From Polyangium spumosum (GTDB lineage Bacteria; Myxococcota_A; Polyangia; Polyangiales; Polyangiaceae): DNA of 64,000 bases. The position numbers and the translations under genes were made by a program. The notes under the pieces were generated by a model. The model was not told where the DNA came from. It saw nothing but the letters and a program-made list of their open reading frames with translations, and did no database searches. Location: contig NZ_WJIE01000002.1 of NCBI RefSeq assembly GCF_009649845.1, positions 558,001 through 622,000 of the forward strand, in the 5' to 3' direction. Position 1 is the stretch's first letter. Every line of letters begins with the position of its first letter. Below, one piece after another: positions 1-64,000 of this stretch.

Positions 1-347
1 CGCTCGAGGTGAACGACGAGCAGCGGTTCGGCGTGAACATCATCCGCCGCTCGATCGAGGAGCCGCTCCGCCAGATCTCGGCGAACGCCGGCGAAGAGGG
101 CTCGATCGTGGTCCAGAAGGTCCGCGACGGCCAGGGCTCGTACGGCTACAACGCCGCGAGCGGCGAGTACGGCGACCTGCTCGCGATGGGCGTCATCGAC
201 CCGGTGAAGGTCGTGCGCTCGGCGCTCCAGAACGCCGCGAGCGTGGCGAGCCTCATGCTCACCACCGAGGCGCTCATCGCGGAGCGTCCGAAGGAGGAGA
301 AGGCGGCGGCAGGTGGCGCGCACGCGGGCCACAGCCACGACTTCTGA
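1..347 (+). CDS. groEL: Chaperonin GroEL, C-terminal part (5' end outside window)
   Basis: The reading frame enters the window at base 3 and ends at a TGA at 345-347, giving about 114 C-terminal residues of the 60 kDa chaperonin subunit. Recognisable GroEL text includes [17 protein letters not shown], the [12 protein letters not shown] segment of the equatorial domain and the conserved [20 protein letters not shown] helix near the end. The protein forms the double-ring ATP-driven folding chamber in the cytoplasm. The tail after the last conserved helix is not the usual GGM repeat: it ends AHAGHSHDF, with three His, which is a modest oddity also seen in some duplicated myxobacterial GroELs. 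A strong terminator follows at 394-439. The start and any groES partner lie upstream, outside the window. Confidence 0.95.
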
Positions 348-393
348 TCCGAAGCGCGCCGTGACACCCACGGCGCAATCGTGAACGGACAAC

Positions 394-439
394 AAGGCCG
401 GCTCCGTCGAACAACGACGGGGTCGGCCTTCGTTTTTTT
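394..439 (+). terminator. Rho-independent terminator of groEL
   Basis: A near-perfect 16-bp stem (394-409 with 415-430; one mismatch and one wobble) closes on an AACAA loop and is followed directly by CG and a run of seven T (433-439). It lies 47 bp after the groEL stop, in the right orientation for that gene. Confidence 0.9.
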
Positions 440-486
440 CTTGGCGCACGAACGAACGATGCAGCGCGCCATGAGGGCCGGACCCT

Positions 487-495
487 TGCTACAGT
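487..495 (+). promoter_or_regulatory. Putative extended -10 of the YihY gene
   Basis: TGC-TACAGT (hexamer 490-495) lies 6 nt before the ATG at 502. The GGAGG at 496-500 is only 1 nt from the ATG, too close to work as a ribosome site, so a leaderless transcript starting at or near the ATG is the better reading. No convincing -35 is visible. Confidence 0.35.
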
Positions 496-501
496 GGAGG
501 C

Positions 502-1428
502 ATGTGGGATCGGCGGCACGTCTCCGGCTTGGCGAGCTCCGCCTTCCGGGCCCTCGGCCGGCTGGTCCACTACCTCGACCTGCACGAGGCGCCGCGGGCG
601 GCGAGCGCCATGGCGTTCGACGCGTTCCTCAGCATCATCCCGCTGCTCGCGGTGGCCGGCTGGGCGCTGCATCGGCTGCGTAACGCGGCGGCGGAGCTGC
701 TCGGATCGCTGCTCAGCGCGGCGCCGCCGGCCGTCTCGGCCGCGCTCGGCGAGGACTTCTTCCGCATCTCCGACGCAAAGGCCCTCGTGCTCGCGCCGGT
801 GGGTCTCATCGCGTTCTTGTGGGTCTCGTCGGCCGGCGCGGCGACGGCCATCGGCGTCTTCGAGACGATGTTCGTGTGCGCGCCTCGTCCCTGGTGGAAG
901 CGGCGCCTCGTCGGGCTCGGCCTCGTGCTCGGCGCGATCCCGGCCGTGGGGCTCGCGACGTTGATCGGCCTCGCGTTCACGCAGTTGACGGGCTCGATCG
1001 GCGGGGCCCTCGTGGCCGCGCTCGGGCCGGCGCTCATCCTGACCGCGCTCATCGCGGCGTTTTTCCGCCTCACGATCACGCGCCCGCCCTCGGTGCGCAG
1101 GCGCGTCTGGCCGGGCGCGATCGTGACCGTCTCGCTCTGGGCGATCGTGTCGACGGTGTTCTCGATCTACGTGCGCAGCCTGGCGCGGTACGCGACGCTG
1201 TACGGGACGCTCGCGAACGTCGCGGTGCTCCTGTTCTGGCTCTGGTTGCTCTCGATCGCGCTGCTCGTCGGCGGCGAGGTTAACGCGCAGCTCGAGGGCG
1301 TGCGAGATCCTCACGACGACATGCCCGAGCGGTGGCTCACGCCCAAGGCGGAGGGGCCGCGTTCGATTCAGCCGCCGCCGCCGCCGGAGTCGATCTTGCG
1401 GCCGAAGAGGACGGCGTCGAGCGAATAG
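502..1428 (+). CDS. YihY/virulence factor BrkB family membrane protein
   Basis: A 308-residue inner-membrane protein with about six hydrophobic segments spread from residue 30 to 260. Its order matches the YihY/BrkB family: an amphipathic N-terminus with a conserved AMAFDAFLSIIPLLA first helix, long helices around residues 95-110, 130-170 and 210-230, then the LFWLWLLSIALLVGGEVNA last helix. The family was once called ribonuclease BN by mistake; its true function is unsettled. The C-terminal 50 residues are hydrophilic and Pro-rich. The 3' end (1368-1428) overlaps the convergent DoxX gene. It stands alone after the groEL terminator. The ATG at 502 is chosen because the family's N-terminus aligns there and a -10-like element sits just before it. 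Confidence 0.85.
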   Translation: MWDRRHVSGLASSAFRALGRLVHYLDLHEAPRAASAMAFDAFLSIIPLLAVAGWALHRLRNAAAELLGSLLSAAPPAVSAALGEDFFRISDAKALVLAPVGLIAFLWVSSAGAATAIGVFETMFVCAPRPWWKRRLVGLGLVLGAIPAVGLATLIGLAFTQLTGSIGGALVAALGPALILTALIAAFFRLTITRPPSVRRRVWPGAIVTVSLWAIVSTVFSIYVRSLARYATLYGTLANVAVLLFWLWLLSIALLVGGEVNAQLEGVRDPHDDMPERWLTPKAEGPRSIQPPPPPESILRPKRTASSE

Positions 1429-1832
1429 CGGCCGGCGCCCGTGAGGGCGAGCGTGAGGCCGAGGATCGAGAGCAAGAAGGGATATTCGAACGGCCCGCCC
1501 TTGCCGGTGCCGAAAAACGCGGCGTCCGGCAGGTGCATGGAGGCCCAGGCGACGACCATGTTGAACGCGACGACCGCGGCGGCGGGGCGCGTGAGCAGGC
1601 CGAGCGCGAGGCACACGCCGCCGAGGAGCTCGGCGAGGGTCGCGCACCAGGCGAGCAGCGTCGGCGCGGGAAAACCCTTCATTGCGAGGCCACCCGCGAG
1701 CCCGGCGGGGCCGGCCGTGAGCTTGGAGAGCCCGTGCGCCGCGAGCAGCACGCCCGTCGCGAGCCGGACGAGCAAGAGGCCCAGCGAGCCCGTGCGGCTC
1801 GGATCGGGATAGAGCAGGGATCGGAGCTTCAT
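1368..1832 (-). CDS. DoxX family membrane protein
   Basis: A 154-residue protein with four hydrophobic segments in DoxX spacing: LGLLLVRLATGVLLAAHGLS near residue 20, LLAWCATLAELLGGVCLALG near 60, a third near 85 and a last around 115-135. The AHGLSKL and GxxxxxGLLTRPAA segments are typical of the DoxX/SURF4-like family, membrane proteins often tied to redox or sulfur metabolism but without a firm general function. The start is the ATG at 1832 (MKLRSLLYP). An open frame continues far upstream, but that part is antisense to the VWA gene and lacks similarity to anything. The last 20 codons overlap the 3' end of the convergent YihY gene, coding for a poly-Gly tail opposite its poly-Pro. Confidence 0.85.
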   Translation of the reverse strand: MKLRSLLYPDPSRTGSLGLLLVRLATGVLLAAHGLSKLTAGPAGLAGGLAMKGFPAPTLLAWCATLAELLGGVCLALGLLTRPAAAVVAFNMVVAWASMHLPDAAFFGTGKGGPFEYPFLLSILGLTLALTGAGRYSLDAVLFGRKIDSGGGGG

Positions 1833-1954
1833 GCCCGTGGCGTAGCACGCCGCACGCCACGCGAGGCCCGAGGACCGGGCGAGCCGCGTGAGGGCGCACG
1901 ATTGCGACGGAGGCGGGGTGGGAGGAAAACCCGCTTGGCGAGAAAAACGTTTTT

Positions 1955-3319
1955 CTATTTGAGGATGGTCTCGCAGCCGACCTGGATGTCGACCTTCACG
2001 TCGGTGGCGGCGCCGAGGGACGTGCAGGCCTTGCCGAGGAGCTCGACCTTGCCGTCCGCGGTATAGTCCCAGCAGCCGTCCTGCGGGCAGAGATCCAGCG
2101 GATCCGTGCGCTTTTTCAGGTTCTGCGGCGCGCCGTCGAGCGTGATGTTCACGTTGACCTGGTTCTTGTCGATCTGCTCGCCGGGCGGCGGCGGGGGCAG
2201 GTCGTAGACGCAGCCGAGGGCCTTTCCGCGGACGTCGGCGATGGCGTTCGCCAGGGTGTCGGCATTGAAGGCCGCGCCGCTCGAGAGATCGATGTGGCAA
2301 GGTTTGGCGGGGGCGGCCCCTGCCTCCGAGAAGACCGCCTCCTTGTCGCAGGTCGGATCCACCGTGTCCGGCGAGCCGCTGACGGCGTACGTCGAGAGCG
2401 CGAGCAGCATGTTGTAAGGCGGCGTGTCGAAGCCGTCGACCTTCGCGCCCGTGCTGTTCGAGCCAGGCACGCCCACGATGAACGTGAAAATGGGCTTGCT
2501 CGGATCGGTGCGGGCGGCCGTGATGAGGTCGTTCACGCTCTTCGGTTTTTCCCAGTCCGGACAACCATTGAGATCCTGGTACCCCTCGCGCGCCGGGCTC
2601 GCGACGGACGTGCACGAGAAGCCGCCGTCCGTGATCAAGACGAGCATGCGCCGCTCGATGTTCTCGGATTTCAAGGACGCATACCCAGCCTGGAGCGCGT
2701 CGTAAATGGGCGAGCCGTCGTCGACGTTGCTGAGCGGCGGGTGGCTGACGAGCCAGTCGTACATCTGCCGCCGCACGCCCGTCGCCGCGTTCGTCTTCTC
2801 CAGACCCGCCGGAGCCACCGGGACCTGCGGCAGGAACGAAAAGCCACACGAGACGCCGCCGATGAACTGCTTGCAGAGCTCGTAATCGAGCCCCTGGCAC
2901 AAGCACAGGGGCGGATCCGTCAGGCTCGCGGGGAACACCGTCAGGCCGAGCGACATCGTGTCGAAGACGTCCTTGTCGATTGCAGATTTGATCGCGAGCT
3001 GCGCCGTCCCCCATTTGGACTGCTTGTTCATGCTGGCGCTCGCGTCGAGCACGGTGAGCATGGCCGCGGGCGCCTGCTGGGCCTCGGCCGTGAACTTCGC
3101 GCAAGCCGGGCCCCCGCCGCCCACGCCGCCGCCACCGGGCCCGACGGGCCCGGGCCCGATCGACCCGCCATTGCCCGATCCACCCGATCCCCCCTCGCCT
3201 CCCTCGCCCCCGCCGCCCGGGAGGTTGCCGCCCCCCGCCGCGCAGCCCCCGCCGAACCCGATTCCCATCGAAAGGCCAAGCCCCACGCTCACACCGAGCC
3301 ACCGCAGAAAGCGCGCCAT
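1955..3319 (-). CDS. von Willebrand factor A domain lipoprotein
   Basis: A 454-residue secreted lipoprotein. The N-terminus is a signal peptide ending in a Gly-rich lipobox with Cys (GGGCAAG), then a 45-residue linker made almost only of Gly, Pro, Ser and Glu, typical of myxobacterial surface lipoproteins. A VWA domain follows: the MIDAS motif DASAS begins the domain (VLDASASMNKQ), and a later ITDGGFSC supplies the second metal-site segment. Several Cys pairs (LCLCQ, CKQF, CDKEAVF, CPQDGC) suggest disulfides outside the cytoplasm. VWA domains bind protein partners through a metal ion. The ATG at 3319 is chosen because AGGAGGAAACG directly precedes it; in-frame starts upstream lack a ribosome site. 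It diverges from the GHKL gene at 3514. Confidence 0.85.
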   Translation of the reverse strand: MARFLRWLGVSVGLGLSMGIGFGGGCAAGGGNLPGGGGEGGEGGSGGSGNGGSIGPGPVGPGGGGVGGGGPACAKFTAEAQQAPAAMLTVLDASASMNKQSKWGTAQLAIKSAIDKDVFDTMSLGLTVFPASLTDPPLCLCQGLDYELCKQFIGGVSCGFSFLPQVPVAPAGLEKTNAATGVRRQMYDWLVSHPPLSNVDDGSPIYDALQAGYASLKSENIERRMLVLITDGGFSCTSVASPAREGYQDLNGCPDWEKPKSVNDLITAARTDPSKPIFTFIVGVPGSNSTGAKVDGFDTPPYNMLLALSTYAVSGSPDTVDPTCDKEAVFSEAGAAPAKPCHIDLSSGAAFNADTLANAIADVRGKALGCVYDLPPPPPGEQIDKNQVNVNITLDGAPQNLKKRTDPLDLCPQDGCWDYTADGKVELLGKACTSLGAATDVKVDIQVGCETILK

Positions 3320-3513
3320 CGTTTCCTCCTCAGTCGTAAGGGAAACGACCAGAGCGTAACAGATGCCACATCTCGAAATCGACCACGACGAGCGGCACGA
3401 AGAACGAAATGGGCGGACGACAGCTCCACGCCCAGAACACAAGCCAAAGAGAACGCTCGGCGCGGTCTCCCCCCCTTGCGCGCGAGGTAACTTGGCCCAC
3501 CATTGTTTGCTCG

Positions 3514-5232
3514 ATGGCGACGGCACGCAGCGCTCCGGACTCCACGCCCCTCGGGACGCCTCCGGCCGAGCAATCGGCGCACGCAGGGCCGTTCACGAGG
3601 ACGCACGTCGATCTCGCCGCGGCCCGCGCGAGCTCCATGGCCCGCGGCGGCGTGCGGGAGGGCGAGCTCTGCTTCCTCGGCTCGCTGCACGAGCTCGTGG
3701 CCATCGGGCTCTACCGGCCCGCGCTCTCGGCCCTCGTCTCGGGCACTGGCTCACCCGCGCGTCCGCCGATGGACCGATCCTACCTGCTCAAGATCCTCGA
3801 TGAGGAGGTGGGCCGGCAGTTCGGTCACCCGCTCCGGCCCGTGGTCGAGCTCGTGCTCAACGGGATCGACGCGACGCCCGAGCACCCCGCGCGCGTGGAC
3901 GTGCGCGTCCGCGAGGGCGTGGTGACCGTGAACGACGACGGGATCGGCATGGATCTGCGCGCGATCCTGTCGAGGCTCCTCGTGCCGTTCGCCACCGACA
4001 AGCGGCCCGGCGTGGACCTCGGGCGCTTCGGCGTGGGCTTCTTCTCGGTGATCGGCCTCGGCTTGCCCGATCCTTCGAGCCTGTCGATCGACGTGGAGAC
4101 GGGCGACGGCGCGTCGGGTTGGTCGCTCTCGGTGCTCGCCGACGGGCCGGAGCCCTCGTCGCTGGTCTGCGCGATCCGCAAGCTCACGCCTCGCGCAGGG
4201 ACACGCGTGCAGGTGCGATCGTCGCTGCTCGAGGCCGAGCCGCTACGCGCCTACCTGCGCGACGCGCTGCACTTCTTCCCGAAGGAGCGCGCGCTCGTGA
4301 ACCTCGACGGCGTGCCGGTGAACGACGGCCGTTACCTCGCGGGAGGCTCGCTCTTCTCGGACGCGCTCTCGCCCGACGATCCGAGCCGGCTCGCGCGCTT
4401 CTACGTGGGCGGCCGCGCGCTCGTGACGGGCATCAGCGCCGCGACGTACCACGCGGGCGTGAAGGTCGAGGGTTGCCTCGCGATCCCGGAGCTCGCGCTC
4501 ATCGACTTCCCGTCGGCCGTGGAGCTCACCGAGGGGCGCGACGCGCTCAAGCCGTGCCGCACCTTCCGCGCGACGGCGGCGGCGTTCTACCGCAAGCTCG
4601 TGGACCTCTCGCGCGCACCGGGGGCGAACCGCAAGACGTGTGATCGCCTGGCCGAGGTGGCCGCGCAGATCAGCGCGCTCATGCTGCAGTCGGCCGCGTG
4701 GAGCGAGGTCGCGCCCGAGCTCGCGCGCGCCTTGCTCGGCCCCGATCGGTACCTCGTCGGCCCCGAGCGACGCGAGCCGCTCATCGGCTTCCTCGGCGGC
4801 AACGTGGAGAACCGGCTCTTCGTGCCCGAGAGCTTCTGGGCCGAACGCGAGTGGCAAGGGTACGTCCCCGGGGAGCGGGAGCTGCTCGCGCGCGAGCTCG
4901 AGATCGATCACGCCGAGAGCCTGTCGAGCCTCGCGCGGCGTCGCCCCGATCTGCCGGGGATCGTCGAGCTCGCCCGTCGATCCGAGCGGCCCGAGGCCGT
5001 CCCGGTGGCGCTCGCGCGTGGCCGCAAGAGCGCGCCGGGCCCGCTGCCTTGCCTCGGGACACGCCACGCGTTGCTCGTGCGCGAGGACGCTCCCGCGGTC
5101 TCGCGCCGCGTGGGCTGGGCCGAGCACTACGCGCTGCGCGTCGCGTTTGATCGCGCGACGGGCATGCGTGAGCCGGATCTGGAGCGCGAGCTTATCGTCA
5201 GCGAGCCCATCGGGGTCACGGGGGCGGTGTAG
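3514..5232 (+). CDS. GHKL (Hsp90-type) ATPase domain protein, first of a tandem pair
   Basis: A 572-residue protein. A GHKL/Bergerat ATP-binding fold lies in residues about 85-260: N-box ELVLNGIDA (Asn116, Asp119), G1 box NDDGIGMD (Asp142), a linker LVPFATDK that matches the Hsp90/MutL lid region, and G2 box GRFGVGFFS (170-178). It is not a histidine kinase (no H-box) and not full Hsp90. The following 300 residues are soluble and unrecognised, probably a transducer-like domain and an effector or scaffold part. The gene is followed 48 bp later by a second GHKL protein of similar N-terminal architecture, so they are likely co-transcribed and may act as a heteromer. The ATG at 3514 is preferred over an earlier in-frame start at 3409 on coding character only; a start at 3637 (MARGG) is possible. 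Confidence 0.75.
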   Translation: MATARSAPDSTPLGTPPAEQSAHAGPFTRTHVDLAAARASSMARGGVREGELCFLGSLHELVAIGLYRPALSALVSGTGSPARPPMDRSYLLKILDEEVGRQFGHPLRPVVELVLNGIDATPEHPARVDVRVREGVVTVNDDGIGMDLRAILSRLLVPFATDKRPGVDLGRFGVGFFSVIGLGLPDPSSLSIDVETGDGASGWSLSVLADGPEPSSLVCAIRKLTPRAGTRVQVRSSLLEAEPLRAYLRDALHFFPKERALVNLDGVPVNDGRYLAGGSLFSDALSPDDPSRLARFYVGGRALVTGISAATYHAGVKVEGCLAIPELALIDFPSAVELTEGRDALKPCRTFRATAAAFYRKLVDLSRAPGANRKTCDRLAEVAAQISALMLQSAAWSEVAPELARALLGPDRYLVGPERREPLIGFLGGNVENRLFVPESFWAEREWQGYVPGERELLARELEIDHAESLSSLARRRPDLPGIVELARRSERPEAVPVALARGRKSAPGPLPCLGTRHALLVREDAPAVSRRVGWAEHYALRVAFDRATGMREPDLERELIVSEPIGVTGAV

Positions 5233-5280
5233 CCGAACGAGCCTCGTCGGCGCGGCTCAGGGGGAACTGGGGGGGAACCG

Positions 5281-7392
5281 ATGACCGAAGTCTACGCTGG
5301 CCGTCTCTCGGACCTCTTGCTCGTGCGCGTGCACGGCCGCTCTTCGGCCTACCTCGCGGCGAGCCGCGCGTCCCGCCCGGGCATCGTGGAGGCCTGCCGC
5401 AGAGAGGCGACGGTGCCCGACCTCGCCGAGCGGATCCTCTCCCGCACGATCTACGCGCAGAGCGCCACGCGTATCGCGCCGCTGCGCGAGCTCGTGCAGA
5501 ACGCGCTCGACGCCTCGCCGCGCGGAGCTGCGATCGACGTGCAGTCGGGGCTCGGCGGCACCGAGATCATCGTGACCGATCGTGGCCGCGGCATGACCGC
5601 CGACGAGGTCCTCGGGGATCTGCTCGTCCCGTTCCGCAGCGGCAAGGAGGGCGAGGATCTCGCGATCGGCGAGCACGGCATCGGCTTCTTCAGCGCGCTC
5701 GAGATCGCGCCGCGCCTCGAGGTGAAGACACGCACGCGCACCGAGGGCCACCTCCTGCGCGTCGAGCCGCTCGGCAAGGGCCCGCCCTACAACGACTTCG
5801 CCTGGTCGCTCCGCCCGCTGCCGCACGTCGAGGGCTGGACGGGCACGTCCGTGAGGCTCCTGCTCGACGAGCCGATCAGCCGCTCCGTCCTCGCGTCGGA
5901 GGTCGCCGCGGCCGCGTCGTTCGTCGATCCCGCCGTCGCGCGTATCTACGTCGACGGTGTGCTCATCAACGTCGCCCGCACGCGGATGCGCCGCGTCGCG
6001 CGCGCGCAGGTCGGCGGCCTGCACACGGGGCCCATGGGCGAGCTCTCCATCTGGGTCGGCCGCGGCGACGGCGCCTTGCCGCACGTCACGATCACCCAGC
6101 GAGGCCTGCTCGTCGCGGTGAGGCAGGACCTCTTCACCGCGCCCGAGCTCTCGCTGCACCGCGACCTCGCGCGGGCGATCGTGTCGGCGGGCTTCGGCAT
6201 CGTCGTCGAGCTCCCCGCCGAGGTGCCGCTCAACAAGGGGCGCTCGGCGCCAGCGGCGCACGCCGCGGCGGCCGTCGAGTCGGCGCTCATCGCGGCGTTC
6301 GAGCGCTTCGTCTTGCACGACGCGCTCTACGATCGGGAGCTGCTCCGCGCCGTGGATCATCGGCTCTCGTCGGTCCTCGATCGCCTGCTCTGCGCGGCGC
6401 TCGCGGGCCAGCCCACGCAGCCTGCGGCGGCGAGCGCGCCCGAGGAGCTCACGGAGACCCCGCGCACGGCCAGGGCCGCGACGATCCTGCCGCCGCCGCT
6501 CTCGATGCCGCCCGAGTCCGAGCGTCGCCAGAAGCGCCCCACGGTGGCCGCGCCCGAAGAGGTCGTGCGTTTCGCGGACGCCTTGCTCGACACGCCGGCG
6601 CTCCGGGTGCTCAGCATCGACGACGAGCACGAGCAGCACCCGCGCATCGTGACCTTGCGACACCTGCTCGTCGCGTATCGCGCGGGCACGCTCCGGCCGA
6701 TGGGTGAGCCGCTGCGGCCGGGCCTCACGTACGTCTCGCTCGACGATCCGCTCGCGGACGCGCTCTGGCGGCGGCTCGTCGCGACCTCGGCGGCGGCGGC
6801 GGCGGCGAGCTCGCAGGATCGACGAGGCCGGCGTGTGGGTGCGCTCGCGATGCAGCGCATCGATCGGGAGACGCTTCTCGCGACGGCGAAGGCGGTGCCG
6901 GGCGTCGACGCGCTCGCGGCTGCGATGACGGTGCTCGAGGGGATCGACGCGGCGATCTCGATCGCGGCGGAGCTCACGCCCTCGCCGGTCTCGGTGCACC
7001 AGGATCTTTATGGCCCGGACGAGATGGCGCACACGGACGGCAGTGGCATCAGCGTGAACCTCGCCTCGGCGCGGGTGCGGGCGCTGCTCGTGTCGGTGCT
7101 CCAGCAGGACGATCCGGCGGCGTTCGGGGCGCTCGTGGATCTGATGCTGCACGAGAAGACACACGTCTCCTTGGCGAGTTACGTCCCGCACGCCAACGCC
7201 GAGCACGGAGCGAGCTTCTATCGGCGGAAAGATCTCCTGCGACGACGCCTGCTCGAGGCGATGTCGAAAAACATCGTCGGAGATCCTGCTTCGTGGTTGC
7301 CAGCCGCAAGGCGTGGACTTTCGTCGGTCTGCCTACCTGCGCCCGACCTCTTGGCGGCCACGTTCCAGGCGCTCCCGCCGGTCGCTGCCTGA
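5281..7392 (+). CDS. GHKL ATPase fused to an HExxH minigluzincin-like protease domain
   Basis: A 703-residue protein. Residues about 45-250 form a GHKL ATPase: N-box ELVQNALDA (Asn74, Asp77), G1 TDRGRGMT (Asp100), LVPFRSGK, G2 GEHGIGFFS (130-138). A transducer-like stretch follows (250-360) and a disordered Pro/Ala linker around 380-420. The C-terminal part (about 560-690) carries LMLHEKTHVSL with HEKTH at 624-628 and, 13 residues later, EHGASFY (641-647). HExxH followed by H-G-x-x-F is the zinc-ligand pattern of SprT/YgjP-type minigluzincins, so His624, His628 and His642 are the predicted zinc ligands and Glu625 the catalytic base. An ATP-gated protease is the inference. The preceding gene has the ATPase but no HExxH. 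The GGGGGGAACCG leader before ATG 5281 is a weak ribosome site. Confidence 0.75.
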   Translation: MTEVYAGRLSDLLLVRVHGRSSAYLAASRASRPGIVEACRREATVPDLAERILSRTIYAQSATRIAPLRELVQNALDASPRGAAIDVQSGLGGTEIIVTDRGRGMTADEVLGDLLVPFRSGKEGEDLAIGEHGIGFFSALEIAPRLEVKTRTRTEGHLLRVEPLGKGPPYNDFAWSLRPLPHVEGWTGTSVRLLLDEPISRSVLASEVAAAASFVDPAVARIYVDGVLINVARTRMRRVARAQVGGLHTGPMGELSIWVGRGDGALPHVTITQRGLLVAVRQDLFTAPELSLHRDLARAIVSAGFGIVVELPAEVPLNKGRSAPAAHAAAAVESALIAAFERFVLHDALYDRELLRAVDHRLSSVLDRLLCAALAGQPTQPAAASAPEELTETPRTARAATILPPPLSMPPESERRQKRPTVAAPEEVVRFADALLDTPALRVLSIDDEHEQHPRIVTLRHLLVAYRAGTLRPMGEPLRPGLTYVSLDDPLADALWRRLVATSAAAAAASSQDRRGRRVGALAMQRIDRETLLATAKAVPGVDALAAAMTVLEGIDAAISIAAELTPSPVSVHQDLYGPDEMAHTDGSGISVNLASARVRALLVSVLQQDDPAAFGALVDLMLHEKTHVSLASYVPHANAEHGASFYRRKDLLRRRLLEAMSKNIVGDPASWLPAARRGLSSVCLPAPDLLAATFQALPPVAA

Positions 7393-7451
7393 CGTCGTTC
7401 CCGTCCCCCCTGCCCGGGCCTCGTCTCTTCCCGGCCCATCCTCACACGATC

Positions 7452-7475
7452 CGGCACAGTCCCGCACATGTGCCG
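7452..7475 (+). terminator. Weak hairpin after the GHKL pair
   Basis: CGGCACA (7452-7458) pairs perfectly with TGTGCCG (7469-7475) across a 10-nt loop, followed by TGTTCTAAAAT. The T content after the stem is poor, so this is only a candidate terminator. Confidence 0.3.
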
Positions 7476-7722
7476 TGTTCTAAAATAGCAATCCATTCAA
7501 CCTGAACAGATCACATCGCCGAACGTCCGCGGTTCGACCTACGGTTCGTCCGGTTTTTCGATCGGGTCTGTCGGGCTGGATCCACGGGGCTGTTGGTTTC
7601 TTGTGATCGCGTGCGATGCCGCGTATCCTCGCGGTGCCCGGAGCCCCTTGGCGGGGATTTCTTGGCTAGCAACGGGGTCCGTTTCAGTCTATCCTGCCTT
7701 GGTTCAAGGTTTCTGCGGAACA

Positions 7723-7780
7723 CGGGGGCGGGTCCATGGACCGCGCCCGGCCTCCGCGACCTCGTAGGCACACGCCCCCG
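7723..7780. repeat. Nested inverted repeat upstream of the signalling operon
   Basis: CGGGGGCG (7723-7730) is the exact reverse complement of CGCCCCCG (7773-7780). Between them lies the perfect 12-bp palindrome GGTCCATGGACC (7731-7742), abutting the left arm. It ends 37 bp before the proposed -35, a position that would suit an activator or repressor. Confidence 0.45.
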
Positions 7781-7816
7781 GGGTGCAACGTCAACGCTTG
7801 GACATCCCGCCAACTT

Positions 7817-7846
7817 TTCACGTGATGGTCGAACCGACGGTATACT
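7817..7846 (+). promoter_or_regulatory. Putative sigma-70-type promoter of the V4R operon
   Basis: TATACT at 7841-7846 (5 of 6 consensus bases) with TTCACG at 7817-7822 (4 of 6) and an 18-bp spacer. It would give a leader of roughly 165 nt before the ATG at 8019. Confidence 0.4.
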
Positions 7847-8018
7847 CTGCCTCTACCCCGCCGAGCGGGCGCGCGGTTCACTCCGCGGCTCTGCCCGGGC
7901 GAGGGTGTTTGCAAGCGGCGGGTGGCGGGTGTCCCCGCGCCGGCCGTGCAGGGTTCCGTCCGATGTACGAGGAGGTTGGTGTGAGTCCAGGTCAATCCAA
8001 GGACAATGAGGTGCTCTA

Positions 8019-8495
8019 ATGGGTCTCATCCAAGAAGTCGCTCAGACCCACAGGCCGATTCTGGGGAACGACATTCCGTTGTTGGTCTTTCGCGTGTTCC
8101 GTCACTTCTCCGCGGGTTACGTGGAGGAGGTGCTGGGGCGCGGGGCGGCGGTCGTTTTCCAGAACGGTGGTAGGGAGCTCGGCAAAGAAGCCGGCCAGAT
8201 GCTGTACAAGCCGAACACGGACGATTACCTCAAGGAGGTCGTCCAGTTCGTGCGCGACTCACGAATCGGCATTCTCATCCCCCGCCAGCTCGACGACAAG
8301 CTTCTCGTGGTGGACCTGGACGAGTGCATCACCTGCGCGGGCATGGCGAGCATTTCGAAACGCATTTGCCACTTCGAGGTCGGCTTCGTCGCTGGGATCA
8401 CCGAGATCCTCATCAAGAAGAAGCCGAAGGCGTACGAGACGAAGTGCGGCGCCAATGGCGAAGGCACCTGCCAGGTGACGGTCGAATTGGGCTGA
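8019..8495 (+). CDS. V4R (4-vinyl reductase) domain protein
   Basis: A 158-residue cytoplasmic protein that is essentially one V4R domain. The family signature is visible: a DECITCAG motif (Cys103, Cys106), ICHFEVGFVAGITEIL (Cys117) and ETKCGANGEGTCQV at the end (Cys143, Cys151). V4R domains bind small hydrophobic ligands and, through these Cys/His residues, probably a metal; they occur in bacteriochlorophyll enzymes, XylR-type regulators and TRAPP-related folds. Standing alone at the head of a signalling operon it is more likely a sensor than an enzyme. GAGGTG at 8008-8013 gives a ribosome site 5 nt before the ATG. The following roadblock gene suggests a TRAPP/roadblock-like partnership, an inference from fold class. 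Confidence 0.85.
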   Translation: MGLIQEVAQTHRPILGNDIPLLVFRVFRHFSAGYVEEVLGRGAAVVFQNGGRELGKEAGQMLYKPNTDDYLKEVVQFVRDSRIGILIPRQLDDKLLVVDLDECITCAGMASISKRICHFEVGFVAGITEILIKKKPKAYETKCGANGEGTCQVTVELG

Positions 8496-8500
8496 ACGAC

Positions 8501-8522
8501 GCCGCCACGACGATGTGGCGGC
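8501..8522 (+). repeat. Perfect hairpin between the V4R and roadblock genes
   Basis: GCCGCCAC (8501-8508) and GTGGCGGC (8515-8522) form an 8-bp perfect stem with a 6-nt loop, 5 bp after the V4R stop. No T-tract follows, so it is more likely an mRNA-end-stabilising or attenuating hairpin inside the operon than a full terminator. Confidence 0.5.
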
Positions 8523-8681
8523 CTCGCCCTCGCCGTATCTCCCCTGGGCCTCGCGAGAGAAGTGGCCCAGGTTCGTGGGAGAGACGTGCGAGAGGACAGG
8601 ACATGTCCCGGACGCGGCGCCCGGGTTGAATCATGAGCTCGAGGACGTCCTCGGGCTCGGCTTGCCCGCACAGGAGGAGAC

Positions 8682-9056
8682 GTGGCAGCTGGAAGTCGAG
8701 TCGAAAAAATCCAGGAAATTCTTCGCAATCTTCGTTCGGTATCGCCCGACATCATCGGGTCGGCGATGGTGAGCACCGACGGCTTCATCATCGCCTCGCT
8801 GCTCCCGAACGAGATCGACGAAGAGTTGGTGTCCGGTATGGCCGCCGCGTTGCTCGGTGTCGGTGAGCGTATCGCTCATGAGCTCATGGGAGGCGCCATG
8901 GAGCAGACGTACGTGCGTGGCCGCCAGGGGTACGTCATCCTGAATGCGGTCGGCGCGGATGCGCTGCTGATCGTGCTGACGACGCCCGACGCGAAGCTCG
9001 GCCTCGTGTTCCTCGACATTCGCCGTCGCGTGACCGAGCTGGCGAAGATCGTATGA
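8682..9056 (+). CDS. Roadblock/LC7 domain protein (MglB-like)
   Basis: A 124-residue single-domain roadblock/LC7 protein. The pattern fits: an N-terminal helix VEKIQEILRNLR, strand-turn GSAMVSTDGFIIAS, the long helix EIDEELVSGMAAALLGVGERIA, then the antiparallel strands YVILNAVGADALLIVLT and a C-terminal helix. In myxobacteria such proteins (MglB) are GTPase-activating partners of the Ras-like polarity switch MglA, and others scaffold signalling complexes. No small GTPase lies in this window. GTG 8682 is chosen because AGGAGGAG (8672-8679) precedes it. It is the second gene of the operon, with a 186-bp gap after the V4R gene. Confidence 0.85.
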   Translation: MAAGSRVEKIQEILRNLRSVSPDIIGSAMVSTDGFIIASLLPNEIDEELVSGMAAALLGVGERIAHELMGGAMEQTYVRGRQGYVILNAVGADALLIVLTTPDAKLGLVFLDIRRRVTELAKIV

Positions 9057-9073
9057 CGGCGGCCTGAATCGTT

Positions 9074-9781
9074 ATGGCATCCACGACAGGAAACGCTCGG
9101 CTGGCACTGGGGGGGCTCTTGCTCCTCGGCATCGCGGATCTCGGGCTGATCAACCTCAAGCTCGCGCCCGAGTACGCCGAGGAGCAGGCGAAGCAGTCCC
9201 ATGTGCCTGGGGCTCGGCCGGAGGGGACGACCTCGGCGAAGGCCTCGGCGCCTCGGCCTCCGGCCACTCCGACCCCGAGCGTCGCCGTCGCGCCGCCTCC
9301 GCAACCGACCCCCACGCCCGAGCCGCCGAACGCGGCCCCCGAGCCCACGGCGACGACCTCCGCGCTGCCGGTGGTCTCGGCGGTCGCGACGACTCCGCCG
9401 GCCCCCACGGCGGAGCCTCCGCCGGCGCCCGTGGTCTCCACGGGCAAACCCGCGGCGGTCTCCGACATCCTCTTCGAGATCGATTCGAACCTCTTGACGT
9501 TGTCGTCCAAGAGCACGCTCGACGAGGTCCTCAAGCAGCTGAAGGCGAACCCGAGCCTGCGCATCCACCTCCGGGGGCATTCGGATCAACTCGGATCGCG
9601 CGAGCACAACCTGGAGCTCAGCCGCAAGCGCGCCGCGGCGGTGGAGAACTTCTTCCACGCGAACGGCATCCCGCACTCCAGGATCACGACCGAGGCCGTG
9701 GGCGGCATGAAGCCCGCGGATCCCACCAACACCCCGACGGCCTGGGCCCGAAACCGGCGCGTCGAGATCGAGTGGCGGTAG
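9074..9781 (+). CDS. OmpA-like peptidoglycan-binding protein with membrane anchor
   Basis: A 235-residue protein. Residues about 8-30 form a single uncleaved-looking transmembrane segment (LALGGLLLLGIADLGLINLK), followed by a Pro/Ala/Thr-rich linker of roughly 90 residues that could span periplasm. Residues 129-235 are an OmpA C-terminal domain: it opens with ILFEIDS, has the peptidoglycan-contact segment HNLELSRKRAAAVENFF and closes with NRRVEIEW. It should tie the inner membrane to the cell wall, as MotB and similar proteins do. It begins 17 bp after the roadblock gene and precedes a second membrane-anchored protein, so the operon seems to build an envelope-anchored signalling assembly. Confidence 0.85.
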   Translation: MASTTGNARLALGGLLLLGIADLGLINLKLAPEYAEEQAKQSHVPGARPEGTTSAKASAPRPPATPTPSVAVAPPPQPTPTPEPPNAAPEPTATTSALPVVSAVATTPPAPTAEPPPAPVVSTGKPAAVSDILFEIDSNLLTLSSKSTLDEVLKQLKANPSLRIHLRGHSDQLGSREHNLELSRKRAAAVENFFHANGIPHSRITTEAVGGMKPADPTNTPTAWARNRRVEIEWR

Positions 9782-9800
9782 CCGAGGACTTGAGGAAGGA

Positions 9801-11555
9801 ATGGACCTGATCCAATCGATATGGCTTTCTTCCGCGGCAGGGGCCGGGCTGTTTTTCGGGGCCGGCCTGCTCGTGAGCAGGGCGTTCCCTTCGAAGGACG
9901 GCGCCGCCGCGGATCCGAGCCTCGTCCAGGCCGAGAAAGAGGCACGCCAGCAAGCAGAGGCCCAGCTTGCGGCCTTGCAGCAGCAGAACGCCGAGCTCTC
10001 GCGTTCGGCCACCGAGTCCGCGGAGCGAGCGCGCGCCGAGGCGTCGCAGAAGGCCCAAGGTGAGGCGCAGCGGCTCCGCGAGCAGGTGAACCAGCTCCAG
10101 GCGGAGGTGAACCGCGCGAAGGCCGCGGCGAGTGGTCCATCCCCCGCGGAGGCGCAACTTCGCCAGGAGAACGCCGATCTGCGGCAACGCTTGGCCGCGG
10201 CCGATCAGGCCGCCCAGGCGCTGCAAGCCGAGCGCGCGCGCGCCCACGACCTCGAGCAACGGCTGCAAGCTGCGATGGCGCAGGCGCAGGCGGGGCGCGG
10301 GGACGACGGCGCGCGGCAGGATCTCGAGCGCCGCCTCGCCGAGGCGAACGCCCAGGTGCAGGCCGCGCAGGCGCAGGCCCAGCAGCTCCGCGCTTCGGCG
10401 CAGCGGGCCGAGCAGCTCGCGGCCGAGAACGCGCAGCTCAAGACGCGCCAGGGTGGCTCGGACAAACTCTCGGCCGAGCTCTCGACCGAGAAGGCCAAGG
10501 TGGCGCAGCTCCAGCAGCAGGTCGCGGCGCTGCAGAAGACGGCCGAAGGCACGAGCAAGCTCGCGCAGGACATCCAGGCGGAGAAGGCCAAGGTGCGCGA
10601 CCTCGAGCAGAAGCTCGCGGCGGCGCAGAAGTCCACGGGCGACTCGGGCAAGGTCTCGCAGGAGCTCACGGCCGAGAAGGCCAAGGTGGCGCAGCTCCAG
10701 GCGCAGATCGCCACGCTGCAGCAGGCCGCGAACGAGGCGGCGAAGCTCGGCATGGAGCTCGGTGTCGCGCGCTCGAAGGTGCAGGACCTCGAGGCGAAGC
10801 TCAAGAACGCTTCGTCGGGCGGCGGCGCGAGCACGGCCGAGGTCGATCGCCTGCGCGGCGAGATCGACGTGCTCAAGCGCTCGGCGATCTCGCCGAAGGA
10901 GCACGAGGCGCTGCAGAAGAAGACCACGGATCAGGCGGTCCGGATCCGCGTCCTCGAGCAGAAGGCCGCGGAGCTCGACTACTACTCGAACGAGAACAGC
11001 GACCTGCGCAGGCGTCTCGAGGAGCTCGAGGCGATCGCGCTCGAGGCGAAGCAGATGCGCCGTCGCATCATCGACCTCGAAGCGCAGGCCTTCGCCATGA
11101 CGGCGGCGCGCTCCATGGAGAAGGCTCCGCCGAGCGTGGCGCCGGCCAGCCAGGCGCCGATCAGCTTCCGCAACTCGGACAAACGCCTGGAGACGCTGCT
11201 CGAAGAGGGCATGAGCTCGCTGCTCCGCGAGGAGACGGGCGGGCGCGCGGTCGTGCTCGCGGATACGCGCGGCCTCGTGATCGCGGCGGCAGGCGAGGTT
11301 CGTTATCAGAACGAGCTCGCGGCCGCGGCCTCGGTCGTCTCCGAGGTGAGTGATCGGATGAGGAGCCTCCTGCCGATCGCCGAGCCGCACATCGTCCACA
11401 TCCTCGACGTGAACAACGTGGTCATGCGGACGCGGTGGCTGCGATGGGAAGACGAGACGCTCGCGCTGAGCGTGCTCGGCTTCCGCGACGAAGCGCCGGA
11501 TCCGGCCGAGGAGAAGGTCGTGAAGACGGTGACCAAGCTCTTTGGTTACGGTTGA
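9801..11555 (+). CDS. Membrane-anchored long coiled-coil protein with C-terminal roadblock-like domain
   Basis: A 584-residue protein. A short N-terminal transmembrane helix (about residues 8-27) is followed by roughly 400 residues of Ala/Glu/Gln/Lys-rich coiled coil with internal repeats; the core AEKAKVxxLxxQ recurs at least three times between residues 215 and 320. The last 120 residues (from about 465) are globular: RLETLLEEGMSSLLREETGG, then VVLADTRGLVIAAAG, an Ala-rich helix with SEVSDRMRSLLP and strands HIVHILDVNN and TLALSVLGF. This is the layout of a roadblock/LC7 fold. The inference is a rod that holds a roadblock domain away from the membrane, able to pair with the roadblock protein encoded at 8682. 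It lies 19 bp after the OmpA-like gene. Confidence 0.75.
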   Translation: MDLIQSIWLSSAAGAGLFFGAGLLVSRAFPSKDGAAADPSLVQAEKEARQQAEAQLAALQQQNAELSRSATESAERARAEASQKAQGEAQRLREQVNQLQAEVNRAKAAASGPSPAEAQLRQENADLRQRLAAADQAAQALQAERARAHDLEQRLQAAMAQAQAGRGDDGARQDLERRLAEANAQVQAAQAQAQQLRASAQRAEQLAAENAQLKTRQGGSDKLSAELSTEKAKVAQLQQQVAALQKTAEGTSKLAQDIQAEKAKVRDLEQKLAAAQKSTGDSGKVSQELTAEKAKVAQLQAQIATLQQAANEAAKLGMELGVARSKVQDLEAKLKNASSGGGASTAEVDRLRGEIDVLKRSAISPKEHEALQKKTTDQAVRIRVLEQKAAELDYYSNENSDLRRRLEELEAIALEAKQMRRRIIDLEAQAFAMTAARSMEKAPPSVAPASQAPISFRNSDKRLETLLEEGMSSLLREETGGRAVVLADTRGLVIAAAGEVRYQNELAAAASVVSEVSDRMRSLLPIAEPHIVHILDVNNVVMRTRWLRWEDETLALSVLGFRDEAPDPAEEKVVKTVTKLFGYG

Positions 11556-11634
11556 CGTTGAGACCGCGGGGGTGGCGCGAGCGGCGTAGCAGGATCATTC
11601 CACGCGCTTCCGCTGCGCCTCCCTCCCCGAAACC

Positions 11635-12660
11635 ATGAGGAAGAACCGCCCCAACGTGCCGTTTTCATCGGGGACCACCCTGCTCGACGAGATCGGGGTG
11701 GGTGTCGTGATCGTGGACGAGGGGGGCGAGGTCGTCGTGACGAACCGCGTCGCCGACGACCTGATCACGCGCCGCGCCGGCGGCTCCTCCCTGCTCAACA
11801 AGATCTTCGAGCATGTAGAAAACGAGCTCGGGCGCGACGGCCCGCAGCGCACGAAGGAGCTCACGGTCGAGGCCTTCGACGACGCGGGCAACAAGACCAT
11901 CGTCGGCTACCGCCTCATCCGATCGAACCGGCTCGGGACGATCATCTCCATGCACGACGTCACGGAGACCGAGCGCTTCCAGGCCGAACGAAGGCAACTC
12001 GAGCGGCTCAGCGAGGTCGGCAAGGCCTGCGCGATGGTCGCGCACGAGATCGGCAACCCGCTCGCGGCGATCAAGGCGACCATCCAGTCCATCGAGCACG
12101 AGGCCGCCGAGGCCGGGCTCGGCGACTCGCTACACGCGGTCAACCGCGAGATCGACCGGCTGAACAACATGCTCGGCCAGCTCCTCGGCTTCGTGCGCCA
12201 CAGGCCGCCCCGGCGCAGCAAGGCGGAGCTCGCGAGCATCGTGAACCGCGCGCGCGGCGCGGCCGAAGGGCGGCTCAACAACATCCACTTCAGCACGCGG
12301 TACGGCCTGCTCCGCCCGCTCTGGGTCGATCAGGATCAGCTCCAGCAGGTCCTCCTGAACCTCTTCATCAACGCGGCCGACGCGATGCCGGAGGGCGGGG
12401 AGCTGAAGGTCTACGCGGGCATCGAGGACGAGCGGATGGTCCTGCGTGTCGAGGACACGGGCAGCGGGATCCCCGAGGAGATCGTCGACAAGGTCTTCGA
12501 CTCGTTCTTCACGACCAAGCCCACGGGTACGGGGCTCGGGCTCTCGATATGTTATCGAATCGTGACCGACCACGGTGGTGCGATCACGATCGGCGGACGG
12601 AGCGGAAACGTCTCGGGGACGTGCGTCACGATCACGTTGCCCATCATGACCGGCAGGTAG
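11635..12660 (+). CDS. Soluble PAS-type sensor histidine kinase
   Basis: A 341-residue kinase without membrane segments. Residues about 14-115 form a PAS-like sensor (GVGVVIVDEGGEVVVTN). The HisKA dimerisation domain carries the phospho-acceptor in CAMVAHEIGNPLAAIK (His137), and the HATPase domain shows the N-box LLNLFINAADAMPEGG (residues 240-255), DTGSGIP (274-280), the F-box FDSFFTTKPTG and GTGLGLSI. It autophosphorylates on His and probably passes the phosphate to the response regulator whose gene starts 7 bp downstream. It is the fifth gene of the operon; an 80-bp gap separates it from the coiled-coil gene. Confidence 0.9.
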   Translation: MRKNRPNVPFSSGTTLLDEIGVGVVIVDEGGEVVVTNRVADDLITRRAGGSSLLNKIFEHVENELGRDGPQRTKELTVEAFDDAGNKTIVGYRLIRSNRLGTIISMHDVTETERFQAERRQLERLSEVGKACAMVAHEIGNPLAAIKATIQSIEHEAAEAGLGDSLHAVNREIDRLNNMLGQLLGFVRHRPPRRSKAELASIVNRARGAAEGRLNNIHFSTRYGLLRPLWVDQDQLQQVLLNLFINAADAMPEGGELKVYAGIEDERMVLRVEDTGSGIPEEIVDKVFDSFFTTKPTGTGLGLSICYRIVTDHGGAITIGGRSGNVSGTCVTITLPIMTGR

Positions 12661-12667
12661 AACAGCC

Positions 12668-13813
12668 ATGGCTCAGCGACGCCACAGAGTGCTGATCGTC
12701 GACGACGAGGACGGGATCGTCCTCGCCCTCCATCGGTTCCTTTACCAGGACAACCATCGTTACGACGTCCTCCTGGCGAAAAACGCCGAGGTCGGGCGGC
12801 AGATCCTGCGCGAGACGCCGATCGACGTCCTGGTGACCGACGTCCACCTGCCCGGCATGAGCGGCATGGACCTCGTCTGCTGGGCCGCGGTGGAGACGCC
12901 GGACACGCGCGCGATCGTGATGACCGCGTTCGACGTCGCCACGATCCGCGACAAGGCGCATGCGGTCGGCTGCCTCAAGCTGATGCGCAAGCCCTTCGAT
13001 CTGCACGAGCTGCGCGCGGCGCTCCTGCAGGCCATGGAGACGCGCGACAGCCTGCTCGGCAGCCTCTCCGAGCTCTCGGCGGTCGACGTCATCCAGATGC
13101 TCTGCCTCGGCCGCAAGACGACGGCGCTGCGCATCGCGCGCGGCCAGGTCTCGGGCGTGATCCTCATCCAGAACGGCGACATCGTGCACGCCGTCTGGGA
13201 CAACATCGTCGGCGAGGAGGCGGTGCACGAGATGATCGCGGTCGAGGACGGCGTCTTCAACATGGCGCCGTTCCCGCCGGACTTCGAGCGCACGATCACC
13301 GGCGACTACCAGCACATCCTCATGGAGGGCGTGCGCAAGCTCGACGAGAAGGCGCGCTTCGGACCGTCCGACGACGACGCGCCGCGGCCCTCGGTGCGGC
13401 CCGGTCGCATCACGCAGCAGCAGGGCAGCAAGGACGACTGGGACTTCGGCCCGGACCCGGGCTTCCAGCAGAAGGCGCAGATCCCGACGAACGCGCGGAT
13501 GCGCCTCGACGCGCTGAACGCGCCGCCGGTGCCGCGTGACCTCTCCTCGTCGCAGCACTTCGCGCCGCCACCTCCCCCGCCTCCCCCGCCGCCGCCGCCG
13601 CCGCCGCCCGAGGAGACGCCCGAGGAGATCGCCGCGCGCCTCAAGGAGAAGGAGGTCGCGTCGCTCATGGATCAGGGCTTCACGGCGCTACGCAACGGCC
13701 AGCGCGAGGACGCGCGCAAGTTCTGGCAGCAGGCGCTGGAGCTCGATCCGGGCAACCGCCGCATCGAGCTCAACCTGAAGAAGCTCGATCAGGATCCCTC
13801 GAAGCGATTCTGA
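12668..13813 (+). CDS. Response regulator with PATAN (DUF4388) and TPR domains
   Basis: A 381-residue protein with three parts. Residues 1-125 are a receiver: acidic pair Asp12/Asp13, phospho-acceptor Asp58 (VTDVHLPGMSG), Thr86 and Lys108 (MRKPF). Residues about 128-205 match the PATAN/DUF4388 domain (GSLSELSAVDVIQMLCLGRK, then a VILIQNGDIVHAVWD hairpin), a module of myxobacterial and Deinococcus signalling proteins. After a disordered linker with a run of 16 Pro (300-315) comes one TPR-like helical pair (330-375). There is no DNA-binding domain, so output is probably by protein contact. It follows the kinase gene by 7 bp and ends the operon before a strong terminator. Confidence 0.9.
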   Translation: MAQRRHRVLIVDDEDGIVLALHRFLYQDNHRYDVLLAKNAEVGRQILRETPIDVLVTDVHLPGMSGMDLVCWAAVETPDTRAIVMTAFDVATIRDKAHAVGCLKLMRKPFDLHELRAALLQAMETRDSLLGSLSELSAVDVIQMLCLGRKTTALRIARGQVSGVILIQNGDIVHAVWDNIVGEEAVHEMIAVEDGVFNMAPFPPDFERTITGDYQHILMEGVRKLDEKARFGPSDDDAPRPSVRPGRITQQQGSKDDWDFGPDPGFQQKAQIPTNARMRLDALNAPPVPRDLSSSQHFAPPPPPPPPPPPPPPPEETPEEIAARLKEKEVASLMDQGFTALRNGQREDARKFWQQALELDPGNRRIELNLKKLDQDPSKRF

Positions 13814-13853
13814 AGCGGACGTTCGTCCTCCGATCGTTGGTCCCCCAATGACA

Positions 13854-13890
13854 ATGGCCCGGCTCCTCGAAGCCGGGCCATCGTCGTTTT
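13854..13890 (+). terminator. Terminator of the V4R signalling operon
   Basis: An 11-bp perfect stem ATGGCCCGGCT / AGCCGGGCCAT (13854-13864 and 13871-13881) with a 6-nt loop is followed by CGTCGTTTT. It lies 41 bp after the response-regulator stop, between convergent genes. The opposite strand lacks a T-tract. Confidence 0.85.
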
Positions 13891-13904
13891 GCGCGCTTCT
13901 GCCG

Positions 13905-15197
13905 TCACTCCTCGGCGTCGGCGACGGCCTGCGCGACCGCGGCGTCCTCGCGGCGCGGGGCGGGCCGCGCCGGAGGCTCGTTCTGATAGGCGCGGCGCGT
14001 GAGGCCGTAATCCGTGAAGGCGAGCATCACGAGCTCGCCGTCGCCCGTATTTTGCGTCTGGTGGAGCGACCAGCGCGGGACGAAGATCGTGTCGCCGGCC
14101 TTCACCTCGACCGTCGACTCGTTCACCTGCACGCGGCCCGTGCCCTCCGCGACGTGGAGGATCATCTCGTGGGCGTGCTTGTGCCGCTCGTTGAGCTTGC
14201 CGGGCGGGATGCGGACGACGCGCGTGTCGATGATCTCCGACTTGAAGGGGATTCGCTCGACGGAGACCTTCACGTTCTGGCGCTCGGCCTCGGCCTCGTG
14301 GAGCGGGGCGCCGCGCTGTCCGGAGGCGAAGCAGATCAGGCTGGGATCCGGGTATTGCGGGGCGAGGGAGCGGCGCGCCTGGATGCGGCTCATCACGCCC
14401 TGGAGCTTGCGGCCTTGCAGGGCGTCGTAGAGGCTCTCGAAGAACCGGTGGCGCAGGCTCAGCGCGTAATTCATCGACGACAGGCACGTGTTGTACCAGT
14501 CGGGCGTGTGCATGTAGGACACCATCATGTCCTCGAGCGTCTCCGCGTGCTCGTCGTCGCAGCCGATGTGAATGCGGAAGAAGCTCAGGTGCTCCTCGGC
14601 GATCCCGGCCTTGAGCATGCCCTCGACCATGATCGTATACATCCGCGAGACGATGCCCTCGGTGCCGAGCGAGAGGAACGAGGAGCCGGCGGCGGGGTGG
14701 GAGCGCAGGCAGAAATCGAGGAATTCGCGCACGAAGAAGCGCGTGGCGTCGAGGTAGTCGGTGTTGTCGATGTCGATCTCGAGCGCGTCGCGCAAGAACT
14801 TGCGGAAGATCTCGGCGTGGCGTTTGTCCTTCTCGAGGCCGCCGCCCTCCTCCCACAGGTTCTCCGAGAGCCTGGCGCGGTGGTAATCGTTGTCGGCGTT
14901 CGCCATCAGCGCGGCGAGGTATCGCGTGAAGTTCCGGTTGTAGAGGTAGTACTGGCCGAAAAAGAATTGAAAATCGGCCTTCGTCAGGTGACCGGCCGTG
15001 CACGCCTTGAAGAAGCGGTTCCTCCAGAACGGGTGCTCCGCCTGGGCCTGCTTCAGGTTGTGCAGCGCCGCCTCGGCGCCCTTCCGATCGGGGTCGTTCG
15101 TCCCCTCCGGCGTCACCACGAAGGCCGGCGCGCGTGATGAAGGCGGCATGGCATCCCAGCCCACGTTGTTGCTTTCATGCTTCGCCTCTCCGGACAT
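13905..15197 (-). CDS. Haem-oxygenase-like diiron oxidase (HDO) fused to a C-terminal cupin
   Basis: A 430-residue fusion. Residues about 40-270 have the all-helical TenA/PqqC-like fold of the HDO superfamily, with the metal-ligand pattern visible: Glu117 in NLWEEGGG, His127, Glu180 in SLGTEG, and H-x3-D-x2-H in HIGCDDEH (His210, Asp214, His217). Known HDOs (UndA, SznF, CADD) activate O2 at a labile diiron site to oxidise amines, fatty acids or a tyrosine side chain. Residues about 315-400 form a cupin with HKHAHE (339-344) and GDTIFVPRWSLHQTQN (368-383), a second metal site. The substrate is unknown. GAGGAGAAG upstream of the ATG at 15197 supports the start. No biosynthetic neighbours stand beside it, so it may modify a core metabolite. 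Confidence 0.8.
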   Translation of the reverse strand: MSGEAKHESNNVGWDAMPPSSRAPAFVVTPEGTNDPDRKGAEAALHNLKQAQAEHPFWRNRFFKACTAGHLTKADFQFFFGQYYLYNRNFTRYLAALMANADNDYHRARLSENLWEEGGGLEKDKRHAEIFRKFLRDALEIDIDNTDYLDATRFFVREFLDFCLRSHPAAGSSFLSLGTEGIVSRMYTIMVEGMLKAGIAEEHLSFFRIHIGCDDEHAETLEDMMVSYMHTPDWYNTCLSSMNYALSLRHRFFESLYDALQGRKLQGVMSRIQARRSLAPQYPDPSLICFASGQRGAPLHEAEAERQNVKVSVERIPFKSEIIDTRVVRIPPGKLNERHKHAHEMILHVAEGTGRVQVNESTVEVKAGDTIFVPRWSLHQTQNTGDGELVMLAFTDYGLTRRAYQNEPPARPAPRREDAAVAQAVADAEE

Positions 15198-15491
15198 ATG
15201 CTTCTCCTCGATCGGCAGGATGTATCAGGCAGATCCTCACGTCACCGTATTGACGGGGAGCATGTCGAACGTATCCCGTTTGCGGGCGGCTCGCGAGTCG
15301 TTTCAAGAGCCCTTGCCCATGAAAACAGACGGATCGACGCTCCAGCGGACGATCCACGCGACGCAGTTCGATGCTGGCGTAAAACCACAGCAATGGCGCC
15401 ACGAACGCGCCTACATCGAGGCGCCGTCGAGCGTGGGCGCACGCGAAACGTGAGAATCGTGCCCGCGCCGGTCGAAGCACGGTTCCGGCAT

Positions 15492-16115
15492 TCAGGCCGG
15501 GCGCTGCGGGGCGAGCGTGGCGTCGGCGCGCGAGAGCTTCGCGTTCGTCCGGGATTTGTTGTCGACGACGCTGACGACGTGAATGCCCTGCGGGGTCATC
15601 GACAGGGACACCATGCACACCATCGTCGCCGTGAGGCCCTCGCCGGCCACGGCCACGAGCGAGCCGGGGCGGCAATCCGCCGCCGAGGGGCGGATGCGCG
15701 CGCCGAGCGGCGTGTCGCGGAACGTGCGCACGACGTGGACGAGATCCGCGGCCGTGCCGAGGACGACGATCGGCCCCTTGGGCTCGAAGTCGGCGAGCCA
15801 CTCGGGGCCGAAGGGCTCGACCATACGCGCCGGCGGCAAGCGTCGGAGCAGCATCGTGTTCGCTTGCACGACGAGCCTGTCGACGATGCGACCGTCGGCC
15901 GATCCGCGCCACTTCTCCAGCGTCTCCACGACGGGCTTGCCCTGCTCGAGGCGGATGAGGCGACGATCGATGACACCACCCAGCGTGGCCGCGCCCGAGT
16001 GCTCGACGATCTCCACGGTGCCGAGCTGACTCCACGCCGTGCGTGTTTGAAGCGCACGCGCGAGCTCCTCGGTCCAGGCCATGGCGGTGGGTTCGAGGTC
16101 CGTGGCGTTCGTCAT
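15492..16115 (-). CDS. Hypothetical protein
   Basis: A 207-residue soluble protein that I do not recognise. It starts MTNATDLEPTAMAWTEELA; the ATG at 16115 is chosen over an in-frame start at 16220 because the extra 35 residues are low-complexity and would run through the promoter of the divergent ABC-F gene. The sequence alternates predicted strands and helices (GTVEIVEHSG, GPIVVLGTAADLVHVVRTF, GSLVAVAGEGLTATMVCMVS) without a signal peptide, membrane helix or obvious catalytic motif. The composition is that of a real gene with the strong GC3 bias of its neighbours. A 294-bp gap (15198-15491) separates it from the HDO-cupin gene; I see nothing certain there beyond that gene's leader. Confidence 0.6.
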   Translation of the reverse strand: MTNATDLEPTAMAWTEELARALQTRTAWSQLGTVEIVEHSGAATLGGVIDRRLIRLEQGKPVVETLEKWRGSADGRIVDRLVVQANTMLLRRLPPARMVEPFGPEWLADFEPKGPIVVLGTAADLVHVVRTFRDTPLGARIRPSAADCRPGSLVAVAGEGLTATMVCMVSLSMTPQGIHVVSVVDNKSRTNAKLSRADATLAPQRPA

Positions 16116-16218
16116 CAGGGCACATCCTATCCAGGTTCGGGGCGGATGGCGCGAGGTTCCGGCGTCCCCTGACCCGCTGGGGGGTTGAGGCCTGCCTGAC
16201 ATGCTAAGACGGTCCGCC

Positions 16219-18237
16219 ATGACCGTCCTTCAGGTCTCCGGTCTCGGCTTCGGCTACGGCGCCAATCAGCTCTTTCAGGGGGTGACGTTCTCGATCGCCC
16301 TCGGGGAGCGGGCCGCGCTCGTGGCGCCGAACGGCGCAGGAAAATCCACGCTTTTGCGGCTGATCGCGCGCGAGCTCGTGCCCGACGCGGGCTCGGTGGT
16401 GATCAAGCGCGGGACGCGGGTCGCGTACGTCCGGCAGTCGCACGAGCTGCCGAAGGTCGGCACGGTGCTCGAGGCGTTCCTGTCTGGTTTCGAGGAGATC
16501 CTCGGCTTGCGGAGGGAGCTCGACGAGGCGTCCCACGCGGCCGCGAGCGGGACGAAGGAGGCGCTCGACAGGCTGGCGAATGTTACGGATCGGTACCATC
16601 TCGCGGGTGGGGACACGCTGGAGCGGCGGATCGAGATGCTGGCCTCGCACCTCGGCTTCTCGCACGAGGACATGGGCCGCGCGCTCGGGAGCCTCTCGGG
16701 CGGCGAGCGCGGGCGTCTGCACCTCGGCGTGGCGCTGGCGAACGAGCCGGATCTGATCCTGCTCGACGAGCCGACGAATCACCTCGACATCGAGACGATC
16801 TCGTGGCTGGAGCGGCACCTCGCGGGGCTCTCGAGCGCGATGCTGGTGGTCTCGCACGATCGCGCGTTCCTCGACGCGCTCTGCCCGATCACGATGGAGC
16901 TCGGGCGGCGGAGCTTCCGCGTGTATCCGCTCTCGTACTCGCGGTACGCGGAGGCGCGAGAGGAGGACCTCGAGCGCGAGCGCGAGCTGGCGGAGCGACA
17001 GGAGGCGTTCGTCGCGAAGACCGAGGAGTTCATCCGGCGCAACATCGCGGGGCAGAAGACGAAGCAGGCGCAGAGCCGGCGGAAGATGCTCGACAAGCTG
17101 GAGACGATCGACCGGCCGGAGGACGTGTGGGCGCGCGCGGAGAAGGTGGCCTTCCGCTTCGTGCAGGCGCCGCGCAGCGGGGACATCGTGCTCGACGCGC
17201 GGGGGCTCGCGGCGGAGCGAGGCGGTCGGCAGCTCTTCTCGGGCTTCGATCTGCTCGTGCGGCGCGGCGAGCGGATCGGGGTCCTCGGGCCGAACGGGTG
17301 TGGCAAGTCGACGCTCTTGAAGATCCTCGCGGGCCGCGGCGCGGAGGAGGACGAGGGCGAGGTCAAGCGCGGGACGAACCTCTGCGAGGGATACTTCGAT
17401 CAGCACCTCGGCTCGCTCGATCCGAACAAGACGGCGGTCGACGAGATCCGCAGCGTGCGCGGGGACATGAACGTGGACGCCGCGCGGCAGTACCTCGCGC
17501 GGTTCCGGTTCTACGGCGACGACACGTTGCGGAAAGTCGAAGGCTTCTCCGGAGGAGAACGCAGCCGCCTCGCCCTCGGAAAGCTCCTGCTCGAGCCGCG
17601 CAACCTCCTGTTCCTCGACGAACCGACGAACCACCTCGACATCCCGGCGGCGGAGATCCTCGAGGAGGCGCTCGCGAGCTTCGAGGGATCGGTGCTGCTC
17701 GTCTCGCACGATCGCCGCTTCCTCGACGCGGTGACCACGCGGATCTGCGCGTTCTCGGGCGGCAAGATCGAGCTCTTCCCCGGCGGATACCGTGACTTCC
17801 AGGCGAGTTTGTCCCGGCCGAGCGTCGCGCCCGAGGAGGACGGCGAGGCGAACGGGGACGAGCGGTCCCTGGAGGACGGACGATCGAAGCGCGCGGTGAA
17901 GCGGAGCGCGTCGACGGTGCTGACGCAGGCGAAGGGGCCGGAGTCGCCGCTCGACAAGAAGCGCGCGTTCGAGGCGGAGAAGGCGGCGTCGCGGGCGCTC
18001 GAGCGGAAACGAAAACGCGTGAAGGAGCTCGAGGAGGAGATCGCGAAGGGCGAGGCCGAGCTCGGGCGCATGCGCGAGGCGCTGAAGGGGGACCCGGGCG
18101 GCGACTGGGAGAAACTCGCGAAGATGGTGGCCGAGGAGCAAGCGCTCGCGAAGCGCGTGGACGCGGCGATGACGGAGTGGATGACGCTCGGCGAGGAGCT
18201 CGCGGCCGAGGACGTGCAGCAAGGGAGGACGGCGTGA
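16219..18237 (+). CDS. ABC-F family ATPase, Uup-like
   Basis: A 672-residue cytoplasmic protein with two ABC ATPase domains and no membrane domain. The first shows Walker A APNGAGKSTLL, signature LSGGERGRL and LLDEPTNHLD; the second shows GPNGCGKSTLL, FSGGERSRLALG and LFLDEPTNHLD. A charged inter-domain linker (P-site tRNA interaction motif region, AEREEAFVAKTEEF-like) lies around residues 250-300. A C-terminal coiled coil (about 580-665, rich in Lys/Glu with LDKKRAFEAEKAASRALERK) resembles the Uup C-terminal DNA-binding domain. ABC-F proteins act on the ribosome E-site; Uup is also linked to replication-fork and transposon excision phenotypes. ATG 16219 is preferred; ATG 16201 is in frame and possible. 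The last 4 bases overlap the next gene. Confidence 0.9.
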   Translation: MTVLQVSGLGFGYGANQLFQGVTFSIALGERAALVAPNGAGKSTLLRLIARELVPDAGSVVIKRGTRVAYVRQSHELPKVGTVLEAFLSGFEEILGLRRELDEASHAAASGTKEALDRLANVTDRYHLAGGDTLERRIEMLASHLGFSHEDMGRALGSLSGGERGRLHLGVALANEPDLILLDEPTNHLDIETISWLERHLAGLSSAMLVVSHDRAFLDALCPITMELGRRSFRVYPLSYSRYAEAREEDLERERELAERQEAFVAKTEEFIRRNIAGQKTKQAQSRRKMLDKLETIDRPEDVWARAEKVAFRFVQAPRSGDIVLDARGLAAERGGRQLFSGFDLLVRRGERIGVLGPNGCGKSTLLKILAGRGAEEDEGEVKRGTNLCEGYFDQHLGSLDPNKTAVDEIRSVRGDMNVDAARQYLARFRFYGDDTLRKVEGFSGGERSRLALGKLLLEPRNLLFLDEPTNHLDIPAAEILEEALASFEGSVLLVSHDRRFLDAVTTRICAFSGGKIELFPGGYRDFQASLSRPSVAPEEDGEANGDERSLEDGRSKRAVKRSASTVLTQAKGPESPLDKKRAFEAEKAASRALERKRKRVKELEEEIAKGEAELGRMREALKGDPGGDWEKLAKMVAEEQALAKRVDAAMTEWMTLGEELAAEDVQQGRTA

Positions 18238-18995
18238 AGCGCGCGGCGCTCCTGGCGATGATCGCGCTCGTGACGCTGCAAAGCGCGGCCGCGTGCTCGA
18301 ACAAGAAGGAAGACGACGGCACGACGCCGCTCGCGACGACGGAGGAGCTGCCGGCGCTCGTGATCCGCGACGACACGCCGAACCTCCTGCTCACGTGGAT
18401 CGACGAGAAGGGCGACATGCACGTCGAGCTCGAGCCCGCGGGCGTGCCGGCGGAAGGTCGAGCCCTCGTGCGGGTCGTGGTGAGCGACCGCGAGGAGGGC
18501 ACGAAGGGCCTGTTTTACGTCGCCGATCTGACGAAGAAGCGCGAGGACGGGACGTACGCGGCGCGGACGATGACGCGGCGCGCCTGGGAGGCCGAGGTGG
18601 AGAAGCGGCGGAGCGCGTACCTCGCGAAGATCGCCCCGCCGCCGCCGCCGCCGCCCTCGCCGAGCAGCGCGCCGAGCGGGACGCAGGGGCCGAAGCCGAT
18701 GCAACAGCCGCCCGTCACGAGCTCCGACCTGACCGTGATCATCTACGGCGCGGACTGGTGCAAACCCTGCCACCAGGCCGAAGATTATTTGCGCTCCAAG
18801 GGAGTGCGGGTCGTGAAGAAGGACGTGGAGGAGAGCCCCGAGGCCGCCGTCGAGATGCGCGACAAGCTCGAGAAGTCGGGCCAGCGCGGCGGCAGCATCC
18901 CGGTCATCGACATTCGCGGGCAGATCCTCGTGGGCTTCAGCACCCGCGCCGTCGACCGCGCGCTCGCGAAGGCCTCGTCGGGCACCGCGCTCTGA
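18234..18995 (+). CDS. Lipoprotein with C-terminal glutaredoxin/thioredoxin-like domain
   Basis: A 253-residue exported lipoprotein. The signal peptide (LLAMIALVTLQSAAACSNKK) ends in a Cys lipobox. Residues about 45-130 form an unrecognised globular part and a Pro-rich stretch follows (about 133-158). The last 90 residues are a glutaredoxin-like domain: VIIYGADWCKPCHQAEDYLR with a CxxC centre (CKPC), then the cis-Pro segment GGSIPVIDI and GQILVGFS. It probably reduces or shuffles disulfides in the periplasm. Start: GTG at 18234 in a GTGA overlap with the ABC-F stop, implying translational coupling. Confidence 0.8.
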   Translation: MKRAALLAMIALVTLQSAAACSNKKEDDGTTPLATTEELPALVIRDDTPNLLLTWIDEKGDMHVELEPAGVPAEGRALVRVVVSDREEGTKGLFYVADLTKKREDGTYAARTMTRRAWEAEVEKRRSAYLAKIAPPPPPPPSPSSAPSGTQGPKPMQQPPVTSSDLTVIIYGADWCKPCHQAEDYLRSKGVRVVKKDVEESPEAAVEMRDKLEKSGQRGGSIPVIDIRGQILVGFSTRAVDRALAKASSGTAL

Positions 18996-19039
18996 CTGCG
19001 GCGGAGGGCGGAGATCGTCGCCCATCGCGTGCGCCCACG

Positions 19040-19068
19040 TTGCCCTCGCCAGGCGCCGGGCGTATACG
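19040..19068 (+). promoter_or_regulatory. Promoter of the E2-glyA operon
   Basis: TTGCCC (19040-19045) and TATACG (19063-19068) are separated by exactly 17 bp, each matching 4 of 6 consensus bases. Transcription would begin near 19075, and an AGGAG ribosome site (19110-19114) stands 8 nt before the ATG at 19123. Confidence 0.55.
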
Positions 19069-19122
19069 AGCGGCCCCCCCGCAAGCCGGACCCGAAAGCG
19101 GGGACTTTCAGGAGCGAACTCC

Positions 19123-20442
19123 ATGATCGACGTAGTCATGCCCCAGCTCGGCGAGAGCGTGGCCGAGGGGACGGTGTCCAAGTGGCTCGTGCGTGTTGGT
19201 GACTTCGTGACCCGGGAGCAGCCGCTCCTGGAGGTCTCGACGGACAAGGCCGACACCGAGGTCCCCGCGCCTGCAGCGGGGCGGGTCACGGAGATCGCGG
19301 CGCCCGTAGGGGCGGTGATCGCAAAAGGCGGGCTGCTCTGCCGCATCGACGAGACGGCGACGGCCAGCCAAGAGCCTCCGCGCCCCGTCCAGCCCGTGCC
19401 GGCCGCCGCGCTGCAGGAGACGAAGGCCGCGGAGCCCGCCGGGCAGCCGCTCGGTTCGCCCTCGACGCGCAAGCTCGCGCGTGAAGAAGGCGTCGACCTG
19501 AGCCAGGTGCAAGGGACGGGCGAGCGCGGGCGAATCACGCACGAGGACGTGCGCCGCGTGGCCCACGCGACGCCTCCGCCTGCGCCCGCCGCGCCTCCGC
19601 CGGCCCCCGCGGCGATGCCCGCGCAGCCGGTCGCGGCCGCGCCGGGGCTCGCGCAGCTCATCCAGGCGGGCGGCGGGTTCGTCCCGCCGATCCCGGGCGT
19701 CGGGTACGGCGCGTACAAGGTGCCGCCGTACACGCCGCGGCCGGGCGACGAGGTGATCCCGTTCTCGCGCCGCCGCCGCATCACGGCGGATCACATGGCC
19801 TACTCGAAGGTCACGTCGCCGCACGTGGTGACGGTGGCCGAGATCGATCTGCACGCGACCACGAAGCTGCGCGAGCAGCACAAGGATCGCTTCAAGAAGG
19901 AAGGCGTGCCGCTCACGTTCCTCGCCTTCATCTGCGCCGCGACGGTCCGGGCGCTGCGCGAGCATCCGCATCTGAACGCGCGCGTGCTCGACAACTCGTT
20001 CGTCGTGCTGAAGGACATCAACCTCGGCGTCGCGGTCGAGACGCCGGGCGGGTTGCTCGTGCCGAGCATCAAGCACGCCGATCAGCTCTCGCTGCGCGGC
20101 ATCGCGGCGCAGATCGACGAGCTCGCGACGCGCGCGCGGGCGGGCAAGACCACGGCAGACGACCTCGCCGGCACGACGTTCACCGTCTCGAACCCGGGCC
20201 TGAAGGGCAACCTCTTCGGCGGCGCGATCATCTCGCAGCCGAACGTGGGCATCTTGCGCATGGGCGAGATCAAGAAGCGGCCCGTCGTGGTCACGCGCGA
20301 CGGCGAGGACGTCATCGCCATCCACCCGGTGATGTACATGGCGCTCTCGTACGATCACCGTATCGTGGACGGCGTGCTCGCAAACTCGTTCCTCTGGCGC
20401 GTCGCTGATCTCTTGAGCCGCGGGGAGTTCGAAGTCGGATGA
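19123..20442 (+). CDS. 2-oxo acid dehydrogenase E2 (dihydrolipoamide acyltransferase)
   Basis: A 439-residue E2 subunit. Domains in order: one lipoyl domain (1-75) with the lipoylated Lys42 in STDKADTEV; an E3-binding domain (112-148, STRKLAREEG...GRITHEDV); a long Ala/Pro linker (150-200); and the catalytic acyltransferase domain ending in SYDHRIVDG with His412 and Asp416. The lipoyl motif resembles SucB-like E2s more than pyruvate E2s, but the acyl group cannot be assigned safely. E2 moves acyl groups from a lipoyl arm to CoA within the large 2-oxo acid dehydrogenase complex. E1 and E3 genes are not adjacent. It overlaps glyA by 4 bp, an unusual partnership that may couple one-carbon and acyl-CoA metabolism. 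Confidence 0.92.
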   Translation: MIDVVMPQLGESVAEGTVSKWLVRVGDFVTREQPLLEVSTDKADTEVPAPAAGRVTEIAAPVGAVIAKGGLLCRIDETATASQEPPRPVQPVPAAALQETKAAEPAGQPLGSPSTRKLAREEGVDLSQVQGTGERGRITHEDVRRVAHATPPPAPAAPPPAPAAMPAQPVAAAPGLAQLIQAGGGFVPPIPGVGYGAYKVPPYTPRPGDEVIPFSRRRRITADHMAYSKVTSPHVVTVAEIDLHATTKLREQHKDRFKKEGVPLTFLAFICAATVRALREHPHLNARVLDNSFVVLKDINLGVAVETPGGLLVPSIKHADQLSLRGIAAQIDELATRARAGKTTADDLAGTTFTVSNPGLKGNLFGGAIISQPNVGILRMGEIKKRPVVVTRDGEDVIAIHPVMYMALSYDHRIVDGVLANSFLWRVADLLSRGEFEVG

Positions 20443-21713
20443 CCGTCGCCACCACGAAACCCGAGGGCCACCGCCCGCTCGCCGAGGTCGATCCCGAGAT
20501 CGCCGAGCTCATCCGCAAGGAGGAGCGCGCGGAGTCGGACACGATCCGGCTCATCGCGAGCGAGAACTACGTCTCGCGCGCGGTGCTCGAGGCGACGGGG
20601 TCGGTCCTGACGAACAAGTACTCCGAGGGTTACCCGCAGAAGCGGTACTACGAGGGCCAGCAGCAGATCGACGTGGTCGAAGAGCTCGCCCGCGGCCGCA
20701 TGAAGCAGGTCTTCGGGGCCGATCACGTCAACGTGCAGCCGTACTCGGGCAGCCCGGCGAACCTCGCCGTCTACCTCGCGTTCGTGAAGCCCGGCGAGAC
20801 GATCATGGGCCTCGGGTTGCCCGCGGGCGGGCACCTGACCCACGGCTGGACGGTCAGCATCACGGGCAAGTTCTTCACGAGCGTGCCGTACGGCGTGCGC
20901 GCGGACGATCACCGCATCGACATGGACCAGGTCCGCGAGCTCGCCCAGAAGCACCGGCCGAAGCTCATCTGGTGCGGCACGACGGCGTACCCGCGCACGA
21001 TCGACTTCCCCGCGTTCCGCGCCATCGCGGACGAGGTGGGCGCGATCCTCGCGGCCGACATCGCGCACATCGCGGGGCTCGTCGCGGGCGGGGCGCATCC
21101 GTCGCCGATCGGGATCGCGGACGTCGTGACGATGACGACGCACAAGACGTTCCGCGGCCCGCGCGGCGCGGCCATCCTCTGCAAGTCCGAGCACGCCGCG
21201 GCGATCGATCGCGCGGTGTTCCCGGGCCTGCAGGGCGGCCCGCACAACCACACGACGGCCGCGATCGCGGTCGCCGCGAAGGAGGCGATGGAGCCGTCGT
21301 TCAAGCAGTACGCGGCGCGCGTGGTGGAGAACGCGCGCGTGCTCGGCGAGGCGCTCGTGGCGAAGGGCTTCCGCCTGATCACGGGCGGCACGGACAACCA
21401 CCTCCTGCTCGTCGACATGACGCCGAAGAACATCGGCGGGAAGCCCTACGCGAAGGCCCTCGATCGCGCCGGGCTCGTGGGCAACTACAACGCGATCCCG
21501 AACGATCCGCGCAAGCCCATGGATCCCTCGGGCATCCGCATCGGCACGCCGTCGATCTCGTCGCGCGGCATGGGCCCGAAGGAGATGGAGCGGATCGCGG
21601 CGTGGATGGCCGAGGTCGCCGACCATCCGCAGGACGAGGCGCGCCTCGCGCGTATCGCCGGCGAGGTGAAGGAGCTCTGCCAGAGCTTCCCCGCGCCCGG
21701 CATCCTGTCCTGA
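20439..21713 (+). CDS. glyA: Serine hydroxymethyltransferase
   Basis: A 424-residue PLP enzyme of standard length that converts serine and tetrahydrofolate to glycine and methylene-tetrahydrofolate in the cytosol. Family text is plain throughout: RLIASENYVSRAVLEA, TNKYSEGYPQKRYYEGQQ, VQPYSGSPANLAVY and VVTMTTHKTFRGPRGA, where Lys236 forms the PLP Schiff base. The C-terminus GIRIGTPSISSRGM is also canonical. It starts by ATGA overlap with the E2 stop, so the two are co-translated, and a strong terminator follows 20 bp after the stop. Confidence 0.97.
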   Translation: MTVATTKPEGHRPLAEVDPEIAELIRKEERAESDTIRLIASENYVSRAVLEATGSVLTNKYSEGYPQKRYYEGQQQIDVVEELARGRMKQVFGADHVNVQPYSGSPANLAVYLAFVKPGETIMGLGLPAGGHLTHGWTVSITGKFFTSVPYGVRADDHRIDMDQVRELAQKHRPKLIWCGTTAYPRTIDFPAFRAIADEVGAILAADIAHIAGLVAGGAHPSPIGIADVVTMTTHKTFRGPRGAAILCKSEHAAAIDRAVFPGLQGGPHNHTTAAIAVAAKEAMEPSFKQYAARVVENARVLGEALVAKGFRLITGGTDNHLLLVDMTPKNIGGKPYAKALDRAGLVGNYNAIPNDPRKPMDPSGIRIGTPSISSRGMGPKEMERIAAWMAEVADHPQDEARLARIAGEVKELCQSFPAPGILS

Positions 21714-21724
21714 TCACGAACCCA

Positions 21725-21777
21725 CAAAAAACCGGGGGCGCCGGCTCGGTTCGTCGAGTGGCGCCCCCGCGCTTTTC
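21725..21777. terminator. Bidirectional terminator between glyA and the lipoprotein gene
   Basis: A 9-bp stem GGGGGCGCC / GGCGCCCCC (21734-21742 with 21760-21768) is followed by GCGCTTTT on the plus strand and preceded by AAAAAA (21725-21731), which is a T-run for the minus strand. It can end glyA and the convergent lipoprotein gene. Confidence 0.85.
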
Positions 21778-21800
21778 GGGCCTCGATCAGAGGCTCGGCT

Positions 21801-22619
21801 TCACTTCACGTAGAGCTGCGCCGCGACGACGCCCGATCCACGCGTGGCCTTGACGACGTACTTGGCCTGCCCCGCCATCGGCCACGGCCACTTGTAACAA
21901 TTGCCGTTGCCGCCGAGCGAGGCCTGCTGGCCGCCGCCGCTGTCCTGCGCGAGGACCGGGTTCATGCCAGGGACGGGCGTCGTGGCCACGAGCGAGATGT
22001 CGACCTCGCTCGGCCCCGCGCCGACGGCGAGCACCGTGTAGCACTTGCCCGGCTGCAGGTTGACCGGCTCCTCGAGGACGCTGCCCTCGGAGAAGTTGCC
22101 CGCGACGGGGTTGCCCTCGCGCTGCATGCCCGGGGCCGCCTGGTTGGCGAAGGCCATGAGGGGCAACGTGGCCGCGCCCGCCAGGTTCGGGTCGATGCGC
22201 TGGGCCTGGGCGCCGCTCGGGGCCGTGCCGCCGCCCTGAGGCGCCGTGGTGCCGCCCGGGGCGGGGAAGCCGGGGATCGGGGGGAGCTGGAAGCCGCCGG
22301 GCGCGGCCGTGCCCTGCGGGGCCGGCGTGGTGCCCTGCGGGGCCGGCTGCTGCGGGTACGGCTGCTGCTGCGGGTACGGCTGCTGCTGCGGGTACGGCTG
22401 CTGCTGCGGGTACGGCTGCTGCTGCGGATAGGGCTGCTGGCCCGGGTAGGGCTGCTGCTGGGGGTAGCCCTGCTGCGGGTAGGGCTGCTGCTGGTAGGGG
22501 TTCGGTTGTTGCTGGTTGGCGGCCGTCTGGGCCGGCTGAGAGTCGTCGGACTTCTCGCAGCCGGTCGCAAGCGCGAGCGCGACGAGCAGCGCGGACGAGA
22601 GAACGATGGTTCGATTCAA
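21801..22619 (-). CDS. Lipoprotein with PYPQQ tandem repeats and a CYKWPWP domain
   Basis: A 272-residue lipoprotein: signal peptide with lipobox ALATGC (Cys21), then about 60 residues of Gln/Pro/Tyr repeats of the five-residue unit QQPYP in at least nine copies, a Pro/Gly/Ala-rich spacer, and a globular C-terminal domain from about residue 145. That domain has LQPGKCYTVLAVGAG and NCYKWPWPM, with two Cys likely to form a disulfide. Nearly the same domain ends the divergent lipoprotein at 23241, so they are paralogues. The repeat tract is nearly identical at DNA level and could vary in copy number. The function is unknown; an outer-membrane surface role is inferred. A GAGG lies close before the ATG at 22619. 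Confidence 0.75.
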   Translation of the reverse strand: MNRTIVLSSALLVALALATGCEKSDDSQPAQTAANQQQPNPYQQQPYPQQGYPQQQPYPGQQPYPQQQPYPQQQPYPQQQPYPQQQPYPQQPAPQGTTPAPQGTAAPGGFQLPPIPGFPAPGGTTAPQGGGTAPSGAQAQRIDPNLAGAATLPLMAFANQAAPGMQREGNPVAGNFSEGSVLEEPVNLQPGKCYTVLAVGAGPSEVDISLVATTPVPGMNPVLAQDSGGGQQASLGGNGNCYKWPWPMAGQAKYVVKATRGSGVVAAQLYVK

Positions 22620-22828
22620 GGCGACCTCCTCAAGAGTCGGCGAATTCTGGGTCCTACCCTATCAATCAACGGGGCGAGCCCGGGAAACTTACGTCTGCCT
22701 TCCCGACGGATTGGACGGGCGTCAAGCAACAGCGAATCGTCCAGAGCCATTTTTCGTCCCCACGCACATGCACGACCCGCGTGACAGGCCCCTGCCCGAC
22801 TTGGCGAAGTAAGTTTAAATACTAGTTC

Positions 22829-23122
22829 ATGAGCGACAGGAGCGGGGGGGCGAAAGGGACGGACGTTCCGCCCGGGACGTTCGCGCAGTGGTTCCTGGAA
22901 GAGGAGCTGAAGCCGGGCGCGGGGATGGGGATCGCGGCGGAGCGCGCCGAGTACCACCTCTGCCGGGCCATCGCGAACCTCGAGCGAGGCATGTTACGCG
23001 AGGCGCTCGACGACGCGAACACGGCCGCGCACCTCGACGAGTCGCTCCGGGCCCGAGCGCTCATCGTGGCGCGCATCTGCATCCAGCGCGAGATGGAGGA
23101 GCTCGGCGTGACCGTGCGATGA
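22829..23122 (+). CDS. Small TPR-like hypothetical protein
   Basis: A 97-residue soluble protein between two divergent paralogous lipoproteins. It contains one TPR-like helical pair: AERAEYHLCRAIANLERGML followed by REALDDANTAAHLDES. There is no signal peptide. No Shine-Dalgarno sequence precedes the ATG at 22829; instead an AT-rich TTTAAATACTAG (22814-22825) sits directly before it, in keeping with a leaderless or very short leader. Its function is unknown; co-location with the lipoproteins may be accidental. Confidence 0.55.
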   Translation: MSDRSGGAKGTDVPPGTFAQWFLEEELKPGAGMGIAAERAEYHLCRAIANLERGMLREALDDANTAAHLDESLRARALIVARICIQREMEELGVTVR

Positions 23123-23240
23123 CGGCGAGGCGCGCAGGCGCCCTCATCGGTAGGTGGCCCCGCGTAGGGTTCGGGTGTATGAGCGCGAGCCTGTCTCGCG
23201 CGGCGCACCTCTGCGCCCCTCGAGCTTCGAGGAGGGTCCG

Positions 23241-23858
23241 ATGACGCGTTCGATGGTGTGCATGGGGGCCGCTGCGGCGGCCGTTTCGATGATGGTGATG
23301 GTGATGTCGACGGGCTGCGGCAGCGAGCCCGAGACGCCGCCGCAGCCGGGTCCGGACGCCGGCATGATGCCGCCGCCGCCCCCGCCCCCGCCCCCGCCCC
23401 CGCCGCCCCCGCCGCAAGTGACGGCGTGCGACTCGGTGCAGTCGCTTGCGCTGACGACGATGGTGCAAGGGCGCGAGAAGGTGGAGGCGCCAGGCATGAA
23501 GGCCGAGGGCGGGCAGCTCTGCATGGTGGTGCCCGAGGGGCAGACGGCCTCGACGCCCACGATGATGCTGGAGCCGGGCTTCTGTTACACGGTGATCGGG
23601 CAAGGCGCGGGCGGCGTGACGGAGCTCAACCTGGCGCTGACGCTCGACATGGCGACGGCGCTGCCGCCGCAGCTCGGCGCGCTCGCGGCGAACCCGACGC
23701 TCGCGGTGGATCAGGAGGCGGGTTCGTCGGCGTCGATCGGCCAGAAGACGAGCTGCTACCAGTGGCCGTGGCCGGTGCCGGCGATGGTGAAGGTCAACGC
23801 GACCGCGAAGACGGGCTCGGGGCCCGTGGCGGTGCAGGTCTACAAGAAGAAGAAGTGA
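23241..23858 (+). CDS. Lipoprotein with poly-Pro linker and a CYQWPWP domain
   Basis: A 205-residue lipoprotein. A Met/Ala-rich signal peptide ends in the lipobox STGC. A run of 15 Pro (about residues 44-58) follows and then the globular domain: MLEPGFCYTVIGQGAGGVTE, LAVDQEAGSSASIGQ and SCYQWPWPVPAMVK, ending in YKKKK. The block matches the C-terminal domain of the lipoprotein at 21801-22619 motif by motif (CYTV, GAG, CY[KQ]WPWP, VAxQxY), so these are diverged paralogues with different linkers. ATG 23241 is chosen because GGAGGG precedes it; an earlier in-frame start adds residues without a signal peptide character. Function is unknown. Confidence 0.75.
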   Translation: MTRSMVCMGAAAAAVSMMVMVMSTGCGSEPETPPQPGPDAGMMPPPPPPPPPPPPPPPQVTACDSVQSLALTTMVQGREKVEAPGMKAEGGQLCMVVPEGQTASTPTMMLEPGFCYTVIGQGAGGVTELNLALTLDMATALPPQLGALAANPTLAVDQEAGSSASIGQKTSCYQWPWPVPAMVKVNATAKTGSGPVAVQVYKKKK

Positions 23859-23944
23859 GCGTCCCGCGGCGGCGCGGCTCTCGCAGATTACGAGGGCTGC
23901 GCCGGGAGCGGGGAATGGTTGGGACTCAAAGATTCGTGAGCCCA

Positions 23945-23985
23945 CAAAAAACGAACGGCCCACGCAAAATCGCGAGGGCCGTTCG
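23945..23985 (-). terminator. Terminator of the HU gene
   Basis: A perfect 10-bp stem CGAACGGCCC / GGGCCGTTCG (23952-23961, 23976-23985) is followed on the minus strand by TTTTTT (23951-23946). It lies 35 bp after the HU stop. Confidence 0.9.
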
Positions 23986-24020
23986 TCGCGCGCTGCTGCC
24001 GCGACGGGAGCAGCGGTTGA

Positions 24021-24359
24021 TCAGGCGAGAGCGTCCTTGATCGCCTTGATCGGGCGCGCACGCACCGACTTGCTGGCGGGCTTCGCCGGGAAGGTCATCG
24101 GCTGCTTGGTGAAGGGGTTGATCCCCTGGCGGGCCTTCGTCGCCGGCCGCTTCACCACCCGGAACTTCGCAAAGCCCGGCAGCGTGAAGACGCCCGACTT
24201 CTTCAGCTCACGGTGCCCGACCGTGACCAGAGACTCGAGCACACTCTTGACCTGCTTGCGGGAGATCTCGTCCCCAGCAGCCTCCGTGATCGCCTGGATC
24301 AGAGCGCTCTTGCTCAACGACTTCTTCGCCCCGCCCCCAGCACTCTTCTTGGTCGCCAT
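24021..24359 (-). CDS. HU family nucleoid DNA-binding protein
   Basis: A 112-residue protein, about 20 longer than typical HU. After a Lys/Gly-rich N-terminal extension comes the HU fold: SKSALIQAITEAAGDEISRKQVKSVLE, GVFTLPGFAKFRVVKRPA and the DNA-contact arm GINPFTKQPMTFPAKPASKSV. It bends and compacts DNA non-specifically as a dimer. The ATG at 24359 is fixed by GGAGGAATTTGCA just before it. The gene stands alone, with a 323-bp upstream gap and its own terminator. Confidence 0.95.
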   Translation of the reverse strand: MATKKSAGGGAKKSLSKSALIQAITEAAGDEISRKQVKSVLESLVTVGHRELKKSGVFTLPGFAKFRVVKRPATKARQGINPFTKQPMTFPAKPASKSVRARPIKAIKDALA

Positions 24360-24682
24360 TGCAAATTCCTCCGAGCTCCGCGTCGCGCGCGACCCCTCGC
24401 CGCGCGCTCGGCTCGGGTGAACCATACACGGCGTGCGTCGCGAAAAAAGCGAAATCTTCGGGGGGAAATAGCGATTTCGGCGCGGAGAGTCGCTCTACCA
24501 GGCCGAGAACGGGCCCGCCCCAGGGCGAGCAGCCGAGATGACGGCGCACGAAAAGGGCCGGAAACAGCCTGAAAACAGGCCGCAACGGGCGTTCGGCGTG
24601 GCTGCTTCTCATAAGGAGGAGGAGGGAGCGCGCCGCGAGGACACGCGGCGCGCCGTTCCAGAAGGGCGGGAAATGAGCCGGA
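24360..24682 (-). other. 323-bp intergenic region upstream of the HU gene
   Basis: No gene is supported. It holds the HU leader, a TTTTTT tract near 24449 that could be part of an HU promoter on the minus strand (with TATGGT about 16 bp downstream of it), and a GC hairpin at 24628-24653 close to the end of the giant TPR gene. No consensus promoter is certain. Confidence 0.5.
24628..24653 (-). repeat. GC-rich perfect inverted repeat after the giant TPR gene
   Basis: GCGCGCCGCG / CGCGGCGCGC (24628-24637, 24644-24653) form a 10-bp perfect stem with a 6-nt loop, 29 bp beyond the stop of the TPR gene on the minus strand. There is no T-tract, so termination is possible but not shown. Confidence 0.5.
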
Positions 24683-27600
24683 TCAGGCGCTCGCGAGCTC
24701 GTCCGCGAGGTCGCGCGCGGCGTCGAGGCTTGCATCTTCCGCGAGCGCCTTCTCGACGAGGAGGCGCGCCTTGCCGCTATCACCTTGCGCAGCCGCGAGC
24801 CTCCCGAGGTGGAAATACGCGAGCGCGCGGCCACGCGACGTCGTGCCCTCGGTCGAGCCCGGCGCCGTGATCTTCATCATCGTGACCGTCCGGAGGACAC
24901 GCGAAGCGACGTCGCCGTCGCCCCGATCCACCGCGAGCTGGCCGAGCTCGAGCGCGATGTCGGCGCTGCCCGCGTCATTGTCGAACGCCTTCGAGAGCTG
25001 CTCGAAAGCCACGTCGTCGTTGCCCGACGCGCGCTCGACGTGCGCGAGGGCGCGATGCGCCGCCGCGAGCGTCCTCGACCGACGACCCTCGTACGCAGCG
25101 ACGGCATTCGTGGCGAGCGGGCGCGCCTCGTCGACGCGACCCGCCGCGACATACGCCTCGGCCAGCACGATGACGGGATCCCACGCCTCCGGCGCCCGAC
25201 GACGAGCGTCCTCGACGAGCTCGACCGCAGCCGTCGCGCCCTCGGGCGACGCGAGGAGCACGCGCGCCGCGTGGAGCAGGAGCTCGACCGCCGCCGGGCC
25301 CTCGACGTTCGCCGCCGCCGAGGCGATCGACGCCGCCGCGAGCTGGTGATCGCCCATTTCACTTTGAGCCCCAACGAGCTCGGCGACGAGGGCGCGATCG
25401 AGCGGGTCGATGTCGAGCGCGCGCTTGAGGACCTCGATGGCGCCCGGGAGATCCTGCTCCTTGTCGCGGAGGATCGCGGCAGCCTTGCGGAGGCAGCCGA
25501 CGCGCTCTTCCTTGCCGGTCCGACCCTCGGCCTCGATCTGGTAGACCTCCGCGAGCTTGCGGAAATCCTCGCGGGCCTCGAAGCGCTGCCTGAGCGTGGC
25601 GCCGAGGACGGCGCTCGTCGGGAACGCGCGGTACCCCGCCTCGAGCGCGCGATCCACGCCGTCCTCGTCGCCCTGCTCGGCGCGCAGCGCGGAGAGCCGT
25701 TGCGCGGTCGCCTCCGCAGCCTCGCCCTTCTCGGCGCCGAGGAGCTTCTCGAGCGCATCCCCGAGCTCCGAGGGATCCTCGGCCTTCTCGCAGAGGCGTA
25801 CGATGGCGCGCAGCGCGTCGAGGTTGTTTGCGTCCCAATCGAGGATGCCCTGGTACGCGTCCCGGGCACGGCCCGCCTCGCCCTGCTGCTCGAGCAGCGC
25901 GCCGAGCTGCATGGAGAGCGACGCGACGGAAGCCGTGTCCTCGCGGTCCTTGGCGAGGTCGATACGACGCTCGAGGAGCGAGGCGAGATCGTCGACGCGG
26001 CCCGCGGCCGAGAGCAGGCCGGAGAGCACCCTGGCCGCCTCCTCGTTCGCCGGATCGTCGTCGAGGAGCTCGTGGAGGGTCGTGATCGCCTCGTCGGCGC
26101 CGCCTTCACGCTTCTGCGCGAGGCGCGCGCGTTCGAGGCGCATGCGCGAGCGATCCTCGACGGTCTCGAGCAGCGGGACGACCTGCTCGATGAGGCGCCC
26201 GAGGGCCTCGTCCTCGCCGAGGCTCCGGTAGAGATCGGCGAGCGGCCCCCAGAGGTCACGATCGGCAGGCTCACGCTCGAAGAGCTCGGCGTAGAGCTTC
26301 GCCGCGCCGGCCAGATCGCCGAGTTTGTCGCGAGCGATCGAGGCCGCCGTGAGCAGGTGCCCACGCTCGTCGCTGGGGTCGGCGACGCGGGCCGCGCGCT
26401 CTTCGAGGGCGCGCGCCTCGGCCCAGTCCTCGGCCGCAGCGCGCACCTTGGCGAGCGCGACGAGCGCCCACAGGTCGTCCGACATGTCGGAGACGCCCTC
26501 CTCGCGGGCGAGCGCGCGCCGCAGGACCGACTCGACGAGCGCCGCGTCGTCGAGGCCCTCGGCGACGGTGACGGCCTCGCGATAGAGGTCGACCCCGCGC
26601 TCGGGCGCGAGCAGGACGAGCGCGTCGACGAGGGCGCGGGGCCGCTCGTGCTGGCGCGCGAACCGCTCGAAGAGCGGGGCGATCAGGGGCGCGTTCTCGT
26701 CACGCTGGAGGCCGAGCCGGCAGATCGCCTCGGCACGATCGGGCGACGCGTCGAGCGAGAGAGCACGCTCGAGCGCGGGCACGCCACGCGCCGCGCCCCC
26801 CGGCTCGCGCAAGGCGAGCTCGGCGAGACGGTAGAGGCCATCGGCCAGCTCGGCAGGCGGAGCGCTCTCGCTCGCAGCGGCGATCCGCTTCTCGAGGATG
26901 GCGATCTGCCCCTCGCGATCGCCGCGCTGCTCGCAGGAGGCCTCGAGCGCGCGCCAGACCTCGTGGATCCGGCGATCCCCAGGCCGCTCGAGCAAGAGCA
27001 CCTCGGCGCGCCGGAACGCCTCGTCCGCCTGGGCCGCGTCGCCGCCCTCGCCCGAGAGCGCACGACCGAGGTGGAGGAGCAGATCGACGAGCGGAGGCTC
27101 GACCGTCGCCGCGGCGATGAGCTTGCGCAGGGCGTCGAGGTAACGATCCACCACGCCGAGGCGGCGAGCGAGCCCGAGCGCCGCGCGATGCGCGTCGGCC
27201 GAGGTCGGGCGCACGGAGAGGGCGCGGAGGTACAGGGAGAGCGCGTCCTCGGCGCGACCGAGGTGCTGCTCGTAGAGCGAGGCGAGCTCGGCGAGCAGGG
27301 GCGCAGAGGCCGCAGCGTCCGCGCCTGCGCCCTCGAGCCGGAGCTCGAGCGCGCGAGCGAGGAGCACGTGGTTCTGACGGCCGCGGAGCGCACGCACGAG
27401 CCTGTCGGCCTCGTCCGGGCTCTCGCGCGAGGCCTCGAACGCCGACTCCACGTGCTCGGCGGAGCGATCGGCGTCGCCCTGGCGATCGGCGATCTCCGCG
27501 AGCGCGATGAGCACCTCGGTCCGCGTGACGGCGGGGCTGCCCTGCTCGTCGCGCAGGCGCCGCACCATCATGAGGAGCGAGCGGTACGTGCGTTGCGCCC

Positions 27601-30600
27601 GATCGTACTGGCCCTCGTCGAACGACAACCGCGCGAGCGCGAGCAGGATCTCGGGGTGCGTCGGGTCGATCTTGAGCGCGACGTCGAGCTCGGCGAGCGC
27701 AGCCTTGCGATCCCCGGTCGCGAGGAAGACCCGCGCCAGGTAGTAATGCACGATCGCGCGGTCCTTGGGCCGCCGGCTTCCGTACGACTCGATGATCTGG
27801 CGGAGGATGGTCGAGGCCTCGTCCGCGCGGCCCGCGGCGCTGAGCGCGTCGCAAAGCGAGAGCTTGATCGCGCGATCGTCGGGCGTGAGCTGCACGGCCT
27901 GCTCGAGCAGCGGGACGGCCGCGTCGGGCTTGTTCCGCTTGGAGAAGTGCAGATCGGCGGCCTCACGGAGGAGGGCCGTGCGCTTCTGGGTGTTCTCGGT
28001 GTGCTCGGCCTCGATGGCGATGAGCTCGGCGAGCGGGCCCCACGCCTCCGCCTCGCGGTAGAGGACGGAGAGGCGAGCCCGGAGCGGCGCCGGGTCGGCC
28101 ACGCGGCCCTGCGCCTCCTCGAGGCGCTGCTGCGCGAGCGCAGGCTCGCCCGAGGCGATGTAGGCCTCGGCGAGGCGCAGGACCGGGTGCGGCGAGGCGT
28201 CGGCCGGCGCGTCCGCGCAGATGGTCTCGAGGACCTCCGCGGCGGCCGCGTGATCGCCGCGCGCCGTGAAGAGGCGAGCGAGCGCGTCGAGCGAGGCCAT
28301 GTCGCGGTACCGCGCGGCGCGGCGGTAATCGCTGATCGCGCGCGGCAGATCGCCGACGCGCGTCTCGGCGATGATGGCCGCCCTGCGCCAAAGCTCGGCG
28401 GCGGTCGTCGTGTCGCGGTTGGCCTCGCGCCGCGCCGCCTGATCCTCCCAGAGCGCCGCGAGCGCGCCGTGGTCACCACGCGCCTCGAAGAGCTCGGCGA
28501 GTTTGTCGACGGAGGGCGCGTGCGAGGGGCTCTCCTCGAGGTTCTTGCGCAAGGACCCGATCGCGCGCTCCGCGTCGCCCGACTCGACGAGCAGGAACGC
28601 GAGGTCGACGCGCAGATCGACACGCGCGAGCACGTCGTCCGCCACGGAGATCTGCCGCTCGCGCAGGGTGAGGAGCTCGGCGCGACGCCCCTCGTTGCGA
28701 TAGAGCTCCTCGAGGCGAGAGCCCACGAGCTCGTCGGTCGGATCCTCGCCGAAGAGCTCCTCGTAGATGACGATCGCCGGCTGCGCGTCGGAGATCTCGG
28801 CAGCCGCGAGGCGGAGCGAGCGGCGACGCGAGGGCTCGAAGGGCAGCTTCGCGCCGTCGAGGCAAAGCGTGACGACACGCGCGAGGTCACCCTCCTCGCG
28901 GCAGATACGCACGAGGACGTCGAGCGCCCACGCGGCGAAGGTCGCGGCCTCGCTCATCGGATCCGAGCCCTCGCCGATCCAGCGCGCCTCGGCCTTGTGG
29001 AGCATGGCCTCGGCGATGCTCTTGGCGAGGCTCGCGTCGCCCACGTGGTCGCTCGCGACGGTGACCGCCTCACGGTGGAGCGGGAGCGCGTCGGCAGACA
29101 CCTCGCTGAGGCGCAAGAGCGCATCGACGAGGGGCTTGCCAGGCGTGTGGCGGCGCAGCTCGACGAGCGCCGCGAGCATCTCGGCGTTCGTCGGATCGTA
29201 CGTGAGCGCCCGCTCGATGGCGACCTCGGCGGCACGCTCGTCGCCGCGGCGATCCCGGTGCCAGAGCGCGACGCTCCACCACAGGGCCCGCGCGACGTCG
29301 GCCGGGACATCGCCCTCGGCCTCGATCGCCGGGAACGCGTCGGCCACGTCGGACCAGCGATCGGCGGTCGCGGCGAGGCGCAGGACCTCGGCCGAGAGCT
29401 CGGGGGTCTTCACGGCCGCGAACGCGCGCCAGACCGCGTCGAACGCCGCACCAGGGTCGTTCCGGCGGTGCTCGTGCAGCGAGGCGGTCTCCGCGAGGAT
29501 CGCCGTGCGCTCGGCCGCGGAGGTCGCGGCGGCGAGGCGCGGCTCGAGGAGATCGATGGTGCGCTGCCAGTCGCCCGAGGCCGAATAGGCCGCCGTGAGC
29601 ACGCGGACGGCAGCGGCGAGGATCGGCCGGCGACCTTCGTCGTCGAGGTCGATGAGCGAGAGCAAGGTCTCGAGGCCAGAGAGCGCGAGGCCGCCCGGAT
29701 CGGCGCAGCGGATCGCGGCCTCGTAGCTCGTGACGGCCTCGGCCCACTGGGCGGTCCGATCACGCTGCACGTCGCCGAGGCGACGATACAGCTCGGCCGC
29801 GCGGGCGACGTCGCTGCCGGTCTCGTCGGCCTGCATGGCGCTCATCAAAAGCAGCTCGACGAGCTCGGGCCAGCGAGCCGCCTTCTCGAGCAGCCGAGCC
29901 AGCGCGTCGCAGCTCTCGTCGTCGGCGCCGAAGCGGCTGCGCACGCCCTCCCACACGGTGATCGCGCGGGCGGTGTCGTTGAGCTCTTGATCGCAGATCG
30001 CCGCGACGCGCACGAGGTCCTTGCGCGCGTCCGCGCCCTCGGTGAGCTCGGCGCGACGCTCGAGGACCTCCGCGAGCTCGCCGAAGCGGGCCTCGGATTC
30101 GAGGTCGGTGGCCAGGCCACCGAGCGCGTCGAGGTCGCTCGGCTCGTCCGCGAGGCGGGCGCGATACGCCGCGATGGCGCGCGGTTTGTCGCCGAGCTCG
30201 CTCGACGCGATCCGCGCGACCTCGAGAAGCGTGGCGCGGCGCGCGTCGGGATCCTTCTCGAGGCGCGCGAGCCGCTCGAGGACCTCGCAGCGCTCCGCGG
30301 AGCGGCCCTCCTCGGCGAGGAGGCGCTCGAGGTCCCGCGCAGGGCCCACCACGAGCTCGGGGTGCTCCGGTTCGAGCGAGAGGATCGCGCGGCCGAGATC
30401 GATCGCGCGACCCCGATCCCCGAGCTTCTCGACGTAGATGGCCGAGGCGCGGGAGAGGAGCTCGATGCGGAGAGCGCCCTCGGCGCCCTCGGAGACCGTG
30501 ACGAGGACCTCCGCGAGCCGATCGAAACGGTCGACACGCGCGGCCAGGCGCTCGAGCTCGGCGCGGTGGGCCGGCTCGGCGGGTTCGAGCGCGACGAGCG

Positions 30601-33600
30601 CGGCGAGGCTCTCCAGCGCGCTCGCCGGGTCGTCGAGGACGTCGGCGCGCAAGGAGACGATCTCGCGCAGGAGCTTGCCACGCGCGGCGGGATCGACCGC
30701 GGCTTCGAGGCGCACGGCGAGCACACGCGCGAGGTCCTCGTGGCGCTCCTCGCTGCGGTAGCGGCCTTCGAGGACGACGGCCGCGCGCTGGCGGGCCGTG
30801 TTCTCGGCCTCCGCGTTCGGGCGGATGGAGAGCGGCTCGCCCGCGTCGCTCGCGGCGAGGACGCGCTCGAGGAGGTCGAGCGCCTCGGCGCGCGACGGTT
30901 CGACGGAGAGCATCTCCTCGACGACGCGGAAGGCGGCGTCGGGCTCGCCGACGCCGTCGAGCCAGAGCGACGCGATCCGCGCGCGGAGCTTCTGCGCCGC
31001 CTCGACGTCGAGCGCGGCGAGCTCGTGCGAGAGCAGCTCGATGAGCGGGCGGTGGCGGCCGAGGCGCTCGTAGAGGCGCTCGAGCGAGGCGCGGATCTTC
31101 TTGTCGCGCGGCTTGAGCGGCAGGAGCTGCTCGAGGTACTGCACGGCGCGATCCGGATCGCCCGCGAGGTCCTTCGCCGACTCGGCTGCGTCCTCCAGGA
31201 GCTCGACGCGCGCGAACTTGTCGTCGGTGCGCTCGATGGCCTGGTCGTAGAGCGAGAAGAGGTCCGCCCAGCGCTCGTTCTGGTTGTAGGCGAGCTTCAG
31301 GCGCTCGAAGGCCCAGAGCGCGTCGGGCGCGACGTCGACGACCCTGCGCAGGAGCCTCATCACGGCGTCCTGATCGTCGAAGAAGAACTCCTCGTGGTAG
31401 TCGACCGAGCGCCGCCCGAGGTCGTCGAGCGTGTCGGGATCGAGCTCGCGGACCGTGTCGGACTCGAGCTTCTTGCGGTAGGCCTCGGCGACGAGATCGG
31501 GCCGATCGGCGTCGCGGCCGAGCTGCTCGGCGCGATCCCAGAGCGCCGCGTCGTAGGGCAGCTCCTCGACCGCGCGCACGGCGAGGTCGAGGGCGAGCTC
31601 CGGCGCGGCGCCCGGCCTGTCGAGCAGCCGCGTGAACCAGCCGGCGCGCAGATCCAGGACGTCGCTCGCGTCGGCGGGCGTCGCGATGAGAAGCTTGAGG
31701 ATCCGCGCGGCGATGGCCTCGTCGTCCGTCGCGTCGCAAGCGCGCTCCAGCATCTCGGCCGCGCGCCTCCGCGATTCGGGCCGCGAGAGGGCCCGCTCGA
31801 GGAGCACGAGCGCGCCCTCGTTGCCCGGCTCGGCTTCGAGCACCGGCTCCACCGCGGCGAGCGCCTCGTCCACACGGCCGAGGCGATCGAGCAGGAGCGT
31901 CGCGAGCTCGAGCTCGAGCGCCGTCCGCTCCGCGCCCTCGCGCAGATCACGGCGCGCGGCGAGCATGGCCGCTGCGCCCTCGACGTCACCGAGGTCGAGC
32001 AGCAGCCGGCTGCGCGCCGCGAGCGCCGCGTCGTTCTGCGGATCCTGTTCGAGCACGCGGGCATAGAGCCCCTCGGCCGCGCGCGGATCCTTGAAGACGT
32101 TCTCCTCGGCCGCCGCCCACGCGAGCAGCGCCTCGACGCGACGATCGCCCTCGGCGCGTTGCAGGCGGAAGCCGAGCACCCAGCGGCGATCCTCGAGTCG
32201 CGCCTGCGTGGGCGGGCTCCGATCGAGGAACGCTTCGAAGGCCTCGACCGCGCTCCACGGATCCGAGGCGCTCTCGATCATGCCGCGGTACGCCGCCGCG
32301 GCCTCCTCCTGGCGCTCGGGATCGGCCCCGAGCACACGCGCGCGCGCCGCCAGGAGGGCCTCACGCGCGCCGACGTCGAGCGCGCCCTCGTCCGCGAGGA
32401 GCGCGTCTGCCGCGCCCACGAAGCGCGTCGTGGCCCTCGCGTGGATGGCCGCGTCCTCGAACGCGAGCAGTTTGTCCGCGCGCTCGGCCGCATCGGCCGC
32501 GGTGCGGAAGAGGACCTCGTAGACCGCGGGCAACTTCTCCCAGGCCTCGGAGCGGCGGTAGAGATCCACGAGACGCTCGGCGGCCTCGCGATCGTCGGCC
32601 GAGAGCGCGAGCACGCGCTCGAAGAGGCGCTCCGCGACCGCGCCGTCTCCGCCGCTGTCCGCGAGGTCGCCTGCGCGGCGGTAGTCCTCGATCGACGCCG
32701 CCGTGTCGCCCAAGGCCTCGGCCTTCAGCGCGGCGAGGAGCTCGAGCCACTTCGCCTCGGAGAGCGGGCCGTCCGCGCTCGCGATGCGGCGCTCGAGCAG
32801 CACCCGGTAGAGGTCGTTGTCGCCCGCCTTCCGCGCGAGATCCGCGATCCGATCGAGCGTCTCCTCCGAGAGCGTGGTGCCCTCGTCGAGCAGGCTCCGG
32901 TAGTGCTGACGCGCCCGATCGATCCACCCGCGGGAGGCGGACAGGTTCGCCATGCGCAGCGTGATCGCCGCGCGCTCCTCCGCGTCGGCCGCGCGCTCCA
33001 CGCCGCCGAGCAGCGCCGCGTAGAGGCCCTCCGCGTCCCCACCTTCCTCCATCACGTCGAGCAGCGCCTCGTAGGCGCCTCGATCCGTCGCGTCCTCCGA
33101 GAGCGCGCGCCGATAGGTGGCCGCCGCGGCCGCGAGGTCCCGCAGCCCTCGACGCTCGATCGTGCCGATGGAGTGGAAGATCTCACGACGCCGCTCCGGA
33201 TCCGTCGTGGCCGCGAGCGCGCCCTTGTAGAGCGCGAGCCGCTCCTGCGCGTTGCCGTGTTTCTGCAGGAGGGCGTCGATCCGCGCGATGAGGTCGGGCG
33301 ACGAAGGCTCGAAGGCGAGCGCGTTCCGGAGCACGGAGAGCGCGCCGACGAAGTCACCGTAAACCGCGAGCGCCTCGCCCGTGGCCTTCGCGAGCTCCGC
33401 GATCGCCGGGTGATCGACGCTCCGGTTGCCGAGGGCCTGGATCAGGATGCCCGCGCGGCGCGCGGCGTCGTCCCCCGCGAGGCGCTCGACCGTCGAGAGC
33501 CACTCCGGCACCTCCTCGGCCATGTCGTTCGTGGCGATGCGAAGGCCGAGCCCCGCGAACTGCATGGCGCGCTTCGTGTCCCCGAGCTCCCCCTCCGCGA

Positions 33601-35716
33601 GCTGCGTGGCCTCGCGCAGCGCGGCGAGTTTGTCGACGGCGTCCTTCGCCACGTCCCCGCGCACCTCGAGGACCTTGAGGAGCCCCTGGTTGGCGCCCTC
33701 CTCGCGGTAGATCGGCTCGAGGACGTCGGCCGCGCCGAGCCGATGATCACCGCCGCCGAGCATCCGCTCCACGGCCTGGCGGCAGGTCTTGTCGGAGCGA
33801 TCGAGGTCGAGCGCCTGGCGGTACGCGTCGAGCGCGCCCGCGCCGTCGCCGAGCCGAGCGAGCCGCACCTGCGCCAGCTTCGCGAGGATGGCGACGCGCT
33901 CCTCGGAAGGCGCGAGCCCCGCCTCGGCGTCGAGCGTCTGCGCGAGCTCCTCCCATCGCTGCTCGCGCTCGAGCAAGGGCAGGATGCGCGCGTGGATCTC
34001 GCGCGTCGGCCCGTACGTCTGGAGAAACCGACGCCAGCCGTCGAGCACGGCGCCGAGATCGTTCGAACGCGCCGCGCGGAGATCGGCCGCGCGGAAGGCG
34101 AGATCACGCGCCGCTTCCCGGTCCGTCTCGAGGGCCGCGCGGCGCTCGAGGACGTCGGCGAGCGAGACCTCGTCGCCCGTGGCCTCGTAGAGGCGCTCGA
34201 GCGCGGGCAACGCGTCGCTCTCGAGCGACGTGCCGACGAGCTTGCGGTACGCGGCGATCGCGCCCGCGGCGTCCCCGAGCGTCTCCTCGCGCAGCCGCGC
34301 GAGCCGCTCGGCCGCGCCGGCGCGCGCGTCGGGCTCCGGCTCGATGTCGCTCAGCCGATCGAGCGCCGCCGCGAGCGCGCTCCCGTCGCCGGCCTGCTCG
34401 CACAGCTCCGCGAGCGCCCGCGCCGCGCGCACGCCCGCGTCCTCCGCGAGCCCCGCGTCCACGGCGCTCTGGAACGACGCGCGCGCCCGCTTCGGATCCC
34501 CCGTCTCCAGGAAGAGCTCGCCGAGGTCGGCGGCGATCTTGGCGCGCACGAGCGGGTCCTTCGCGCCGGCCGAGGCGCGCGTGAGCACGCGCGTCACGTC
34601 GAGCCTGCGATCGAGCGCGGCGCCGATGGAGCGGTACCGCGCGCGCACCTCGTCGTCGTTCGGATCGACCGTGAGGATGCCCTCGTAGAGCGTGAACGCC
34701 GCGCCGAGGTCGCCGAGGTGGTGGTACTGCAGCGACGCGAGCCGCTTCTGCGCCTCGAGCCTGCGCGGGCCACGCACGCTGTCGATCTGGATCGTGAGCA
34801 TGCGCGCCGCGTCCTCGTACTGCTCGCGCGACATGAACACGCTCTCGATGGCGGCGGCGGCGCGCGCGGCGAGCGTCTTGTGCGTGAGGAGCTGCTCGCA
34901 CGTGCTCCACGCGAGCTCGCTGTCGGGGTTCTTCTTCAGCACCTCCTCGGCGTGCGGCAGCGCCTTCTCGATCTCGTGCAGGCTCACGGAGTAGAGCTCG
35001 ATGGCCTGCTCGCGCAGCGCGAGGAGATCCTCGTCGGGGGGCGGCGGATCGGCCGCGATGGCTTGCTCGTAGAGCTTGGCCACGTCGGCGAAGCGACCCG
35101 CGGCCACGAGCCGCTCGGTCATCGCGATGCGGCTGTCGGCGTCGGTCGGGTCGAGCCGCAGGATCTGCTGGTGGAGCTTGAACGCCTTGTCCTCTTCGCC
35201 CGGGAGCGCGGCGAGGATCTGGACGGCGGCGCGGAGGAACGCGAGCTGCTCCTGTTTGTCCTGCCGGTGCGCCGCCATCTGCGTGTAGAGCTCGGCGAGC
35301 TTCAGCCAGTCCTCGCGGTCGCGCAGGATGGCCTCGAGGCGCTGGAACGCGTCGACGTTGCCCGGCGAGAGCTGCATGACGCGCTCGAGGTGCGGCTGCG
35401 CCGTCGCGCCGTCGCCCGCGTAGTCGACGAGGAACGCGGAGGCGCAGAGCAAGAGCTCGATCTGCGCGGCCGGCTGCAGCAAACGAATCTTCCGGTCGCG
35501 ACAGATGGCGTCGTAGGCAGCGGCGAGCTCGGCGATGCGGTTGTCCCGATGCGCGGCCTGATGAAGCATGTCCCAGAGCTCGCCGGGGCTCGCGCCCTTC
35601 GCGAGGGCCTGAGCGAGCAAATCCAGGAGCGCGGGCTCGTTCTCGAGCGTCTGTTCCAGGGCCGAGGCAACGGTGTCCAGCTGCGGTACGGCGCGACCGG
35701 TCTTCGATTCCTGCAT
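24683..35716 (-). CDS. Giant tetratricopeptide-repeat protein, 3,677 residues
   Basis: One uninterrupted 11-kb gene. From residue about 20 to the C-terminus the protein is an almost continuous array of degenerate TPR-type helical pairs; recurring signatures are A-x-x-x-Y-x-x-L, LxRLxAx, ExAxDPxxxxA and LEDAAE-type helices, spaced about 34-40 residues, so of the order of 90-100 repeats. No signal peptide, transmembrane helix or catalytic domain was found, which suggests a cytoplasmic superhelical scaffold. The start ATG at 35716 (MQESKTGRAVPQ) has GGGAAGGGAC before it; an open frame reaches 35887 without such support. Transcription diverges from the hydrolase gene at 35906. Proteins of this size class are known in myxobacteria, but the function cannot be read from sequence. 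Confidence 0.85.
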   Translation of the reverse strand: MQESKTGRAVPQLDTVASALEQTLENEPALLDLLAQALAKGASPGELWDMLHQAAHRDNRIAELAAAYDAICRDRKIRLLQPAAQIELLLCASAFLVDYAGDGATAQPHLERVMQLSPGNVDAFQRLEAILRDREDWLKLAELYTQMAAHRQDKQEQLAFLRAAVQILAALPGEEDKAFKLHQQILRLDPTDADSRIAMTERLVAAGRFADVAKLYEQAIAADPPPPDEDLLALREQAIELYSVSLHEIEKALPHAEEVLKKNPDSELAWSTCEQLLTHKTLAARAAAAIESVFMSREQYEDAARMLTIQIDSVRGPRRLEAQKRLASLQYHHLGDLGAAFTLYEGILTVDPNDDEVRARYRSIGAALDRRLDVTRVLTRASAGAKDPLVRAKIAADLGELFLETGDPKRARASFQSAVDAGLAEDAGVRAARALAELCEQAGDGSALAAALDRLSDIEPEPDARAGAAERLARLREETLGDAAGAIAAYRKLVGTSLESDALPALERLYEATGDEVSLADVLERRAALETDREAARDLAFRAADLRAARSNDLGAVLDGWRRFLQTYGPTREIHARILPLLEREQRWEELAQTLDAEAGLAPSEERVAILAKLAQVRLARLGDGAGALDAYRQALDLDRSDKTCRQAVERMLGGGDHRLGAADVLEPIYREEGANQGLLKVLEVRGDVAKDAVDKLAALREATQLAEGELGDTKRAMQFAGLGLRIATNDMAEEVPEWLSTVERLAGDDAARRAGILIQALGNRSVDHPAIAELAKATGEALAVYGDFVGALSVLRNALAFEPSSPDLIARIDALLQKHGNAQERLALYKGALAATTDPERRREIFHSIGTIERRGLRDLAAAAATYRRALSEDATDRGAYEALLDVMEEGGDAEGLYAALLGGVERAADAEERAAITLRMANLSASRGWIDRARQHYRSLLDEGTTLSEETLDRIADLARKAGDNDLYRVLLERRIASADGPLSEAKWLELLAALKAEALGDTAASIEDYRRAGDLADSGGDGAVAERLFERVLALSADDREAAERLVDLYRRSEAWEKLPAVYEVLFRTAADAAERADKLLAFEDAAIHARATTRFVGAADALLADEGALDVGAREALLAARARVLGADPERQEEAAAAYRGMIESASDPWSAVEAFEAFLDRSPPTQARLEDRRWVLGFRLQRAEGDRRVEALLAWAAAEENVFKDPRAAEGLYARVLEQDPQNDAALAARSRLLLDLGDVEGAAAMLAARRDLREGAERTALELELATLLLDRLGRVDEALAAVEPVLEAEPGNEGALVLLERALSRPESRRRAAEMLERACDATDDEAIAARILKLLIATPADASDVLDLRAGWFTRLLDRPGAAPELALDLAVRAVEELPYDAALWDRAEQLGRDADRPDLVAEAYRKKLESDTVRELDPDTLDDLGRRSVDYHEEFFFDDQDAVMRLLRRVVDVAPDALWAFERLKLAYNQNERWADLFSLYDQAIERTDDKFARVELLEDAAESAKDLAGDPDRAVQYLEQLLPLKPRDKKIRASLERLYERLGRHRPLIELLSHELAALDVEAAQKLRARIASLWLDGVGEPDAAFRVVEEMLSVEPSRAEALDLLERVLAASDAGEPLSIRPNAEAENTARQRAAVVLEGRYRSEERHEDLARVLAVRLEAAVDPAARGKLLREIVSLRADVLDDPASALESLAALVALEPAEPAHRAELERLAARVDRFDRLAEVLVTVSEGAEGALRIELLSRASAIYVEKLGDRGRAIDLGRAILSLEPEHPELVVGPARDLERLLAEEGRSAERCEVLERLARLEKDPDARRATLLEVARIASSELGDKPRAIAAYRARLADEPSDLDALGGLATDLESEARFGELAEVLERRAELTEGADARKDLVRVAAICDQELNDTARAITVWEGVRSRFGADDESCDALARLLEKAARWPELVELLLMSAMQADETGSDVARAAELYRRLGDVQRDRTAQWAEAVTSYEAAIRCADPGGLALSGLETLLSLIDLDDEGRRPILAAAVRVLTAAYSASGDWQRTIDLLEPRLAAATSAAERTAILAETASLHEHRRNDPGAAFDAVWRAFAAVKTPELSAEVLRLAATADRWSDVADAFPAIEAEGDVPADVARALWWSVALWHRDRRGDERAAEVAIERALTYDPTNAEMLAALVELRRHTPGKPLVDALLRLSEVSADALPLHREAVTVASDHVGDASLAKSIAEAMLHKAEARWIGEGSDPMSEAATFAAWALDVLVRICREEGDLARVVTLCLDGAKLPFEPSRRRSLRLAAAEISDAQPAIVIYEELFGEDPTDELVGSRLEELYRNEGRRAELLTLRERQISVADDVLARVDLRVDLAFLLVESGDAERAIGSLRKNLEESPSHAPSVDKLAELFEARGDHGALAALWEDQAARREANRDTTTAAELWRRAAIIAETRVGDLPRAISDYRRAARYRDMASLDALARLFTARGDHAAAAEVLETICADAPADASPHPVLRLAEAYIASGEPALAQQRLEEAQGRVADPAPLRARLSVLYREAEAWGPLAELIAIEAEHTENTQKRTALLREAADLHFSKRNKPDAAVPLLEQAVQLTPDDRAIKLSLCDALSAAGRADEASTILRQIIESYGSRRPKDRAIVHYYLARVFLATGDRKAALAELDVALKIDPTHPEILLALARLSFDEGQYDRAQRTYRSLLMMVRRLRDEQGSPAVTRTEVLIALAEIADRQGDADRSAEHVESAFEASRESPDEADRLVRALRGRQNHVLLARALELRLEGAGADAAASAPLLAELASLYEQHLGRAEDALSLYLRALSVRPTSADAHRAALGLARRLGVVDRYLDALRKLIAAATVEPPLVDLLLHLGRALSGEGGDAAQADEAFRRAEVLLLERPGDRRIHEVWRALEASCEQRGDREGQIAILEKRIAAASESAPPAELADGLYRLAELALREPGGAARGVPALERALSLDASPDRAEAICRLGLQRDENAPLIAPLFERFARQHERPRALVDALVLLAPERGVDLYREAVTVAEGLDDAALVESVLRRALAREEGVSDMSDDLWALVALAKVRAAAEDWAEARALEERAARVADPSDERGHLLTAASIARDKLGDLAGAAKLYAELFEREPADRDLWGPLADLYRSLGEDEALGRLIEQVVPLLETVEDRSRMRLERARLAQKREGGADEAITTLHELLDDDPANEEAARVLSGLLSAAGRVDDLASLLERRIDLAKDREDTASVASLSMQLGALLEQQGEAGRARDAYQGILDWDANNLDALRAIVRLCEKAEDPSELGDALEKLLGAEKGEAAEATAQRLSALRAEQGDEDGVDRALEAGYRAFPTSAVLGATLRQRFEAREDFRKLAEVYQIEAEGRTGKEERVGCLRKAAAILRDKEQDLPGAIEVLKRALDIDPLDRALVAELVGAQSEMGDHQLAAASIASAAANVEGPAAVELLLHAARVLLASPEGATAAVELVEDARRRAPEAWDPVIVLAEAYVAAGRVDEARPLATNAVAAYEGRRSRTLAAAHRALAHVERASGNDDVAFEQLSKAFDNDAGSADIALELGQLAVDRGDGDVASRVLRTVTMMKITAPGSTEGTTSRGRALAYFHLGRLAAAQGDSGKARLLVEKALAEDASLDAARDLADELASA

Positions 35717-35891
35717 GTCCCTTCCCGAGCCGCCGGGGAAAATCGGCGCGGCCGAGAACGTATCAAGGATCGTTCGGACCGATCGCATTGATCTGAATCG
35801 TCCGAGGGCAAAATGTCGAAATGCAGCGGGAACCCGGGAGACCGGTCGGCCACCTCGCCTCCCGGGGTGGCCCCACGCGGGGGGCATGGGT

Positions 35892-35897
35892 TACGCT
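35892..35897 (+). promoter_or_regulatory. -10-like hexamer before the Tat hydrolase
   Basis: TACGCT ends 8 nt before the GTG at 35906; no Shine-Dalgarno sequence is present. This fits a leaderless transcript. Confidence 0.3.
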
Positions 35898-35905
35898 GCG
35901 TCACC

Positions 35906-36838
35906 GTGCTGACCACACGTCGAGCGTTCTTGATCAGCGCCTCCGCGGCGGCGTGTTCACTCGCCGCGACGCGTCGCGCCGAAGCCGAAAAGACGCCCGA
36001 TCCCGGCGGCCCGGACCTCGACGTGCGCGACCTCGATCTCCCCGGGGATCGCGCGCTCGGCCGGCGCATGACCCTCGCGATCCCGCGCGGGCTCGACGCC
36101 ACCCGATCCCCGGCGCCGCTCCTCGTTCTTCTCCACGGCCTCGGCGAGACCGGCGACGAGCGCATGGGCGCCTACGCGTGGCTCGAACGGTACGGCCTCG
36201 CGACGGCGTACGCCCGGCTCGCCCGGCCGCCCGTCGCCCGCACGTCGAAGCGGCTGGACTTCACCGACGCGCATCTGCGCGTGGTCAACGACGAGCTCGC
36301 GCGCGCTCCGTTCCGCGGGTTCGTCATCGCCTGTCCGTACACGCCCAACGTCAACAAGGCGAAGAACCCCAGGGCCGCGCTCGACGGATACGCGCGCTGG
36401 ATCGCCGAGGTCGTCGTGCCGCGCGCGCGGCGCGAGGCGCACGTCGCGGCGGACGTCGCCCGCGCCGCCCTCGATGGTTGCTCGCTCGGCGGCTTCGTCG
36501 CGCTCGAGGTCTTCTCGCGCCGCCCCGACGTCTTCGGCGCGATCGGCGTCGTGCAGACGGCGATCGGCGCGCACCGCGCCCCGGGGTACGCCGATCGGAT
36601 CGCCTCGATCCTCACGAGCCACGGCGCGCGCGGCGTGCACGTCGAGACGAGCGCCGCGGATCCGTTTCGCGCGGCAAACGAGGCGCTCTCGGCCGAGCTC
36701 GGCAAGCGCAAGGTCCCGCACGACGCCATCGTCTTGCCCGGCCCGCACGACCAACCTTGGCTCCGCGAGGTCGGCACGCTGGAGATGCTCCGCTGGCACG
36801 ACCGCCGCTTCCGGGGTTTGTCTCCGTCGAAAACCTGA
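35906..36838 (+). CDS. Exported alpha/beta hydrolase (esterase-like)
   Basis: A 310-residue protein. The N-terminus TTRRAFLISASAAACSLAA is a twin-arginine-type signal peptide, possibly with a Cys lipobox. The mature part has an alpha/beta-hydrolase core: LLVLLHGLGETGDE (oxyanion region, His77), nucleophile elbow DGCSLGGF (Ser193) and a late GPHDQPW with the likely catalytic His281. The LHGLGETGDER opening resembles phospholipase/carboxylesterase and PHB-depolymerase-like families. The substrate is not clear. GTG 35906 is chosen because it places the RR motif right at the N-terminus. It is transcribed away from the giant TPR gene. Confidence 0.8.
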   Translation: MLTTRRAFLISASAAACSLAATRRAEAEKTPDPGGPDLDVRDLDLPGDRALGRRMTLAIPRGLDATRSPAPLLVLLHGLGETGDERMGAYAWLERYGLATAYARLARPPVARTSKRLDFTDAHLRVVNDELARAPFRGFVIACPYTPNVNKAKNPRAALDGYARWIAEVVVPRARREAHVAADVARAALDGCSLGGFVALEVFSRRPDVFGAIGVVQTAIGAHRAPGYADRIASILTSHGARGVHVETSAADPFRAANEALSAELGKRKVPHDAIVLPGPHDQPWLREVGTLEMLRWHDRRFRGLSPSKT

Positions 36839-36850
36839 GCCGGGGGCTCG

Positions 36851-37450
36851 TTACGCTTCGCCCACGCGGTGCATCGACATCATCACGGCGGGCGTGAGCC
36901 CGTGCAGCGCGTACGCCTTCTCCCATCGATCGTCCACGTCGACGTCGAAGAGCACGCCTTCGTCGAGCGGCGTCGGCAGCCACGCGCCGGCCCCGATTTC
37001 TCGCTCGAGCTGCCCGGGCCCCCAGCCGCTGTAGCCGAGCACCACCATCCGCCGCTTCGGATCCGGCGCGCCCGCCTGCGCGACGCGCTCGTGCACGAGC
37101 TCGTCGAACGCAAGGCGACGCGAGGTGACCCGGATCCGCCCGTCCACCGCGAGCACGCCCTCCTGCTCCGGATCGAGCTCCGGATCCACGCAGAGGATCC
37201 ACCCCATCGTCGGCGCCACCGGTCCCCCGAGGAAAACCGGGCCCTCGTCCTTCGACTCGGGGCCCTTGTATCCCGCGAGCTTCAGCACCTCGCCGAGCGA
37301 CATCGGGGCGACGCGGTTCACCACGAACCCGAGCGCGCCGTCCGTGTTGTGCACCGCGAGCAGCACCACCGTCCGATCGAAGTTCGGATCTCCGAGCGGA
37401 GGCGACGCGATCAAGAACCCGGGCGCGAGCGAGCGTTGGGCTTTCATCAT
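36851..37450 (-). CDS. YqgE/AlgH family protein
   Basis: A 199-residue protein of the YqgE/AlgH (DUF179) family with its standard text: LAPGFLIASPPLGDPNFDRTVVLL, GALGFVVNR, VFLGGPVAPTMGWIL and VVLGYSGWGPGQLEREI. The family is a small globular fold of uncertain function (AlgH was first linked to alginate regulation in Pseudomonas). ATG 37450 is preceded by GGGAACGG; MKA at 37447 is a near-equal alternative. It ends 12 bp from the convergent hydrolase stop and diverges from the pterin-like operon at 37550. Confidence 0.92.
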   Translation of the reverse strand: MMKAQRSLAPGFLIASPPLGDPNFDRTVVLLAVHNTDGALGFVVNRVAPMSLGEVLKLAGYKGPESKDEGPVFLGGPVAPTMGWILCVDPELDPEQEGVLAVDGRIRVTSRRLAFDELVHERVAQAGAPDPKRRMVVLGYSGWGPGQLEREIGAGAWLPTPLDEGVLFDVDVDDRWEKAYALHGLTPAVMMSMHRVGEA

Positions 37451-37534
37451 CCGTTCCCATCTTAATCGAATTCGTGGCCGCGGGAGCGCCCGCTCCATGC
37501 TCCCGCGCGCCTCGCGTCGAAAGGCGGTGAACGC

Positions 37535-37540
37535 TACGAT
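37535..37540 (+). promoter_or_regulatory. -10-like hexamer of the pterin-like operon
   Basis: TACGAT ends 9 nt before the ATG at 37550 and matches 4 of 6 of TATAAT. There is no ribosome site, so the operon's first transcript may be leaderless. Confidence 0.35.
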
Positions 37541-37549
37541 CGCCGAACC

Positions 37550-38272
37550 ATGCGCGATCGCACCGAACGAAGGCCGCCCCGCGCGCGGCCCTGGGTCACC
37601 GTGCACTTCGCGCAATCCCTCGACGGTCGCATCGCCACGAAGGCCGGCGACTCGCGGTGGATCAGCGGACAGGAGACCACGCGCTTCGCGCACGCCCTGC
37701 GCGCCGCCGCGGACGCGGTCCTCGTCGGATCCGGCACGGCCCTCGCCGACGATCCTCTGCTCACGGTGCGGCACGTGCCCGGCAAGCAGCCCCTGCGCGT
37801 CCTGCTCGACACCCGCGGCCGCGTGCCTCCCGCTGCGCAGCTCTTCCGCGACACGACGACACGCACGCTGCACGTCACGCGGCAGGTGCTCGGCGCCGAG
37901 CTCCCTTCCCACGTCGAGCGCTGCGCGCTGCCCGTCTCGCCGAGCGGCGAAGGCGTCCACCTCGACGCGCTGCTCGTCGCCCTCGCCGAGCGCGGCGCGC
38001 GTGAGCTCCTCGTCGAGGGTGGCCGCGGCGTGATCACCTCCTTCCTCCGCGAAGGCCTCGTCGACAGGCTCGTCGTCACGGTCGCCCCGCTCGTCATCGG
38101 CGAGGGCATCGAGGCCGTCGGTGATCTCGGCACGCGCAAGCTCGATCAAGCCCTGCGCCTCGAGCTCCGCCGCGTGCTGCACGTCGGCGGCGACGTGCTC
38201 CTCGAGCTCGCCCGCGAGGGCGCGCCTCCCTTGCCGATCGCCCTCCCCGATCCCGCGAAGGTGACCTCGTGA
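37550..38272 (+). CDS. RibD C-terminal-type (dihydrofolate-reductase-like) reductase
   Basis: A 240-residue stand-alone RibD_C reductase domain. Motifs: TVHFAQSLDGRIAT at the N-terminus, SGTALADDPLLTVR, then VEGGRGVITSFLREGLVDRL and PLVIGEG, the NADPH-binding strand-loop of the family. RibD reduces a ribosylamino-pyrimidine in riboflavin synthesis; stand-alone members also reduce pteridines. No deaminase domain is present and no other rib gene is adjacent. It overlaps the next gene by GTGA (4 bp). Because a pterin synthase-like gene and a glycosyltransferase follow, a role in modified pterin metabolism is inferred. Confidence 0.85.
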   Translation: MRDRTERRPPRARPWVTVHFAQSLDGRIATKAGDSRWISGQETTRFAHALRAAADAVLVGSGTALADDPLLTVRHVPGKQPLRVLLDTRGRVPPAAQLFRDTTTRTLHVTRQVLGAELPSHVERCALPVSPSGEGVHLDALLVALAERGARELLVEGGRGVITSFLREGLVDRLVVTVAPLVIGEGIEAVGDLGTRKLDQALRLELRRVLHVGGDVLLELAREGAPPLPIALPDPAKVTS

Positions 38273-39264
38273 TCCCGGCGCGCTCCATCTGGTTCGAACG
38301 CCCCGGCGTCGCCGCCCTCCGCGAGGAGACCCTCGCCGATCCCGGCCCCGGCGAGGCCCTCGTCCGCGCGCTCGCTTGTGGCGTCAGCGCCGGCACCGAG
38401 CGGCTCGTGCTCACGGGCCGCGTACCACCCGACATCCGCGCCGCGATGGCCCTGCCCACGCAGCGCGGCTCCTTCGATCTGCCGACGAGTTACGGCTACG
38501 CGGCCGTCGGCCTCGTCGAGGCGATCGGCGCCGGCACCTCGCCGGATCTGCTCGGCCGCGTGGTCTTCGCGCTCCATCCGCACCACGATCGTTTCATCTC
38601 CAACGAACGCTCCCTCCGCCCTCTGCCCGAAGGCCTCCCCGCGCCCCGCGCGACCCTCGCGGCGAACCTCGAGACCGCGCTGAACGCCGTGTGGGACGCC
38701 GAGATCGCCCTCGGCGAGCGGGTCGTCGTCGTGGGCCTCGGCGTCGTCGGCCAGCTCGTCGCGCGCCTCTCGACGCTCGCGGGCGGCCGCGTCGCGTGCA
38801 TCGACCCGGACGAACGCCGCGTCGCCCTCGCCCGCGAGCTCGGCTGTGCCGCGGCGTTCACCACGATCGATCCTTCGATCGTCGCCGAGGCCGACGTCCT
38901 CATCGACGCGTCCGGCTCCCCCGACGCGCTCGCCGCGCTCGTCGCTGCTGCCGGGTACGAAGCGCGTGTCCTCGTCGTCTCCTGGTACGGCGAGCGCGGC
39001 GTCACCTTGCCCCTCGGCGGCCGATTTCATCCGAACCGCGTCACCATCCGCTCGAGCCAGGTCGGCGCCATCCCTCCGCGCGCCCGCGCTCGTTTCACCT
39101 TCGAACGCCGCTTCTCCGTCGTGAACGAACTGCTCCGCGACGAGCGCCTCGATCTTCTCGTCGGACCGCTCGTTCCCTTCACCGATGCGCCCCGCCTGTA
39201 CGCGGCGCTCGCTGCCGGTGAGGCCTGGCATCCGCCGCATCGCGTGCTCGATCCTGCGCGTTGA
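38269..39264 (+). CDS. Medium-chain dehydrogenase/reductase (zinc-less)
   Basis: A 331-residue MDR-family oxidoreductase. The Rossmann motif is clear (VVVVGLGVVGQLVARL) and the N-terminal GroES-like lobe has LACGVSAGTERLVLTG. At the position where zinc-dependent alcohol dehydrogenases have the catalytic Cys there is Ser40 and no structural four-Cys lobe follows, so it is probably zinc-independent. Similar proteins occur in actinobacterial loci beside PTPS-like genes. It overlaps the RibD_C gene by 4 bp (GTG at 38269). The substrate is unknown; oxidation or reduction of a pterin side chain is an inference from context. Confidence 0.8.
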   Translation: MIPARSIWFERPGVAALREETLADPGPGEALVRALACGVSAGTERLVLTGRVPPDIRAAMALPTQRGSFDLPTSYGYAAVGLVEAIGAGTSPDLLGRVVFALHPHHDRFISNERSLRPLPEGLPAPRATLAANLETALNAVWDAEIALGERVVVVGLGVVGQLVARLSTLAGGRVACIDPDERRVALARELGCAAAFTTIDPSIVAEADVLIDASGSPDALAALVAAAGYEARVLVVSWYGERGVTLPLGGRFHPNRVTIRSSQVGAIPPRARARFTFERRFSVVNELLRDERLDLLVGPLVPFTDAPRLYAALAAGEAWHPPHRVLDPAR

Positions 39265-39280
39265 TCCGCGGCGCGTGCGG

Positions 39281-39286
39281 TATCCT
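39281..39286 (+). promoter_or_regulatory. -10-like hexamer before the PTPS-like gene
   Basis: TATCCT ends 7 nt before ATG 39294 without a ribosome site; possibly an internal leaderless promoter of the operon. Confidence 0.25.
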
Positions 39287-39293
39287 CGCGAGC

Positions 39294-39713
39294 ATGTACA
39301 CGGTCGGCGTTCGCGATCACATCATGGTGGCTCACCGCCTCGACGGCGAGTTCTTCGGACCTGCGCAGCGCATGCACGGCGCGACCTACGTCGTCAGCGT
39401 CGAGGTCGAGCAGGAGGAGCTCGACGAACACGGCGTCGTTTGCGACATCGGCATGCTGCGCGAGAAGCTACGCGGCGTCCTCGATCAGCTCGACTACAGG
39501 AACCTCGACGATCACCCGTGCTTCACGCCCGGCAAGTCCACGACCGAGGTGATCGCGCGTTACATCCACCGCGAGCTCGGGCACGTCCTTCCGCTCCGCG
39601 CGGGCACGATGCTCACGGTCGTGCTCGACGAGTCCCCGAACGCGTGGGCCAAGTACCGCGGCCCCATCCGCGCGGCTTCCACCATGCCCGGCGCGGAGCT
39701 CGGGGTTGCTTGA
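39294..39713 (+). CDS. Divergent 6-carboxytetrahydropterin/6-pyruvoyl-tetrahydropterin synthase family protein
   Basis: A 139-residue PTPS/QueD-fold protein. The fold is plain: MVAHRLDGEFFGPAQRMHGATY, then DEHGVVCDIG, LDYRNLDDHP and PTPS-like GKSTTEVIARYIHRELG and VVLDESPNAWA. The metal site is altered: His14 and His28 match two of three zinc ligands but the third (HGH in the family) is Ala30, and the Cys usually four residues before HGH is absent. It may catalyse a different reaction than QueD, or bind the metal differently. The gene lies 29 bp after the MDR gene and overlaps the glycosyltransferase gene by 8 bp. Confidence 0.8.
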   Translation: MYTVGVRDHIMVAHRLDGEFFGPAQRMHGATYVVSVEVEQEELDEHGVVCDIGMLREKLRGVLDQLDYRNLDDHPCFTPGKSTTEVIARYIHRELGHVLPLRAGTMLTVVLDESPNAWAKYRGPIRAASTMPGAELGVA

Positions 39714-40770
39714 TGGCGCGCGCGCGGCGTTCGTCGTTGATGGTCCGCTCGATCAACCGACCGGCGGCTACCTCTACGATCGCCTCGTCATCGAAGGGCT
39801 GAGAGCGCGCGGCGTCGACGTCGACGTCGTGAACCTCGACGCGCGTTCTGCACTCGCACCGCTGCGCGAGAACGCTCGCCTGCTCCGCCTCCTCGCTCCA
39901 TCTCCCCGCGCCCATGACGTCGTCATCGTCGACGAGCTCTGTCACCCACGCGCCGCGGTCGCCGCCGCGCTCCGCCGCGCGCCTGGGCCGCGCCTCGTCA
40001 CCCTGCTCCACCACCTCGCCGCCAGCGAGCGGACGGGCGCCTCCGCGAAGCTCCGCCTCTTCATCGAGCGCGCGCTGCTCGCCGCCTCCGATCGTGTCGT
40101 CGTCACGAGCGAGACCACCGCGACCGCGGCCGTCGCCGCGGGCATCTCGCGAGATCGCATCACCGTCGTGCGCCCCGGCCGCGATCGACTCGGCGCCCGC
40201 GTAGCGCCACCCGCGCGCTCGCGCGACACTCCCGTCCGCTTGCTTTTCCTCGGCGCCCTCACGTCACGCAAGGATCCCCTCGCCTTGCTCGAGGCCTTCG
40301 CCGCCGTCGCCGCGCGCGCCGTCCTCACGCTCGTCGGGCCCGCCGATCGTGACGCGTTCTACGCGGCTCGCGTGCTCGCTGCCGCGTCTCGCTTCGGCGC
40401 CCGCGTGCGCGTGACGGGCGCGCTCTCCGACGCCGCCCTCGCGCGCGAGCTCGGCGAACACGACGTCCTCGTCCTCCCGAGCCGCTACGAGGGGTACGGC
40501 ATCGCCCTCGCCGAAGCGGCCTCCCACGGCCTCGCCCTCGTCTCGTGTGACGCGGGCGCGATCCCCGAGGTCGTACGCCACGGCGAGGAGGCCCTCCTCG
40601 TCCCGCCCGGCGATCCTCGCGCCCTCGAACGTGCGCTCGTCGCCGTCGTGCGCGACGATCCTCGCCGCGTCGCCATGCAACACGCCGCCCTCCGCCGCGC
40701 CGCGGACCTGCCCACGTGGGCCGACACCCAGGACGCCTTCTGTCGCGCGGTATTCCCGACAAGGCCTTGA
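39706..40770 (+). CDS. GT4-type glycosyltransferase
   Basis: A 354-residue GT-B fold protein of glycosyltransferase family 4 type. The N-terminal DGPLDQPTGGYLYDRLVIEGL is the family's Gly-rich acceptor loop; the C-terminal domain has FLGALTSRKDPLALLEAF, RYEGYGIALAEAASHGLALV (the E-x7-E nucleotide-sugar site) and GAIPEVVRHGEEALLVPPGD. It transfers a sugar from a nucleotide donor. The start is TTG 39706 with GGAG at 39695-39698; it overlaps the PTPS-like stop by 8 bp. Placed last in the operon, it might glycosylate the product of the previous genes, as in cyanopterin-type pterin glycosides; this is inference. Confidence 0.8.
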   Translation: MLDGARAAFVVDGPLDQPTGGYLYDRLVIEGLRARGVDVDVVNLDARSALAPLRENARLLRLLAPSPRAHDVVIVDELCHPRAAVAAALRRAPGPRLVTLLHHLAASERTGASAKLRLFIERALLAASDRVVVTSETTATAAVAAGISRDRITVVRPGRDRLGARVAPPARSRDTPVRLLFLGALTSRKDPLALLEAFAAVAARAVLTLVGPADRDAFYAARVLAAASRFGARVRVTGALSDAALARELGEHDVLVLPSRYEGYGIALAEAASHGLALVSCDAGAIPEVVRHGEEALLVPPGDPRALERALVAVVRDDPRRVAMQHAALRRAADLPTWADTQDAFCRAVFPTRP

Positions 40771-40873
40771 CTCCCCCGCGCAACACGCGCTTCCGCGGCC
40801 TTCACGAATCCCCGAAACGTGGTCGCCTTCCGTTCTAGAATGGTGGCGAGGCTCCGATCGGATAGGGCACGCC

Positions 40874-42478
40874 ATGCACGACGATCACGCACAAACCTCC
40901 CGGTTCGAAGGCGCCGTGGAGGAGGCTCTCGCGGGCGTCCGGGGGCTCTTCCGCCTCATCGTGGAGAAGACGAGTGAGCTCGTCGTCGTGCACCGCGGCG
41001 GCAAGATCCTCTACACGAACCCCACGCTCGCGACCTGCCTCGGCTACGAGAGCGGCGAGGCGCTCTACGGCCGCCCCCTCGGCGACATCCTCCACGCCGA
41101 AGACGTCACCCGCGAGAACCGCCGCGTGCGCATCATGCTCGCGACGAACGAGAACGCGCCGCTCTACACCTATCGGCTCGTCCGACGCGACGGCAGCGCG
41201 CTCACCGTGGAGGTCGCCTCCGCGCCCGCGCCCTTCGAGGGCGGCGTCGCCGTCATCAGCCTCTGCCGCGACATCACCACGCGTATCGAGACCGAGGCGC
41301 GCGTCTACCAGGCGAACCTCATGAACTCCATGGGCACGCTCGCCGCCGGCGTCGCCCACGAGATCAACAACCCGCTCGCCTACGTCACGCTCAACATCGC
41401 GCTCGTCACCAAGAAGCTCGAAGACCTCGCGAGCGCGTCGGGCGCGCGCGGCGACGAGGCCACGCAGGCCCTCGCGCGCGAGCTGCTCGGCTGCTGCGGC
41501 GAGGCCCTCGACGGCACCGAACGCGTCGCCCAGATCGTGCGCGACTTCCGCGTCTTCTCCAGCGCCAACCAGGAAGAGCGCCGCCCCGTCGACGTGCGCC
41601 GCGTCCTCGACGCCTCCATCAAGGTCGCCGACAACGAGATCCGCCACCGCGGCCACCTCGTCCGCAGCTACGGCGAGGTCCCGCTCGTCCACGCGAACGA
41701 AGCCCGCCTCGGGCAGGTCTTCCTGAACCTGCTCGTCAACGCCCTGCAGGCCTTGCCGCAGGGCTCGGTCGCGACGAACGAGATCCGCGTCGTCACGGCC
41801 ACGCACAAGGTCTCCGGCAGCGCGCTCGTCGAGATCCGCGACAACGGCCCCGGCATCCCGCCCGAGATCTTGAACCGCGTCTTCGAGCCCTTCTTCACCA
41901 CCAAGCCCGTCGGCGTCGGCAGCGGCCTCGGCCTCTCGATCTGCCGCAGCATCGTCAGCGCCCACGGCGGCCGCATCGAGATCGAGAGCGAGGTCGGCAA
42001 AGGCACGGTCGTGCGCGTCACGCTCCTGCCCGCCGAGAGCGCCGACATCGCCGCCGACTCTCGCTCCGACGTCCCCAGGCGCGCGCCCGTGCCGCGCCTC
42101 TCGGTCCTCGTCGTCGACGACGAGCCCGCGCTCCTCTCGGCCATCGTGCGCCAGCTCGAGCGCAGCCACGACGTCGACGGCCGGACGAGCTGGAAAGGCG
42201 CCCTCGAGGCGCTCGCGGACAAACGGTACGACGCGGTGCTCTGCGACGTGATGATGCCCGGCGTCTCCGGCTTCGACATCCACAGCTCCCTCTGCGAGCG
42301 GATGCCCGAGTCTTCCGAGCGGATCGTGTACATGACCGGCGGCGCCTTCACCCAGGAGGCCCGGAGTTTCCTGGCCCAGGCCCCGAACCGGTGCCTGGAA
42401 AAACCCTTCTCGCCGGCCGACCTCGAGGAGATCCTGCGCGCCATCGCCCCCCGCGATCGCGCACCTTCCTCGGTTTGA
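40874..42478 (+). CDS. Hybrid sensor histidine kinase (PAS-HisKA-HATPase-REC)
   Basis: A 534-residue cytosolic hybrid kinase. PAS domain about residues 25-140 (LVVVHRGGKILYTNPTLATCLGY). The H-box is LAAGVAHEINNPLAYV and the ATPase part has LGQVFLNLLVNALQALP, DNGPGIPPEI, FFTTKPVGVGSG and GLGLSICRSIV. A C-terminal receiver (about 412-525) has VVDDE, phospho-acceptor Asp in LCDVMMPGVSG and the Lys in CLEKPF. ATG 40874 is used; the TAGAAT at 40836-40841 is a possible -10. A cognate output protein is not adjacent; the next gene is a helicase 18 bp downstream. Confidence 0.9.
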   Translation: MHDDHAQTSRFEGAVEEALAGVRGLFRLIVEKTSELVVVHRGGKILYTNPTLATCLGYESGEALYGRPLGDILHAEDVTRENRRVRIMLATNENAPLYTYRLVRRDGSALTVEVASAPAPFEGGVAVISLCRDITTRIETEARVYQANLMNSMGTLAAGVAHEINNPLAYVTLNIALVTKKLEDLASASGARGDEATQALARELLGCCGEALDGTERVAQIVRDFRVFSSANQEERRPVDVRRVLDASIKVADNEIRHRGHLVRSYGEVPLVHANEARLGQVFLNLLVNALQALPQGSVATNEIRVVTATHKVSGSALVEIRDNGPGIPPEILNRVFEPFFTTKPVGVGSGLGLSICRSIVSAHGGRIEIESEVGKGTVVRVTLLPAESADIAADSRSDVPRRAPVPRLSVLVVDDEPALLSAIVRQLERSHDVDGRTSWKGALEALADKRYDAVLCDVMMPGVSGFDIHSSLCERMPESSERIVYMTGGAFTQEARSFLAQAPNRCLEKPFSPADLEEILRAIAPRDRAPSSV

Positions 42479-42480
42479 GG

Positions 42481-42486
42481 TAATGT
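42481..42486 (+). promoter_or_regulatory. -10-like hexamer before the XPB-type helicase
   Basis: TAATGT ends 10 nt before ATG 42497 and just after the kinase stop; no ribosome site is seen. This could be a promoter for the helicase-nuclease pair with a very short leader. Confidence 0.3.
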
Positions 42487-42496
42487 CCGCCGCGAG

Positions 42497-43870
42497 ATGA
42501 TGAGCGACGGCCTCCGCCTCGTTTTTCAGGGCGGCACGGTGCGCCTCGACGGCCTCTCGCCGGACGACGCGACGAGCTTACCCCCCGTTTGTACGTGGGA
42601 CGCGCGTGAGAACACCTTCCGCGTCCCCGCCTCGTCCTACGCGGACCTCGTGCTCTGGCTCCGCGCGAAAAAGCTTCCTTTCACCGACGACGCGCGCGCC
42701 TACGACACGCTCGACCTCGAGCCCGCCGCGCGCCACGAGCCCTTCCCTTACCAGCGCGAGGCGCTCGACGCGTGGGCCGCGTATCGCTTCCGCGGCGTCG
42801 TCGTCCTGCCGACCGGCGCCGGAAAAACCTACGTCGCCACCATGGCGATCGCGGGCCGCAAGCGCTCCACGCTCGTCGTCGTGCCCACGCTCGATCTCTT
42901 GAACCAGTGGTACGACATCCTCGCCGCCGCCTTCGGCCGCGCGATCGGCGTCATCGGCGGCGGCTACCACGAAGTCGAGCCGATCACCGTCACCACCTAC
43001 GACTCGGCGCACCTGCACATGGACCGACTCGGCGGCCGCTTCGGCCTCGTCGTCTTCGACGAGTGCCATCACCTCCCGAGCTCCTCCTACCAGCTCGCCG
43101 CGCGCATGAGCATCGCGCCCTTCCGCCTCGGCCTCACCGCCACGCCCGAGCGCACCGACGGCCGCGCCTACGACGAGCTCATCGGCCCCATCGTCTACCG
43201 CAAGGACATCACCGAGCTCTCCGGCGACTACCTCGCTTCTTACGAGACCGAACGGATCAACGTCCCGCTCTCGCCCGAGGAGCGCGAGGCCTACGACGCG
43301 GCCCGCGGCGAGTACGTCGCCTTCCTCCGCGAAGAGGGCATCCGCATGTCCTCCCCCGACGGCTGGAGCCGCTTCCTCTACCTCTCCTCGCGCAGCGACG
43401 CGGGCCGCCGCGCCTTCCTCGCCTACCGCAAGCAGCGCGCCCTCGCCCTCGCCGCGCCTGGCAAGATCAACGTCCTCGCGCGCCTGCTCCACAACCACCG
43501 GCACGACCGCACGATCGTCTTCACCGAGGACAACGCCACGGTCCACCAGATCTCGCGCCGCTTCCTCCTGCCCTCGATCACCCACCAGACCCGCGTGAAA
43601 GAGCGCAGCGCGATCCTCGCCGCCTTCAACACCGGCGACCTCGGCGCCGTCGTCACCTCCAAGGTCCTGAACGAGGGCGTCAACGTCCCCGAAGCCAACG
43701 TCGCCATCGTCTTGAGCGGCAACGGCTCGGTCCGCGAGCACGTCCAGCGCCTCGGCCGCATCCTGCGCAAGGGACAGGACAAACGCGCCTTGCTCTACGA
43801 GCTCGTCGCCGAGAAGACCGCCGAGCAGTACACGAGCGACAAGCGGAGGGAGCACGTTGCTTACAAGTGA
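42497..43870 (+). CDS. XPB-like superfamily 2 DNA helicase
   Basis: A 457-residue SF2 helicase of the XPB/ERCC3 type. A short N-terminal domain (about 1-75; TWDARENTFRVPASSY) resembles the damage-recognition-like domain of archaeal XPB. Motifs: VLPTGAGKT (103-111), VVVPTLDLLNQW, DECHH (188-192), GLTATPERTDGR (212-223) and, in the second RecA domain, IVFTEDN, VNVPEANVAIVLSG and QRLGRILRKG. A compact size and the partner gene 3' (overlap 14 bp) coding a Bax1-type nuclease match the archaeal XPB-Bax1 pair, which opens and incises damaged DNA. The ATG is 42497 or 42500. Confidence 0.88.
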   Translation: MMSDGLRLVFQGGTVRLDGLSPDDATSLPPVCTWDARENTFRVPASSYADLVLWLRAKKLPFTDDARAYDTLDLEPAARHEPFPYQREALDAWAAYRFRGVVVLPTGAGKTYVATMAIAGRKRSTLVVVPTLDLLNQWYDILAAAFGRAIGVIGGGYHEVEPITVTTYDSAHLHMDRLGGRFGLVVFDECHHLPSSSYQLAARMSIAPFRLGLTATPERTDGRAYDELIGPIVYRKDITELSGDYLASYETERINVPLSPEEREAYDAARGEYVAFLREEGIRMSSPDGWSRFLYLSSRSDAGRRAFLAYRKQRALALAAPGKINVLARLLHNHRHDRTIVFTEDNATVHQISRRFLLPSITHQTRVKERSAILAAFNTGDLGAVVTSKVLNEGVNVPEANVAIVLSGNGSVREHVQRLGRILRKGQDKRALLYELVAEKTAEQYTSDKRREHVAYK

Positions 43871-45068
43871 TCTCCTCCGCGTGCGCCGCAAAGGCGGCCG
43901 CGTCGTGCCTCGTTACCTCCGCGGCGACGACGCCGAGCTCGCCAAGGACCTCGCCAAGGACTTCGTCCGCATCCTCGCGAGTGGCGTCGGCCGGAGCCGC
44001 GACGAGATCGAGGCCGCCCTCGACGCCGTCCCCGTCCCGGCCGACGCACGCCTGCTCGGCGAGGGCCTGCGCAAGGTCCTCGACGCGTCGTGCACGTGGA
44101 GCGTCCCGTCCGGCGTTGATCCCGAGGAGATCCGCCGCGAAGTCTTCCTCGCCGCCGCCAAGGCCCACCGCGCGCTCGACGTCCGCAGCGAGTTCGATCG
44201 CGAGAGCGTCCTCGCCGAGATCGCCCCCCGCCTCGGAAAAACCCCCGCCGAGATCGACGCCGCGCTCTACGCCGATCTGCGCGAGAACGAGCGGCTCGAG
44301 GCCTTCCGATCGATCGGCCCCGAGGCCCTGCTCGAGCGGTACGACCTCGGCCTCGCCCAGGCCATCTTGCTCAAGGCCACGCGCGTCACGATCCGCGTCG
44401 CCGGCGAGGGCCCCGATCGTTACCGAAGGCTCTTCCGCGCCGCGCGTTTCCACGGCCTCATCCACGTCGTCGAGGGCTCACCCGCCGAGGGCTATCGCAT
44501 CACGCTCGACGGCCCGTGGAGCCTCTTCGACGCCGTGCAGAAGTACGGCCTGCGCCTCGCCATGTTCCTGCCGCAGGTCCTCGTGTTCCGCGACTTTCAC
44601 GTCCACGCCGAGCTCGCGTGGGGCAAGGCGCGCACGCGAGCCGTCCTCGAGATCACCCCCGAAGACGGCCTCGTCTCGCACGTCGCCGACGCCCCCTCCA
44701 CGGGCCCCGACCTCGACGTGTTCAAGCAGGCCTTCGAGCGCCTCGGCTCGGAGTGGATCGTCGCCGACAACGATCACATCTTCGCCCTGCCCGGCGAGAT
44801 CGCGTGCGTGCCCGACCTCGTCTTCCGCAACCAAGAGACCGGCGAGGAGGTCTTCCTCGAGGCCTTCGGCTTCTGGAGCCGGCAGGCCGTCTGGCGACGC
44901 ATCGAGCTCGTCCGCAAGGGTTTCCCCGCGCGTTTCCTCCTCGCCGTCGGCAAGCAGCTCCGCGTGAGCGAGGAGGTGCTCGCCGAGGACGAGGCCGGCG
45001 AGATCTACGTCTACCGCGCCACGATGTCCCCACGCGCCGTGCTCGAACGCCTGCGCCGCAAGGGCTAG
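43857..45068 (+). CDS. Bax1-type (DUF790) nuclease
   Basis: A 403-residue DUF790/Bax1 protein. N-terminal helices (30-150) fit the family's helicase-binding part. The nuclease core at 240-350 has FHVHAELAWGKARTRAVLEI, CVPDLVFR (Pro319-Asp320) and VFLEAFGFWSRQAVW (Glu335), a PD-(D/E)xK-like centre typical of Bax1, where the second acidic residue precedes a GFW motif. In archaea Bax1 cuts the bubble that XPB opens. Start: TTG 43857 with GGAGGG upstream, overlapping the helicase gene by 14 bp, so the two are translationally coupled. It is followed by a convergent ADYC lipoprotein gene 4 bp downstream. Confidence 0.85.
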   Translation: MLTSDLLRVRRKGGRVVPRYLRGDDAELAKDLAKDFVRILASGVGRSRDEIEAALDAVPVPADARLLGEGLRKVLDASCTWSVPSGVDPEEIRREVFLAAAKAHRALDVRSEFDRESVLAEIAPRLGKTPAEIDAALYADLRENERLEAFRSIGPEALLERYDLGLAQAILLKATRVTIRVAGEGPDRYRRLFRAARFHGLIHVVEGSPAEGYRITLDGPWSLFDAVQKYGLRLAMFLPQVLVFRDFHVHAELAWGKARTRAVLEITPEDGLVSHVADAPSTGPDLDVFKQAFERLGSEWIVADNDHIFALPGEIACVPDLVFRNQETGEEVFLEAFGFWSRQAVWRRIELVRKGFPARFLLAVGKQLRVSEEVLAEDEAGEIYVYRATMSPRAVLERLRRKG

Positions 45069-45072
45069 GACG

Positions 45073-46143
45073 TCAATCGGTCGGCAGCGCCGACTCGTTG
45101 CCGATCAACGAGCGGACGAGCGGCGGCACCGAGAACCCGTTCGCCGTGCGCAGCTTCGAGCCCGGCCCTCCGCAGTCGTAGCTCGGCTGCGCGCTCGCCC
45201 ATCGCGACGGGCAGACCTTGTTCACGTACGACGCCACCGATCCGCTCGTATCGCCGAGCCAGCGCGTGTGCTCGATGCAACGCGCGCCCATCGGCGTCCA
45301 CTCCGCCTCGAACACGAACTCGTTGCCCGCCGACGCCTGGATCCCGAGCTCGTCCCACACGTCGACCGGCGTGCCGTCCTGCGTGTGCGGCACCCCGTCG
45401 CCGCAATAATCCGCGCGCAGCATGCGCGTGCACGCCTGGTGCAGCAGCGTGCCCGGGATCTCCTTGCAGACGCCCGGTTTGGCGCACTCCGTCACGTCGC
45501 TCCAGGGCTTGTAACCGAGCTCCACGCACTTCGCGATCGCGTACGGCCTGCACGCGAAGGTGAAGCTCGTCTCCGACGGGAGGTGCATGCCGCTCGTCGT
45601 GGTCTTCTGCGAGTAGTCCCAGGTGCCCGGCAGCGGGATCGCGCGGCGCGGCGTGCCGCCCGACGTGCCGCAGAGGCTCTTCCAGTCGTCCTGCTTCGGG
45701 TTCGACAGGTACGAGATCTCGTAGAGGAACACGTCGGGGCGCGTCGACGTGACACGATCGTCGATCCGCAACGAGATCGTCTGCCCGTTGCTCAGCATGC
45801 CCGTGAAGATCGCGCCGAGGAACGCCTCCGGCGCCACGGGCTTGCCGTCCGCCGTCTTGCCGACGAACTCCGTGCCCTCGAGCTTCACCCCGTTCAGCGC
45901 GAGGCCGTTGAGAGAGACCCCGTTCAGCGCGATCCCGTTCAGCGCGAGTCCGTTCAGCGCGATCCCGTTCAGCGCGAGTCCGTTCGTCGTGCTGAGCGCC
46001 TGGACCGACGTGATCACCTCCTCCTCCTCGTCTGCGGTCTGCTCCGTGCAAGCCGCGCCGGCGAGCATCGTCAGCAGGATCGAGGCCCGTGCGGTGGCGC
46101 GTCTCCATCCAATCTCGGACGTGCAGGACATCCACGAATGCAT
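45073..46143 (-). CDS. ADYC-domain lipoprotein with N-terminal LNG repeats
   Basis: A 356-residue exported protein. After a signal peptide with lipobox LAGAAC come about 45 residues of the five-residue repeat xALNG (NGLALNG/NGIALNG), ten copies or so, a motif shared by many myxobacterial surface proteins. The main domain has RADYCGDG (the ADYC motif, near residue 255), Cys-rich segments CAKPGVCKEIPG and ACRPYAIAKC, and a conserved WxPMGARCIEHTRWLGD tail. ADYC proteins are almost restricted to myxobacteria and of unknown function. ATG 46143 follows GAGAGGGAAG; an in-frame ATG at 46176 lacks a ribosome site. Confidence 0.85.
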   Translation of the reverse strand: MHSWMSCTSEIGWRRATARASILLTMLAGAACTEQTADEEEEVITSVQALSTTNGLALNGIALNGLALNGIALNGVSLNGLALNGVKLEGTEFVGKTADGKPVAPEAFLGAIFTGMLSNGQTISLRIDDRVTSTRPDVFLYEISYLSNPKQDDWKSLCGTSGGTPRRAIPLPGTWDYSQKTTTSGMHLPSETSFTFACRPYAIAKCVELGYKPWSDVTECAKPGVCKEIPGTLLHQACTRMLRADYCGDGVPHTQDGTPVDVWDELGIQASAGNEFVFEAEWTPMGARCIEHTRWLGDTSGSVASYVNKVCPSRWASAQPSYDCGGPGSKLRTANGFSVPPLVRSLIGNESALPTD

Positions 46144-46240
46144 GTTTCTTCCCTCTCTGGGAGCGCAGATGCCCACGGGCGCGAGAGCGTTTCGCCGGGG
46201 CCGGAGGGAAGCAGCAAACCGTCGCGTCGCGATTTCGCGC

Positions 46241-47410
46241 TCACGGTTCCCGGCGTCGGTTCCCGATCCAACCTTTTCGCCAGTAAAAGACGAAGAGCGC
46301 GGCCACGCTGAGCAGCATGAGCGCGATCGAGAACGGATACCCGTAACGCCACTCGAGCTCGGGCATGTTGTAGGCCGAGACCCTCGTGTCGAAGTTCATC
46401 CCGTACACGCCCGCGATGAACGTGAGCGGCAGGAAGATCGTCGAGATGATCGTGAGCACCTTCATGATCTCGTTCATCCGGTTCGACACCCCGGAGAGGT
46501 GCAGATCCATGAGGCCCGAGGCGACCTCGCGGAACGTCTCGACCATATCCATCACCTGCACCGCGTGGTCGTACGTGTCGCGCAGGTAGAGCCGCGTGTG
46601 CTCCTGGATGTGGGGTGATCCGTCCCGGAGCAGCGAGTTCGCGACCTCGCGCTGGGGCCATATCGTCCGCCGCAGCGAGAGCAACTCTCGCTTCACGTCG
46701 TGGATCTGGTGCGCCGTCCCGTCCTTGCCGCGTAGCGCGTCGAGCTCGATCTCGTCGAGCCGGTCGCCGAGCTTCTCGAGCACGGGGTAGAAGCCGTCGA
46801 TGATCGCGTCGAAGAGCGCATACGCGAGGTAGTCCGAGCCGCCCGTGCGCATGAGCTGCCGCCCCTTGCGGATGCGCTCGCGCACCGGCTCTAGCACGTC
46901 CGCGCTCGGCTCCTCCTGCACCGTCAGCACGAAGCCCTTGCCGAAGACGATCGCGATCTGCTCCGTCACGAGCGCGCCCTTGTCGTCGGCCTGCGCCATC
47001 CGGCAGATGATCACCTGCTGCCCCGGGTACACGTCGCTCTTCGGCCGCTGCGGTACGTTCACCACGTCCTCCAGCGCGAGCGGGTGGATGCCGAAGACCT
47101 CCCCGAGCCGCTCGAACGTCGGCTTGTGCCCGATCCCCTGCACGTCGATCCAGGTGATGCTCGGGCGGTCGTCGATCAGGTAGGGCATCGCCTCGTCGAC
47201 CGAGTCGATCCAGCGCTCGACGATGTGATCGAGGCCGTAGTCGATCAGGTACATCTTCGGCTTGTTCGGATCCTCGACGAGCAGCGTGCCCGGCGGCGCG
47301 CCCGGCGCGGGCTCGTTGGAGAGGATCAGGCTCGGCCGCGGCCTCCTGCGCATCGTGGCCACGCTCGACGAAGGCGGCGGGGCGTCGTGGGTGTCCTGCA
47401 CGGAGCCCAT
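46241..47410 (-). CDS. CorA-like divalent cation transporter
   Basis: A 389-residue CorA-family Mg2+/Co2+ channel subunit. The long cytoplasmic domain precedes two C-terminal transmembrane helices; the first ends in the selectivity signature GMN (AGVYGMNFDTRV), and the second is PFSIALMLLSVAALFVFYW. Helix text such as RRTIWPQREVANSLLRDG and the TYDHAVQVMDMVETFREV stalk is typical. The protein forms a pentamer in the inner membrane. ATG 47410 is chosen on length; an in-frame ATG at 47473 is possible. It diverges from the thioredoxin-rhodanese gene at 47505 by 94 bp. Confidence 0.92.
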   Translation of the reverse strand: MGSVQDTHDAPPPSSSVATMRRRPRPSLILSNEPAPGAPPGTLLVEDPNKPKMYLIDYGLDHIVERWIDSVDEAMPYLIDDRPSITWIDVQGIGHKPTFERLGEVFGIHPLALEDVVNVPQRPKSDVYPGQQVIICRMAQADDKGALVTEQIAIVFGKGFVLTVQEEPSADVLEPVRERIRKGRQLMRTGGSDYLAYALFDAIIDGFYPVLEKLGDRLDEIELDALRGKDGTAHQIHDVKRELLSLRRTIWPQREVANSLLRDGSPHIQEHTRLYLRDTYDHAVQVMDMVETFREVASGLMDLHLSGVSNRMNEIMKVLTIISTIFLPLTFIAGVYGMNFDTRVSAYNMPELEWRYGYPFSIALMLLSVAALFVFYWRKGWIGNRRREP

Positions 47411-47504
47411 CCTACCGCCTGCCGGGCCTCCCTTCGCCGCCCGCGCGAGCCGAACGGCGAGACCCCTCGCCATCGGCCCGCAGTCTCGCTATGGACTTCC
47501 TCCC

Positions 47505-48146
47505 ATGCCGGTCCCCGTCATTTCCGAGCAAGATTTCGAGCGCGAGGTTCTGCGCAGCGAGCTCCCCGTCCTCATCGACTTCTACGCCGACTGGTGTGGC
47601 CCCTGCAAAACGGTGGCCCCCGAGGTCGAGGCGCTCTCGCACGAGCTCGAAGGCAAAGCGAAGTTCGTCAAGGTGAACATCGACCAGAGCAAGCGCCTCG
47701 CGCAGGCCTTGCGCGTGCAGGCGGTGCCCACCTTCATGGTCTTCTTCCGCGGCCGCCCCGTCGCCGGCGAGCAAGGCGCCGTGCGCAAGGCGCGCCTGCG
47801 CGAGCTGCTCGATCCCTTCCTCCCGCGGGCCGAAGGCGCGATCCGCGCCGTCGAGCTCGCGCAGCTCCTCAAGCAAGGCCAGGTCGTCCCCGTCGACACG
47901 CGCGACGCCGCTGTCTACAACCGCGCGCGTATCCCGGGCGCCGTCAACATCCCGCTCGACGAGATCGAGACGCGCCTCGCCGAGCTCCACATGCTGCCGG
48001 GCGAGCCGATCCTCTACGATCGCACCGGCGACAAGACGAAGGTCCTCGCCGAGACGCTCGCCAAGAGCGGCGTGCCGATCGCGTTCCTGGAGAGCGGCTT
48101 CCTCGGCTGGGAAGCCGAGAGCCTGCCGATCGAGCGGCCGGAGTGA
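47505..48146 (+). CDS. Thioredoxin-rhodanese fusion with lost rhodanese Cys
   Basis: A 213-residue cytoplasmic protein. Residues 1-105 are a thioredoxin with an intact WCGPC centre (Cys31, Cys34) and the cis-Pro segment AVPTFMVFF. Residues about 115-213 are a rhodanese fold (VVPVDTRDAAVYNRARIPGA), but at the active loop, where sulfurtransferases have Cys, there is Asp172 (LYDRTGDKTKV). The rhodanese half should therefore be inactive as a sulfurtransferase and may serve as a binding module for the thioredoxin. No ribosome site precedes the ATG; TATGGA lies 9 nt upstream. Stands alone, ending 14 bp from the convergent larC stop. Confidence 0.85.
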   Translation: MPVPVISEQDFEREVLRSELPVLIDFYADWCGPCKTVAPEVEALSHELEGKAKFVKVNIDQSKRLAQALRVQAVPTFMVFFRGRPVAGEQGAVRKARLRELLDPFLPRAEGAIRAVELAQLLKQGQVVPVDTRDAAVYNRARIPGAVNIPLDEIETRLAELHMLPGEPILYDRTGDKTKVLAETLAKSGVPIAFLESGFLGWEAESLPIERPE

Positions 48147-48160
48147 TCCGGCCGTCCTGA

Positions 48161-49594
48161 TCAGGTCTTTCCGGGGACGTTCTCCAGCGCGGCGAGCGCC
48201 GCCTGGATCACCTCGCGCAGCGCCACGCCGTGTGTCTTCGCCGCGGCCGCGCAGTCCTCGAACTCCGGCTTCACCTGCGGCGGACCAAACGGCCCCTCGC
48301 TGATCTTCACGCGCACCCGCCCGTAGGCCGTGTCGACCGCCACCGTGCGCCGCGGCCGCTCGGTCCGCGTCACCGGGATCTTGCGAAGCCCGATCGACGT
48401 CGTCTCCTTGAGCAACGTCGCGCCCACCGCGTCTGCCTGCGGCGACGGCGCGAGCGCCGCGATCGTCAGCGCCGGGCGCCCCTTCTTCATCGTGATCGGC
48501 ACGGCCCACGCGTCGAGCGCGCCCGCCGCGAAGAGCGCCTCGATCGCGTGCGCCGCCATCTCGCCCGTCATGTCGTCCACGTTCACCTCGAGCACCACGT
48601 GCGAAGCGCCCACCGTGGGCTCGTCCGACGCGCCGCCGCGTGTCCCGAGCACGACCCGGAGCAGGTTCGGCCGATCCGGCAGCTCGCGAGATCCCGCGCC
48701 CCAGCCCACGCGCTCGGGCGCGAACGACGGCCACCGCTCGAAGCGCACGGCCGCCGTCGACACGATCGCCGCGCCCGTCGGCGTCACGAGCTCCGCGTCG
48801 AGATCCACCCCGTACGTCGGCACCCCGCGCAGACACTCCACCGTCGCCGGCGGCGGCAGCGGCAGGATCCCATGACGCGCCCGGACGAACCCTCGCCCCA
48901 TCGGCAGCGGCGCGCCTCGCGCCTCGGCCCCGAGGTACACGAGCGCCGCGGCCGCGCCGACGATGTCCACGATCGCGTCGACCGCGCCCACCTCGTGGAA
49001 ATGCACCTCGTCGAGCGGCATGCGGTGCACCGCGCACTCGGCCTCGGCGAGCCGCCGGAAGATCCGCCGCGCGAGGGCCTGCACGTCCGGCTCGAGCGGC
49101 GCGCTCGCGAGCATCGCGTCGATCGACGCGTACGTCCGCTCCGGCTGCGGCGTCTCCACGTGCACCTCGAACGAGGTCGCCACGATCCCGCTCCGATGCA
49201 CGTGCCCGCGCTCCAGGAACACGCCTTCGAGCGGCAGCGCCGCCACCGCGTGCTCGATCACGAGCAGCGGCACGCCGAGGTCGAGCAGCGCCGCGATCGT
49301 CATGTCGCCCGCGATGCCGCTGAACGCGTCGAAGAACAGGATTTTTCCGATCCCTGCTCCTTGCTCGAGCAGCGGCGTCCTCACCGGATGCTCGTGCCCT
49401 CGCCCCTCGCCGTGCCCGTGCACGTGCCCGTGATCGTGCGAGGGCCCGGGCGCATGCGCGTGCGTATGCGGGTGATCGTGTGTATGCGCGTGCCCGTGAT
49501 CGTGCGCGTGATGCACGTGGCCATGCCCGTGATCGTGGTCGTGCCCGTGGCCATGGCCATGGCCATGCCCGTGATCGTGTCCGTGTCCGTGCAC
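48161..49594 (-). CDS. larC: Nickel-pincer cofactor biosynthesis protein LarC with His-rich N-terminus
   Basis: A 477-residue LarC (DUF111). The first 70 residues contain 31 His in GH/DH repeats, a metal-binding tail seen in a few nickel proteins. The core follows: FFDAFSGIAGDMTIAALLDLG, EVHFHEVGAVDAIVDIVG, LVTPTGAAIVST and, in the C-terminal half, LEVNVDDMTGEMAAHAIEAL with KKGRPALT. LarC inserts nickel into the pyridinium-thioamide scaffold; here LarC1 and LarC2 parts are one uninterrupted chain, without the frameshift known in Lactobacillus. GTG 49594 is chosen because AGGAG stands 9 nt before it and 14 nt after the larB stop. larE and larA are not in the window. Confidence 0.88.
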   Translation of the reverse strand: MHGHGHDHGHGHGHGHGHDHDHGHGHVHHAHDHGHAHTHDHPHTHAHAPGPSHDHGHVHGHGEGRGHEHPVRTPLLEQGAGIGKILFFDAFSGIAGDMTIAALLDLGVPLLVIEHAVAALPLEGVFLERGHVHRSGIVATSFEVHVETPQPERTYASIDAMLASAPLEPDVQALARRIFRRLAEAECAVHRMPLDEVHFHEVGAVDAIVDIVGAAAALVYLGAEARGAPLPMGRGFVRARHGILPLPPPATVECLRGVPTYGVDLDAELVTPTGAAIVSTAAVRFERWPSFAPERVGWGAGSRELPDRPNLLRVVLGTRGGASDEPTVGASHVVLEVNVDDMTGEMAAHAIEALFAAGALDAWAVPITMKKGRPALTIAALAPSPQADAVGATLLKETTSIGLRKIPVTRTERPRRTVAVDTAYGRVRVKISEGPFGPPQVKPEFEDCAAAAKTHGVALREVIQAALAALENVPGKT

Positions 49595-49611
49595 GTGCTC
49601 GTGCTCCTTGT

Positions 49612-50397
49612 TCAGCCGGCCTTGTGAGGCTGCTCGGTCGCTTGTGTGGTCTTCGGCATCATGCGGTGCACGACCATCGCCGCGCCGAACCCGTTGCCGA
49701 TGTTCACGACCGCGACGCCCGACGCGCACGACGTCAGCATCGCGAAGAGCGCCGTGAACCCGCCGAGCGACGTCCCGTACCCCACCGCCGTCGGCACGGC
49801 CACGACCGGCGTCGACACCATCCCGCCCACCACGCTCGGCAGCGCGCCTTCCATCCCCGCGCACACGATCGCCGCCGACGCGCGCCTGAGATCCTCCACG
49901 CGATGCAAGAGCCGATGGATGCCGGCGACCCCGATGTCGTAGATCCGCATCGGCTCGAGCCCCAGCGCGGAGAGCGTCTCCGCCGCCTCCTCGGCCACCT
50001 CGTTGTCGCTCGTCCCGGCCGTCACCACCGCCACGGGCGCGCACGGCCTCTTCGCGGGCGGCGTGAGCTCCACGCTCCCCGTCCTCGCGAGCGGCGCGTA
50101 CCGGAAGCTCGGCACCCGCTGCCCCACGATCGCCGCCTTCTCTGCGTCGATCCGGGTCACGAGCACGTTCGTCCCGGCGCGCACCATCTCGGCGGCGATC
50201 CCCGCGATCTGCTCGCCGCTCTTGCCCTCGCCGAAGATCACCTCCGGCACGCCCTGCCGGAGCGCGCGATGGTGATCGACGGTCGCGAACCCGAGATCCC
50301 GGAACGGCAGATTCTTGAGCGCCTCGACCCCCTGCTCGACCGTCACGTCCCCACGTCGCACCTGTTCGAGCAGCTCTTCCACGCGCCTGGGATCCAT
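49612..50397 (-). CDS. larB: Pyridinium-3,5-biscarboxylic acid mononucleotide synthase LarB
   Basis: A 261-residue LarB protein. It carboxylates nicotinic acid adenine dinucleotide in the first step of nickel-pincer cofactor synthesis. Family text: FGEGKSGEQIAGIA, VVTAGTSDNEVAEEAAETL, IYDIGVAGIHRLLHR, VCAGMEGALPSVVGGMVSTP and the PurE-like TAVGYGTSLGGFTALFAMLTSCASG. ATG 50397 (MDPRRVEELL) is preferred. It precedes larC by 17 bp and follows the DUF1579 gene after a 57-bp gap. Confidence 0.92.
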   Translation of the reverse strand: MDPRRVEELLEQVRRGDVTVEQGVEALKNLPFRDLGFATVDHHRALRQGVPEVIFGEGKSGEQIAGIAAEMVRAGTNVLVTRIDAEKAAIVGQRVPSFRYAPLARTGSVELTPPAKRPCAPVAVVTAGTSDNEVAEEAAETLSALGLEPMRIYDIGVAGIHRLLHRVEDLRRASAAIVCAGMEGALPSVVGGMVSTPVVAVPTAVGYGTSLGGFTALFAMLTSCASGVAVVNIGNGFGAAMVVHRMMPKTTQATEQPHKAG

Positions 50398-50454
50398 CGC
50401 GGGAGCCCTTAGCCCGGTGGAAGCCCGCGCGCAACGCACGGCCCCTCCGCTCGC

Positions 50455-50967
50455 TCAACCACGCGCGAGCGTGATCTCGATGCCGGGCGCCTCCTGCCCG
50501 TCGGGCGTGATGTTGTACATGCGGATCACCAGCCTGTCGGCCTGCGCGTCGTCGACCACGGTGCGCCACCCCCAGTGCGGATGCCCCGGCGCCGCGAAGT
50601 AGCTGCCCCGAACGTCGATGTCCGTCCCACCTTCCTTGCTCACCGACACCAGGATCGCCGTCCCCGTGTGGAAGCTGTCGACCCACGAGATCCGCCAGAG
50701 CTTCTCGCCCGACTCGAACGCGAGGAGCATCTCCCCGGCGATCGGCTTCTCCTCGACGCTCGAGCGGTACGTGAACCGGACGAAGCGCCCGTCGAGGATC
50801 GTCGTGATCCGCCCTTCCCACGGCGCCTCGATCGGCGTCGTGCCCGGCGGCCCCATGATGGTCTGCGCCGTCCCGCGCCACGCGCCCACGAGCCGCGCGA
50901 GCCGCTGATGCTCGGCGTCGGATTCGTACGGCTTCGTCGGCTCGGTTTCGAGGTTCACGGTGGTCAT
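50455..50967 (-). CDS. DUF1579-like protein
   Basis: A 170-residue cytoplasmic protein resembling DUF1579/heme-binding beta-barrel-like families: LARLVGAWRGTAQTIMGPPG, WEGRITTILDGRFVRFTY, MLLAFESGEKLWRISWVDSFHTG and a WGWRTVV strand, the pattern of a small lipocalin-like barrel. Function is unknown. The RBS decides the start: GGGAGG (50977-50982) is 9 nt before the ATG at 50967, so this ATG is preferred over 50973 or 50976. The gene begins 5 bp after the PtuB stop, so it looks co-transcribed with the defence pair. Confidence 0.75.
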   Translation of the reverse strand: MTTVNLETEPTKPYESDAEHQRLARLVGAWRGTAQTIMGPPGTTPIEAPWEGRITTILDGRFVRFTYRSSVEEKPIAGEMLLAFESGEKLWRISWVDSFHTGTAILVSVSKEGGTDIDVRGSYFAAPGHPHWGWRTVVDDAQADRLVIRMYNITPDGQEAPGIEITLARG

Positions 50968-50972
50968 GTTCA

Positions 50973-51656
50973 TCATCCTCCCAACTCCACGTTCTTTTGC
51001 CGAGCCCAGCGCCTGAGGTGGTACCGGACGACCTCGCACTGCGTGGGGCTCTGCACGCCCGGCTGGATGCCCGCCGCCTTGTACTCTGCGTTCAACGCCG
51101 CGGTCGTGAATTTACGCTTGTCGAGGCGCTCTCGGAGCGCGTCGAAGATCTCGCGTCGCGCGCGCTTCAGCCGCGTCGCGTTGAGGTTGAGGGCGTCGAT
51201 GTCACTCTGCACCCTCGCAGACGACGTGCCGGTGGAGGGAAGGACCTCGCCTTCCGACGTGTAGCGCAGGTGCTCCCGAGGATCGGGGCCTCTCCCGGCG
51301 ACGGGGTGCAGGAACAGCTTCTTGTTGCCCCTCGCCGTATCGCAGTGCCGCTCGCCTTCCTTCGCGCCCGTCTCCTGCGCTTCATCCCCGAGGCAGACGC
51401 CCAGCATGTCGAGCCACCGCAGCGTGCCTTTCGCCTCTTCCTCGGCGGACTGCGCGTGCCAGTGCTCGACCTTCACGTACCCGTCCTTCGTGGGGATCCG
51501 GCGCTGGCAGTACGCACAGAGTTCCCCTTGATCACGCAGCAGCGCGTCTCGAACGTCGTCCTTGTGGGTGGCGGAGAGGCTCTCCCAGTCCGCGCCCGGC
51601 GTGGCTTGCCATCCGGTGAGCACCTTCGGCGCGGCTCCCTTCGCGAACCGCAGCAT
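50973..51656 (-). CDS. ptuB: PtuB-like HNH nuclease of a Septu-type defence system
   Basis: A 227-residue HNH-family protein of TIGR02646 type. Its nuclease centre is visible: GELCAYCQRRIPTKDGY (Cys47, Cys50) followed by VKVEHWHAQS (His65, His67) and ERHCDTARGNKKLFLHP. The same family supplies PtuB of Septu and the effector of some retrons. The ATG overlaps the PtuA stop by one base (TGATG), so the pair is translationally coupled. No reverse transcriptase or retron RNA is seen nearby, which favours Septu over a retron system. Antiphage activity is inferred from architecture only. Confidence 0.8.
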   Translation of the reverse strand: MLRFAKGAAPKVLTGWQATPGADWESLSATHKDDVRDALLRDQGELCAYCQRRIPTKDGYVKVEHWHAQSAEEEAKGTLRWLDMLGVCLGDEAQETGAKEGERHCDTARGNKKLFLHPVAGRGPDPREHLRYTSEGEVLPSTGTSSARVQSDIDALNLNATRLKRARREIFDALRERLDKRKFTTAALNAEYKAAGIQPGVQSPTQCEVVRYHLRRWARQKNVELGG

Positions 51657-52921
51657 CAACCGGCTCCGGGCTCCGGCGCCTCGCGCTCCAGGATCCACCG
51701 CGCGCGTATCACCGCGGGATCGTCCGGCCCGAGGCGCTCTTCGAGCTGCCCGAGCAGCACTCGCCCCTCCTCGTACCGCTCGTCGTCGAGGATCCGCGAG
51801 AGCTCGTCGATCTCGCCTTGATCTTTCTCCGGTCGCTCCGGTACGCCGAACACGTCTTCGAGCAGGCTGTTCGTGTCCCGGCCTTCCACGAAGGGCTGCA
51901 TGGGGACGAGCTTGTTGTTCTCGAAGACCCGCACCTCCTCACGATGCACGCTCGCGATCACCTGCGGCGAGTGTGTGGTCACGACGAACTGGATGTTCGG
52001 GAACGTGCGGCGGAGGTCGTCGAGGATACGTCGCTGCCAGCGCGGATGAAGGTGCAGATCCACCTCGTCGATCAGCACCACCCCCTCCGATTTCTCTGCG
52101 GCCGCGTCCGCAAGATGCGGGTTCAGAACCGCGGCGCGCCAGGCTACATCCGCGACGAGGGCGACCATGTTGCGATAGCCGTCGCTGAGGAACGAGAAGG
52201 GCAGGAGTCGCCCGTCCGTACGCGCAACCTGCAGGTCCTGCGTCTTGACGTCGAAGTAGAACCTCTGCGTGCCCTCGATGCACTGGCAGACGGCCCGCTC
52301 CACTGCGTGGAGTTGCGGCACGAGCTTGCCGCTCTGCAGTTCCACGAGCGTCTGCTGGTACATCCACTCGGCGAGGAGACGGTGGTTCGATGCCGGATCG
52401 AGCGCATCCACGTACCCGTCGTACCGTGATCCTACGCCGCGCTTTGCCTCCGTGACCTTCTTGTGGAGCCAGAGACGCTGTGTGCCGTAGAACGCCACGA
52501 TGGGAAGCGCCCGCGGTTTGCCCGCCTTCACGGCGCGGGCCAGTTTCTCGGCCACGCGCTTGATGGGCGCTGCCTTGACACGCGTGGTGCGCCCTCCGTC
52601 ATGTGACAAGTCGCGTGACCACACCAAGGGTTCGCCGTCGACCGTACCGCTCGCGCTCACGTTCACCGGCCACTGCGGCTGCAGATCGAGCATGCCGGCG
52701 TGCTCGTAAACGACGTGCCGCACGTCTTCCCTGTCGATCGATCGCCCCGTCTTCCCCGGAAGACCGAGAAACAACCCGCCGAGCGTAACCGCCAGCGCCT
52801 CCAAGAGCGCCGTCTTCCCCGCCCCGTTCTCCCCGATGAGCACGGTCATCGATGGCTGGAACGTGACGTCTAGCTTCTCGAACCCGCGAAAATTTTCGAT
52901 GTGCAGCGCGTGGATCTTCAT
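51656..52921 (-). CDS. ptuA: PtuA-like AAA/ABC-type ATPase of a Septu-type defence system
   Basis: A 421-residue AAA_15/OLD-like ATPase. Walker A GENGAGKT (30-37), an ABC-type signature SFLSDGYRNMVALV (243-256), Walker B VVLIDEVDLHLHP (281-293) and the switch TTHSPQVI (315-322) mark an SMC/RecF-type ATPase with a short lid region, as in PtuA. PtuA binds and holds PtuB and is thought to sense infection, releasing nuclease when nucleotide falls. No Shine-Dalgarno sequence is evident before ATG 52921. Upstream lies the 42-bp-period CAACGCTTG repeat (52966-53153), a possible control region. Confidence 0.8.
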   Translation of the reverse strand: MKIHALHIENFRGFEKLDVTFQPSMTVLIGENGAGKTALLEALAVTLGGLFLGLPGKTGRSIDREDVRHVVYEHAGMLDLQPQWPVNVSASGTVDGEPLVWSRDLSHDGGRTTRVKAAPIKRVAEKLARAVKAGKPRALPIVAFYGTQRLWLHKKVTEAKRGVGSRYDGYVDALDPASNHRLLAEWMYQQTLVELQSGKLVPQLHAVERAVCQCIEGTQRFYFDVKTQDLQVARTDGRLLPFSFLSDGYRNMVALVADVAWRAAVLNPHLADAAAEKSEGVVLIDEVDLHLHPRWQRRILDDLRRTFPNIQFVVTTHSPQVIASVHREEVRVFENNKLVPMQPFVEGRDTNSLLEDVFGVPERPEKDQGEIDELSRILDDERYEEGRVLLGQLEERLGPDDPAVIRARWILEREAPEPGAG

Positions 52922-52965
52922 CGAGGCGACCGGCCCGCATCCTAGACGTTCGCCCCCGACTCCCT

Positions 52966-53153
52966 CAACGCTTGCTTCAACGCTTGCAACGCCGCCCCGA
53001 ACGCCGAGCCGCCCGTCTCAACGCTTGAAGCGCCCGCCTCGCCTGCCGAGCCGCCCTCCTCAACGCTTGCGATCCTCCTCGCGGCCCCCGCGCCCGTCTT
53101 CGCAACGCTTGCAACCCCCGCCTTGACCGCCGCGCCGCCCCTTGCAACCGTTG
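52966..53153. repeat. 42-bp-period repeat anchored by CAACGCTTG, upstream of ptuA
   Basis: CAACGCTTG occurs at 52966, 52978, 53019, 53061 and 53103, and CAACCGTTG at 53145. Starts of the last five are 41, 42, 42 and 42 bp apart. The sequences between anchors are GC-rich and only loosely alike. The 9-mer has CAA/TTG ends, so it is partly palindromic. It fills most of the gap between ptuA and the membrane-protein gene. Either a helically phased operator array or a decaying minisatellite. Confidence 0.6.
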
Positions 53154-53160
53154 CGGCGCT

Positions 53161-53832
53161 TTGCCCGCCCCCCTCGCCCCTCTCCTCGGCTTCACCCTCG
53201 GCGTCCTGCTCGCCTGGCTCGCGCGCCCCGAGGATGGCCCCGACGAACGCCCCGGCGCCTCCTCCTGGGATCGCCCCACCCTCGCCGTCGCCCTCTACGC
53301 CCTCTTCCTCTACGCCCCCGTCTCGGCCTACTTCGCCGTCTTCGCCGCCGACTGGTCGTTCGCTTACCTCGTCGACGGCCGCGCCATCCCCTCGGCCCTC
53401 CTGCTCCTCCTCGTCCTGCTCGACGCGGCGGCTCCGGTCCTCGGCTTCCTCGCGGGCCGCCGCGCCCTCGCGCGACGCGCTCTCCCCGCCCTCGCCTGGC
53501 TCGCGGCCCTCCCGCTCCTCGTCGCCTTGCTCCCCCTCGTCGTGCTGCATGCTCGCTTCGGCGTCGACGCCAGCTACGACCAGGTCCAGAGCGACTTCGG
53601 CACCCGCCCGCTCCCGGGCAGCCCGCTCGGCTACGCCATCCTCTGGATGGACGCCTTGCTCGTCGCCGGCGCCGTCTTCACCGCGCGGACGTTGTCAACG
53701 ATCGAAGGCCGCGGCGCCGCTCCTTTGCCGCTGCACGCACGCCCCGGACGGCCTCTGCCCGAGGTTTTGCCGCCTGATCCCGCCTCGGACGAGCCGCCGC
53801 GTTTTCTTGGTCGGACCCGCGGGCCTCGCTGA
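53161..53832 (+). CDS. Hypothetical multi-pass membrane protein
   Basis: A 223-residue protein with about five hydrophobic segments: LLGFTLGVLLAWLA at the start, LAVALYALFLYAPVSAYFAV, LLLLLVLLDAAAPVLGFLAG, LAWLAALPLLVALLPLVVL and YAILWMDALLVAGAVF, then a Pro-rich C-terminal tail. I do not recognise the family. The start at TTG 53161 is uncertain: no Shine-Dalgarno sequence precedes it and the upstream frame stays open, without a start codon, back to a stop at 53026-53028, running through the repeat array. Confidence 0.55.
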   Translation: MPAPLAPLLGFTLGVLLAWLARPEDGPDERPGASSWDRPTLAVALYALFLYAPVSAYFAVFAADWSFAYLVDGRAIPSALLLLLVLLDAAAPVLGFLAGRRALARRALPALAWLAALPLLVALLPLVVLHARFGVDASYDQVQSDFGTRPLPGSPLGYAILWMDALLVAGAVFTARTLSTIEGRGAAPLPLHARPGRPLPEVLPPDPASDEPPRFLGRTRGPR

Positions 53833-53872
53833 TTGACGAGCGTCCGGTTGTCCACCACGCTCTGCCCCCACG

Positions 53873-55258
53873 ATGACGGCGCCGAACCGGCTCGAGACCG
53901 AGATCGATGAGTTGAAGAACCTCGCCGCGGACGTCGTCCGCCGCGCCCGCGCGGGCGGCGCCGACGTCGCCGAGGCCATCGCGCGCTCCGGCTCCGAGCT
54001 CAGCACCAAGGTTCGCCTCGGCGAACCCGAGCTCGTCGAGGAGGCCTCCCACAAGAGCCTCGGCATGCGCGTCATCAAGCAGGGCCGCGTCGCCCTCACC
54101 TCCACCTCGGACCTCACCGCCCGCGGCATCGACCGCTTCGTCCGCGACGCCCTCGAGCTCGTCGACATCTCCCAGGAAGACCCCTTCGCCGGCCCGGCGG
54201 ATCCCTCGCTCATCTCGAAGGGCCCCTTCCCCGACCTCGAGCTCTACGACCCCAAGGGCGGCGACGTCACGGCGGCCGAGGCCATCGACATCGCCCGCCG
54301 CGGCGAGCAGGCCGCCCGCGACGCCGACCCTCGTATCACGAACAGCGACGGCGCCACCTTCAGCCGCACCGCCGGCGTCTTCGCGCTCGTGCTCTCGGGT
54401 GGCTTCACGGGCGGGTATGCGGGCTCGTATGCCTCGCTCGTCGTCTCCCCCGTGGCCGACGACGAGGGCGGCAAGAAGCGCCGCGGCTTTCACTGGACGG
54501 CCAAGCGCCACCTCGACGCGCTCGACGCGCCCGAGGTCGTCGGCCGCGAGGCCACGCGCCGCACCTTGCGCAAGCTCGGCGCCCGCAAGGTCCCCACGTG
54601 CGAGGCCCCGGTCGTCTTCGACCCCGACGCGGCGCGCGCGATCCTGGGCCTGCTCGCCGGCGCCATCATGGGCAGCTCCGTCTGGCGCAAGTCGAGTTAC
54701 CTCGTCGGCCGTGAGGACAGCCGGGTCGCGAGTGACCTCGTCACCATCGTCGACGACCCCCTCGTCCTTCGTGCCCCTGGCTCGCGCCCCTTCGACGGCG
54801 AGGGCCTCGCGGCGCGCAAGAACCTCGTGGTCGAGCAGGGCGTCCTCCGGACCTACCTCTGCGACAGCTACAGCGGCCGCAAGCTCGGCCGTTCGCCCAC
54901 GGGCAGCGCCTCGCGTGGGGGTGGCGGCGGCGTTGGCCCTTCCACCTCGAACTTCATGCTCCTGCCCACGCAGACGAAGGCCGCGGACATCGTCAAGGGC
55001 ACCCCGCGTGGCCTCTACGTCACGGAGATGATGGGCTTTGGCTACAACCCCGTCACGGGTGACTTCTCGCGCGGCGCGGCCGGGTTCTGGATTGAAAACG
55101 GCGAGCTCGCGTTCCCGGTCAGCGAAGTGACCATCTCGCTGAACCTCGATCAGCTCTGGCAGCGCATCGACGCCGTCGGCGACGACCTCGATCTGCGCAG
55201 CTCCACCGCTTCGCCCACGCTGCGAATTTCTTCGATGACGATCGCCGGCTCGTCCTGA
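53873..55258 (+). CDS. TldE/PmbA-type subunit of the TldD/E peptidase family
   Basis: A 461-residue protein of the TldD/PmbA family. It aligns best with the TldE (PmbA) subunit: RARAGGADVAEAIA, LGMRVIKQGRVALTSTSDL, DPDAARAILGLLAGAIMGSS and, near the end, PTGSASRGGGGGVGPSTSNF and GLYVTEMMGFGYNPVTGDFSR. The HExxxH zinc site of TldD is absent, as expected for TldE. The heterodimer TldD/TldE degrades unfolded peptides and matures some natural products (microcin B17). No TldD gene is adjacent. ATG 53873 lacks a clear ribosome site. Confidence 0.88.
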   Translation: MTAPNRLETEIDELKNLAADVVRRARAGGADVAEAIARSGSELSTKVRLGEPELVEEASHKSLGMRVIKQGRVALTSTSDLTARGIDRFVRDALELVDISQEDPFAGPADPSLISKGPFPDLELYDPKGGDVTAAEAIDIARRGEQAARDADPRITNSDGATFSRTAGVFALVLSGGFTGGYAGSYASLVVSPVADDEGGKKRRGFHWTAKRHLDALDAPEVVGREATRRTLRKLGARKVPTCEAPVVFDPDAARAILGLLAGAIMGSSVWRKSSYLVGREDSRVASDLVTIVDDPLVLRAPGSRPFDGEGLAARKNLVVEQGVLRTYLCDSYSGRKLGRSPTGSASRGGGGGVGPSTSNFMLLPTQTKAADIVKGTPRGLYVTEMMGFGYNPVTGDFSRGAAGFWIENGELAFPVSEVTISLNLDQLWQRIDAVGDDLDLRSSTASPTLRISSMTIAGSS

Positions 55259-55359
55259 GCCGGGCGAAATCGCTGGAAAGCACGTCTACGCGGCAAATTT
55301 GACGCGCACGGACGTGGAATTTCTCGTAGTCTCCGGCCCGGAGGTTGGAGATTCGAACG

Positions 55360-55683
55360 ATGAGAAGCCTTCATCAAACTTTGGGCCTGGCGGCCCTCCT
55401 CTTGACGGCAGGCGCTGGGCTCGGGGGATGTGCTCCCTATGGAGCGCTGTGCTCCGCCAAAATGGATTGCGAAGGCGGCAACGACGCCGACCTGGACGCG
55501 TGTGTGGTCGACTCGGAGACCGCCGAGGACGTCGCCTACACCTACGACTGCGGCGATTTCTGGGAGGACTTCGTGGCCTGCACCGACGATCGCTCGCGCT
55601 GCTCGAACAACAATTTCGGCCCCGGCGACGATTGCAACGCCGAGGCGAACCGCCTCCAAGAGTGCATCAGCAAGAGAAGGTGA
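55360..55683 (+). CDS. Small Cys-rich lipoprotein
   Basis: A 107-residue exported lipoprotein: signal peptide with lipobox GLGGC, then a small domain with eight Cys after the lipobox (ALCSAKMDC, DACVVD, YDCGDFW, VACTDD, RCSNNN, DDCNAE, QECISK), probably all in disulfides. The spacing resembles the next gene's product. ATG 55360 is chosen because GGAG at 55347-55350 precedes it; a TTG at 55345 is in frame but unneeded. Function unknown. Confidence 0.7.
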   Translation: MRSLHQTLGLAALLLTAGAGLGGCAPYGALCSAKMDCEGGNDADLDACVVDSETAEDVAYTYDCGDFWEDFVACTDDRSRCSNNNFGPGDDCNAEANRLQECISKRR

Positions 55684-55690
55684 CGGAACG

Positions 55691-56023
55691 ATGCAAATGA
55701 CACGAGCAATCCTCGCCTGCCTCGCATTGAGCTTGACCGCGGTAGGTTGCGCCTCCCCGGCGACCGAGTACTGCGACGTCAAGTGCGACTGCAATGGCTG
55801 CAGCGCCGAGAACTACGACGAGTGCGTGATCACGTACGAGTCGAGGCTCGACAAGGCGGACATCTACGGATGTACGAACAAATTCGACGACCTCCACGAC
55901 TGCATCATGAGGAAGTCCGACTGCGCGCTCGGGAACAACGTCTTCGACGAGGCCGCCCTCGCGTGCGCGGATGACTACCTCGATCTCGACTCGTGCGAGC
56001 GAGACGGCTCGGCTCGCCGCTGA
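55691..56023 (+). CDS. Small Cys-rich lipoprotein, paralogue-like
   Basis: A 110-residue lipoprotein with lipobox TAVGC and a Cys-rich domain: EYCDVKCDCNGCS, DECVIT, YGCTNK, HDCIMRKSDC, LACADD and DSCERD. It follows the previous Cys-rich lipoprotein by 7 bp and shares its size, net charge, Cys pattern and D/E content, so the two may be an old duplication or a working pair in the periplasm. ATG 55691 follows GGAACG, a weak ribosome site. Function unknown. Confidence 0.7.
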   Translation: MQMTRAILACLALSLTAVGCASPATEYCDVKCDCNGCSAENYDECVITYESRLDKADIYGCTNKFDDLHDCIMRKSDCALGNNVFDEAALACADDYLDLDSCERDGSARR

Positions 56024-56030
56024 GCCCTGA

Positions 56031-56062
56031 GGCCGCGCCGTCCAGCCCTGGACGGCGCGGCC
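56031..56062 (+). terminator. Perfect 15-bp inverted repeat after the Cys-rich lipoproteins
   Basis: GGCCGCGCCGTCCAG (56031-56045) pairs with its exact complement at 56048-56062 across 2 nt (in practice a small loop), 7 bp after the stop. There is no T-tract. It probably serves as terminator or mRNA 3' end for both convergent transcripts. Confidence 0.6.
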
Positions 56063-56091
56063 CTGGCCCTCGATGACATGACCCCCACGCT

Positions 56092-56754
56092 CTAGCGAGA
56101 CGAACCACCCGCCGCGCGTGGCGGGAGCTCCTCTGCTTGTGCGGCTCCTGCCGGCTCGTTTGCATTCGCGGCGGCTGCGGCGGGCACGGCGCCCGGCGCG
56201 GCTACGGGCGCGACGGGCTCGGGCACGAGCAAGGTCCGCAGGCCTTGCGCGTCCGTACGCCCCACGCGCGTCGCGAAGGCCGGCAGCCCCGTCGTTTCGT
56301 CGCTGAGCACGACGAAACGTGCTTCCCGACAGGCTCGCTCGAGCGCTTCCATCCAGTGGGCCACGTCGACGTCCGTCGAGATCGCCTTCGCGTCCACGAT
56401 GAACACGTCCGGAGGGTCCGATCCCGCCAGGACGAGGGCATCGTATGGATGCTTCACGTCCCGGAGCGGCATCATATCCCCGAGCGCGCGGGTGACATGA
56501 GCGAGCGTGTCCTTCGAGCCCACCACGAGCCCGCTCTTCGCGCTCGCCCGCGCGAGCTCACGGGGCACGCTGTAGCCCCAAGCTCGCAGGAACTCCGCCA
56601 CGTCGGCCGCACGAAAACGCAGATGCCGGCCTGGCGTGCGAAAATGTGCGATCCGGCCACGATCCACCCAGTTATGGATGGTCTTCAGATCGACCTCGCA
56701 CAGCGCTGCGAGGTCGGACGCGGTCAGCAGTTTCTCTCCCCGTACTCCGGCCAT
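56092..56754 (-). CDS. Excisionase/MerR-type HTH protein with receiver-like C-terminal domain
   Basis: A 220-residue regulator. Residues about 5-60 form a winged helix of the excisionase/AlpA type: LLTASDLAALCEVDLKTIHN, then WVDRGRIAHFRTPGRHLRF and DVAEFLRAWG. Residues about 72-175 look like a degenerate response-regulator receiver (GLVVGSKDTLAHVTRALGD, DALVLAGSDPPDVFIVDAK, RFVVLSDETTGLP). The tail is Ala/Pro-rich. Binding of DNA is expected; phosphorylation is doubtful. ATG 56754 (MAGVRGEKLL) is preferred on the HTH position. Such proteins are common in myxobacteria; the target is unknown. It converges with the Cys-rich lipoprotein genes. Confidence 0.75.
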   Translation of the reverse strand: MAGVRGEKLLTASDLAALCEVDLKTIHNWVDRGRIAHFRTPGRHLRFRAADVAEFLRAWGYSVPRELARASAKSGLVVGSKDTLAHVTRALGDMMPLRDVKHPYDALVLAGSDPPDVFIVDAKAISTDVDVAHWMEALERACREARFVVLSDETTGLPAFATRVGRTDAQGLRTLLVPEPVAPVAAPGAVPAAAAANANEPAGAAQAEELPPRAAGGSSR

Positions 56755-57121
56755 CGTCCGAACTCCACGCGAAAGGTGTGCCAACCCGTCCAGCCCTCCG
56801 GACCAGCAGACCACACCAGCGGGTGGCCCCCCACCCTGTTGCTCTTTGTATCCAAACCTAGCACTTTTTTGCGAAGGTGCGGGCTTTGTTAACTAGCCCA
56901 CCCGAGGCCCCGACTCCAGTCCTTGCTTTGCTCGGGCCTCCCCAGCTTCCTTTTCACTGGTTCAGCAAGGTTGAGGCCGCTGGCTCCGATGTAGGAATGA
57001 CACCGCTCGTTCGCTCCCTCGGACGTCCCCGCCCGTCTGTACAGGCAAGGAACGTTCATTCTCCTAGGCAAGTAAGACGCCTTCTCCATCACGGCCACCC
57101 CCGAGCACGGTTTTTCCGTAG
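56755..57121 (-). other. 367-bp gap with AT-richer, non-coding-looking sequence
   Basis: No gene is supported. The composition is lower in GC and without the strong GC3 rhythm of the rest. It holds homopolymers such as CACTTTTTTGCG near 56863 and a GTTAACTAGCCC patch near 56888. On the minus strand, 57100-56890, stretches such as GAACGTTCCTTGCCTGTAC and GGCGGGGACGTCCGAG resemble structured-RNA sequence, possibly a group II intron remnant. The promoter of the HTH gene should lie at the low-coordinate end. Confidence 0.4.
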
Positions 57122-58630
57122 TCAAGGGAATGACGCCGCGTTCACCCCACCAGGCGTGGGCACAGCAAGCAGGAAAGAATCGCTCACTCCATCTGGTGCG
57201 TCGGGTGACCGCCGTATCACGCTTTGACCAGCCTTCGGCTTCGGAATCGCGGGAAACTTTGAAAGAATGCGACCACGCGTATCGAGCAGGCGAACGCTCT
57301 CTCCTCCATTTCCGAGTCCGTTTTTCCCGAGCGCGGGCACACGCACCACGATGGCGTCCTCGGCCGGAGGCACGTCGATCTCGTCGTCCGGCACGAACGT
57401 CTCGTTCACCACCACCGCGAATCGCCCGGGCGGGAGCGTCACCTCCGGCAGCGGCGTCTCGCCCCCGATATCGCGGAGCACGAGCTCGCCGAGCGCCGCC
57501 TCCACGGCCCCGTCATTGTAGAGCTCGACCCACTCCTGATCCGGCTCCGGCCCGAGCGGATTGGCCATCACCTCGTTCAAGACGACGTGCGGCATCGGCG
57601 GCAGGGTGGTCGCAGAAAATGCCATCCGCCGCGCCCGTCCGTGCGCGTCGATCGTCGTGACGTCCAGCGCGATCACCCGGTCCGCGGGCAATCCCCCGAG
57701 GACGAATCGCTCGTTTTTCTCCGTCGCCATCACCACGTCGAGCCCCTCCCCCGCGACGCCCCATAACAGCGCCGCCCCGGGCGCGCGGCCGCGCAGCCGA
57801 TCGTCCAGCACCTCCACGCACCCCGGCCCGAACGGGACCTCGAAGGCCGCGCATTCGAGCGGCGCCTCGTCCGGCTGCACCTCCATGATTTCGCCGAGCT
57901 CCGCCCCCGCGCCCCCGAAGGGATACGGATCGAGCCGCAGAGGCCCGGGCAGGCCGGGGATCCCCACGAAAGGCGGCGGCACCCAGGGCCCCCCGTCCGC
58001 GGCGAGCCCTCGGCCCCCGAAGCGCAAGCAATCACGGCCCGCGCCCCCCGGCGCGACCCCACGCGAAAACACGCCGAGCGGCCCCTCCGGCGCGAGCGTG
58101 GCCTCGATCGTCACCTCGGGCAGCGCCACGTCGCCACAATAAAGCCCGAACAGGCCCGCCCGAGGCGACTCGGCCGGCGGCCACACGCGCGTGAGCAAGG
58201 GCGCCACCTCGGCCGCCTCGACCACGAAATGCACGCTCGCCCGCGGCTCCCCGCTCGCCACCGCGTACGTCTCGCCTGGCTCGAGCGGCGCCGTCGGCGC
58301 GAGCACCACGGACCCGTCGTCCTCCCGCCAGAACAAGCTCGGCACGAACCGCGCGGCGAGCGTCTTCGAGATGTCGTCCCGCTCGATCTGCTTGAGGTGG
58401 CTCTCCCGCACCTCGCCTCGCACCAGGAAGAGCCGCGCCTCGTCGAGCGCCTGCTCCGCGGCGACGTGGACCCGGAGCACGCGGGGCGCCGCCGTGGTGG
58501 GCGCTTCGGGCTCGAAGGCGACCGAGATCCCTTCGGCCTTGCCCGGGGAGCCGGGGCGGAGCTCGGCGAGGGGGAGGTCGGGCCGACAAGCGGCGAGGGT
58601 GGCGAGCAGGAGGCATGCGACCTTTTGCAT
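57122..58630 (-). CDS. Lamin-tail-domain lipoprotein
   Basis: A 502-residue exported lipoprotein. Signal peptide with lipobox LATLAAC (Cys15). The N-terminal 350 residues form Ig-like and unrecognised beta domains (a PETYAVASGEP-like Big-domain strand, and Cys-containing YCGDVALPE). The C-terminal 120 residues are an LTD (lamin tail) domain: HVVLNEVMANPLGPEPDQEW, VELYNDGAVEA and GRFAVVVNE. LTD domains occur in secreted bacterial nucleases and adhesins and probably bind surface ligands. The gene stands alone; a 58-bp region separates it from the divergent HTH gene. Confidence 0.8.
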   Translation of the reverse strand: MQKVACLLLATLAACRPDLPLAELRPGSPGKAEGISVAFEPEAPTTAAPRVLRVHVAAEQALDEARLFLVRGEVRESHLKQIERDDISKTLAARFVPSLFWREDDGSVVLAPTAPLEPGETYAVASGEPRASVHFVVEAAEVAPLLTRVWPPAESPRAGLFGLYCGDVALPEVTIEATLAPEGPLGVFSRGVAPGGAGRDCLRFGGRGLAADGGPWVPPPFVGIPGLPGPLRLDPYPFGGAGAELGEIMEVQPDEAPLECAAFEVPFGPGCVEVLDDRLRGRAPGAALLWGVAGEGLDVVMATEKNERFVLGGLPADRVIALDVTTIDAHGRARRMAFSATTLPPMPHVVLNEVMANPLGPEPDQEWVELYNDGAVEAALGELVLRDIGGETPLPEVTLPPGRFAVVVNETFVPDDEIDVPPAEDAIVVRVPALGKNGLGNGGESVRLLDTRGRILSKFPAIPKPKAGQSVIRRSPDAPDGVSDSFLLAVPTPGGVNAASFP

Positions 58631-58673
58631 GCCGGAACATCGACCGAGGGCTCCGCCGGTTGCGTGAAATTGG

Positions 58674-58679
58674 TACGTT
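58674..58679 (+). promoter_or_regulatory. -10-like hexamer before the small HTH gene
   Basis: TACGTT ends 9 nt before ATG 58689; there is no ribosome site. Suggests a leaderless or near-leaderless transcript. Confidence 0.3.
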
Positions 58680-58688
58680 TACGCGCCC

Positions 58689-59039
58689 ATGACGCCCGAT
58701 GACATCAAGGCGCTCCGCAAGGAGCTCGATTGCACGGCGAAGGAGCTCGCGGCGGCGCTCGGGCTCGAGCAGGAGACCGTGCTCGCGTGGGAGCGCGGCG
58801 ACCTGTTCCCGACGAAGCGCTTCGTCACGAAGATGGAGGAGCTCAGGAGCAAGGGAAGAGGGGCGATCGTACGCAAGCCGAGGCGCGCTGCCGTGGCGGC
58901 GTCGCCGATGGCCGTGCTCGCGGATCCCGAGACGTGGAAGCTCGTACGGAAGCTCGTGGCCCACGCCGAGCTGCGCCGCGAGGTCGGCAAGCTCGCCGAA
59001 GCCTACCCGGACCCGGCGGACGACGCCGGAACGACATGA
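58689..59039 (+). CDS. Small XRE-type helix-turn-helix protein
   Basis: A 116-residue protein. The first 55 residues are an XRE/Cro-like HTH: IKALRKELDCTAKELAAALG, LEQETVLAWERGDLFPTKRF. A basic linker (RKPRRAA) and a C-terminal helical region (about 70-105, WKLVRKLVAHAELRREVGKL) may dimerise. A DNA-binding regulator with unknown target is expected. It converges on scpB with a 17-bp gap. Confidence 0.75.
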   Translation: MTPDDIKALRKELDCTAKELAAALGLEQETVLAWERGDLFPTKRFVTKMEELRSKGRGAIVRKPRRAAVAASPMAVLADPETWKLVRKLVAHAELRREVGKLAEAYPDPADDAGTT

Positions 59040-59056
59040 CCTGAAGCGACCGAGGA

Positions 59057-60635
<1,579 letters not shown>

Positions 60636-60646
<11 letters not shown>

Positions 60647-61865
60647 CGTTCACCTCGGGCTCTCCGTCTTGCGCGCCAACGCCGTTCCGCTCTTCGCCGG
60701 TCTCGCTCCGCTCTTCGCCGGCCTCGTTCCGCTCTTCGCCGGCCTCGTTCCGCTCTTCGCCGGCCTCGTTCCGCTCTTCGCCGGCCTCGTTCCGCTCTTC
60801 GCCGGCCTCGTTCCGCTCTTCGCTGGCCTCGTTCCGCTCTTCGCCGGCCTCGTTCCGCTCTTCGCCGGCCTCGTTCCGCTCTTCGCCGGCCTCGTTCCGC
60901 TCTTCGCTGGCCTCGTTCCGCTCTTCGCCGGCCTCGTTCCGCTCTTCCCCCTCGTCGCTCCCCCCCGCCTTCATCGACAGCTCGAGGTGGATCGTCGCGA
61001 GCGGGTCCGACTGGTAGATCCGCAGGAGCTTCATCCTCGCCATCTCCAGGATCGCGAGGAACGTGATCACGATGTCGAACTTCGTCAGCGCCGCGCCCTT
61101 CCGCGCCGGGTCGTCGAGCACGAGCTCCTCGAACGTCGCGCGCCGGCGCCCCGAGAGCCGCTCCGTGAGCTGCACGATCCGATCGGTGATGCTGATCCGA
61201 TCGAAGTTGACCTCGTGCTCGATCTTCACGTTCGTGCGCTTGAGCAGCTTCTCCAGCGCATCAAACAGCGAGAACACGCCGACGGGCGCGAACGGCGCGG
61301 GCCCCTCCGGCGTGGCCTCCGGCGTCCCGCGCGGGAAGATGTCCTTGCCGAGCGTCCCGCGCTCCGCGAGGTCCGCCGCCGCGGCCTTGTACTTCTGGTA
61401 CTCGAGCAGCCGACGGACGAGCTCCTCCCGCGGATCGACCTCCTCCTCCGGCAGCCCATCCCCGTCCTGATCCTTGGGCACCACCGGCAAGAGCATCTTC
61501 GACTTGATGTGAATCAGCGTCGCCGCCATCACGAGGTACTCGCTCGCCAGATCAATCGACAGCGCCCGCATCATCGACAGGTAGTCGAGATACTTCTGCG
61601 TGATGAAGCTCACGGGGATGTCGAGGATATCGAGCTCGTGCTGCTGGATCAGGTGCAGCAGGAGGTCGAGCGGGCCCTCGAACTGAGGCAAGGCGACGCG
61701 GTAGGCGTTGTCGTTCGTCTCGACCGCCTCGGCCGGCACCTCGCGGATCGGCGTGGGCGCGGGCGGAGGCGTGGCCTTCGCCTTCGCCTGGGTCTTCCCC
61801 GCTGCGCTCGCCCTCGCCTTGCTCACCTGGCCGGGACGGTAATCCGGAGGCCGCGTGGGATCCAC
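60636..61865 (-). CDS. scpA: Segregation and condensation protein A with a heptad-repeat tail
   Basis: A 409-residue kleisin ScpA, longer than usual (about 250). The core is at 55-300: YRVALPQFEGPLDLLLHLI, QHELDILDIPVSFITQKYLDY, EYLVMAATLIHIKSKMLLPV and the C-terminal winged helix FDIVITFLAILEMARMKLL. The last 100 residues are 13 tandem copies of a seven-residue unit, EERNEAG or close variants, then a short acidic end. ScpA closes the SMC ring with ScpB. GTG 61865 is used, with CAGGAAC upstream, only 26 bp from the divergent kinase gene. The overlap of 11 bp with scpB indicates coupling. Confidence 0.92.
60675..60947 (-). repeat. 13 x 21-bp tandem repeat inside scpA
   Basis: Thirteen in-frame 21-bp units (273 bp) encoding EERNEAG-type heptads. 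Units 1-11, counting from the 5' end of the gene, are almost identical at DNA level; the last two have decayed to EERSETG and EERNGVG. The array is not a CRISPR: no spacers exist. Confidence 0.9.
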
Positions 61866-61872
61866 GCGTTCC

Positions 61873-61881
61873 TGCTACACT
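61873..61881 (+). promoter_or_regulatory. Extended -10 of the Ser/Thr kinase gene
   Basis: TGC-TACACT (hexamer 61876-61881) ends 10 nt before ATG 61892, with no ribosome site. The same TGC-TACA pattern precedes the YihY gene at 487-495. Confidence 0.35.
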
Positions 61882-61891
61882 CGTCCCGCCG

Positions 61892-64000
<2,109 letters not shown>

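Follow-up and report, generated by a model that had tools for sequence, protein, structure and literature searches.

A tandem pair of Hsp90-like GHKL ATPases in Polyangium spumosum, one with a C-terminal SprT-like HExxH motif

Polyangium spumosum carries two adjacent genes, P1 and P2, that encode GHKL ATPases with complete motifs, and the C-terminal domain (CTD) of P2 contains a conserved HExxH motif with the ligand spacing of SprT-like zinc peptidases. The pair occupies positions 3514–7392 of the window, i.e., the stretch of 64,000 nucleotides analyzed here (NZ_WJIE01000002.1, 558,001–622,000, forward strand). This matched Hsp90-like pair, one member of which ends in an apparent zinc protease site, hints at a protein-cutting machine with a new type of motor. 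To our knowledge, the ATP-dependent proteases known so far are driven by AAA+ motors, and we know of Hsp90 only as a chaperone that cuts nothing. If the reading is correct, the occurrence in one polypeptide of an Hsp90-type ATPase and a conserved zinc-protease site would represent a new coupling of ATP to proteolysis, in a P1–P2 system that is small enough for in vitro testing. Moreover, it would provide a natural Hsp90 with a built-in enzyme, useful to ask what the Hsp90 cycle does to its client. The original prediction, which had proposed an ATP-gated machine or a defence or stress protease and knew of no described counterpart, is partly supported as a whole, and no counterpart was found in literature searches for GHKL/Hsp90 ATPases with a metalloprotease.

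The ATPase domains of P1 and P2 and the putative middle domain of P2

P1 (3514..5232, forward strand) is an open reading frame for an Hsp90-like GHKL ATPase subunit of 572 residues, whose start codon is uncertain since other in-frame ATG codons lie at 3409 and 3637; in six of the seven orthologues outside Polyangium, P1 can be aligned only from about residue 48–52. Its ATPase motifs are ELVLN (112–116), DDGIGM (141–146), and GRFGVGF (170–176), and its match to Pfam HATPase_c_3 (24.0 bits, E = 4.3e-05) lies narrowly under the cut-off of 25. P2 (5281..7392, forward strand; 703 residues), the open reading frame for the Hsp90-like GHKL ATPase with the SprT-like motif, passes that cut-off with 32.9 bits (E = 7.8e-08). 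The GHKL (Bergerat) N domain of P2 is complete, with the N-box Glu, DxGxG, and GxxGxGF all present in the motifs ELVQN (70–74), DRGRGM (100–105), and GEHGIGF (130–136), which span 5488..5688 on the forward strand, and no variation is observed at E70, N74, D100, G102, G104, and G130–F136 among nine aligned sequences. Both reading frames of the tandem and the complete Bergerat-fold motifs described earlier were found.

The putative middle domain of P2 contains the motif PLNKGR (316–321; 6226..6243, forward strand), in which K319, G320, and R321 are invariant in nine aligned sequences, and R321 is presumably the equivalent of the catalytic-loop Arg of Hsp90. The assignment to the Hsp90-type ATPases, previously a matter of motifs, agrees with the predicted model of P2, which matches Hsp90 (Foldseek E = 2.5e-11; VIA Z 16–17) and aligns in VIA with the N and middle domains of TRAP1 over 249 residues at an rmsd of 3.9, with a model confidence below 50 at residues 126–134 in the ATP lid. 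In the predicted model of P1, whose quality is poor (mean pLDDT 50.4), the ATPase part resembles TRAP1 and GyrB with a Z of about 10. P2 is similar to Hsp90, HtpG, and TRAP1 in that a GHKL N domain with the N-box Glu precedes a putative middle domain and putative later domains, arranged as in those proteins, whereas it differs from Hsp90 in the lack of a match to Pfam HSP90 (PF00183; none on P1 or P2 at E-values up to 1), in the HExxH motif of the CTD, and in the tandem arrangement of two different subunits.

The C-terminal domain of P2 and its possible relatives

The CTD of P2 comprises residues 524–703 (6850..7389, forward strand), with model elements from 524 to 696. It contains HEKTH (624–628) and HGASF (642–646, within AEHGASF at 640–646), a segment (7150..7218, forward strand) whose H624, H628, and H642 (or E641) are putative zinc ligands and whose E625 is the putative catalytic residue. 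HE-K-[TA]-H is found in all 14 orthologous C-termini (the window plus 13 loci), and the gap of 13 residues between HExxH and HGxxF is identical in the ten C-termini of alignment A1, while the corresponding gap in 25 SprT-like proteins of the class ranges from 12 to 17 residues, mostly 13–14. The SprT-like ligand pattern that had been recognized in P2 therefore has the right spacing. HExxH is present in every orthologue seen, and it is missing from P1 and from the other paralogues. When the letters of P2 were shuffled 200,000 times, 5,539 shuffles contained HExxH and seven contained HExxH followed by HGxx[FYW] within 6–22 residues, a pattern picked after P2 was seen; on these counts and the conservation in orthologues, a chance origin of the motif was rejected.

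Conservation in P2 is highest in the core around HExxH (residues 565–662), where 54 of 98 positions are invariant; the corresponding figures are 94 of 235 for the N domain and 64 of 180 for the whole CTD. The dN/dS of the CTD is 0.10–0.13 within the genus Polyangium. The longest invariant run of P2 in 13 aligned sequences, HQDLYGPDEMAHTDG (573–587; 6997..7041, forward strand), is a block that we do not know from SprT proteins. In the P2 model, HEKTH lies inside a helix (612–632), as the original prediction requires, and HGASF is at the start of the next one (644–662); model confidence is below 50 in the loop 635–640 and about 68 at 641–650, where H642 lies. The order of elements in this model, i.e., strand, helix, HExxH helix, and ligand helix, is that of SprT. 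No zincin is named among the 50 matches listed in each fold search with the whole P2 model, and most named rows among the matches listed are Hsp90, topoisomerase, or rIIA-type ATPases; since the ATPase part fills these lists, the absence of zincins there says nothing about the CTD.

In profile comparisons, the CTD of P2 aligned with the SprT-like proteins with an hhalign probability of 48–50% (0/60 shuffles as high), and local profile scores reached Z values of 8.9, 6.4, and 4.5 (0/60, 0/100, and 0/80 shuffles as high) in three runs that differed in gap settings or shuffles. The SprT set (25 proteins from 30 loci) had been filtered for HExxH, 6–30 residues, and [HE]Gxx[FWY], so that agreement at the motif was partly built in, whereas the exact spacing was not. 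Masking the five HExxH columns lowered the score from 32.7 to 21.1 (Z 2.8); the aligned block was lost, and an unrelated four-residue stretch became the best alignment, which indicates that the similarity is carried by the motif. The semiglobal score was also within shuffles (12/60 as high), and SprT homology beyond the motif is therefore unsupported. Pfam yields no family at cut-off and no SprT-like match on the CTD of the window's P2 (WLM 11.7 bits versus 26), and the best E-values on the CTD among ten members are 0.0028 for DUF6187 (one member), 0.022 for SprT-like (one), and 0.046 for WLM (two). No sequence of a solved structure matches the CTD profile at E-values up to 10. P2 thus shares the HExxH-x13-HGxxF spacing with SprT-like peptidases (SPRTN, SprT) and WLM/Wss1, and it differs from them in falling under the Pfam cut-offs and in the fusion of the peptidase motif to a GHKL ATPase instead of a pairing with an AAA+ one. 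In SPRTN, E112 of the HEXXH motif is described as catalytic and the activity as zinc-dependent (PMC5127644), while Wss1, a partner of the AAA ATPase Cdc48, is grouped together with Spartan among the minigluzincins (PMC4559962).

Alternatively, the CTD could serve dimerisation as in Hsp90, hold a zinc ion for structural or regulatory purposes, and carry out no proteolysis; its HExxH look would then be convergent. We regard this reading as unlikely. It draws on VIA rows that align residues 38–664 of the P2 model with TRAP1 102–715, and thus with full-length Hsp90 including the C-terminal region, at an rmsd of 15–17. The HtpG C-termini (14 proteins kept of 27 loci after a motif and length filter) gave a best hhalign stretch of 12 columns at the matching place (1/60 shuffles as high). 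When gaps were penalised leniently, HtpG and the CTD aligned in step over the domain, but this alignment is not significant (Z 1.1, 10/80 shuffles as high). Two further HtpG comparisons beat nearly all shuffles (Z 2.7–2.8; 0/60 and 1/100 as high), yet the aligned stretch, printed for the one with 1/100, is short and out of register. The small Hsp90-like family aligns weakly with the CTD, in the register of the in-step HtpG alignment, but the scores against this family are within shuffles (26/60, 54/60, 82/100, and 55/80 as high). Scores against the C-termini of the giant proteins described below are likewise within shuffles, with 62 columns in register at an hhalign probability of 0.1%, and the C-termini of P1 and P2 gave local scores matched by 2/60 and 1/60 shuffles and a semiglobal score matched by 56/60. 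None of these comparisons with Hsp90-type, giant-protein, or P1–P2 C-termini is taken as proof. Two points speak against a dimerisation domain: a structural site would need neither an invariant E625 nor the SprT spacing, and the region that holds them is the most conserved of P2.

A proposed two-subunit ATP-gated peptidase

The chances are about even, in our judgement, that P1 and P2 form a two-subunit Hsp90-type machine whose ATP cycle gates a SprT-like zinc peptidase, the CTD of P2. The proposal rests on the observed motifs, conservation, pairing, Hsp90-like model, and distribution, from which we infer zinc binding, proteolysis, the heterodimer, gating, and a client as parts of the best explanation. 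In each subunit, the N-terminal GHKL domain would bind and hydrolyse ATP at a site completed by an arginine of the middle domain, and P1 and P2 would most likely dimerise with each other. The CTD of P2 (524–703) would take the place of the Hsp90 dimerisation domain, H624, H628, and H642 (or E641) would hold zinc, and E625 would activate water. The ATP-driven clamp cycle may then present or partly unfold a client near the putative peptidase site and gate its cutting, with P1 acting as a partner and regulator devoid of a protease site. In Polyangiaceae cells, the role of this machine would probably be protein quality control or the processing of a particular client and not phage defence.

Hsp90-type ATPases are known as slow clamps rather than threading motors, and the operon itself offers a partner in P1. 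Both points would suit a switch protease that, on binding ATP or sensing a client, makes a single specific cut or a small number of them (in P1, in P2, or in a regulator) with no unfolding, as in signalling zincins. Nevertheless, outside the genus the pair has no conserved neighbour that is an obvious substrate or regulator; the only recurring neighbours there, in some genomes, are BrkB, VWA, and ABC-ATPase genes, and we consider such a switch improbable.

Distribution, inheritance, and relatives of the pair

Among 183 genomes of the order, P2 is present in 14 (strong CTD profile match) and P1 in 15 (strong match); these surveys scored 3, 6–8, or 18 candidates per genome depending on the search, and absences thus hold for those searches only. 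Distant relatives would escape the single contig scan, which relied on two highly specific peptide patterns. The gene-neighbourhood survey suggested with the original prediction showed P1 and P2 adjacent and on one strand in all 13 loci with both on one contig (window included), with an ATGA start–stop overlap in the five non-Polyangium loci checked. The window shares its neighbourhood with all five other Polyangium loci, and partial synteny extends to Sorangium, Minicystis, and genome G070. The pair is chromosomal, with signs of vertical inheritance in some Polyangiaceae, a family of soil bacteria.

An anti-phage or conflict system, with the ATPase sensing infection and the protease as effector, is very improbable. 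PADLOC relates P2 to TmtA (E = 4e-09) and P1 to MzaB (E = 0.012), but in the GHKL part only, with best stretches of 46–100 residues and no match along a whole defence protein. Many phage rIIA models match the P2 model among the matches listed, and P2 is similar to rIIA in combining a GHKL ATPase with a separate C-terminal domain, which is described in rIIA as highly variable (PMC7824862), whereas in P2 the core of the CTD shows the highest conservation. Unlike the phage-borne rIIA, P2 is absent from the phages searched except for one GHKL-level match (30% identity, 13% of P2), and no relative was found in plasmids or viral contigs; the collection searches may omit records very near the window's genome, an effect that leaves plasmids and phages of other hosts untouched. 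The absence of a full relative in the plasmid, phage, and viral searches makes defence unlikely, and the stable neighbourhood in Polyangium, the partial synteny, and a dN/dS of about 0.1 also speak against it. A defence island or mobile element was accordingly dropped as the main reading, and the defence role proposed earlier is not supported.

In an unrooted tree, from which three near-copies (L063, L064, and L075) were left out, P1 and P2 are sister groups (support 95/90), a relation that joins long branches, and they stand apart from HtpG. The closest relatives found outside the pair, and its neighbours in the tree, are small Hsp90-like or sacsin-type ATPases of Polyangiales. A fuller version of the proposed machine, which we put forward as possible and tentative, would be a protease driven by ATP through a heterodimeric clamp of the Hsp90 type (GHKL) where other such proteases use an AAA+ ring, with the peptidase at the position of the Hsp90 C-terminal domain. 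On this view, a small Hsp90-like gene would have been duplicated in tandem within the Polyangiaceae, and one of the two copies would then have acquired a SprT-like site.

The small ATPases match NF010683 and NF047352. Unlike the pair, they adjoin a giant uncharacterised protein (10 loci examined), and unlike P2, they lack HExxH both within the ATPase part and beyond it (24 distinct proteins examined). Their alignment left out L058, whose protein is identical to that of L028, and L053, which a contig end truncates. The small ATPase of locus L027 contains HExxH only ahead of its ATPase part.

The P1-P2 gene pair and its ATPase parts

Two consecutive genes on the forward strand of a 10.76 Mb genome, separated by a gap of 48 bases, encode P1 (3514-5232) and P2 (5281-7392). 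Each protein contains the three Bergerat motifs, in agreement with the original prediction of tandem GHKL ATPases. The Pfam family HATPase_c_3 is matched over its cut-off by P2 and slightly under it by P1, sacsin-type ATPases give sub-cut-off NCBIfam matches with both proteins and the HSP90 family with P2 only, and nothing outside the ATPase part of either protein is named by Pfam or NCBIfam. The structural model of P2 (mean pLDDT 73.7) matches Hsp90 proteins in Foldseek (E 2.5e-11) and, in VIA, aligns with TRAP1 over 249 residues (Z 17.1, rmsd 3.9). In other VIA rows, residues 38-664 of the model run along residues 102-715 of TRAP1 with an rmsd of 15-17, so that parts match while their arrangement is different. 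For P1 the model is poor, but the ATPase region resembles TRAP1 and GyrB (Z around 10).

When 57 sequences are placed in an unrooted tree, the P1 and P2 proteins come out as sister groups (95/90), both on long branches; 23 small Hsp90-like ATPases of the same order adjoin them, and HtpG lies apart. These small ATPases align with HtpG over 494 columns (probability 99.6%), and none of the 24 examined carries HExxH in or after the ATPase domain.

The C-terminal domain of P2

The motif HEKTH (residues 624-628) had been read as a protease signature expected in a helix and among homologues. In the P2 model it does lie within a helix (612-632), and HE-K-[TA]-H is kept in all 14 C-termini. Further elements of the model are three strands (570-574, 583-585 and 590-593) and helices at 542-562, 597-608 and 644-662, the last of which begins just past the His of HGASF. 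Averaged in blocks of ten residues, pLDDT is 84-92 at 531-570, 67-75 at 571-590, 83-87 at 591-630, 49 at 631-640, 68 at 641-650 and 79-89 at 651-690. Among 13 sequences, 54 of the 98 positions of the core (565-662) are invariant, which exceeds the ATPase domain (94/235), whereas the entire C-terminal domain (64/180) is not above it. Within the genus, dN/dS of this domain is 0.10-0.13. The longest invariant run of P2, HQDLYGPDEMAHTDG (6997-7041), ends 36 residues ahead of HEKTH and is a candidate second functional site; we know of no SprT-like counterpart to it.

The proposed SprT-type ligand spacing is borne out, since 13 residues separate HExxH from HGxxF in 10/10 aligned C-termini, and the corresponding gap spans 12-17 residues, mostly 13-14, among 25 SprT-like proteins from this class. 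Comparison of the domain with SprT-like proteins gives an hhalign probability of 48-50% and a local Z of 4.5-8.9. Against a SprT-like reading, the aligned block vanishes when the HExxH columns are masked, P2 of the window has no SprT-like match in Pfam and a WLM match well below cut-off, and the C-terminal profile matched no solved structure by sequence. A structural zinc site within an Hsp90 C-terminal domain is a rival explanation of these ligands. The find is best placed with Hsp90, as a form in which P2 bears a SprT-like catalytic signature, although the Pfam tests of both families fail.

Published work describes the Glu of HEXXH in SPRTN as catalytic (PMC5127644), groups Wss1 and Spartan with minigluzincins and names the AAA ATPase Cdc48 as partner of Wss1 (PMC4559962), and describes minimal zincin folds (PMC3890501). 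The words 'protease', 'metallo' and 'zinc' are absent from the main text of a GHKL review (PMC12733681). The arrangement had been put forward as not known from any described bacterial system, and no GHKL-HExxH protein appears in titles or abstract starts among the matches listed from the open-licence PMC literature. The arrangement of P2 is real, conserved and unusual.

Most likely, judging from their anatomy, P1 and P2 would be two unlike subunits of an ATP-driven Hsp90-type clamp, in which P2 would bear a putative SprT-like zinc site at the position of the Hsp90 C-terminal domain; a client, held or loosened in the course of the clamp cycle, would be exposed to this site. The motifs and their conservation are observed, as are the pairing of the genes and the resemblance of the model to Hsp90, and from these we infer zinc, cutting, a heterodimer, gating and a client. 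A switch protease making few cuts is a rival to this clamp.

Distribution and chromosomal setting

With few candidates scored per genome in all surveys, the P2 C-terminal profile matched strongly in 14 of the 183 genomes of the order, namely the window's genome with five further members of its genus, G070, a Byssovorax MAG, Minicystis rosea and five genomes of a single other genus, four of them Sorangium cellulosum; the next best match in any of the 183 had E 0.008. This C-terminus is 92-94% identical in four Polyangium contigs. P1 matched strongly in 15/183 genomes, the extra one (G167) showing P1 only as 72 residues at the edge of a contig. In a phylum sample of 377 genomes, the C-terminal profile was found in five, each belonging to the same family. 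At E up to 1e-10, 88 of the 317 genomes surveyed in the class gave a match to the full P2 profile, whole-length in 13 and, in G166, over the C-terminal part at a contig end; the remaining matches cover the N-terminal part only, reaching at most about position 291 of 691.

The anticipated co-occurrence holds, as P1 and P2 adjoin on one strand in the window and in 12/12 relatives' loci containing both, and in G166 they are split over two contigs. Moreover, the P2 start codon overlaps the P1 stop codon in 5/5 non-Polyangium loci checked.

The genes from BrkB to Haem_oxygenas_2/cupin are kept around the pair in 5/5 other Polyangium loci, the DoxX gene being unmatched in one of them (L064). The downstream run at 8019-13813, with V4R, Roadblock/LC7, OmpA, coiled-coil, histidine kinase and response-regulator (DUF4388, TPR) genes, is likewise kept in 5/5. 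Outside the genus, the pair keeps single neighbours. BrkB accompanies it in G070 and at four loci of the Sorangium genus. The divergent gene upstream of P1 (1955-3526), which matches VWA weakly and under the cut-off, has a homologue that also adjoins P1 in Minicystis, and the ABC-ATPase gene (16201-18237) is on the same fetched stretch as the pair in Minicystis and three Sorangium-genus loci. This setting fits vertical descent in a stable chromosomal place. Relatives sought in viral contigs, plasmids and phages amounted to one GHKL-level phage match, and a defence role is the weakest of the rival readings of P1 and P2.

Giant proteins and long open frames

A gene for a giant protein adjoins a small Hsp90-like ATPase related to P1 and P2 at 10/10 loci examined, including one in the window's genome (L166:3344-10146), whose giant (1,695 aa) gives E 2e-25 or better against each of the nine others. 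Called lengths are 1,695-2,535 aa, some of the longest calls extending through the ATPase gene in a different frame. In the three giants scanned, Pfam gave nothing at E up to 0.05, and NCBIfam gave a single sub-cut-off match, in one of them. Visual inspection of the L166 giant suggests a degenerate GHKL domain at its N-terminus, and small ATPase and giant are perhaps a sacsin-like two-gene system. The C-termini of the giants match those of the small ATPases (hhalign probability 79%; local Z 7.4), an equal score being reached in 0/80 shuffles.

Elsewhere in the window, an open frame of 3,734 aa on the reverse strand (24683-35887) contains TPR repeats (Pfam), and a forward-strand frame of 3,668 aa overlaps it nearly completely.
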